From: Rhodospirillales bacterium
Lineage (GTDB): Bacteria > Pseudomonadota > Alphaproteobacteria > Acetobacterales > Acetobacteraceae
Length of the DNA stretch: 33,324 bases
Assembly: GCA_025351925.1 (NCBI GenBank)
Contig: JANXVC010000430.1
Location: forward strand, 1 to 33,324
Reading direction: 5' to 3'
How positions within the stretch are numbered: position 1 is the first letter of the stretch; the number at the start of each line of letters is the position of its first letter. Both the position numbers and the translations under genes were made by a program. Positions 1-33,324 of this stretch are shown here, piece after piece. The notes beneath the pieces are model-generated. The model did not search any database. It was not told the DNA's origin and was given only the letters and a program-made list of their open reading frames with translations.

Positions 1-47
1 TCCTTCTCCTCGTGCGTCAGACAGCTGAGATCAGGAAGCTCGGTCAT
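1..47 (-). CDS. IS66-family transposase, N-terminal fragment cut by window edge
   Basis: Reading leftward from the ATG at 47-45 gives MTELPDLSCLTHEEK and then the window ends. An opening with L-P-D-L-S, L-T/S, and E-K is characteristic of the long transposase (TnpC) of IS66-type elements, which usually start M-x-x-L-P-D-L-S-x-L-S-x-x-E-K-D. Only 15 residues are visible, so the family call rests on this N-terminal signature alone. The element would extend to the left, and its right end should lie between 48 and about 370. I could not identify a terminal inverted repeat there. Whether the transposase is intact cannot be judged. Confidence 0.5.
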   Translation of the reverse strand, partial: MTELPDLSCLTHEEK

Positions 48-161
48 CCCCGCTTTGAATCCCAAGCATCAGGGTCACGTCAAGCCGCCTCACGCGCAGC
101 GCCAGACATTCCAGATCAACGGGGGAGATGAGCAGACACTCTTAGTCCGGTTGCCTGCCGC

Positions 162-213
162 ACCCTGCTCCGGTTGCGCCTTTCAGACGAGGGGAGCGCA
201 ACCGGGGCAGGGT
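162..213. repeat. 18-bp inverted repeat (strong stem-loop)
   Basis: The left arm 162-179 (ACCCTGCTCCGGTTGCGC) pairs with the right arm 196-213 (GCGCAACCGGGGCAGGGT) over all 18 positions, one of them a G-T wobble, with a 16-base loop. No T-run follows on either strand, so it is not a classical intrinsic terminator. It may belong to the end of the IS66-type element or be a bidirectional transcription block. Confidence 0.75.
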
Positions 214-310
214 CGTGGCATTCGATATAAATTGCCGTACGCAGTATTTCTACGTTGACGAAAATTCTACTTTTTGTGTAGCCTTTTTTAATAGTATGCA
301 GGTCAAGTTA

Positions 311-343
311 TGCCCTCTAAACGCAAGTTTGGGCATGCTTTTT
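311..343 (+). terminator. Stem-loop plus T-run in the leader of the permease gene
   Basis: TGCCC (311-315) pairs with GGGCA (331-335), and inside it AAAC pairs with GTTT around a GCAA loop, separated by a TCT bulge. A run of five T lies at 339-343. The shape is that of an intrinsic terminator, but it ends only 32 bases before the ATG at 376. It could close a transcript arriving from the left or act as an attenuator-like leader. Confidence 0.4.
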
Positions 344-375
344 GATTGTGATTGTTGAACGAGGAGAACGGCAGG

Positions 376-1464
376 ATGAGCTCCAAAACTGCAATGCTTG
401 CGCTGTGCGCTGCTCTTGCTTCTGCTCCTCTTGCCCGCGCCGAAGAGTTTAAACATGAACGCATTCCGATCAGGGTCATCGTCGTCACCGCCTTTGAAAT
501 CGGCAACGACACGGGCGATACGCCCGGCGAGTTCCAGAACTGGGTCGAGCAGCTGCCGTTGCCGGAGGTCATGCCGTTCCCGCAAGGCTATCACAGCCTC
601 CGCTACAACCCCGATAAACAGGTGCTGGGCATCGTCGCGGGGGAGGGTCCTGCGCGCATGGCCTCCTCCATTACCGCGCTGGCGAATGACCGCCGGTTTG
701 ACGTCAGCCACGCGTATTGGCTGCTGGCGGGCATCGCCGGCATCGATCCGAACGTGGCATCGGTGGCCTCCGCCGTATGGGCGCCCCAGGTCGTCGATGG
801 TGACCTGGGCTATGAGATCGACGCACGGGAGATCCCGTCCGACTGGACGACCGGCTATGTGCCGTTCGGCCGGACCTCGCCGTACCAGCCCCCCACTCCG
901 CCCGTCGCCACCGACAGCGGGACCAACGCCTTCACCCTAAACGCCGGCTTGGTGGAATGGGCCTACCAGCTCTCATCCAGCAGCGTGCAGCTGGCAGACG
1001 ATGAGAACCTGCAGCAGCTCCGCGCCCGCTACACCGGCTTTCCGAACGCGCAGCGCCCGCCGGCGATCCAAAAGGGCGCCGTGCTCGCGGCTGGGACGTT
1101 CTGGATCGGTGCCCTGCTCAATACGTGGGCAGAGAACTGGGTGGACTACTGGACCTCGGGTCAGGGCGTGTTCACCACGACCGCCGAGGAGGACGCGGCT
1201 TACATGCAGGCGCTCACCTTCCTGAGCCAGGTACAGACGGTCGATCTGCAGCGGGTGATGGTTTTGCGTGGGGGCAGCGACTACTCGGTGCCGCCGCCGG
1301 GGCAGACCGCGGCACAGCTGCTGGCCAGCGAGGTGGACGCCACAGGCTTCTCAGGGTTTGTCGAGTCGCTGAACTCGACCTATGCGGCGGGCAGCGTCGT
1401 GGTGAATGAGCTTTCGGGCAACTGGCGCTGGTACCGGGACCATGTTCCCAGCGCACAGCCCTGA
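376..1464 (+). CDS. Purine nucleoside permease (NUP family), exported
   Basis: The 362-residue protein matches the NUP family of purine nucleoside permeases, periplasmic or exported proteins related to nucleoside phosphorylases. Family-like features are the start of the mature chain (IPIRVIVVTAFEIGNDTGDT), a GEGPARMASSITAL segment, YWLLAGIAGIDP, and a VMVLRGGSDYSVPP segment near the C-terminus. Residues 1-22 form a signal peptide ending ARA before EEF. The ATG at 376 is preferred because GAGGAG lies nine bases upstream and it gives a clean signal peptide; a TTG at 352 is the only upstream alternative. The gene is monocistronic and ends at a strong hairpin. Transport versus hydrolysis cannot be decided from the sequence. 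Confidence 0.85.
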   Translation: MSSKTAMLALCAALASAPLARAEEFKHERIPIRVIVVTAFEIGNDTGDTPGEFQNWVEQLPLPEVMPFPQGYHSLRYNPDKQVLGIVAGEGPARMASSITALANDRRFDVSHAYWLLAGIAGIDPNVASVASAVWAPQVVDGDLGYEIDAREIPSDWTTGYVPFGRTSPYQPPTPPVATDSGTNAFTLNAGLVEWAYQLSSSSVQLADDENLQQLRARYTGFPNAQRPPAIQKGAVLAAGTFWIGALLNTWAENWVDYWTSGQGVFTTTAEEDAAYMQALTFLSQVQTVDLQRVMVLRGGSDYSVPPPGQTAAQLLASEVDATGFSGFVESLNSTYAAGSVVVNELSGNWRWYRDHVPSAQP

Positions 1465-1480
1465 GCTTTAGCTAAAAGAT

Positions 1481-1509
1481 ACCGGGCCTCGCTGTAAACG
1501 AGGCCCGGT
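1481..1509. terminator. Bidirectional terminator between convergent genes
   Basis: ACCGGGCCTCG (1481-1491) and CGAGGCCCGGT (1499-1509) form a perfect 11-bp stem around a 7-base loop. It sits exactly between the permease stop and the stop of the leftward peroxidase. An A-rich stretch precedes it (a T-rich tail for leftward transcripts); the rightward tail is only weakly T-rich. Confidence 0.8.
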
Positions 1510-1520
1510 GAGTCTCTTCC

Positions 1521-3218
1521 TCAGCTCGACGCGAACTGCAGCAGGCTGCCCATGGTGCGGATCGGCTGCCCGTCGATCACCGGCTGCCAGTTGGGGTTCT
1601 GCCGCAGGTAGGAGGTGCCGTCGGCCGCTAGCATGCCGATCAACGTCTCGGCGACGATGCGCTTGCCAACCGCGCCAAGCCTGACCGGCTCCGCATTGCC
1701 TTTGCCCTCGGGTCCGGTGGCGCGGCCGAGCCATTCGTACTGCGCCTCGGCCAGCACGTAGTACCAAAGCGGCGCGTTGCCGGCGAAGCTGGGGTCGATG
1801 TCAATGAGCTTGGGGCTTTTTGCTAGCTCATCGACGATCGCCTTGCCGACGAAAAGCTGATCGTCAGGCACGCGCGGCACGCCCATGGCGTCGGCGATGG
1901 CCTGTCCACTCGGCAGCGCCATCGACATTCCGCGCAGCAGGTTCCGGGTCGCGAGGTTGGCCGGGCTGCGTTCGGCGTCGAGAGGCTTCGCCTGGAGCTG
2001 CTCCACGGTGAGCGGCGGGGCAGCGGCGGCAACTGCCGAGAACTCCGGCAGGAAGCCCAGCGGGTTCACCAGCGAGGTGTCGATTTTGTAGGCCGGCTGC
2101 ACGCGCTGGATGCCGCCCTTCTGGCCCGAGCCGTCGATGTCGAAGAATAAGCTCCAGTCGATCGCCCACTGCTTGGGGAAGGCGTCGAAGCCATTGAGCC
2201 CGCGCGCCTGCACCCCGGCGAAGACGAAGAACCGCCCCTGCAGGCCGCGCGCGATCTCGTCAGGCGTCGCCTGGAACGGATTGTCGCCGCCCTTCAGCAC
2301 GGTGTTCAGCCGATAGATCGGCCGGACCATCGAGTGGCCGAAGCGGTAGGCCGCCGCCGAGAACTCGATCGGCATGAAGGCGTCGTTGCGCGGCTTGTAG
2401 AAGCGGAGCTTTGGCTCCTTTTCCCAGGCCGGCATCGTCTCGTTCCGGTGCGGCAGGATCTCGTCCACCACCTCCGTGCCGCAGATGCGGACCAGGTAGT
2501 CGTTGACCACAATCCACTGGTAGTGCCAGCGGACGAGCTGCTGCACGTCCTCGAAGGAGAGCGAGGGATCGAGATCGGCCAAGCGATTGTGGAACTGCAG
2601 CATGGTGGAATGCAGCTGCGAGACGATGACGTTCTCATCGTTGCGCTTGTCGCCGATCAGTGCACGCTTGGCGCGGGATGAATCCTCGATGTCCTCATAG
2701 CGCGGCAGGTCGCGACGCTTGCTGGGCTGGTCCAGCTCCAGCAGGGACCGGCCCAACCGGAACCGCTTGCCGTCGAACATGTAGGGCTGGTCGTCGGGAC
2801 CGCGTCCGTACACGCAGTCCAGGTCCAGCCGCGGCGTGCGGAAGTCCACCAGCGCATCCGGGTCGTTCTGCTGCTGCAGGCTGGACGCTGGATCGAAGGT
2901 GAGGTCGTGGTCGATGAACTGGCCGAGATAGGTGTAGCCGGATGGAATGCCGCTATTCTCCTCGTCGTCCTGCAGGACGGCGTCGGTTTCCGGCGAGGCG
3001 GTGGGAAGCTTCGGATCGGTGTCCGTTGCCTCGGGCGGTGCCACCATCGCCGCGCCGAGCGCACGCAACGCGTCCTCGGGCCAGACGGACGGCGGCAGGT
3101 TGCGGAACATGCGGCCGAAACGGCCCTCGAACATCGAGGAGCGGCGGCGCATCGTGTCGCCGCGCACCCCTCCGCCGTGACCACCTGAACGAGGCTTCTT
3201 CATCTCCGGACCACTCAT
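1521..3218 (-). CDS. Animal-type heme peroxidase
   Basis: This 565-residue protein belongs to the animal heme peroxidase superfamily (peroxidasin, myeloperroxidase and bacterial peroxicin-like enzymes), which use peroxide to oxidise halides or organic substrates at a b-type heme. Key motifs are GQFIDHDLT with the distal histidine at about residue 104, GDKRNDEN with the catalytic arginine at about 192, LHSTMLQFHNRLAD just after it, and RFGHSM with the proximal histidine at about 295. The start at 3218 is preceded by GGAGG at seven bases; an open extension upstream to 3323 lacks a better site. No signal peptide is visible, and the N-terminus is basic and Gly/Arg-rich, so the location is probably cytoplasmic or via a non-classical route. 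It is divergent from the sorbosone dehydrogenase gene. Confidence 0.85.
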   Translation of the reverse strand: MSGPEMKKPRSGGHGGGVRGDTMRRRSSMFEGRFGRMFRNLPPSVWPEDALRALGAAMVAPPEATDTDPKLPTASPETDAVLQDDEENSGIPSGYTYLGQFIDHDLTFDPASSLQQQNDPDALVDFRTPRLDLDCVYGRGPDDQPYMFDGKRFRLGRSLLELDQPSKRRDLPRYEDIEDSSRAKRALIGDKRNDENVIVSQLHSTMLQFHNRLADLDPSLSFEDVQQLVRWHYQWIVVNDYLVRICGTEVVDEILPHRNETMPAWEKEPKLRFYKPRNDAFMPIEFSAAAYRFGHSMVRPIYRLNTVLKGGDNPFQATPDEIARGLQGRFFVFAGVQARGLNGFDAFPKQWAIDWSLFFDIDGSGQKGGIQRVQPAYKIDTSLVNPLGFLPEFSAVAAAAPPLTVEQLQAKPLDAERSPANLATRNLLRGMSMALPSGQAIADAMGVPRVPDDQLFVGKAIVDELAKSPKLIDIDPSFAGNAPLWYYVLAEAQYEWLGRATGPEGKGNAEPVRLGAVGKRIVAETLIGMLAADGTSYLRQNPNWQPVIDGQPIRTMGSLLQFASS

Positions 3219-3434
3219 TTTGTTCCTCCGTGAAATCATTGACGCGGAGCGGTGCTGCTGGGGCGATGCCGCTCTGACCGTGATGTGCGCTGGGCCTTCA
3301 AAGGACGCTGTGACCCGTGTCACTCACGGGCACGAACAGCATTGCCGTGTTTCGGTCGCGCCCTGTCCCGACCTCAGCGTTGTCGATCCGGCGACCGAAG
3401 CCACCTCCTCAACAACGAAAAGGATTTCTCAGCC
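3219..3434. promoter_or_regulatory. Divergent promoter region between peroxidase and dehydrogenase genes
   Basis: The two flanking genes start on opposite strands, so promoters for both must lie here. A short hairpin CCCGTG-TCACT-CACGGG occupies 3314-3330 and could be an operator. No convincing -35/-10 pair was seen. Open frames cross the region but lack ribosome sites. Confidence 0.4.
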
Positions 3435-4751
3435 ATGCGCACACATGTGTTCGTCACCGCCGGCGCCGCCATCCTCCTCGCCGCCGGCTTGGTGGCGGCA
3501 TGCGGCGAGCGTGCCACCCTGCCGCTGGAGGCGGGAACCGGCCCGAACCCGGCCTTGCCGCCGCCCAACGCGACGCTGCTGCCCACCATCAACGTCGCGC
3601 CGGCGACGCATTGGGACGCCGGCGTCACACCCACGCCGGCGTCCGGCCTGCGCGTCGCGGCGCTGGCGCAGGGGCTGGAGCATCCCCGCTGGCTCGTTGT
3701 GCTGCCCAACAACGACGTCCTGGTGGCCGAGACCAATGCGCCGAAGCGGCCGGAGGACGCAGCGGGCGTGCGCGGCCTGGTGCAAAGGGTGATTATGGGG
3801 CGTGCCGGCGCGGACGTGCCGAGCGCCAACCGCATCACCCTGCTGCGCGAGGACGGCCAGGGCGGGGTCGAGCGCCATGTTTTCCTCAAGGGCCTGAACT
3901 CGCCGTTCGGCATGGCGCTGGTCGGCAATGACCTCTATGTCGCCGAGACCGACGCCTTGATGAGGTTCCCATACCGGCCGGGGCAGACGGAGATCACGGC
4001 GCCGGGCACCAAGCTGTGCGATCTGCCGGGCGGTCCGCTCAATCACCACTGGACCAAGAACGTGGTGGCCAGCGCGGACGGCCGGGCGCTGTATGTGAGC
4101 GTCGGCTCGAACAGCAACGTGGCGGAGAACGGCCTGGCCGCCGAGGAGGGGCGCGCCGCGGTTTGGCAGGTCGATGCGGCGACGGGAGCGCATCGCGTGT
4201 TCGCCAGCGGCCTGCGCAACCCGGTCGGCATGTCGTGGCAGCCGCGGACCGGCGCGCTGTGGGTGGCGGTGAACGAACGGGACGAGATCGGCAGCGACTT
4301 GGTGCCGGACTATATGACGGCGGTGCGTGACGGGGCGTTCTACGGCTGGCCGTTCAGCTATTACGGTCAGCATGTGGATGTGCGCGTGAAGCCGCAGAAC
4401 GCAGCGATGACGGCCCGCGCCATTGCGCCGGACTACGCGCTGGGGGCGCATACGGCGTCGTTGGGCCTGGCGTTCTCAAAAGCGGGGAGCCTGCCGGCCG
4501 CGTTGACGGACGGTGCGTTCGTCGGCCAGCACGGTTCCTGGAACCGCATGCCGCCGAGCGGCTATCGTGTGGTTTTCGTGCCTTTCCGGGACGGCCGTCC
4601 GGCGGGCAAGCCCTTGGAGGTCCTGACGGGTTTCCTGAACGGAGCGGGCGAGGCGCAGGGGCGTCCGGTGGGCGTCGCCATGGACCAGAAGGGTGCGTTG
4701 CTCGTCGCCGACGACGTGGGCAACACCGTCTGGAAAGTCACCGGCCCTTGA
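3435..4751 (+). CDS. PQQ-type sorbosone/glucose dehydrogenase lipoprotein
   Basis: The 438-residue protein matches the glucose/L-sorbosone dehydrogenase beta-propeller family, whose members oxidise sugars using PQQ in the periplasm. A lipoprotein signal peptide ends in LVAAC (Cys23), so the enzyme is probably membrane-tethered. Family segments are [21 protein letters not shown], an HHWTKN segment before [33 protein letters not shown] near residue 360, and a C-terminal [19 protein letters not shown]. The ATG at 3435 is chosen because AAAAGGA lies about ten bases upstream and it yields the lipobox; an upstream extension to 3252 gives no signal peptide. PQQ dependence is inferred from the family. 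It lies upstream of, and may be co-transcribed with, the small lipoprotein gene. Confidence 0.85.
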
Positions 4752-4874
4752 TGGGATGCTGCGGGGGACCTTCCGGTGGGCGGACGGCAAATCGGCACCG
4801 CGGCAAGATCCTGGAACGGGATGCCGCCTTGCACTATAGCGTCGGCGATGAATGGGTTGAACGACGGTCTCTTA

Positions 4875-5150
4875 ATGCGCCTTGGCCGTAGTGCTTGGCG
4901 GATCGCTATTTGGCTCCCGATGTTGCTCGCGACGTCCGGCTGCGTGGCCAATCGGCCTCTGCCCGCGCTGATCACGCTCTCGCAGCCGGCGCCGCTGCTA
5001 CGGCCTGCCCCCCATGCACGGCGCGTCACCCGTGTGGCAAACCCGGCTCCGCCCAACGCATCCGTCCTGAGCGAGGCGCAAACGGCGGAGAAGGAAAGGC
5101 TGTTCCGCAGCTTCGTTGATTGGCAAGGCGCGCAAGACAACGCCCCTTAA
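4875..5150 (+). CDS. Small lipoprotein of unknown function
   Basis: From the ATG at 4875 the protein has 91 residues: a basic n-region (MRLGRSAWR), a hydrophobic segment, and a lipobox-like LLATSGC with Cys23. The mature part is short, rich in Pro and Ala, and ends in an acidic-basic helix-like tail with EKERLFRSFVDWQG. That tail resembles the C-terminus of the ExeA-like protein encoded 48 bases downstream (ERARLFNEYLRWNYG). No family is recognised. An in-frame ATG at 4848 is an alternative start; neither has a good ribosome site. The two genes probably form one envelope module. Confidence 0.55.
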   Translation: MRLGRSAWRIAIWLPMLLATSGCVANRPLPALITLSQPAPLLRPAPHARRVTRVANPAPPNASVLSEAQTAEKERLFRSFVDWQGAQDNAP

Positions 5151-5198
5151 GCAACCGACTGCTACCCTTGGGGTTCATGGTCCAGGGATACATATTCG

Positions 5199-6383
5199 TT
5201 GACACAGGCGACGTTGAAATTGGCGGGCAACATAAAGGAGACCGTTATCTCGTCAGCGCGCGCAAACATCCCCAGCACGACCAGGGGGCAGCCACTGATC
5301 CGTCCTGCGGTGGAACTGGCATACGCGATCCGGCGGGGAAATCCGGTGGTGGCGCTGCTCGGCATGGACGCGGCACCTGTATCGGCCGCTATCGACGAGT
5401 GCATTGAGCTTCTGCTCGATGATCCCATCCGCGTCATCCGCATTCACGGCATCCCGGGAGTGCCCCTGACGCTGCCGCGCATCGTTGAGGAGCTCGGCGC
5501 AGGTCAGCGAGGCGGGCGGCCGGCGGATGATGACGAGCTGATCGTCCATGTCCTGGCCCGGCGCGGCGACAAGGAGGAGCAGGTTGCCCTCATCATCCAG
5601 CAGGCCGAGCTGCTGCCGCTATCGACGCTTGCGTTCCTTCAGGTCGCCTCGACAGTGTTCGGCACACGAACGCCGCGGCTCCAGCTGATTTTCGCCGGGC
5701 ATCCAAGGTTCGAACAGCTGCTTGTCAGGGACGAACTGGCGGGGCTTCGCGACCGGCTTGACGCGGTGATTCTCGTTGCACGCTTACCGGTCAGCGCAGC
5801 GTCCGCAGCACCGGATCAAGCGGTGCCGGTCCGCAAGGTGGGCCCGCGGCGCATCGGCCTTAGTTTCGGACGAGGTGCGAAAACCCTAGCAGCGCTTCTC
5901 GCGCTGTTACTGGTGATAGGCGCTGCAACGCTGGCGATCAGCCAGCGCTCCGGCCAGCCAATGGGCGTTGGCTCATTCGCCACAACGCGGGCTGTTCCAG
6001 CCCCGGCTGGAACGCCGCCAGCGCCGGCCCGATCACAAGATGTGCCACCGCTGGGGCCTCCGCCGCTAGCCGCCCTACCGCAAACCGCTCTGCCGGAGCC
6101 GCCCCGTCCGCAAGCCGCCGCGCCGCCCAGCAATCGGGACTTCGGTCCAGCGCCGCCCAGTGTTCGCGATCCCAGTCCAGCGCCAACCGTCCCGCGTCCC
6201 GAGCGCGGCGCTTTGCCGAGCGGCGATCAGTTGGCCCGGCTCCGTAGCGAGTTCGACCGCTTCCTCGCGCAAACGGAGTGGGGTTCCAAACGGCTTGGGG
6301 AGGGCGAGCGGGCCCGCCTTTTCAACGAGTATCTTCGATGGAACTACGGTGCAGCGGGTGCAAACCCAGGGCCGCCGCCCTGA
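5199..6383 (+). CDS. ExeA/GspA-like membrane protein with a degenerate ATPase domain
   Basis: This 394-residue protein has an N-terminal domain (about 30-200) resembling the AAA domain of ExeA/GspA-type ATPases, including LQLIFAGHP at 161-169 followed by LRDRLDAVILVARL. The P-loop expected near 52-62 is replaced by VALLGMDAAPVS, with no GKT/S. The Walker B position reads VALIIQQAE instead of hhhhDEA, so ATP hydrolysis is unlikely. A single membrane helix (about 229-247) is followed by a Pro/Ala-rich linker (about 267-340) and a charged periplasmic tail with ERARLFNEYLRWNYG. ExeA proteins have the same order (cytoplasmic AAA, membrane helix, periplasmic part) and act in assembling envelope complexes. 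The TTG start at 5199 is uncertain; AGGG lies about 12 bases upstream. Confidence 0.65.
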   Translation: MTQATLKLAGNIKETVISSARANIPSTTRGQPLIRPAVELAYAIRRGNPVVALLGMDAAPVSAAIDECIELLLDDPIRVIRIHGIPGVPLTLPRIVEELGAGQRGGRPADDDELIVHVLARRGDKEEQVALIIQQAELLPLSTLAFLQVASTVFGTRTPRLQLIFAGHPRFEQLLVRDELAGLRDRLDAVILVARLPVSAASAAPDQAVPVRKVGPRRIGLSFGRGAKTLAALLALLLVIGAATLAISQRSGQPMGVGSFATTRAVPAPAGTPPAPARSQDVPPLGPPPLAALPQTALPEPPRPQAAAPPSNRDFGPAPPSVRDPSPAPTVPRPERGALPSGDQLARLRSEFDRFLAQTEWGSKRLGEGERARLFNEYLRWNYGAAGANPGPPP

Positions 6384-6401
6384 AGCAGCGTTTCGTCAGC
6401 C

Positions 6402-7109
6402 TCACCGGCGGCTGGCCAGCATGATCGGATGAGACCGGGCCTGCCGCAGCGGCTGGATTGGGCTTTGGGCTTCAAGAACCCGGGGCGTTGGTGGTGCGCC
6501 AAGCGTGGAGGACCACGCGCTTGTCAGTGACATCTGATCGGCAGATACCGCCTGAGCCCGGGCGGCGCCGGGAAGTTGCGCGAGCACCTTGCGCTGATAC
6601 GCCAAGGCGAGGTCGGGTGTCCGGGAGTGATAGTGGGCAGCCGCCGTGTTCCAATCGCCGGACTCGGCATAGAGTTGGCCAAGGAATTTTGCCGCGTAGC
6701 GCACGTTCACCGCCGGGTCGAAAGCCTCCTCCAGCGAAATGAAGGCGGTCGGATGATGCATGAGATTGACCTGCATGCAGCCGACATCCACGGATGCAAC
6801 ATTGCGCGCCTGCAGCGTTAGCACCGCGGCAATTGCCTCCGACTTCGTGTTGAACGTGTAGCCGCGTCCTTCGGCGTTGATGCTCCAGGGCCACGCCTTG
6901 ACGTTGCCGTCCCGCGGGTCGAGGCGACCGCTCTCAACGCGGCCGATGGCGCTGAGCAGGTTTGGCGGCAGACGCGCGACCGGCACGTAACGGGCGATTG
7001 CCATTTGGCAGAGATCACTCGCATGACCGGCCTCCAAGCGCATCGGCTGCGCGGAAGCCGCTACCGGCATTAGGCCAAGCGCTAGCAATAGACCGCCAAA
7101 TCGTCGCAT
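6402..7109 (-). CDS. Secreted lytic transglycosylase (SLT domain)
   Basis: The 235-residue protein cleaves peptidoglycan glycan strands, judging by its SLT fold motifs: LLSAIGRVESGR with the catalytic glutamate at residue 59, WPWSINAEGRGY, VGCMQVNLMHHP, and FDPAVNVRYAAKFLGQLY, ending with an A-Y-repeat-like AAHYHS segment. A signal peptide (residues 1-20, ending ASA) directs it to the periplasm. The ATG at 7109 has GGAGG six bases upstream; the open frame continues to 7187 without a better site. It converges on the ExeA-like gene with 18 bases between stops. ExeA systems need local peptidoglycan remodelling, so a shared role is plausible but inferred. Confidence 0.85.
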   Translation of the reverse strand: MRRFGGLLLALGLMPVAASAQPMRLEAGHASDLCQMAIARYVPVARLPPNLLSAIGRVESGRLDPRDGNVKAWPWSINAEGRGYTFNTKSEAIAAVLTLQARNVASVDVGCMQVNLMHHPTAFISLEEAFDPAVNVRYAAKFLGQLYAESGDWNTAAAHYHSRTPDLALAYQRKVLAQLPGAARAQAVSADQMSLTSAWSSTLGAPPTPRVLEAQSPIQPLRQARSHPIMLASRR

Positions 7110-7343
7110 CCTGTACCTCCAGACGCCTGGCCGGATCTCCGGCGCAGCTCGAAGCGTCGTATGCCGGCCATACGTTGCGCTCCGCATTCATTATCGGCTC
7201 ATACCGTCTCTGTCAGCGATATTGTTCTCAAAGTATCGCGATCAGCCCGACGAATCCAAGTTTGAGCGCGAGAGGAGATCTGCCATACCGATAAAAACGT
7301 CAAGTAGGACGGTGGACCTCCCTATGTCGCTGGGCATTAGAGA
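7110..7343. promoter_or_regulatory. Divergent intergenic region, start of the EPS locus
   Basis: The lytic transglycosylase and PIG-L genes diverge from this 234-base region. It contains an isolated ribosome-site-like GAGGAG at about 7271 with no frame behind it, and no clear promoter boxes. I see no RNA gene. Confidence 0.35.
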
Positions 7344-8189
7344 ATGAGACGATGGCGTCGTTACTACCAATGCGCCCGCCATGGTCCTAGTTCCGCTGCG
7401 ATAGTGCTCGACCGGATTAGGCGCTTACCGGACGGTGATCTCGCCGAAGTGATGCATGGCCGCCCAGCACTTGTCGTGGCGCCGCACCCCGATGATGAAA
7501 GCCTTGGCTGCGGCGGGCTGATTGCGCAGGCATCAGCGTTCGGCGCGGCAGTGCATATTGCCGTCGTGACCGATGGTGCGGCATCGCATCCCGGGTCGGG
7601 CACGCATCAGCGGGACCGGTTGCGGCAACTCCGCCATAGCGAGACGCTCGCGGCGGCGGCGGTGCTTGGGGTCCCGGCTGAGCGCGTCAGTTTTCTGGAC
7701 ATCCCTGACGGTCAGGCGCCGCAGCACGGCCGCGGCGCCCAAGCCGCCGGGCAGCGCCTTGCGTCATTGGCGCACGACATCTCGGCGGGGACGATCTTCA
7801 CGAGCTGGAACTACGACACCCATCCCGACCATGTCGCGGCGCATCACTATGCCGGCATAGCGGCGTGGGAGACCCAGGCGGCGCTGTTCTCCTATCCGGT
7901 CTGGGCCTGGATGCTGCCGCGCGGCACACTCATGCCGAACTTGCGCTGGCAGGGCTTTTCGATTGACATCACCCCGCATATCGCGATTAAGCGGGAGGCC
8001 GTGCTGCGGCACCGCTCACAGACCACATCGGTGATTGCGGACGATCCTTTGGGTTTCAGGCTGTCGGACGCCCAGCTCGCAGCGATGATCACATCAAGGG
8101 AGTTTTTCATTGCCGAAAATCCACGCGCCCGAGCTCTTGAGCCAGGTCGAGCAAAACATGCCGCATCCTTGGATCAGGCGGGGGATTGA
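7344..8189 (+). CDS. PIG-L/LmbE-type N-acetylglucosaminyl deacetylase
   Basis: The 281-residue protein belongs to the zinc-dependent PIG-L family, which removes the N-acetyl group from GlcNAc-type substrates. Metal-site motifs are AxHPDDE (VAPHPDDESLGCGG, residues 45-58), the VTDGAASHPGS loop, and the distal NYDTHPDHVAAH segment. No signal peptide is seen, so it acts in the cytosol, probably on a sugar nucleotide or lipid-linked intermediate. It opens the EPS locus, and its end overlaps the start of the cysteine-rich gene, suggesting co-translation. ATG 7344 is the first start in frame; no strong ribosome site is visible. The true substrate is not determinable here. Confidence 0.8.
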   Translation: MRRWRRYYQCARHGPSSAAIVLDRIRRLPDGDLAEVMHGRPALVVAPHPDDESLGCGGLIAQASAFGAAVHIAVVTDGAASHPGSGTHQRDRLRQLRHSETLAAAAVLGVPAERVSFLDIPDGQAPQHGRGAQAAGQRLASLAHDISAGTIFTSWNYDTHPDHVAAHHYAGIAAWETQAALFSYPVWAWMLPRGTLMPNLRWQGFSIDITPHIAIKREAVLRHRSQTTSVIADDPLGFRLSDAQLAAMITSREFFIAENPRARALEPGRAKHAASLDQAGD

Positions 8190-8481
8190 GCGGGCCGCTG
8201 CTGATCCGCGGCCGCGACTTCTGCGCATTGCCGCGCTGGCGCTCATTATAAGCGGCCCAGGCGTTGCGCTGGCGCAGTCCAATGGGCCTAGCTCTGCCGC
8301 TGCATTGTCGATGAAATCGTCGTGCCGGGGTGACTATCGGGCGCATTGCGTCGGCAACGACCCCTCTGCCCCAATCGCGGCAGCCTGCCTCGCGCAGTTC
8401 TATGTCAACCTCTCAAAGGGCTGCCAGGCGGCGTTGGACGCCTATAACGCGCCCCAGGGTGAGCCGGAGGAGCAGCAGTAG
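8158..8481 (+). CDS. Small secreted cysteine-rich protein
   Basis: The 107-residue product has a signal peptide (about 1-40, ending VALAQ) and a mature region of about 65 residues with four cysteines at 56, 64, 77 and 89 in the pattern C-x7-C-x12-C-x11-C. The segment CRGDYRAHC, then AACLAQF, then LSKGCQAAL resembles a single GLG1-type cysteine-rich repeat found in small proteobacterial periplasmic proteins. Two disulfides are likely. The ATG at 8158 lies inside the end of the deacetylase gene (32-base overlap) with AGG about a dozen bases upstream; a TTG at 8110 is a longer alternative. Function unknown. Confidence 0.65.
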   Translation: MPHPWIRRGIERAAADPRPRLLRIAALALIISGPGVALAQSNGPSSAAALSMKSSCRGDYRAHCVGNDPSAPIAAACLAQFYVNLSKGCQAALDAYNAPQGEPEEQQ

Positions 8482-8488
8482 CGCTGCG

Positions 8489-9403
8489 TTACACCCGCTG
8501 TCGGCCGCGCACGACATCGCGCAGCAGCACCGTGGCGAATCGCAGCATGCCCTGCAGGCAGCCGAGAACGTTCGCGCGGTAGGTGAAGCCGAAGGCGGCG
8601 TCGATCGGGGCGCCTCCGACAAGCTCCCGGGCGCTGCCTTTCAGGTCCCAGACAAAGTTGCGGAACAGCTGCCAATGCCGAGCGTGCTTTAGATAGAGGG
8701 CGCCGTTTCCACGGGCATAGATTCCGTTCAGCTTCGTGATCTCCGCCCGGCTTTTCCGCCCGTGAAAGTGCGCGACGGCGAGGGCGGGGGCATATTCAAC
8801 CGGAATGCCGGCGAGATGCGCGCGATAGAGGTAGTCAGTGTCCTCGCCAGCCTCGCACGGGGCCCCGGCGCCGAAGCGCTCATCGAACGGGCCCACACGG
8901 TCAAAGGTCGCCCGGGTCATCGCCATGTTGCAGCCGTGGATGAACCCGCCGGGATGCTGCTCGCCATCATAGACCGAGGGTGCCAAGTCCGTCTTGATGG
9001 TGAACGGCAGGTCGCTCGGGTCGCCGAGATCGACTCGGCCGCCGCGAACGGCCATGCCGGCATCACCCGCAAACAACCCGTGCAGCACGCGGATATAGTC
9101 GAGCGCCAGGCGGCAATCATCGTCGGTTAAGGCCAGGATGACGCCACGAGCCGTGCGGACGCCGGTGTTGCGGGACACCGCAAGGCCCTTCCGATCCTCA
9201 CGGACCAGCCGGACCGGCAGCGCCACGGATTTCGCCCAAGCCTCGACAACCGCCGGGGTTTCATCGGTGGATGCGTTATCAACCACCACGAGCTCAACAT
9301 CGAGGTCGCCGCAGGCCTGCGCTGCGGCTGCGATTGAGGCGAGGCTCGCCGTCACGGCATGCGCCCGGTTGCGTGTGCAGACTATGACGGAGACATCAAC
9401 CAT
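8489..9403 (-). CDS. Family 2 glycosyltransferase
   Basis: The 304-residue protein is a GT-A fold inverting transferase. It shows the N-terminal VSVIVCTRNRA strand, VVVDNASTDET (about 39-49), ALTDDDC with the metal-binding DxD at about 94-96, and an acidic GEDTDYLYRAHLAG near residue 190 that would carry the catalytic base. The C-terminal region is basic and lacks clear membrane helices, so it probably acts at the inner face of the membrane on lipid-linked sugar. It converges on the cysteine-rich gene (seven bases between stops) and diverges from the next transferase pair. Donor and linkage are not predictable. Confidence 0.85.
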   Translation of the reverse strand: MVDVSVIVCTRNRAHAVTASLASIAAAAQACGDLDVELVVVDNASTDETPAVVEAWAKSVALPVRLVREDRKGLAVSRNTGVRTARGVILALTDDDCRLALDYIRVLHGLFAGDAGMAVRGGRVDLGDPSDLPFTIKTDLAPSVYDGEQHPGGFIHGCNMAMTRATFDRVGPFDERFGAGAPCEAGEDTDYLYRAHLAGIPVEYAPALAVAHFHGRKSRAEITKLNGIYARGNGALYLKHARHWQLFRNFVWDLKGSARELVGGAPIDAAFGFTYRANVLGCLQGMLRFATVLLRDVVRGRQRV

Positions 9404-9623
9404 GGATCGATGAGTTTCCTGGGTGCCGCGCCCATAAGGCCCGGTAATGAGCGGTTATCAAGCGGCCAGCCGAGTTCGATCATCAAGTCGCCGAGAGGCT
9501 TTGGGGTCGATCGCGACTCAGTGATCCGCGCCGCTGCCTCCGATGGCCCGCTTTGCTGAAATAAAGCTGCGGATGCCGCAGTTCCAGTCGTCAATCCATA
9601 TCTCTGCACCACTTGGAGACATA
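9404..9623. promoter_or_regulatory. Divergent intergenic region between GT genes
   Basis: This 220-base region separates a leftward and a rightward glycosyltransferase gene. A compact hairpin CTGCGG-ATG-CCGCAG lies at 9567-9581. No clear -35/-10 pair is visible. The open frame from 9543 lacks a ribosome site, so the gene is taken to start at 9624. Confidence 0.35.
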
Positions 9624-10589
9624 ATGCCTCGGGTATCCGTTATCATTCCTGCGTTCAACGCCGCCGCCGTGATCGGTAACGCAGTCAGCTCGGCGCAGAC
9701 ACAGACCGAGAACCTGATCGAGATCATCGTTGTGGACGACGCCTCGACGGACGACACCACGGCCATTGTTGAGCGCCTGGCCGCGCAGGACACTCGCCTC
9801 CGGCTGGTGCGGCTGGCACAGAACGGCGGGCCAGGCGTCGCGCGCAATGCCGGGCTGGACGCGGCAAGCGGCGAATGGGTCGCGTTGCTGGATGCCGACG
9901 ACCGCTTCCATCCGCAGCGTCTCGAACGCCTGCTCGCGGCCGGTGCGTCGGAGGACGCGCAGCTTGTAGCCGACAATCTCGCGCTGGTGATCACGCCGCA
10001 GATGCAGCACGCTGGCTTGATGATCCCGGCGGAGTGGCTGCCCAAGCCGCGCCTGATCAGCGCGATCGAGTTCGTGGAGGGCAATACGCGGACGGCGGCA
10101 CAGCAGCGCGTCGGCTATGGCTATCTTAAGCCGATCATCCGCCGGGACTTCCTGGTTCGAACCAGCATTCGCTACGACGATCTCCGTTTTTCCGAGGACT
10201 ACATTTTCGTGCTGCGATGCCTGATCGCCGAGGCGCGCTATATCGTGCTGCCGGAGGCTATGTACGACTACGCCATCGACGCGACCGGGCTGACGACCAG
10301 GCACTCGGCAAATGATCTCGTGCGACTAAGCCATCGTGAGCGCGCATTGCTGCTGGAACCCGGCGTCGCGCTGAACGGTCCGTTGCACGACGCAATGGAT
10401 CGGCATATCCATGCTGTCGATCTCGCACTGGGTTGGTTCTGCTTCGCCCAGGCGATCAAGCGGCGTGATCCCGTTGCCGCACTGTCGCAAATTTTTCAAA
10501 GCCCGGCGCACTTCAGACACATCGGCAGTGAAGGTTTCCGAGCCATACCTCGTGCCCTCATCCATGGACGACGACGGAAAGCAGCATGA
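9624..10589 (+). CDS. Family 2 glycosyltransferase (first of a tandem pair)
   Basis: This 321-residue GT2 protein starts VSVIIPAFNAA and has VVDDASTDDT (about 36-45), GGPGVARNAGLDAA and LLDADD (88-93) with the metal-binding DxD. A GFSED-type acidic site is represented by RFSEDYIFVLRCL. ATG 9624 is chosen because GGAG sits six bases upstream and the fold begins at residue 3; an upstream ATG at 9543 has no support. The stop overlaps the next gene's ATG (ATGA). It resembles ExoO-like succinoglycan transferases, but that is only family-level similarity. No membrane helix is apparent. Confidence 0.85.
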   Translation: MPRVSVIIPAFNAAAVIGNAVSSAQTQTENLIEIIVVDDASTDDTTAIVERLAAQDTRLRLVRLAQNGGPGVARNAGLDAASGEWVALLDADDRFHPQRLERLLAAGASEDAQLVADNLALVITPQMQHAGLMIPAEWLPKPRLISAIEFVEGNTRTAAQQRVGYGYLKPIIRRDFLVRTSIRYDDLRFSEDYIFVLRCLIAEARYIVLPEAMYDYAIDATGLTTRHSANDLVRLSHRERALLLEPGVALNGPLHDAMDRHIHAVDLALGWFCFAQAIKRRDPVAALSQIFQSPAHFRHIGSEGFRAIPRALIHGRRRKAA

Positions 10590-11587
10590 GTGACGTCGAG
10601 CAGGAATGTCTCGTCTCGGTCCTATTGCCGGCGTATAACTCGCGGCATCTCATCAGCACGGCGATCGAATCGGTACTCAAACAGACCGAGCGGCGTTTCG
10701 AACTCATCGTTATCGACGATTGCTCGACCGACGACACCGCGGAGGTCGTCGCGCATTACGCCCACGCCGATGCGCGTATCCGCCTCCTGCATATGGCTAG
10801 CAATGGCGGGCCGGCGGCTGCGCGCAACGTCGGGTTTGATGTCGCGCGCGGACGTTGGATCGCGCTGATTGATTCGGACGACGCCTATGTTCCGCAACGG
10901 CTCACGCGGCTGCTGCATCTGGCTGACGCGAACGCCGCTGACATGGTATCGGATAATCTTCTGATGCGGCCGGTCGGCGGGACGCCGTATCTGCTGATCC
11001 CGCCGGAGTTGTTGTCAAGTCCTCAGCATCTGAGTGCGGCGGAATTCGTCCTGCGCAACATCGGCGACCCGAAGCATCCTCGCCTGAGCTATGGCTTCAT
11101 GCAGCCGATGATCCGCCGCGACTTCTTGCTGGGCAACGACCTGCGGCACGACGAGCGGAACCGCTTTGGCGAGGATTTCATGCTGTATATGGCTTGCCTG
11201 CGGGCTGGGGCGCGCTGGTGGATCACGCCCGAGGTTTTGTATCATTACGCTACTCGGCCGGGATCGCTGACCGAGGTGCAGAGCTCCGGCGACCTCTTAC
11301 GGATCGCAGAGCTCGAAGCAGGGTATCTGAATGACCCGGCAATCATGCGAGACACGGCGCTATGCAGCGCATTGCGGCTGCATAAGGCGAAGATCGACCG
11401 CGCGTATTATTACCGAGCCTTCACGGATGCGATCAAGCTGCGGCAGTTCCGCCGGGCCGGAAGGCTGCTGACCGACTCACGCTGGAGTTCCTGCTACATC
11501 GCACAGGAGACGCTGCGTCAGGCACCCATCATTGCACGGAAGGTATTGCGCGGCGGATATCTCCTGAAGGCTGAGCGTATTACCTGA
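10586..11587 (+). CDS. Family 2 glycosyltransferase (second of a tandem pair)
   Basis: The 333-residue product is clearly a paralogue of the preceding protein: VIDDCSTDDT, GGPAAARNVGFD, LIDSDD (94-99), YGFMQPMIRRDFLL and RFGEDFMLYMACL correspond to the neighbour's motifs in order. Its ATG overlaps the upstream stop by four bases, implying translational coupling. The pair likely arose by tandem duplication and may add consecutive sugars. The gene ends 17 bases before the convergent PGT stop. Confidence 0.85.
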   Translation: MSDVEQECLVSVLLPAYNSRHLISTAIESVLKQTERRFELIVIDDCSTDDTAEVVAHYAHADARIRLLHMASNGGPAAARNVGFDVARGRWIALIDSDDAYVPQRLTRLLHLADANAADMVSDNLLMRPVGGTPYLLIPPELLSSPQHLSAAEFVLRNIGDPKHPRLSYGFMQPMIRRDFLLGNDLRHDERNRFGEDFMLYMACLRAGARWWITPEVLYHYATRPGSLTEVQSSGDLLRIAELEAGYLNDPAIMRDTALCSALRLHKAKIDRAYYYRAFTDAIKLRQFRRAGRLLTDSRWSSCYIAQETLRQAPIIARKVLRGGYLLKAERIT

Positions 11588-11604
11588 GCGAAGTTAGCAA
11601 TACC

Positions 11605-13059
11605 TTAAACCGCACCGTTTTTTGTCAGGACTGCAGGCAGTGTCTTCATCAAGATGGCAATGTCGTGCCACAAGGACCAGTTGCGCACATACCAGACATC
11701 AAGGCGGACGCGATGCTCGTAAGTCGTGTTGCTGCGCCCGCTGACCTGCCAGAGGCCGGTGATCCCAGGTTTAGCTTCAAAATAGTAGGAAATGTCACGG
11801 CCGTAGCGGGGAACCTCGGCGTCGATAATGGGTCGGGGACCGACCAAACTCATCTCGCCCCGGACGACGTTGAGCAATTGCGGCAGCTCATCAAGGCTAG
11901 TCCGGCGCAGCACCCGACCGATCGGGGTGATACGGGGATCATTGTACAATTTGTGCGTAGCCCGCCATTCCAGATTGGCTTGGGGGTCAGTTTTGAGCAC
12001 CTGCTGCAGCACGACATCGGCGTCGGTGACCATCGACCGGAACTTGAAGCAGCGAAAGGATCGACCGTTCTCACCAATACGCCGATGCCCGAACAGCGCC
12101 GGCCCACCATCGGCGCGGATCAGCAAAGCGAGCGCGAGGAAAAGCGGCGATAGAACCACCAGGAGCAACACCGCGACAAACTGGTCAAACAGCATTTTGA
12201 CGAACCGGCTTACCGGGCGCGCCAGATTGTTGCCATACACGATGAGCATGACGTCGTGGGTAAAGAAATACTGGTTATCGAACGCAGTGACTGGCAGGCC
12301 GTCAACAGCCGGCACGAGCGCGAATGGCACGCGTTCGCGTGAGAAGTCCTCGGCGAGGCGAACCGCATCGCCAGAGACGTCGCCGCGGATTGCGACAACC
12401 GCAAACTCAGCGCCGTGCTGCTCAAGCAGACGGGTCCCGCGACCCGGGCTATGGGGGACGCCGTGCAGGTTGATCGAAGCCACCATCTCATAGCCGAGCC
12501 GGGCATCCGACTGGAAGGCTGCCCGTGTTGACGCGACCGCTGCCTCATCACCGATGATCAGTGTGCGCAGACGCCACATGCCGAGATCGTCGAGGATGGT
12601 ACGCGCAAGATTGCGCATGAGCAGCAAGCAAGGGATCAATGCGATCCAACGCACCACGCTCTCAAATCCGAGAGGCATGCCGTAAGCAACGACACGGATA
12701 TAGCTATCGCAAAGGAAGCCGATCGCGACGCCGGTTGCTAGGCCGCGAAACTCGGTCCAGGTCGGCACTCGAGACGTGTAGTGACCGCGGGCGCCAAAGT
12801 AGGTCACGAGTCCCAGTACGACGAGGACGGTGCCCCAGCCATGCCAACTATAGCCTTGATTTGCAATCTGCCGGAGAGCCCGGTCCAGCGGTGGCAGTTC
12901 GACCGCCATGTGGACCACAAACGCCACGCCGGCAGCAAGGATTAACCCGAGGACATCTGCCGAGAACATTGTCATCAAGCGGACCGTTGCTGGTCTCAGC
13001 AGCGCATTGCGGGAACGGGTTTCCCGCGACACTCCTGGCGTTAGAAAGTTGACATGCAT
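11605..13059 (-). CDS. Undecaprenyl-phosphate sugar phosphotransferase (initiating PGT)
   Basis: This 484-residue membrane enzyme should transfer a sugar-1-phosphate from a nucleotide sugar to undecaprenyl phosphate, the first step of EPS repeat assembly. It has the two-part WbaP/GumD-like layout: several N-terminal membrane helices (to about 150), a central Rossmann-like domain starting LRTLIIGDEAA, a further helix (about 295-320), then the catalytic sugar transferase domain with FKFRSM, RRTSLDELPQLLNVVRGEMS, LVGPRP, and KPGITGLWQVSGRS. The active-site aspartate-glutamate pair is in SLDELPQ. Glucose or galactose specificity cannot be assigned. It is read leftward after the Wza-like gene, 261 bases apart. 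Confidence 0.93.
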   Translation of the reverse strand: MHVNFLTPGVSRETRSRNALLRPATVRLMTMFSADVLGLILAAGVAFVVHMAVELPPLDRALRQIANQGYSWHGWGTVLVVLGLVTYFGARGHYTSRVPTWTEFRGLATGVAIGFLCDSYIRVVAYGMPLGFESVVRWIALIPCLLLMRNLARTILDDLGMWRLRTLIIGDEAAVASTRAAFQSDARLGYEMVASINLHGVPHSPGRGTRLLEQHGAEFAVVAIRGDVSGDAVRLAEDFSRERVPFALVPAVDGLPVTAFDNQYFFTHDVMLIVYGNNLARPVSRFVKMLFDQFVAVLLLVVLSPLFLALALLIRADGGPALFGHRRIGENGRSFRCFKFRSMVTDADVVLQQVLKTDPQANLEWRATHKLYNDPRITPIGRVLRRTSLDELPQLLNVVRGEMSLVGPRPIIDAEVPRYGRDISYYFEAKPGITGLWQVSGRSNTTYEHRVRLDVWYVRNWSLWHDIAILMKTLPAVLTKNGAV

Positions 13060-13320
13060 CAGTTAAGCCCTTGCCCATCGCTTTAGTGCGTCACGCAGAT
13101 TGCGACCACCGGTCATATGGAGCAGCCTGCTGCGTCTGTTAACGCAGACTATGCCGCATCGCACACAAGGCGCCGATCACGTGTACTTGACGGCGCCTAA
13201 GCAGGCTGTTGCATCATCTCATCTGGACCAGAAAGACGAGAAGATGGGCAAGGCAAGGCGAAATGTCTTAGATCATCAAATTGTCATGAAGAGTATAATT
13301 CAGTCATCTCCGCTATCGAT
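13060..13320. promoter_or_regulatory. Intergenic region between Wza-like and PGT genes with inverted repeats
   Basis: 261 bases without a supported gene, upstream of the leftward PGT gene. It carries an inverted repeat AGGCGCC (13168-13174) / GGCGCCT (13192-13198) with a 17-base spacer that contains CACGTG, and a stem CTGCGT (13130-13135) / ACGCAG (13142-13147). Both could be regulator sites or mark the end of a leftward transcript. No clear promoter boxes seen. Confidence 0.45.
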
Positions 13321-13923
13321 TTAGAACACGCGCTCGAACACTGTTACGACGTCACCGGGCTGTACGAAAGTCTCCCGATTAGCAGCGCCCTCTACCGTTG
13401 ATTGTTGAGTACTGGTACGGACGATCGAAAACCGATTCTTGACTGCGCGATAGGTGAAGCCGCCGGCTACCGCGGCGGCGGTGACGACCGTCATGGCCGG
13501 CTGATAGGGGTATTGTCCTGGCCGCACCACCTCACCCAAGATGAAGATCGGACGATAGTTGATCACCTCGACCGATACGCTTGGATTTCGGTACAACTTG
13601 GACCGGGTGAGAGCCTGGCCCACCGCGGCCTCCAACTGCTTGGGCGTCAGACCGGCGGCATGCACGCCGCCGACCAGCGGCAGTGCAATCTCACCGGCGG
13701 CGTCAACGCGGAACTCCCCCGTCAGCTGTTGCTCACCGAACGTGATGATGCGAATCTGATCGCCTGGTCCGAGCGTGTAGATGCTGGTGTTCACGTCTGG
13801 AACCGGTGGAAGCCCGTCTCCGGGGCTGCTGCAGCCAATGAGGCCGGCGACCGGTGCCGCTGCGAGACCTATCATGGCAACGCGCCGCGACATTGATCCT
13901 GGCCTTATAACCGTTCCACGCAT
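13321..13923 (-). CDS. Wza-like polysaccharide export lipoprotein, short form
   Basis: This 200-residue outer-membrane lipoprotein (lipobox LIGC, Cys31) contains the poly_export domain (TLGPGDQIRIITFGEQQL to about 125) and one SLBB-type domain starting FILGEVVRPGQYPY. It is roughly half the length of E. coli Wza and lacks its C-terminal amphipathic helix that spans the outer membrane. Short proteins of this type are common in alphaproteobacterial EPS systems and are thought to cooperate with a separate outer-membrane barrel. Such a barrel is encoded divergently next door. GGAG lies upstream of ATG 13923 at good spacing; an internal ATG at 13893 is a weaker alternative. Confidence 0.9.
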   Translation of the reverse strand: MRGTVIRPGSMSRRVAMIGLAAAPVAGLIGCSSPGDGLPPVPDVNTSIYTLGPGDQIRIITFGEQQLTGEFRVDAAGEIALPLVGGVHAAGLTPKQLEAAVGQALTRSKLYRNPSVSVEVINYRPIFILGEVVRPGQYPYQPAMTVVTAAAVAGGFTYRAVKNRFSIVRTSTQQSTVEGAANRETFVQPGDVVTVFERVF

Positions 13924-14156
13924 GACTTTCTCCTAATTCCAGCTTCTATCTTAGCACGTTATGGCTTGTTTGGTTGCGCCGTCGAGAGCAACCGCGGCAA
14001 TCGCGACACAATGCGACATAAACGTTGCATCTTGGCCGCAGCAAACATTCATAATCATGGCAAGTCATCGCCAAGCAGCCCGTGTGGCGCCTTTGCCCTT
14101 GACCGCATCCGCACGCTCGTGTCCTTGCAGGAACGATGGATGTCGGCGGAGGGATT
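13924..14156. promoter_or_regulatory. Divergent region between Wza-like and barrel genes
   Basis: Promoters for the leftward export lipoprotein and the rightward barrel gene should lie in these 233 bases. The region near 13950-14060 is mildly AT-rich. TTGACC at about 14099 could be a -35 element, but no good -10 box follows. No RNA gene or repeat is visible. Confidence 0.35.
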
Positions 14157-15506
14157 ATGGGACGGTCAGGAACACGGCGTTACCTGTCGTGTATCGGGGT
14201 CGGCCTACTCGCGCTGGGCGTCTCGTCGGCTGCTCACGCACAGTATGTCGAGACGTACTTCCCGCCGGCGCTGCCAGGCTTCGACCATGATCAGGGCGTA
14301 ACAGTGCTGTCCCGGCTTCGGCCCTTGTATGAGCAGCCCGGCGTGCGGCTCGGCGCCTACACCGTGAACGCGCATCTCGACGAAAGCGTCGGCTACGACT
14401 CGAACATCACCGGAATAAGCCGGGGCCCCAGCAGCGGCTTCGTCAAGACGTCGCCCTCGGTCACCGCCACCTCCAATTGGTCCCGCAACCGCGTCGGGAT
14501 CTCTGCCAGCATGGACAATTACTCGTATTTCAGCGCTCCGGCGCAGAACTATACGAACTACAACATCTCTGTCGGCGGCGGCTACACGATCGGTCGCCAC
14601 GACCTGAACGTCGGCTACTCGCACTTCCGCCAGCATGAGCTCGGCACGGATATCGGGACCGTCGCATCCACCTCGCCCGTGGCCTACGACGTCGATGACA
14701 TCCGCACGGACTACACCTTCGACGCCGGCCGGTTCTCCTTTGTGCCCAACGTTGACTTCCGGCTCTATCAGTTCGGCAACGCGCTTATTATCGGGCAGCC
14801 GGCCAATCAGCAGTATCGCGACCGCACCGTGCTCTCGGGAGGCGTCACCACGCGCTATGAGCTTAGCGACCAGCGCGGCATCCTCGTTGTGTTGCAGGGG
14901 ATCAACTCCCACTATCTGCGACCGCAGCTGGGCCAGCCGAGCAGCAACTCAAAGAGCGTCCTGCTGCTCGCCGGACTCGACTATCAGGCGACCGGCCTAT
15001 GGCGGTATCGCGTGCTGGGCGGCATCGAGGTGCGTGAGTTCGCTTCAGCCCAGTTTGGCACCCGGGTGGCCCCGGTGGCTGAGGCGAGCGTGATCTACAC
15101 CCCGACAGGATTGACGACGCTCACGGGGATCTTACGGCGCGAGATCGAGGATCCGCAGTCCGAGGGCGTTGCCGGATATACCTACACGACCGTCGGCGGC
15201 GTTGTGGACCATGAGCTACGGCGCAATATCCTGCTGCAGGGCCGGGCGAACTTCCAGGCAGCGCAATACCTCCAGGGCAATGGGTCCACCACAAGCTACA
15301 CTCTCGGTGCCGGCGTAAACTGGCTGGTGAACCGGCGCGTGCGTCTCTCGGCCGACTACGACGTCACGCAGCAGAATGGCTCGAACAATGTGGTGTTCAT
15401 CGGCAATCAGGTTGTGAACACGCCGACGGGGCAACGGGTAAACTCGCTGACCACGGGCAGCTACAACCGGAACGTCGTCCTGGTCGGGCTGCATTTCTCG
15501 CTTTGA
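14157..15506 (+). CDS. Outer-membrane beta-barrel protein (BBP2-type)
   Basis: The product (about 449 residues) has a signal peptide ending AHA and a mature chain made of alternating hydrophobic/polar strands ending in aromatic residues, finishing NVVLVGLHFSL, as expected for an outer-membrane barrel. Segments such as LDESVGYDSNI, PSVTATSNWSRN, and DYQATGLWRYRVLGGIEVREF are typical of the BBP2-type outer-membrane proteins associated with EPS loci. With the short Wza-like lipoprotein next door it likely forms the outer-membrane exit route. Start 14157 follows GGAGGG with only three bases of spacing; ATG 14136 is equally possible and changes only the n-region. Confidence 0.8.
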   Translation: MGRSGTRRYLSCIGVGLLALGVSSAAHAQYVETYFPPALPGFDHDQGVTVLSRLRPLYEQPGVRLGAYTVNAHLDESVGYDSNITGISRGPSSGFVKTSPSVTATSNWSRNRVGISASMDNYSYFSAPAQNYTNYNISVGGGYTIGRHDLNVGYSHFRQHELGTDIGTVASTSPVAYDVDDIRTDYTFDAGRFSFVPNVDFRLYQFGNALIIGQPANQQYRDRTVLSGGVTTRYELSDQRGILVVLQGINSHYLRPQLGQPSSNSKSVLLLAGLDYQATGLWRYRVLGGIEVREFASAQFGTRVAPVAEASVIYTPTGLTTLTGILRREIEDPQSEGVAGYTYTTVGGVVDHELRRNILLQGRANFQAAQYLQGNGSTTSYTLGAGVNWLVNRRVRLSADYDVTQQNGSNNVVFIGNQVVNTPTGQRVNSLTTGSYNRNVVLVGLHFSL

Positions 15507-15549
15507 ACCGACGAGGCGAGACCGGAAATTGCGGCGGCACGAGACAAGC

Positions 15550-16854
15550 CTAATAAGGCGTGCTGTCCTCGAGTGCTTCGCGCATCAGGACGTAGTGCTG
15601 CAGCATCGGTTCCGAAAACGCGAAGGCGTCCGGGCCGATGCTGCGGCATGCTCGCACCGTGCCTGTCTCCTTCAACCGCGCCCACGCATCCCGCTCAAGC
15701 CAGCGATCCGCGATGAAGTGCGCACCCTCGTGCTCCGAGACGATGAAGCGGGCATAGCGGTCCTGCTCGCCGCCGGCAATCGCCCGGAGACTATCAAGCG
15801 TCGTGCGGTCGCGCTCACCCTGGGTGACACCCTGGTAGATCGCGGCAACGCGCGGGTCGGCCTCCTCCACAGCGCGTCGAAACGCAGCGAGCAGGTCGGC
15901 CGCCTCGACCTGCGACGACGCGCGGGCGATCGCCTCGGTTCCCGCATGCAGGCCGAGCAGCTGCGCCACGTAGGGAACGCCGCGGGCAGCGTCGATGACG
16001 GCTTCCCGCACGCTCGGCAGGAACTCAATGCCGGCGTCCCGCCCGCCCTGCACTAAAATCTCATCGATCTCCGCGTCGGATAACAGCGGCAGCGCCAAGC
16101 CGAGGATGTTGCGCTGGATCGAAGGATGCCGCCCAACCAGCTCCTCCAAACTGTCGGAGACGCCGACGATGATGAAGCTGATGGCGGCGCCCCGGTCGGA
16201 TGCCTGCTTGATGGCGTCGGCGAACCAGGTCCGCGTCGCAGAATCCTCCACCCGATCGAACTCGTCGGCGATCAGCACGACATGGCGACCGGCCAGGCGA
16301 CCCGGCAGCGCCGCGATGTCACGCGGCTGGAGGCGGCCGCGCGGCAAGGCCGCCTCACACCCCTCCAGCTCGTCGTCCTGGACAACCGGCGCCGCGAGCA
16401 TGGACTTCGGCAGATCGCGGACGAGGCCGCGCACAATATCCTCAAACCGGCTGTCGAATGAGCAGGTATAACGGCCAACCATATATCCGGAACTGCGGGC
16501 GGCGGAGGCCACGAGGTTGACCAGCGAGGTTTTACCCCGGCCACGCTCGCCGTAGAGCACGACATGCGCCCGGTCGAGCGCGATCGCGCGGAAAATCCGC
16601 AATAGCTCGGTCTGCCTGCCGCTGACCCGGCGCGAGCTGCGCTGCGGGCGGGTCGGCGTGAACACTTCGCGCAGCGCGTGCTGTTGTGAGGGCGGCTGCG
16701 CGGCCACGTCCATTGGCAACGCGCCAGCTTTGCGCGACGTATTCGCGCGTGATGGCACGCTGAGCTGCGGCGATGCCTTTTGCCGGGATGGTGATGAGGC
16801 ATCGTCCGGCACAGGACGCGGCGAACGGCGGAGCATGCGCGTTACGAAACTCAT
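15550..16854 (-). CDS. AAA+ ATPase, ORC/Cdc6- or STAND-like
   Basis: The 434-residue protein has a basic, Ser/Pro-rich, probably disordered N-terminus (1-75), then an SGRQTELLRIF segment, an intact Walker A GERGRGKT (102-109), Walker B VVLIADEFD (192-200), and a sensor-1-like FIIVGVSDS (227-235). The remaining half is helical, with a winged-helix-like end. No membrane helix or signal peptide is visible. Architecture recalls ORC/Cdc6-type or STAND ATPases that act as switches. Its position between the barrel gene and a glycosyltransferase is unusual and suggests a role in EPS assembly or its regulation. The first ATG is 16854; an upstream TTG at 16884 is possible. Confidence 0.7.
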   Translation of the reverse strand: MSFVTRMLRRSPRPVPDDASSPSRQKASPQLSVPSRANTSRKAGALPMDVAAQPPSQQHALREVFTPTRPQRSSRRVSGRQTELLRIFRAIALDRAHVVLYGERGRGKTSLVNLVASAARSSGYMVGRYTCSFDSRFEDIVRGLVRDLPKSMLAAPVVQDDELEGCEAALPRGRLQPRDIAALPGRLAGRHVVLIADEFDRVEDSATRTWFADAIKQASDRGAAISFIIVGVSDSLEELVGRHPSIQRNILGLALPLLSDAEIDEILVQGGRDAGIEFLPSVREAVIDAARGVPYVAQLLGLHAGTEAIARASSQVEAADLLAAFRRAVEEADPRVAAIYQGVTQGERDRTTLDSLRAIAGGEQDRYARFIVSEHEGAHFIADRWLERDAWARLKETGTVRACRSIGPDAFAFSEPMLQHYVLMREALEDSTPY

Positions 16855-16956
16855 GGATGCAAGTAAATCACCTGGATGCTGCAATGCAACGCAAACGATC
16901 GAAATATTGCGTAAGTTTTAACTAACACAAGTCTGTGATCCCGCTGGAGGTACTCA
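16855..16956. promoter_or_regulatory. Divergent promoter region between AAA+ ATPase and GT4 genes
   Basis: A short AT-rich interval (around 16895-16930) between two divergent genes, so it must hold both promoters. GGAGG at 16946-16950 is the ribosome site for the GTG start at 16957. Promoter boxes are not clear. Confidence 0.4.
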
Positions 16957-18231
16957 GTGCGCCTAACATTTGTGAACACGCTTTACCCGCCCTACGGTGC
17001 AGCCGGCGCTGAGACGACGCTTCGCTTACTGGCCGCGCAAATGGTGGATCGTGGACACGATTGCAACGTGGTGACGCTTACGCCGGGCCGGCAGGCGGAA
17101 AACGGCGAGGTTGATGGAATTCCAGTGCACTATCTCCCGCTCGCCAACGTCTTCTGGCCGCATGGGGCTTGTCGGTCCGCGCCGTGGCGTCTGATATTTC
17201 AGGCAATTGAGGCCTATAATCCCGTGATGGGGCGGCGGCTCACGGTACTATTACGGCGCCTCGCGCCCGAAGTTGTGAACTTCCACAATTTGCAGGGGTT
17301 CTCCGCGTCGGCGTGGTCGGCGGCGCGAAGGTTGCAAATCCCAGTGGTCCAAACGTTGCACGACTACTATACGGCCTGTCCGCGGAGTGCGATGTGGCGT
17401 CCCGGTCGCGGCAACTGCTCGTCGCTCTGTACGGAATGCAATGTCTTCGGCAAGCCGCGTCGGGCATTGTCCGATCTTCCCGATGTTCTAACCTGCGTCA
17501 GCCATCGTGTGTTTGACAGATTGACCGGCGCGGGCGCCTTTCCCCGCACGGTTACCGGCCAGCAAACCATACGGATTATCCGCGGCAATAATGCGTCGGA
17601 CACGCTGCCAGGGATTGATCCACCGGTTGCCGGCACGCCGCTCCGTCTTGGCTTCATTGGGCGGCTTGATCCGTCTAAGGGCCTCGAACATCTAATCGAC
17701 GTAGTCGGTCGGCTGCCGGACGGCGCTGTCTCGCTTCATATCGCCGGGACGGGAAAACCTGACTACGCCAGCGCGCTGCACGCGCGTGCGGCTGGAGTGT
17801 CCCATGTTGAGTTCATCGGTCATGCAGCACCGGCAGACTTCTTCCCTTCGATCGACCTGCTGGTTATTCCATCGGTATGGGAAGACCCGTTTCCGCGGGT
17901 GTTCCATGAGGCTTTGGCCTACGGCGTGCCAAGCCTGGTGACGCCACTGGGCGGCCTTTCCGAGGCGATCGAGCACGGCCGCAACGGCTTCCTCATCGCC
18001 GGCACCGGCGCCAACGCGCTGTATGCGAGCCTTGCCGAACTCATCGCCTCGCCTTGGGACCGGGGTTTTGTATTTGCCGAGTGCCGTAAAGCCGCGGCGA
18101 GTTTCTCGCCCTCCCGTATCAGCGGCGAATACGAGGCGGTGCTGATGGCCGCCGCCGCGCGTCGGCCTGTGCCGGATGGCGCCGGAGTACCCTGGCGTGG
18201 CGCCCCTTCCACCATGCCCGCATCGGCCTAA
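16957..18231 (+). CDS. Family 4 glycosyltransferase
   Basis: This 424-residue GT-B fold retaining transferase starts with RLTFVNTLYPPYGAAGAE, a typical donor-side N-terminal domain, and has a Cys cluster (ACPRSAMW to CTECNVF, about 142-160) seen in some GT4 enzymes. The C-terminal domain shows LGFIGRLDPSKGLEHLIDV and the E-x7-E signature in EDPFPRVFHEALAYG, followed by GGLSEAIEHGRNGFL for nucleotide-sugar binding. A GTG start at 16957 with GGAGG six bases upstream is well supported. It is followed closely by a membrane GT2 gene, likely in one transcript. Confidence 0.88.
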   Translation: MRLTFVNTLYPPYGAAGAETTLRLLAAQMVDRGHDCNVVTLTPGRQAENGEVDGIPVHYLPLANVFWPHGACRSAPWRLIFQAIEAYNPVMGRRLTVLLRRLAPEVVNFHNLQGFSASAWSAARRLQIPVVQTLHDYYTACPRSAMWRPGRGNCSSLCTECNVFGKPRRALSDLPDVLTCVSHRVFDRLTGAGAFPRTVTGQQTIRIIRGNNASDTLPGIDPPVAGTPLRLGFIGRLDPSKGLEHLIDVVGRLPDGAVSLHIAGTGKPDYASALHARAAGVSHVEFIGHAAPADFFPSIDLLVIPSVWEDPFPRVFHEALAYGVPSLVTPLGGLSEAIEHGRNGFLIAGTGANALYASLAELIASPWDRGFVFAECRKAAASFSPSRISGEYEAVLMAAAARRPVPDGAGVPWRGAPSTMPASA

Positions 18232-18244
18232 AGGAGATTATGTC

Positions 18245-19429
18245 TTGCTCGGTCTGCAACTGCTTGCCGGTGCTGGCGCCTTCGCGGCCGTCGGCCTGCA
18301 TCCCTTCACCACCTATCCGCTCAGTCTTGCAGCCCTCGCGCGCTTCCGCCCCCGGCCGGTCGCGACAGGACTGGCGGCGCTCCCTGGCAACGCAGCCGTG
18401 GCCGGGTCCACGCCGACGGACGCACGCGTAGCTTTGTGTGTCTGCGCCTATAACGAAGAGAAGGTGATCCGCGCTAAGGCCGAAAACATGATCAGCATGC
18501 GGCAGCTCGCGCCGGGCCTTGAGCTGCTGATCTATGTTGACGCCGCGTCGGACCGTACGGCTGAGATCCTGCGGGAGTATGAAGGCGAGATCACCGTCAT
18601 CACCTCACCGCTCCGCCACGGCAAGACCTTCGGCATGAACACGCTCGTGCAGGCCAGCAGCGCCGACTTCATCGTGTTCTCCGACGCGAACGTCACCTTC
18701 GCACCGGACGCCATTCCGCGCCTGCTTGCGCGCTTTGCCGATCCGCAGGTCGGCTGCGTCTGCGGCCATCTCGTCTATACGCTGGCCGACGACAGCGCGA
18801 CGGCGGTGACGGGTTCACTCTATTGGCGCCTTGAGGAGACCATCAAGGAGCTGGAGACGCGCAGCGGATCGACCATGGGCGCCGACGGCTCCATCTTCGC
18901 AATCCGGCGTGCGCTGCATCGGCCGCCGCCGCCCGATATCATCGACGACATGTATGTGTCGCTGTCCATCCTGTGCAGCGGCCACCGTCTCGTGCGCGCC
19001 AGCGATGCTCTGGCTTTTGAGGTCACGACTTCGAAATCCGGCGATGAGTTCCGCCGTAAGGTCCGCATCGCCTGCCAGGCTTTCAACGTCCACCGCCTGC
19101 TGCACGCGGACCTGGCCGGGCTGCCGCTACTGGATCAATACAAGTACGTCTCGCATAAGCTGCTGCGTTGGTTCACCGTCTATCTGCTGTCGGCGGCCAT
19201 GCTCTGTCTCGTCGCCGGGTTGGTCGTGCTGGGCGCGTGGCTGCTGCTGCTGCTGGGTATCGGTAGTGGGGCAGCATTGCTGTTTGCAGCCTGGCTTCGA
19301 CCGTCTGGGCCGCTCGGCAAACTAGTTGATATCAGCGCGGCGTTCATCGCGACCGGGGTCGGCGTCATCCGGTCGCTTCGCGGCGAACGGTTTCAGGTCT
19401 GGACGCCGCCCGCCTCAGCACGCAGCTGA
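18245..19429 (+). CDS. Membrane-anchored family 2 glycosyltransferase
   Basis: The protein (about 394 residues) begins with a hydrophobic segment, followed by a GT2 domain with VALCVCAYNEEKVI, IYVDAASDRTAEI, FSDANVTF (DxN/D metal site), SGSTMGADGSIFAIRR, and DDMYVSLSIL carrying the likely catalytic acid. C-terminal helices (about 310-370) anchor it, as in processive cellulose/hyaluronan synthase-like enzymes, but the Q-x-x-R-W motif of processive enzymes is not present in standard form. The TTG at 18245 follows AAAGGAG by eight bases; an ATG at 18176 overlaps the preceding gene and has no site. An out-of-frame ATG at 18240 encodes only a short shadow. Confidence 0.8.
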   Translation: MLGLQLLAGAGAFAAVGLHPFTTYPLSLAALARFRPRPVATGLAALPGNAAVAGSTPTDARVALCVCAYNEEKVIRAKAENMISMRQLAPGLELLIYVDAASDRTAEILREYEGEITVITSPLRHGKTFGMNTLVQASSADFIVFSDANVTFAPDAIPRLLARFADPQVGCVCGHLVYTLADDSATAVTGSLYWRLEETIKELETRSGSTMGADGSIFAIRRALHRPPPPDIIDDMYVSLSILCSGHRLVRASDALAFEVTTSKSGDEFRRKVRIACQAFNVHRLLHADLAGLPLLDQYKYVSHKLLRWFTVYLLSAAMLCLVAGLVVLGAWLLLLLGIGSGAALLFAAWLRPSGPLGKLVDISAAFIATGVGVIRSLRGERFQVWTPPASARS

Positions 19430-19450
19430 GACGGGCGGTAGGGTGGGTCA

Positions 19451-21634
19451 TCACGCCGCCATGTTGAGCACCATCACGACCGGCCGGCGCGATGCGGCGG
19501 TGAGCGTCCGAATCGCTTCGCGCACCTCGGCGCGCTTTGCCCGCTTCGCGCCGACCACAAGCACGACCGTATCGACGATATTGGCGAGTACCATCGTCTG
19601 CGTCGCGCTGCCGATCGGCTGGCTGTCCATCACGAGAAGATTGTATTCGTCCCGAGCCTCGGCGATTAGGTTCTGCAGCTGCATCGAGTCCAGAAGCTGG
19701 TTTGCCGCCGGCTGTGCCCCAGCGACCAGCAAGAGATCGAGGCTGGTCTGCCGGTCCTGCTGGACCTGATCCTGCCAATGCTCACGTCCTTGCAGCGTCT
19801 CGACCAGGCCGTTGCTCGGCGGGAGCTTCATAATACGGGCCAGCGAGGGCTCGCGCAGATCTCCCTCCAGCAGCAGCGCACGCAGCCCATCGATGGCCGC
19901 GACACGCGCGAAGGCCGCAGTGATCTCCGCCGCCCCCTCGGCGGCAGCGCTAGAGACAAAAAGCACGCTGCGCGGAACAGACCCCTGTCCAGAGAAGCGC
20001 AGGCGGGTGCGGAGCGACCTTAACGCCTCAGCTTCGGGTCCGCTTGGATTTACGATCACACGCTCGGCCAGTGAGCTTCCACCCGTGAGGCGCGGTATGA
20101 CGGCGAGCGGAGCTAGACCCGTCGCGCTCCTGATGTCGTTGGGTTTTGCAAAACCATTGTCGCGGCGTCCCCGAGCCAGTGAAAGCAGCCCGCCAAAGGC
20201 AAAGCCGCTCAGCATGCCCAGCAACCCGGCCAGCTTCGGCTTGGGGCTCGCCGGGAACGCCGGCGACACGGCCGTGCTGACGACCCGCACGCCGCTCTGC
20301 TCGGGCCCGATTTTCCTCGCCGCGGTCTGCGCCTCGCCCTGCAACAGCGTCTGCAGGACATTGCGCCGCGATTCGGCATCCCGCTCAAGCTGCTGCAGCT
20401 CGGACTGCACCGCGGCGAGGCCTCCGGCGTTTTTTTGCGCGATCTCAAGCTGCCGCTGCAGGTCCGTCTCGCGCGCCCGCGCGGCATCGGCCTGCGCGCC
20501 GAGCGAGGCTGTGACCCGCTGCGCCTCCGCCGCCAACGCACCGCGCAGCGAGGTGAGCTCCGCCTGCGCCGCGCGGTACTGCGGATGACCGACGCCCAGC
20601 GTCGTCGCCAACTGCGCCACATGGCGGTCTGCGGCCGCCTCCTTGTCCCGCAACGCGCTGATCGTGCTCGAGCCGAGCACAGCGGCGTTGTCGTTCGACA
20701 CAACCCCGGTCCGCGCGAGCGCACTGGCGCGCTGGTAATTCGCGACCGCCTGCGCCCGGTCGGCGCTCGCCCGGGTCAGCGCGCTGGAAAGGTCCTCAAG
20801 CTGCTGCTGCCCGACGCTGCCCGCCCGGGTCTGTACGAGGTTGTACTTCTCGCGCGTGTCGGCGATCTTCCGTTCGAGCGCGCTGATCTCGGACCGTGCC
20901 TCGACAACCCGGCGCGATAGTTCGGAGTTGGCGTCGGTGTTGGCGGAGACGCGGCCCTGCGCTTTGTCGGCCATGTAGTGCTTGATCACGCTGTTCACGA
21001 CGCCGGCCGCTGTCTTCGGATCGGTCGAGGTGAACTGAACCAGGATAATCAGGCTTCGATTGTCATTGATAATGCTGAGGTTGTGCAGCAGGCTGCCGAT
21101 GACGCCGTCCTGCAGCACGGCCTGCGGAGCCGGCAGCTCGGGCTTCGTAATGTCGGGTAGCAGGCCGGTATCGAACAGCGGCTGCGCCACGGACAGCGGC
21201 AACGCGCCCGCGATCTTTCGCTTCAGCGTCTCCATAAGCGGTGGCGGCCGCAGCGAGCTGTTGAACTCTGGGTTGGCGATCAGGTTCAGCTCGTCCGCAA
21301 CCTCCTGCAGCAGCGAGCGCGACATCAGGATCTGCACCTCGCTACGGACTAATGGCATCGGGTCCGGCATCGCCTCGCCGCTGAGCGCGCCCTGCAGGGC
21401 CGGAACGGCGAAACGCTCCATGTCGATCGAGAGGGTTCCCGAAGTGGTGTACTGCTTGGGGACCAGCGCGACGGTGTAGGCATAGGCGGCGGCGCCAAAT
21501 AGCAGCCCGAAGCACAGGATCAATGGCCAGTTGCGGCGCAGCGTTCGGAGCAGCTGCCCCGGCGTTACCGCCGCATCCTCCAACGCCGGCGGCCCCTTTT
21601 CGAACCGCTCGTCCAGGAGTGCCAGCTCCGACAT
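19451..21634 (-). CDS. Wzc-like polysaccharide co-polymerase with degenerate kinase domain
   Basis: The 727-residue inner-membrane protein has the PCP-2a layout: helix 1 (about 35-55), a Wzz domain, long periplasmic coiled-coil (about 235-440), a Pro-rich stretch SPAFPASPKPK before helix 2 (about 468-487), and a cytoplasmic BY-kinase-like domain (about 530-727). In that domain the Walker A segment reads SSAAAEGAAE (561-570) where GKS/T is expected, Walker A' reads LLLEGDLR (D to E), and Walker B reads LLVMDSQP. No C-terminal tyrosine cluster is present; it ends VMVLNMAA. It should control chain length and export but probably cannot autophosphorylate. AGGA precedes ATG 21634. Confidence 0.9.
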   Translation of the reverse strand: MSELALLDERFEKGPPALEDAAVTPGQLLRTLRRNWPLILCFGLLFGAAAYAYTVALVPKQYTTSGTLSIDMERFAVPALQGALSGEAMPDPMPLVRSEVQILMSRSLLQEVADELNLIANPEFNSSLRPPPLMETLKRKIAGALPLSVAQPLFDTGLLPDITKPELPAPQAVLQDGVIGSLLHNLSIINDNRSLIILVQFTSTDPKTAAGVVNSVIKHYMADKAQGRVSANTDANSELSRRVVEARSEISALERKIADTREKYNLVQTRAGSVGQQQLEDLSSALTRASADRAQAVANYQRASALARTGVVSNDNAAVLGSSTISALRDKEAAADRHVAQLATTLGVGHPQYRAAQAELTSLRGALAAEAQRVTASLGAQADAARARETDLQRQLEIAQKNAGGLAAVQSELQQLERDAESRRNVLQTLLQGEAQTAARKIGPEQSGVRVVSTAVSPAFPASPKPKLAGLLGMLSGFAFGGLLSLARGRRDNGFAKPNDIRSATGLAPLAVIPRLTGGSSLAERVIVNPSGPEAEALRSLRTRLRFSGQGSVPRSVLFVSSAAAEGAAEITAAFARVAAIDGLRALLLEGDLREPSLARIMKLPPSNGLVETLQGREHWQDQVQQDRQTSLDLLLVAGAQPAANQLLDSMQLQNLIAEARDEYNLLVMDSQPIGSATQTMVLANIVDTVVLVVGAKRAKRAEVREAIRTLTAASRRPVVMVLNMAA

Positions 21635-21795
21635 GTCCAAGGTCCTTTCCAATAAGCCCAACAAGCCGGCCACATCGGGCCAGCCACGGTGACAGATGAT
21701 GCAACGCACCAACAAGGCAATCGGCGCGGGCCGTACAAGGCGATTTAAAGCGGTTGTGATTTCCGGCCAAGTTGCGGTGATGCCATCTAGCCGCC

Positions 21796-22719
21796 ATGCA
21801 AGCAGGAATGGCCTATTTCATACTGGCGCATCACAGGCCGCAGCAGTTGCGCTGGCTTGTCGAGGCGCTCGCGCCGTCGGATGACGCACGGCGTGACACG
21901 ATCATTCTGCATATTGACCGTAAATCCATGCTGGGCCTCAAGGCCGAGCGGCGCGGGATCTGGCAGATGGCGAAGGGCCTTGCGGCGGAATATCCCAACG
22001 TATTCGTCATGCGGCCCCGCTTCACCAACTGGGGCGGCTGGAGCCTGGCGCGCATTCAGCTCGATGCGATTGCAATGGCGCTGGAGGCCTCTCCGAACTG
22101 GTCGCATTTCGTCAATCTGAGCGGGCAGTGCTACCCGATCAAGCCGATCGAGCAGATCAGGCAGACGCTGGCGGCGGATCCCGATCAAGTCTTTGTGGAG
22201 CTGCGGCACCTCTCGACGCTGCCGGCCGATGACTGGCACCTACGCTGGCACCCAATGCTGGAGCTACCGCACCGCGCGGTGAAGTTCAAAGGGCCGCGTC
22301 CGCCGCCGGATGATTTCGAGCTCGCCTATAAGGGTTCGCAATGGTCGATCCTGCCGCGCGCATTTTGCGAATGGCAGCAGCGCGCGCCGGTCGCCAAGCC
22401 GATCCGGCGTTATCTCAGCCGCTTGCTGCTGTCAGACGAGCTCATCATGCAGACGCTCGTGCGCAACGGCCCGTGGCGCGACAAGGTAGCGCCGCATTTC
22501 GGGCGTGAGATCATCTTTCCCGGTCCCACGGTGCTGACCCGGGACGACCTGCCGCGCCTGATGCGCAGCCCAGCGTTCTATGCCCGCAAGTTCGACCAAC
22601 GACGCGACCCCGAGATCCTGCCGTTGCTCGCCCGGCGGTTCGGTTATCCCATGAGCGGATTGCCCATAGGCGAACTCCCGGCGAGCCCAACGCCCGCGAG
22701 CGAAGCGTTGGCGCAATGA
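21796..22719 (+). CDS. Core-2/I-branching (GT14-like) glycosyltransferase
   Basis: The 307-residue protein resembles the branching beta-1,6-N-acetylglucosaminyltransferase family: MAYFILAHHRPQQLRWLV at the start, IILHIDRKS, VMRPRFTNWGGWSLARIQLDAI, HFVNLSGQCYPIKP, a YKGSQWSILPR segment, and SDELIMQTLV. It is a GT-A type enzyme that needs no metal in its eukaryotic relatives. In an EPS locus it probably adds a side-chain sugar, but the linkage cannot be inferred. It lies between the divergent Wzc-like gene and a GT4 gene that begins in its stop codon (ATGA). The start at 21796 is the first ATG; one at 21808 is possible. Confidence 0.82.
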   Translation: MQAGMAYFILAHHRPQQLRWLVEALAPSDDARRDTIILHIDRKSMLGLKAERRGIWQMAKGLAAEYPNVFVMRPRFTNWGGWSLARIQLDAIAMALEASPNWSHFVNLSGQCYPIKPIEQIRQTLAADPDQVFVELRHLSTLPADDWHLRWHPMLELPHRAVKFKGPRPPPDDFELAYKGSQWSILPRAFCEWQQRAPVAKPIRRYLSRLLLSDELIMQTLVRNGPWRDKVAPHFGREIIFPGPTVLTRDDLPRLMRSPAFYARKFDQRRDPEILPLLARRFGYPMSGLPIGELPASPTPASEALAQ

Positions 22720-23873
22720 CCCGCGCGATGCGGGTGGCGATGATCGACCCGTCGCTGTTTACCCTGCCCTATGACACGGCGCTCGCGGCGGGCCTGCAGG
22801 CAGAGGGGCACCAGGTCGTATTGCACGGCCGCGCTCCCGGTCCGGATGACAACGCCACCGACGGCGCACCGCTGCTTGCGAGCTTCTACCGGGTTGCCGG
22901 CGCCCCGGCCCTCGCGCGCCTGCCGCACGCGCTCCGGCTGGGCATCAAGGGCCTGGACCACGCCTGGTCGATGCAGGCGCTGGTGCGGCGGCTGCGGCGC
23001 GAGCGGCCGGACGTCATCCACTTCCAATGGCTGCCGCTGCCCGTCGTGGACCGCCGCTTCCTCAAGCGGCTGCGGGCGATCGCACCGCTCGTGCTGACCG
23101 TGCACGACACCAACCCGTTCAACGGCAACCCCGCCGGTCGCCTGCAACGAGTGGGCGCCCACGCGGCCTTCGCCGATTTCGACCGCCTGATCGTCCATAC
23201 CGAGCAGGGCCGCACCCGCCTGCTCGCCCATGGCGAGGCGACGGACCGCGTGACGGTGATGCCGCACGGCCTGCTCGGGCGCGCATCGGCCGACGCCGCC
23301 GACGACGCCATGCAGGGCGAGATCACCTTCCTGCTGTTCGGCAAGATCAAGCCCTATAAAGGGGCGGACTTGCTGATCGAGGCGTTCGCCCGCATGGACC
23401 CGGCTTTGCAAAGCCAGGCGCGCCTGCGCATCATCGGCAAGCCTTACATGGACCTCGATCCGCTGTATCGCCTGGCCCAGCGATCGGCAGTTGTGGACCG
23501 GGTCACGATCGAGCCGCGCTTCGTGGGCGACGCGGAGGTGGGCGGCATCTTCGCTCCCGGCGTCGTCGCGAGCTTCCCGTATCGCGAGATCGAGGCGAGC
23601 GGCGTGCTGAGCCTGGCGATCACCTTCGGCCGCCCGATCCTGGCCGCCCGCCTCGGCGGCTTCATCGAGGCCGTGCAGGACGGCGAGCACGGCTTGCTGG
23701 TTCCGCCGGAGGACGTTGCCGCGCTATTGGCCGCGATGTCACGCTTCGTCGCGGACCGCGGCTTCGCCGCCGCCTGCGCAGCGCGGGTGCGCGCGCTCAC
23801 GACGTCGGTCCCAACCTGGCCGGAGATCGCGCGCCGGACCGTCGAGCTCTACGCCGCGCTGCCTCGGTCCTGA
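22716..23873 (+). CDS. Family 4 glycosyltransferase
   Basis: This 385-residue GT-B protein begins with RVAMIDPSLFTLPYD, has DVIHFQWLPLP and LTVHDTNPF in the N-terminal half, and shows LLFGKIKPYKGADLLIEAF and GRPILAARLGGFIEAVQDGE in the nucleotide-binding half. Its ATG overlaps the GT14-like stop by four bases, indicating translational coupling. The classical E-x7-E appears altered (EIEASGVLSLAI region), so donor binding may differ from typical GT4. It ends 31 bases from the convergent GH26 stop. Confidence 0.85.
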   Translation: MTRAMRVAMIDPSLFTLPYDTALAAGLQAEGHQVVLHGRAPGPDDNATDGAPLLASFYRVAGAPALARLPHALRLGIKGLDHAWSMQALVRRLRRERPDVIHFQWLPLPVVDRRFLKRLRAIAPLVLTVHDTNPFNGNPAGRLQRVGAHAAFADFDRLIVHTEQGRTRLLAHGEATDRVTVMPHGLLGRASADAADDAMQGEITFLLFGKIKPYKGADLLIEAFARMDPALQSQARLRIIGKPYMDLDPLYRLAQRSAVVDRVTIEPRFVGDAEVGGIFAPGVVASFPYREIEASGVLSLAITFGRPILAARLGGFIEAVQDGEHGLLVPPEDVAALLAAMSRFVADRGFAAACAARVRALTTSVPTWPEIARRTVELYAALPRS

Positions 23874-23904
23874 TGGGCACGCGACCCACAGGCGAAAAAC
23901 GGTA

Positions 23905-24873
23905 TCAAGCGTTGCGCTGCAATCCCGCATGCAGCGCCTTGGCGGCCTCCGGCAGGCGGCCGTCGGTGACCTTCGCATCATAGTCCGGCGCGCGGTAGTT
24001 CCAGTAGCAGGCATAGTCCACCGGCCCGCCCTCGCGCATCCACGCCAGCATGTTGCGGATGAATAGTGGATCATCGCCGCCGCCGTGCCCATCGGGCCGC
24101 GTGCCGGTGCCCCATTCTGGAAAGGACCGCGGCTTGCCATGGGTCTTGGCGAAGTCACGGTGCCACCGAAGCCCGGCCTCGTGGTTCAGCAGGTATTGCC
24201 AGCGCTGCGCCGGGTCCTGGATAAGCGGCCAGGACTGGTTGTAGATGTCCAGCCCGACGATATCGACGACATCGTCGCCGGGATAGGCGTCCGCCGTGGG
24301 GCCATCGACCGTGGTGGCGCTCCAGTCGAAGCGGAAGCGCGCGCCCGGCACGCCGCGCATCGCCAGGGCGATCCGCCGCCAGTATGCCCTGAAGTCCGGC
24401 GTGTTGCCGCGCGCGGTCCAAGAATACCAGCCGCCGTTGAACTCCCAGCCGATGCGGATCACGCTGTCGCCGTAGGAGTTCTCGATCAGCTTGCGGGCGA
24501 GCGCCGCGAAATGCTGATCGAAGGCGCCGCGCGCGCCCTGGGCCAGGGTCGGCTGCCCCTCGCTCACCAACATCGGCACTGAGACGATGAGGCTCTTGCG
24601 CCCGGCGTCGCGCCAGCAGCCGCTCATCCACCCGGCCTCGTTGACCATCCCGTTCCACGTCTCCTTCTCAAGGAAGTCGAGCACGACGTCGAGCGGCCGG
24701 CCCAGCCACTTCTCATAAGCGGCGACCTCGGGCACGCCGGTGTAGCCCGCACCGCCATAGGTGCCGATGCGGATCGCGGCAGCCGCCTGCGCCGGAGCGC
24801 CGGGGGCGAAGACCGCAGCCGCAGCCGCGCCGGCCAGTGCACGGCGCGTAAGAATGGGAACCCGGTGTATCAT
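23905..24873 (-). CDS. Tat-exported GH26-like glycoside hydrolase
   Basis: The 322-residue protein has an N-terminal twin-arginine signal (LTRRALAG, hydrophobic to about residue 33) and a GH26-type (beta/alpha)8 domain. RIGWEFNGGWYSW holds the likely acid/base Glu144, and SFPEWGTGTRP the likely nucleophile Glu253. GH26 enzymes cleave beta-1,4-mannans, or mixed-linkage glucans. In this locus the natural substrate is probably the EPS itself. The ATG overlaps the acyltransferase stop by four bases, and GGAG is upstream, so the two are co-translated. A longer open frame extends to 25545 but that part is antisense overlap, not protein. Confidence 0.85.
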   Translation of the reverse strand: MIHRVPILTRRALAGAAAAAVFAPGAPAQAAAAIRIGTYGGAGYTGVPEVAAYEKWLGRPLDVVLDFLEKETWNGMVNEAGWMSGCWRDAGRKSLIVSVPMLVSEGQPTLAQGARGAFDQHFAALARKLIENSYGDSVIRIGWEFNGGWYSWTARGNTPDFRAYWRRIALAMRGVPGARFRFDWSATTVDGPTADAYPGDDVVDIVGLDIYNQSWPLIQDPAQRWQYLLNHEAGLRWHRDFAKTHGKPRSFPEWGTGTRPDGHGGGDDPLFIRNMLAWMREGGPVDYACYWNYRAPDYDAKVTDGRLPEAAKALHAGLQRNA

Positions 24874-26039
24874 GCACGCTCCAAACTGTGCGGTGGTGGC
24901 GGATCGAGGGCGGCTGGCTGCATGGGCGGCGGGTGGTGCAGCCGGCGGCGCAACCAGACGGCGAGGCGTCGCTCCAGGACGCGCTGGCTGGCATCGGATA
25001 CCGCGAGGGCAGGAGGCAGGGCGGCGACAAAGAACAACAACTGTGCCCACATGCCCACGGCCTGCAAGACGCCAGCCTGCAGCAGGGCGGTTTTGATGCC
25101 GGACATCACGATGGGATGCCATAGATAGAAGCTGTAGCTGATGGTGCCGAGGTATTGGAGCGGGCGTGAGCGCAGCGTGCGGCCGAACGCCCCATAGCCG
25201 CCGACGACTCCAGTGAAGCCGAGCCCTGCCAGCACGAAGCTCAACACGCCGAGCGGCAGCCGCATGTCGGACGACCAGTCCAGCATGGTCGTGCTGATGA
25301 TGCTGTCGGGATGGCTCATCGCGCGGATGGTGCGCCAGCAGAGCAGGAACAGCAGGATGAGCGGGAGCGGATGCCGGGTCAGCCGGAGAAGGCACCCGTT
25401 GCGCGGCCACCCCTCGGCCACCAGCACGCCCGCGAGCAGGAAAGCGCCGCGCGGATAGACGATGATCAGGACGGTCGCGACCGGCACGGCGATCCAGGCG
25501 GCTGCCGATCCCACGCGCCGGCGCATGGCCCAGCATGCGGTGCAAAATAGGTAAAACGCCATTTCATAGCTGAGCGACCAGGCCGCTGGATGGATGTTGT
25601 CGAGCGGCAGGATGCCTGGCAACGCCAGCAGGTTGATGGGGACCTCAATGAGCAGATGGGACAGTGTCTCGTCGGCGAAGCCATGCGTCCTGCTTGCCAG
25701 GCCGAGGGCGGTGATGGTCAGGACGGTGGCCCAGAGCACGGGATAGATGCGGATCGCGCGATCCTCGAAGAAGCTCGCCGGGCTTGCGGCGCGGCGTAGG
25801 GTTCCCGCTATGACATACCCGCTGATGCAGAAGAACAGCTCGACTCCGTATTCCGAGGCCGATGCAAGGAAGAAGCCGATGGGGGAGGCGAGCGGCGGGA
25901 AGGTGCTCAGCCCGGAGTTGACGACGTGGAACACGAACACTGCGAACGCGAATAGACCACGGGCGCCATGTACATTTCGATTGAAATGTTCATACCTCGG
26001 ATGGAACGGTGCTTTGGGAGCAAGCCCGCTTATCGCCAA
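24870..26039 (-). CDS. Acyltransferase 3 family membrane protein (EPS O-acetylation)
   Basis: This 389-residue polytopic protein resembles ExoZ/OatA-type acyltransferases that O-acylate sugars at the cytoplasmic membrane. Family features are GARGLFAFAVFVFHVVNSG with the conserved histidine at 38, FFCISGYVIAGTLRR, RAIRIYPVLWATV, and AAWSLSYEMAFYLF, with about ten helices. The C-terminus is cytoplasmic, basic and Pro-rich. The start is a TTG at 26039, preceded closely by an in-frame stop, so few alternatives exist. Its stop overlaps the GH26 start. It probably acetylates the EPS repeat unit. Confidence 0.85.
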   Translation of the reverse strand: MAISGLAPKAPFHPRYEHFNRNVHGARGLFAFAVFVFHVVNSGLSTFPPLASPIGFFLASASEYGVELFFCISGYVIAGTLRRAASPASFFEDRAIRIYPVLWATVLTITALGLASRTHGFADETLSHLLIEVPINLLALPGILPLDNIHPAAWSLSYEMAFYLFCTACWAMRRRVGSAAAWIAVPVATVLIIVYPRGAFLLAGVLVAEGWPRNGCLLRLTRHPLPLILLFLLCWRTIRAMSHPDSIISTTMLDWSSDMRLPLGVLSFVLAGLGFTGVVGGYGAFGRTLRSRPLQYLGTISYSFYLWHPIVMSGIKTALLQAGVLQAVGMWAQLLFFVAALPPALAVSDASQRVLERRLAVWLRRRLHHPPPMQPAALDPPPPHSLERA

Positions 26040-26247
26040 ATCGATCTTTCACCGGCTGATGCCGGCTATGCCAGGAATTGAACAATAAATAAAAGATTAG
26101 ACGGTCCGCGCCTAGCTGTTTGATGGGCTTCACAAGGCTGCAATGCAGCGAAGCAGATCACAATCGGGCGACAGGGCTGGCGGCGGCGCGGCTTCACGTT
26201 CACACCGCACGTGACTAGGAAGCTTCCCAAGAGCGCGCATCGCAGGC
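26040..26247. promoter_or_regulatory. Divergent intergenic region before the Wzy-like gene
   Basis: These 208 bases separate the divergent acyltransferase and Wzy-like genes. They contain a short hairpin CCGGC-TGAT-GCCGG at 26052-26065 and an AT-rich patch near 26080-26100 that could carry the leftward promoter (TTGTTC on the minus strand). Nothing else is convincing. Confidence 0.35.
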
Positions 26248-27534
26248 ATGGCCCAAACGTTCAAAACCGTCGATCCCCCCGCCCTTCGCCCAGCCCGTGC
26301 GATCCCTGTCATGGCACTGCGCCCGACCGCAAAGTGGGGACGGCTCGGCCCCGGCGCATTCACCTGGGCCACGCTGTTCTGCTGCCTCGTTCTGCAGCGC
26401 TTCGCGATCCCGGCTGGCGGCGAGCTCAAGATCAGCGTCGCCACCCCGCTCGTCTTGGGTCTCGCCGTCTGGGCGCTCGCCAGCGGCACGTTGGTAATCG
26501 AGCGGCGGCGCATGGCGCTGTATTTTGGCCTGTGCGCCATGGCCATCTTCTCGGTCGGCAGCCAGATCAACCTGCCACTCGCCATCGCACCGCGCATGAG
26601 CGTCACCTCGCTTGCCTACTGGCTGGCGATCACCGCCTTCGCCGTGCTGCGGTTCCGGCATTCCGTCAGCGAGACCACGTTCTTCCGCATCGTATCGATT
26701 TGCCTGGCGGTGGTCGCAGTCGCAGGCCTCGCGCAGTTCATCCTGCAGTTTGCCGGGATCAGCTTCTTTGCATTCAGCGGCGTCGTGCCCGATAGCCTGC
26801 TGATCGAGGAGCAGTATGCGGTCACGATCCCGATCGACCGCGGGCTCAACCGATCCAACGGCCTCTTCCTGGTCGAGCCGTCGGTGTTTTCTCAGTTCAT
26901 GGCGGTTGGCGTGATCGTCGAAGCGCTGTATTTCCGCCGTGCTGCCTATCTGGCGTTGTTCTTCGCAGCGCTGCTCGTCTCCGTGTCCGGCACCGGATGG
27001 ATGGTGCTCGGGTCATACATCATCGTGCTCGCGGTCAGCTCGGGCGGGCGCGGCCTGCTGGGCGCGATCCTGCTGGCGGCGGCCTGCGCGCTCGCCTTTA
27101 CCGCGTTGAGTTTGGTGCTGCCCGATGTCGCCGATATGATGTCGAGCCGGGTCAGCGAGTTCACGCTGCCGGGCACGAGCGGCCATGAGCGGTTTGTGAC
27201 GCCCTTTTTGGCCTTGCAAACCCTTTATGAGGCGGCGCCCTGGTCGGTAGTCACCGGGGTCGGCCCTGGCGCGTCGGAGCAACTCATCATCCCGTATATC
27301 TATCACCTGAACACGCCGGTCAAAGTCCTGATGGAATATGGAGCATTCGGCTTGGTGCTCTATCTCGGTCTTCTCACGTGGGGGACCCGCACGAAGCGCC
27401 AGGCCATGCTGCTTGCGCCGCTCATGGTGCTGTTGTTGTTAACTGGTGGTTACCACCAGTTCTCGCCAATCCTGTTTGCCGTGTTGCTTATCGGCACGGT
27501 GGCCTTCGTCCATGAGGACTCGACCGGCGCTTAA
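26248..27534 (+). CDS. Wzy-like polysaccharide polymerase (O-antigen ligase family)
   Basis: The 428-residue protein has about ten to eleven hydrophobic helices and a large periplasmic loop (about 330-370, TSGHERFVTPFLALQTLYEAAPWSVVTGVGPG), the layout of Wzy polymerases and O-antigen ligases. The RFxxP and GVGPG-type segments match the family. It should join flipped repeat units at the periplasmic face. Being the only such protein in the locus, it is the best candidate for the polymerase. An ATG at 26311 is an alternative start; neither has a strong ribosome site. A 21-bp palindrome lies near the 3' end of the gene. Confidence 0.82.
   Translation: MAQTFKTVDPPALRPARAIPVMALRPTAKWGRLGPGAFTWATLFCCLVLQRFAIPAGGELKISVATPLVLGLAVWALASGTLVIERRRMALYFGLCAMAIFSVGSQINLPLAIAPRMSVTSLAYWLAITAFAVLRFRHSVSETTFFRIVSICLAVVAVAGLAQFILQFAGISFFAFSGVVPDSLLIEEQYAVTIPIDRGLNRSNGLFLVEPSVFSQFMAVGVIVEALYFRRAAYLALFFAALLVSVSGTGWMVLGSYIIVLAVSSGGRGLLGAILLAAACALAFTALSLVLPDVADMMSSRVSEFTLPGTSGHERFVTPFLALQTLYEAAPWSVVTGVGPGASEQLIIPYIYHLNTPVKVLMEYGAFGLVLYLGLLTWGTRTKRQAMLLAPLMVLLLLTGGYHQFSPILFAVLLIGTVAFVHEDSTGA
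27441..27461. repeat. 21-bp perfect palindrome inside the Wzy-like gene
   Basis: AACTGGTGGT (27441-27450), one central T, then ACCACCAGTT (27452-27461). The two 10-bp arms are exact reverse complements. It lies within the coding sequence of a conserved LLTGGYHQFS region. With only one spacer base it is more like a protein-binding site than a hairpin. Confidence 0.7.
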
Positions 27535-27540
27535 ACATGC

Positions 27541-27570
27541 TTGACAACTTAAGCTATATGAATTCTGCTT
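27541..27570 (+). promoter_or_regulatory. Possible promoter for the small membrane protein gene
   Basis: A perfect TTGACA lies at 27541-27546, 72 bases before the ATG at 27619, in a short AT-rich interval. The -10 region after 16-18 bases (around TTCTGC/TCTGCT at 27563-27569) is a poor match, so this is tentative. Confidence 0.3.
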
Positions 27571-27618
27571 TACGGCCCGCCACTCCTGGTGTTATTCCTT
27601 TGCCAGGACGGAACAAAA

Positions 27619-28005
27619 ATGCGACAGCCAGATCGGTTCAGCCTTGACCCTAGCCTAACCCAAGCTCCTTGGCAGCAAAGGGCTACGTTTTTTATAACCA
27701 TCAGCGTTGTAGGCACAGTTCTTGCAGTAGCTGTGCTAATATTTGATGGCTGGGTGGATGCGCTGGCAATTTATATTATTTGTTCACTTATTTTAGCGAT
27801 ACTGCTGTCCCGCTTCGCCGCGCGGCCGGAACAACTGCGCGCCGAACCTCTTGCTTTCGGTGGGGCAAGAAATCCTGGCAACTCCCAGCTCGGCTTTTTT
27901 TTCAAACGGATATCTTTGTTCCCTCCTAAACGCGCGCACCGTCCGCCGGATTCGAACAATGTGGTTCCGCCCAGCGGACTCAGCAAAGTAACACTTACGG
28001 ATTGA
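27619..28005 (+). CDS. Small two-helix membrane protein of unknown function
   Basis: The 128-residue product has two predicted membrane helices (about 23-43 and 48-65), a basic residue cluster, and a Pro-rich hydrophilic tail. No family is recognised. The ATG at 27619 follows AGGACGG at a reasonable distance; a start at 27589 is possible. The first half is clearly AT-richer than neighbouring genes, suggesting a different origin or relaxed selection. Its 3' end overlaps the convergent flippase gene by 11 bases. It could be a spurious frame in the second half, but the helices argue that at least the first half is real. Confidence 0.5.
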   Translation: MRQPDRFSLDPSLTQAPWQQRATFFITISVVGTVLAVAVLIFDGWVDALAIYIICSLILAILLSRFAARPEQLRAEPLAFGGARNPGNSQLGFFFKRISLFPPKRAHRPPDSNNVVPPSGLSKVTLTD

Positions 28006-29515
28006 TCGACTCAGAGTGCTGTCCCGGACGCAAGGTGTAGTGAAGGCGCCAAAGGTCACGCAGCATAAGGTTCCCGGCGGGAAGGCACGCCAGCACCATG
28101 GCCGTCGCCCCATAGGACCCAACGAGAGCGGCCGCTAGCCCCATAACACCGGGGGGCCACATCCCACCGGGAAGCAGCGCCAGAATAATGCCGGCTCCGA
28201 GAGCGGCGAATGCGATTGGGGAGATGGTGCCCAGCAGGTCACCGAGGCGCACCGGCCCGCTGCGCGTCACCGCCCAAAACAGCAGCGGCGCCCCGAGCAA
28301 CCAGGCAAAACCGGCCGATGCGGTCGCGACGCCGACGGGACCCCATGGCAGGCCGACAATGAACGAAACCAGCACGATCCCCGACCCGACCGCACCCCAG
28401 ATGAGCTGCTCGCGCGCCCGCCCCTGACTGATGAACAGCCAGGTGATCCCGTTGTTGACGGGCAGCAAAAGGGATCCCACGCCCAGCGCAGCAAAAATCG
28501 GCCCGGCCGCCTGCCACCGCGCGCCGAGCAGCGTGACGATGACCTCATTGGCGAATACGACGCCCCATACCAATCCCGGCAGCGTCACCAGCAGCAGCGC
28601 CCGCAGCACCTGCCGGAAGGTGTTGCGGTAGCGGTCGGGCTCGGTCTGCAGCCGTGACAGCAACGGCACGGTGATCCGGGTGAACGGCGTCGTGAGCTGC
28701 ATGATCGAAGGCAGCAGCAGCCGGAATGCCCGGTTATAGAGGCCGAGTGCCGCGACTCCGCTGGCCCAGCCGATGAGCACGTTGTCGAGGTTGAACGAGA
28801 AGTAGTTGACGAGGTTATAGCCGGTCACGTTGCCGCCAAAGCGGAGCAGCGGGGCCACGCCGGCGTCGAAGCGGGGCCGGCCGGGCCGCCAGCCGGAGGT
28901 GAGCCAGGCGGCGGCCAGGTTGAACGCATTATTGGCGACCTGCATCGCCACCAGCGACCAGTAGCCCAGGCCGTTCCAGGCGCATAGGATGCCGACCACG
29001 GCCGACGCAGCGGTGCTGCCGACGTCAATCGCGGCGAGGGCCATGAATTGCAGCCGGCGGTTCATCAGCGCCATCTGCTGCGCTGCAAGGCCGCCGAGCA
29101 CGAGCGGGATCGCCAGGCAGGCGGTCACTGCCATGGTCTTTGGCTCGTTGTAGAACGTTGCAACCAGCGGCGACGCGATGAGCATCAGAACAGCGAGCCC
29201 CAGGCTGACCGCCACGTTGATCCAAAACAGTCCGGAGAGCTCGCGATGGGTCAGCGTTGGGCGCTGGATCACCGCCTGCGCCAGTCCCAGCTCGGCAAAG
29301 AGCTGGACGAGGCCGATCAGCGGCGCCACCATCGCGACGATGCCGAACTGCTCTGGGGTGAGCAGGCGGGTGAGCGCGATCTGCGCCGCGAACTGCATGA
29401 GAAAGCGGATGCCCTGCGCTCCAAAGGTTGCGGCGGCGCCACGCACGGAACGGCGCTTGAGGTCCGCGTGATCGGAGATCTCCTCGCCGAAATCCAGATG
29501 GATATCGTCGGTCAC
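27995..29515 (-). CDS. Wzx-like flippase (polysaccharide exporter family)
   Basis: The 506-residue protein has about 12-14 hydrophobic helices and typical MOP-superfamily segments: RGAAATFGAQGIRFLMQF, LTRLLTPEQFGIVAMV near the N-terminus, YNLVNYFSFNLDNVLIGWASGV, and LGLYNRAFRLLLPS. It should move undecaprenyl-linked repeat units across the inner membrane. The GTG start at 29515 overlaps the HAD protein stop by four bases (GTGA), so it is probably co-translated with that protein. It converges on the small membrane protein. Confidence 0.88.
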   Translation of the reverse strand: MTDDIHLDFGEEISDHADLKRRSVRGAAATFGAQGIRFLMQFAAQIALTRLLTPEQFGIVAMVAPLIGLVQLFAELGLAQAVIQRPTLTHRELSGLFWINVAVSLGLAVLMLIASPLVATFYNEPKTMAVTACLAIPLVLGGLAAQQMALMNRRLQFMALAAIDVGSTAASAVVGILCAWNGLGYWSLVAMQVANNAFNLAAAWLTSGWRPGRPRFDAGVAPLLRFGGNVTGYNLVNYFSFNLDNVLIGWASGVAALGLYNRAFRLLLPSIMQLTTPFTRITVPLLSRLQTEPDRYRNTFRQVLRALLLVTLPGLVWGVVFANEVIVTLLGARWQAAGPIFAALGVGSLLLPVNNGITWLFISQGRAREQLIWGAVGSGIVLVSFIVGLPWGPVGVATASAGFAWLLGAPLLFWAVTRSGPVRLGDLLGTISPIAFAALGAGIILALLPGGMWPPGVMGLAAALVGSYGATAMVLACLPAGNLMLRDLWRLHYTLRPGQHSESINP

Positions 29516-31623
29516 GCAAGGCCGCCGCGGCGGGGCAGGGCGCGCGTGGCGACCCGGCGCAGGCGACGCACCTCCGCCTGGACGACCGACAGCAGGATTG
29601 TGCGGGCGCGGACGCTGGGGGCGAGCGACCGGAGGAAGCCTCGGCGCCAGAAGCTGTCATTCAGGGCGTCCAGCGCGGCTTTCGCTCCGCTGGCTGCAGG
29701 GACGGTCGGGATGATCGGGCGATAATGCGCTACGCCGAAGCCCTCGGCGTGGGTGACGCCCTGAAAATGCCGGACGTCCTCCGGCGTGGGGGCCCCGAGC
29801 AAGGTTTCGAAGCCGCGCAGGGTGATGGACGCGAGCGCATCGACATGCGCGTCCAATAGCACCGGACGCAACGCGGCTGCGGTGCTGGCCGTCACGTCAT
29901 GGAACAACGCCGCGAGCCGCAGCCGGTCCGCCTCCTGCGGCTCCTCGATGCGGACCGGCGCCGTCCCGTGCCCGTCGGAGCGAACACAGCGAATGCCGGG
30001 TTCGGGTGCCGAGAACAGCAGCTCGGTGATTTCAACCGACCGAGTGAACCGCGCCATGCTGTCCCGCGGCAGCCCATCGGCAAACAGCCAGCCGGACGCT
30101 TCGAGTTTTGCTCCGGCGACCGTTTGAACCCGGCGCTCGAAGGTGCCGAGATAGGCGCCGACCAGCGGCGGCAGCACGCCGGTGCGCGAGCGGCCCAGCA
30201 GCATCAGCGAGCGCTGCAGGCTGCCGTGCCAGCCGAGATCGACGACGACTCCGGAACCGTCATAGAGTGCGACGTCGTCAAGATGCGCGAGCAGCGCCGC
30301 ACGCTCGACCGCGGCCTGCGCGAGGATCGGCTCGGCGAGTGCTGTGAACATCGCCCGCAGCGCCGCACGCCCATCCGCCGTGTGCACCGGCTTGTGCGGA
30401 TCGGCGAAGAACTTGGTCACGACCGCTTGGATCGACGGATCGGCCGGGTCGAGGTCGATGCGGCGGAGGTAGGCGTTGGGCGAGATCGGCGCGCCGGACC
30501 CGAGAAATTCTAGGGCCGTATCGTCCAGCGTTGCGATGTTGGCAAAATTCACGCAGCGGCGCGAGCACCAGACATAGCGGGACGCCACGGCATCGGCTGG
30601 GCGCCAAGCGGCCTCGTAGGCCTTTTGGAAAATGAGCCCGTCGCGCGCAAGGAAGAAGACACGGTCCGTTCCGTGGGCCCGTGCGACACGCCCGACGTGG
30701 CCAGCCATGCCTAGGGCGGCGGGCGCCACGACGAGATGGGCAATGGCGAGCCAGTACGGATCGAAGTCAGGGTCGTCACGGCGCGCGACCAGGTCCTGAC
30801 GGAGCAGGGACGCGAAGACGTCGGTGAGCCAGTGGCCCCGCTGGATCAACCGCGACCCAAGGCGGCGCTCCCCGGGCGGCGTGAGCAGGAAGGGCATCAC
30901 CCCGGCGGCGCGGGCCGCATCGCCGTCGCTCTGCGGGTTGTCGCCGAGATGGACGATCCGGGCATCCGGGGCGAGGCCGGATGCGGCGCGGAGATACGGC
31001 CATACGCTGCCGTCGGCCTTTGCGGCCATAATCTCGCTCGATAGATACAGCCGTTCGAACCCGGTAAACCCGCACTCCGCGAGCATTTGCTCGACACACC
31101 ATCCCGGAAGATACATGTCGGACACCAGCACGACGCGCTGTCCCGCTGCGACCAGCGCCTGGAATGCGGCGGCAACCTGCGGATCGGCGCGTACGCAGCG
31201 GAGTTCTAGGGCGATCTCCTCCTTGGCGATCTGATCGAGATCGACTCCGCCGGCGGCACTCCGTGCTGCAAGCGCCTGTCCGAGCTCGTGGTAGATTGCG
31301 GCGAGCGTCACCTCCGGTTCACCCTTGGCGGCGGCAGCCAGGCGCGCGCGGAGTTCGGCTGCCGCCCGCTCGTGCGAGAAAATTGTTGCCAGCGGCGGGG
31401 CGAGGCGCTCGGCAAGAGCCGTGAACAGGTCCGCAGGTTCGCCGAAGCAGCGGACGAGCAGCGTGTCGAACACGTCGAACGAGACGATGTCGGCGTTTCG
31501 CGCTGCGGCGGTGAAGGCGGCCAGCGTCTTGGCGTGCCGCGCGATGAATGGGGCCGCATCCGGCATCGGCGCAATCTCTCCTGTGGATTCCCTGTGCTCG
31601 GCGTGGGCTGACAGGACAGCCAT
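29512..31623 (-). CDS. HAD-superfamily protein of the COG5610 type
   Basis: The 703-residue protein opens with a HAD domain: SFDVFDTLL (nucleophile Asp50, with Phe at +2 and Asp at +3), VVLVSDMYLP (motif II), AAKADGSVW (motif III lysine), and IVHLGDNPQSDGDAA (motif IV). A second domain from about residue 280 contains VFFLARDGLIFQKAYEAA and YVWCSRRCVNF, as in large HAD-type proteins of polysaccharide clusters. Its reaction is unknown; proteins of this type may act on phosphorylated sugars or lipid-linked intermediates. No signal peptide or helix is visible. Stop overlaps the flippase GTG, suggesting coupling. ATG at 31623 is the first start. Confidence 0.75.
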   Translation of the reverse strand: MAVLSAHAEHRESTGEIAPMPDAAPFIARHAKTLAAFTAAARNADIVSFDVFDTLLVRCFGEPADLFTALAERLAPPLATIFSHERAAAELRARLAAAAKGEPEVTLAAIYHELGQALAARSAAGGVDLDQIAKEEIALELRCVRADPQVAAAFQALVAAGQRVVLVSDMYLPGWCVEQMLAECGFTGFERLYLSSEIMAAKADGSVWPYLRAASGLAPDARIVHLGDNPQSDGDAARAAGVMPFLLTPPGERRLGSRLIQRGHWLTDVFASLLRQDLVARRDDPDFDPYWLAIAHLVVAPAALGMAGHVGRVARAHGTDRVFFLARDGLIFQKAYEAAWRPADAVASRYVWCSRRCVNFANIATLDDTALEFLGSGAPISPNAYLRRIDLDPADPSIQAVVTKFFADPHKPVHTADGRAALRAMFTALAEPILAQAAVERAALLAHLDDVALYDGSGVVVDLGWHGSLQRSLMLLGRSRTGVLPPLVGAYLGTFERRVQTVAGAKLEASGWLFADGLPRDSMARFTRSVEITELLFSAPEPGIRCVRSDGHGTAPVRIEEPQEADRLRLAALFHDVTASTAAALRPVLLDAHVDALASITLRGFETLLGAPTPEDVRHFQGVTHAEGFGVAHYRPIIPTVPAASGAKAALDALNDSFWRRGFLRSLAPSVRARTILLSVVQAEVRRLRRVATRALPRRGGLA

Positions 31624-31944
31624 TCCGGTTGCCGTAACGCGGGCGGGCCGCCGCCGGAAGCGTCTTGGCGCTCACGAATGCGCGGGCACCCCGGTTGAGG
31701 ACCCAGCGCCGCACGGCCGTCTCCGCCGGCGTGCAATCATGCAGTGACCCCCTTAGAGCTCGCGATAGCATCTTGGGGGCCGCATGGACGCAGTCTCTTC
31801 ATGAGTTCTAGCGCCAACTGTCAAGTTTTATCGGTTAATGTTTCCTTAATTGGAAAAATGTAGAACCGGTACTTTCTCGATTGTGCAAAATACCTCGATC
31901 AGGGAGAAATATCCATATATTACGGAAAAGTGAGCACAGGTTCT
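31624..31944. promoter_or_regulatory. Divergent upstream region of the HAD and GH26-CBM genes
   Basis: These 321 bases sit between two divergent starts. The last 120 bases are AT-rich, with an imperfect palindrome TTTCC-TTAATT-GGAAA at 31841-31856 that could be an operator. A CCCCC/GGGGG pair lies at 31748-31779. AGGGAG at 31901-31906 is a good ribosome site but no canonical start follows within ten bases. No RNA gene is seen. Confidence 0.4.
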
Positions 31945-33324
31945 ATGTCGTCCAAATACGCTCTCGGCGGGTATTTCGGCAACCCAAATGGCAACGACGC
32001 CTCGGCAGAAGCCTCTTTCGAAGGCAAGTTCAACGGCTTCGTGACCACGATGGGCGGCGCGAAGCCGAGCAGCATGAACGGCTTCGTCGATTTTTCGCAG
32101 GACCCAAGCACCTGGGCGGCGAATGCCAGCTGGACCGCTTGGTCATGGACCCAATCGCCGGTGGTGCAAACCTCGATCACGCCGATCATCGGCATCCCGA
32201 TGTCCGACAACAATCACTGGGCGGGCAACGCGGCCGGGTCAACCAACGATGATTTCTTCAAGGGCATCATCAACGGCGCTTATGACAGCGACTACAAGGG
32301 GGTCGTGGACGCCTGGGTGAATGCCGGCTTCAAAACCGTCGAGCTGCGCCTCGGCTATGAGATGAATGGCAGCTTCATGCCTTGGTATATGGGCAACGAC
32401 GCCGGCACGCAGGCCGACTGGGTTAAGGCTTTTCAGCACCTCTCAACCCTCATGCGCGGGGAGGCCACGGCACTCGGCGCAACGGCAAAAATCATCTGGA
32501 ACCCCAATGAAACGAGCTGGTCCACCCAATCGGTGCAGGCCGCATACCCCGGTGACGCCTATGTCGATGTGATCTCCGCCGATATCTACAGCCCGCTCTA
32601 TCCGCTGGGCCTGTATGACTGGGGAAAGAACGACGGCACGGTCGATAGCACCATCCAGCAATGGTGGGCGGACCCCGCCAACCGGGACCATCACTGGTCA
32701 TATCCGAGCGCCACCCAATCGAACCCGACCGGCACCCCGGGCCTCGGCTTTGGAATGGAGGACATGATCGCCATGGCGAAGGCGCATGGCAAGCCGCTGG
32801 CGATCTCCGAGACCGGGGCGGGCGGCGACGGGCTCAAAACCGGGCCAGTGGACGATCCCGAGTTCCCAAAGTGGCTCGCCGGCGAACTGGCGAAGGCGCA
32901 GTCGCTGGGCGTGAAGATCGATCACGTCAATATCTGGGACGTGCAGATGGCCGACGGCAACTGGGACTTCTCTCCCGGAGCAGGCAAGCCGCTGGAGGCC
33001 GCCGCGTGGGCCAAGTACTTCGGCAATGACTCGGGCGGCACCACCATTCAGACCCCGCCGCCCGTCGTTTTGCCGGCGTTGGCGACCGACACGCTGCAGC
33101 TCAGCCTGTCCGAAGACGCCTGGCAGGGCGACGCGCAGTGCGTCATCACCATCGACGGCAAGACGATCGGCGCCACCCAGACGATCACCGCCTCGCACGG
33201 CCAGGGCAAGTCGCAGATTGTGAGCCTCACCGGCCAGTGGGGACCCGGCGCGCACGACGTGGGCGTGCGGTTCATCAACGACGCCTGGGGCGGCACGCCA
33301 GCGACCGACCGCAACCTGTATGTC
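31945..33324 (+). CDS. GH26-like hydrolase with carbohydrate-binding module, partial at window edge
   Basis: The frame is open from ATG 31945 to the right edge (460 codons, no stop). Residues 1-350 form a GH26-like catalytic domain: ELRLGYEMNGSF holds the likely acid/base Glu139, and LAISETGAGG the likely nucleophile Glu289, with HVNIWDVQ near the end. A linker rich in Pro (QTPPPVVLP, about 370-378) leads to a small beta-domain (about 380 to the edge) with SLSEDAWQGD and INDAWGGTPATDRNLYV, resembling calcium-dependent xylan-binding modules (CBM36/60-like). No signal peptide is seen, so export may rely on a C-terminal signal beyond the window. A GTG at 31930 is an alternative start. Confidence 0.85.
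   Translation, partial: MSSKYALGGYFGNPNGNDASAEASFEGKFNGFVTTMGGAKPSSMNGFVDFSQDPSTWAANASWTAWSWTQSPVVQTSITPIIGIPMSDNNHWAGNAAGSTNDDFFKGIINGAYDSDYKGVVDAWVNAGFKTVELRLGYEMNGSFMPWYMGNDAGTQADWVKAFQHLSTLMRGEATALGATAKIIWNPNETSWSTQSVQAAYPGDAYVDVISADIYSPLYPLGLYDWGKNDGTVDSTIQQWWADPANRDHHWSYPSATQSNPTGTPGLGFGMEDMIAMAKAHGKPLAISETGAGGDGLKTGPVDDPEFPKWLAGELAKAQSLGVKIDHVNIWDVQMADGNWDFSPGAGKPLEAAAWAKYFGNDSGGTTIQTPPPVVLPALATDTLQLSLSEDAWQGDAQCVITIDGKTIGATQTITASHGQGKSQIVSLTGQWGPGAHDVGVRFINDAWGGTPATDRNLYV

Follow-up and report, generated by a model that had tools for sequence, protein, structure and literature searches.

What part an AAA+ ATPase might play among genes for exopolysaccharide (EPS) export is the question raised by the locus analysed here, which lies in a 33,324-nucleotide stretch of DNA (the window; contig JANXVC010000430.1) from an Acetobacteraceae member of the Rhodospirillales. 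The locus looks like one of the Wzx/Wzy type. It encodes a WbaP-type initiating phosphotransferase (11605–13059, minus strand; TIGR03022 above cut-off), a Wza-type export protein with Poly_export and SLBB domains (13321–13923, minus; Pfam), a BBP2 outer-membrane barrel (14136–15506, plus; Pfam, E = 7.8e-46), GT2 and GT4 enzymes, a Wzc-like protein, a Wzx-type flippase (27995–29515, minus; domain match) and a Wzy-like polymerase or ligase (26248–27534, plus) with a weak Wzy_C match (16.3 bits, below cut-off), along with a Core-2/Branch-type transferase, a PIG-L protein, an acyltransferase and GH26 proteins. No low-molecular-weight phosphatase came up in the Pfam scan of 24 window proteins, a set that leaves small ORFs outside. 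The ATPase gene is convergent with the BBP2 gene and divergent from a GT4 gene (16957–18231, plus), in agreement with the initial annotation, which placed it beside the barrel gene and opposite a glycosyltransferase and suggested that it may supply the switch or energy function for export or chain-length control.

The ATPase ORF runs on the minus strand from an ATG at 16854 to a stop at 15550 and encodes an AAA_16/nSTAND1-type protein of 434 residues. Read from the translation, its Walker A motif is GERGRGKT (residues 102–109; 16528–16551, minus) and its Walker B motif VVLIADE, in the context VVLIADEFDR (16261–16281, minus). Across 18 aligned sequences R104, G105, G107, K108, T109 and S110 of the Walker A region and D197 and E198 of Walker B are invariant; some relatives have Ser, Thr or Ala in place of the first Gly of Walker A. 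Pfam scores exceed the gathering cut-offs for AAA_16 (37.0 against 32.6 bits), AAA_22 (35.9 against 27.0) and nSTAND1 (28.9 against 27.1). The protein is thus a P-loop ATPase of the AAA_16 group, by score and by its intact Walker motifs, and its annotation as an AAA+ ATPase with both motifs intact is confirmed. The further description as ORC/Cdc6- or STAND-like agrees in its second half with the nSTAND1 core, which is matched above cut-off; ORC1/Cdc6 identity was rejected, the curated models TIGR02928 and PRK00411 not being matched by the window ATPase at E values up to 0.1. Three of four relatives scanned do match ORC1/Cdc6 models, far under cut-off. A C-terminal repeat or effector domain is part of the definition of STAND NTPases, and the Pfam matches of the ATPase include none. 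TIGR03015, the XrtA/PEP-CTERM-associated ATPase, belongs by its name to a system with EPS genes among its components; this identity was also rejected, as the model is not matched by the window ATPase at E values up to 0.1, and no NCBIfam cut-off is passed. A phmmer search of the PDB gave nothing useful, a profile of the ATPase matched RuvB partially and, in one case, ClpC, and an AlphaFold2 model built from four input sequences (pLDDT 36.6, pTM 0.28) is too poor to serve as evidence.

The initial annotation called the ATPase soluble. That label is doubtful because the protein begins with a basic amphipathic stretch, picked out by eye (MSFVTRMLRRSPR; 16816–16854, minus), which precedes a linker and is a possible membrane anchor. 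As judged by eye and from predicted starts, most ATPases of the EPS clade have such a short basic amphipathic N-terminus followed by a linker of ∼35–100 residues (longer in G642), and in relatives from outside EPS loci the earliest possible start lies ∼11–54 residues ahead of the domain. It is possible that the window ATPase is tethered to the membrane through this N-terminus.

The Wzc-like protein (19451–21715, minus) is a PCP-2a co-polymerase with a pseudokinase domain; its start codon is uncertain, with an internal ATG near 21634. Wzz and GNVR are matched above the Pfam cut-offs, and TIGR01005 with E = 3.9e-78, yet below the cut-off of that model. It shares with E. coli Wzc and the other canonical PCP-2a BY kinases the succession of Wzz, GNVR and kinase-like C-terminus, but differs from E. 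coli Wzc in the loss of the Walker A Lys and the tyrosine tail. In place of GxGK[ST] the alignment shows a degenerate Walker A, SSAAAEGAAE (19925–19954, minus), with Ala at the Lys position, and there is no Tyr at all in the last 45 residues, so that the protein fits a PCP-2 with a joined BY pseudokinase, a Wzz/GNVR part followed by a kinase-like domain without catalytic motifs, rather than a canonical BY kinase. The Walker B Asp is retained in the window protein and missing from several relatives. The earlier claim that this protein lacks a working nucleotide site is borne out by the Ala that replaces the Walker A Lys. With both the ATP-binding Lys and the tyrosine tail lost, the Wzc-like protein would be unable to run the usual autophosphorylation cycle, to which the assembly and disassembly of co-polymerase octamers is generally attributed. 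Comparison of the window with two congeners, in which dS is high (0.6 to 1.35), gives a dN/dS of 0.22–0.27 over the co-polymerase part, as against 0.09 over the kinase-like part and 0.07 over the ATPase domain. Purifying selection acts strongly on the ATPase and on the kinase-like domain; the latter is therefore kept and not decaying.

The ATPase was described initially as rarely part of Wzx/Wzy loci, which needs correction. Searches at increasing taxonomic depth matched it in 29 of 299 genomes of the family (E ≤ 1e-10; 32 of 397 with a profile, E ≤ 1e-40), 10 of 385 of the class (E ≤ 1e-20) and eight of 398 of the phylum (E ≤ 1e-30), the last two counts including its own genome, where the window ATPase is the sole match. 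The family searches thereby reject the idea of an ATPase unique to the window locus, and it is not a one-off because it recurs in alphaproteobacterial EPS loci. Its closest named relatives (85–86% identity) are from two uncultured Acetobacteraceae MAGs and a lichen Rhodospirillales MAG. The closer members, from ∼41% identity upwards, lie mostly amid relatives of the window EPS genes, with the order WbaP, ATPase, Wzc, GT2, GT4 recurring in several loci; the exceptions are two outside any EPS locus seen (G026, G137) and an ambiguous one (G294). No EPS genes were seen around the distant relatives in neighbourhoods L044 to L048, L069, L146 to L151 and L268, and the first six of these neighbourhoods together with L146 and L150 are those for which identity to the window ATPase was measured (24–30%). 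Some distant relatives are plasmid-borne. Nine plasmid records match the ATPase, that of Novosphingobium sp. ES2-1 being the one examined. One congener (G002) carries a second, divergent relative (L048:10457–11710; 26% identity) with no relatives of the window EPS genes nearby, and in G106 (L067:10752–14264) the ATPase adjoins a 1170-residue protein with a glycosyltransferase-like part, with no nearby Wzc.

Co-occurrence of the ATPase with P-loop-less Wzc proteins had been set beforehand as the test of the proposal. TIGR01005 was searched against 29 ATPase-bearing genomes (E ≤ 1e-15; 28 matched), six further ATPase-bearing genomes from the class (E ≤ 1e-8) and 40 ATPase-negative genomes of the family (E ≤ 1e-15; 20 matched), weaker matches not being counted in any of the three sets; most of the negatives were defined by a family search in which no more than five candidates from each genome were scored. 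Kinase domains were collected as six-frame ORF matches (E ≤ 1e-5), and an alignment of them gave the residue that stands at the Walker A Lys position; entries shorter than 150 residues or lacking the motif region were dropped, among them a split, unlinked Lys-less entry of G274 and fragments of G002, G005 and G642. A kinase counts as linked if ∼10 kb or less separates it from the ATPase, and two were counted across contigs: in G020 the ATPase is split over two contigs, one piece of it beside Wzc, and in G028 a co-polymerase start lies beside the ATPase and the remainder, taken as the same gene, at the end of another contig. G694 and G744 were examined around the ATPase only and contribute no unlinked entries.

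Of the Wzc kinase domains linked to the ATPase, 18/19 are Lys-less (17/18 without G028), against 2/25 unlinked kinase domains of the same genomes (Fisher p ∼3e-9, uncorrected for kinship). The unlinked domains of other ATPase-bearing genomes are Lys-less in 7/35 cases, and those of ATPase-negative genomes in 3/31, one of the three with Arg and one of the core type described below. At least three Tyr in the last 45 residues occur in none of the 19 linked kinases, in 60/79 unlinked Lys-bearing kinases and in none of 12 unlinked Lys-less ones; tail loss tracks Lys loss rather than linkage alone, because even the unlinked Lys-less kinases have no tail. The linked exception belongs to another family (G445), where the Wzc keeps a REGKTT P-loop and its final 45 residues are free of Tyr. 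The core-type Lys-less Wzc of G067, whose frame runs off the contig end, was counted as unlinked, and no ATPase was found in that genome. In G642 the ATPase lies in a Wza/barrel locus and the nearest Wzc match is at a distance of ∼176 kb; Lys is retained in all four kinase domains scored for this genome. The ATPase of G106 is accompanied by just two Wzc kinase domains, Lys-bearing and encoded elsewhere in the genome, and G120 yields a fragment of the ATPase without any match to TIGR01005. The contigs that carry the ATPase in G002 and G153 stop ahead of any Wzc, and the Wzc proteins found elsewhere in these genomes keep Lys. A separate Lys-less Wzc-like group unlinked to the ATPase was seen in G022, G542, G026, G137 and G281 (L210, L153, L070, L123, L071, L118, L074).

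A second sample of seven neighbourhoods in six genomes from the phylum search gave the same picture. Five kinase domains, from four genomes of other families, lie no more than 10 kb from the ATPase; all are Lys-less (four with Cys, one with Ala), and the exosortases adjoining two of them have XrtV as best match, its cut-off being exceeded by one and narrowly missed by the other. On plasmid p2 of Novosphingobium sp. ES2-1, an XrtV EPS locus encodes an 'ATP-binding protein' (WP_082013534.1) with the same ATPase domain models as the window protein (31% identity over 65% of the length) and, ∼8 kb away, an annotated CpsD/CapB tyrosine kinase that reads AGTGCTF and has no tail, the one kinase of this locus and Lys-less. 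That locus resembles the window in its Lys-less kinase and differs in that the PCP and kinase genes are separate and an exosortase is present. The five phylum-sample kinases are, by eye, as tail-less as the Novosphingobium CpsD. The pairing set as the test thus held again, in 6/6 cases, and the two samples together give 24/25 linked kinases that are Lys-less; the outcome named beforehand as refuting the proposal, the ATPase beside a normal Wzc kinase, occurred once, in G445, although the Wzc there has no tyrosine tail. A plasmid search with a Lys-less kinase as query returned general CpsD proteins and was left unused. In G1078 the ATPase lies in a sugar-polymer locus without nearby Wzc, on a stretch that stops close to the contig end. 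EpsG-like pseudokinases in two exosortase-bearing loci (L264:2076–2987; L265:15917–16789) have an N-terminal match to an MshE-related c-di-GMP-binding motif, at 46.5 and 35.0 bits respectively, one above and one below the cut-off of 38.

Two quick trees, both with many open forks, place these kinases relative to each other. In the first, the linked Lys-less entries form a core group of 15, which adjoins Lys-bearing kinases, and a group of three (G281, G315, G744); in the second, made with the five new sequences and without three long-branch ones, two of them unlinked and Lys-less, the new sequences form a third, well-supported group. The starred branches force at least three label changes. The number of independent Lys losses is uncertain because the deep branching is poorly resolved, and the census counts are not independent because 15 of the 18 linked Lys-less entries share one tree group. 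With these bounds, the association of the ATPase with Lys-less Wzc in alphaproteobacterial EPS loci is well supported.

A different kind of link comes from G187, in which a single 942-residue open frame without a stop joins a Wzz-like part to the ATPase in the order membrane segment, Wzz-like stretch, membrane segment, ATPase (segments by eye), with no kinase domain. The ATPase part is 48% identical to the window ATPase; the Wzz-like stretch matches TIGR01005 with E = 9e-7 and Wzz with 15.2 bits, both below cut-off, and in its middle the co-polymerase part cannot be recognised as such. A WbaP-like gene precedes the fusion, which was found in one of 17 genomes of its genus, and G187 has a Lys-bearing Wzc elsewhere. 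This fusion points to a direct role of the ATPase at the co-polymerase.

Comparable components have been described. In the promonan cluster of Sphingomonas sp. LM7, according to the available text of PMC11340318, prmE carries an AAA+ ATPase annotation, sits between the Wza and Wzz genes and is essential for EPS, its in-frame deletion being EPS-minus, and the authors call it an ATPase new to polysaccharide assembly. By description, PrmE (BXU08_RS00370) is like the window ATPase in its setting, a Wzy-type EPS locus that also has genes for an outer-membrane barrel, Wza, Wzz and a CapB-like protein, whereas PrmG (BXU08_RS00380) of the same strain is taken by its authors as a bona fide BY kinase (PMC11340318). 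The BY pseudokinases EcpK of Myxococcus and HfsB of Caulobacter serve PCP-2 co-polymerases without kinase activity; PCP-2 proteins with a joined pseudokinase are also listed, and how BY pseudokinases stimulate the co-polymerase is a question posed in the same source (PMC12004946, as far as its available text goes). EcpK and HfsB share with the window Wzc-like protein a kinase-like domain without catalytic motifs or tyrosine tail and the service to a PCP-2; they differ in that a scaffold model has been published for them and, in the part of the source available, a partner ATPase is unmentioned (PMC12004946). Closer to the window in taxonomy, the Wzc of Gluconacetobacter diazotrophicus is reported to have Walker A and a tyrosine cluster (PMC8620434, available part). 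The word 'ATPase' was not found in PMC1569441, and among the matches listed, in a search that covered few subscription journals, there was no paper pairing such an ATPase with a pseudokinase co-polymerase. BY pseudokinases are thus already known, and their pairing with this ATPase appears to be new.

These observations incline us, with moderate confidence, to the reading that the window ATPase is the partner that drives a phosphorylation-free PCP-2 co-polymerase cycle. Intact ATPase motifs, loss of the kinase motifs, linkage in several lineages, one fusion and purifying selection on both partners are the parts of this reading that the sequences show; the membrane tether, the docking and the ATP cycle are what we infer. 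The Wzc-like protein would retain its kinase-shaped cytoplasmic domain as a pseudokinase, the amphipathic N-terminus would hold the AAA_16 ATPase at the inner membrane, the ATPase would dock on the co-polymerase or its pseudokinase domain, and its ATP binding and hydrolysis would act as the switch that resets the co-polymerase in chain-length control and export. The suggestion of a switch or energy function is partly supported by the linkage to Lys-less kinases and by the Wzz–ATPase fusion, and has its counterexample in G445. The driving role falls short of an established mechanism because of G445, G642, G106 and G120 and the kinship of the core sequences.

The ATPase could instead belong to the same EPS pathway and act on WbaP, a glycosyltransferase, Wza and the barrel or regulation, leaving the pseudokinase as a lone scaffold. 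EcpK and HfsB, described as working without kinase activity (PMC12004946, available text), provide a precedent for such a scaffold, in six loci (L010, L057, L058, L060, L062, L063) the neighbour of the ATPase is WbaP, and Wzc either flanks the ATPase on the opposite side or lies on a separate contig, and G642 and G1078 have it in sugar-polymer loci without nearby Wzc. We nevertheless regard this as rather unlikely, since the G187 fusion puts the ATPase on a co-polymerase-like protein and the correlation with kinase motif loss, unexpected if the role lay elsewhere, recurs in three tree groups.

An explanation without any functional link, in which ATPase and Lys-less Wzc travel together as a locus inherited or transferred as a block, draws on the concentration of linked Lys-less sequences in the core group and on the poor resolution of the deep branches between the two other linked groups and the unlinked Lys-less group. 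It is improbable given that those two groups show the same pairing in other gene orders, that one fusion exists, and that the ATPase and the kinase-like domain are both under strong purifying selection. That a STAND-type defence or signalling ATPase is in the locus by chance seems very improbable: the nSTAND1 score and the distant relatives at 24–30% identity where measured, seen without EPS genes and in part on plasmids, would suit it, but the EPS members have a longer N-terminal extension than those relatives and lie in EPS loci.

If the ATPase does drive the co-polymerase, it would be a candidate energy source for pseudokinase co-polymerases that cycle without tyrosine phosphorylation, and it may have taken over the driving of export in many alphaproteobacteria. 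Some proteins that carry a tyrosine kinase annotation in these loci are predicted not to be kinases, an example being the CpsD encoded on plasmid p2 of Novosphingobium sp. ES2-1. More tentatively, and with somewhat less than even confidence, we suggest a third way to run a PCP-2, in which the pseudokinase serves as a dock and a separate, membrane-tethered AAA+ ATPase supplies the assembly cycle, across EPS and XrtV systems; if true, this would amount to a conserved phosphorylation-free export motor in alphaproteobacteria.

Other genes of the window deserve mention in their own right. A second ATPase-like protein (5199–6383, plus), which lacks Walker A, has a single apparent membrane segment and carries a Pro-rich tail, is the source of the weak TIGR03015 match in the window (E = 0.012), its AAA_22 score being below cut-off; an SLT transglycosylase gene (6402–7187) adjoins it, and a relative with 47–48% identity is present in two congeners. 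The EPS locus has two GH26-type glycoside hydrolases (23905–24873, minus; 31930–33324, plus), the second of which carries a CBM60 module and extends past the contig end, and it encodes a 703-residue protein (29512–31623, minus) with a weak HAD-like match below cut-off.
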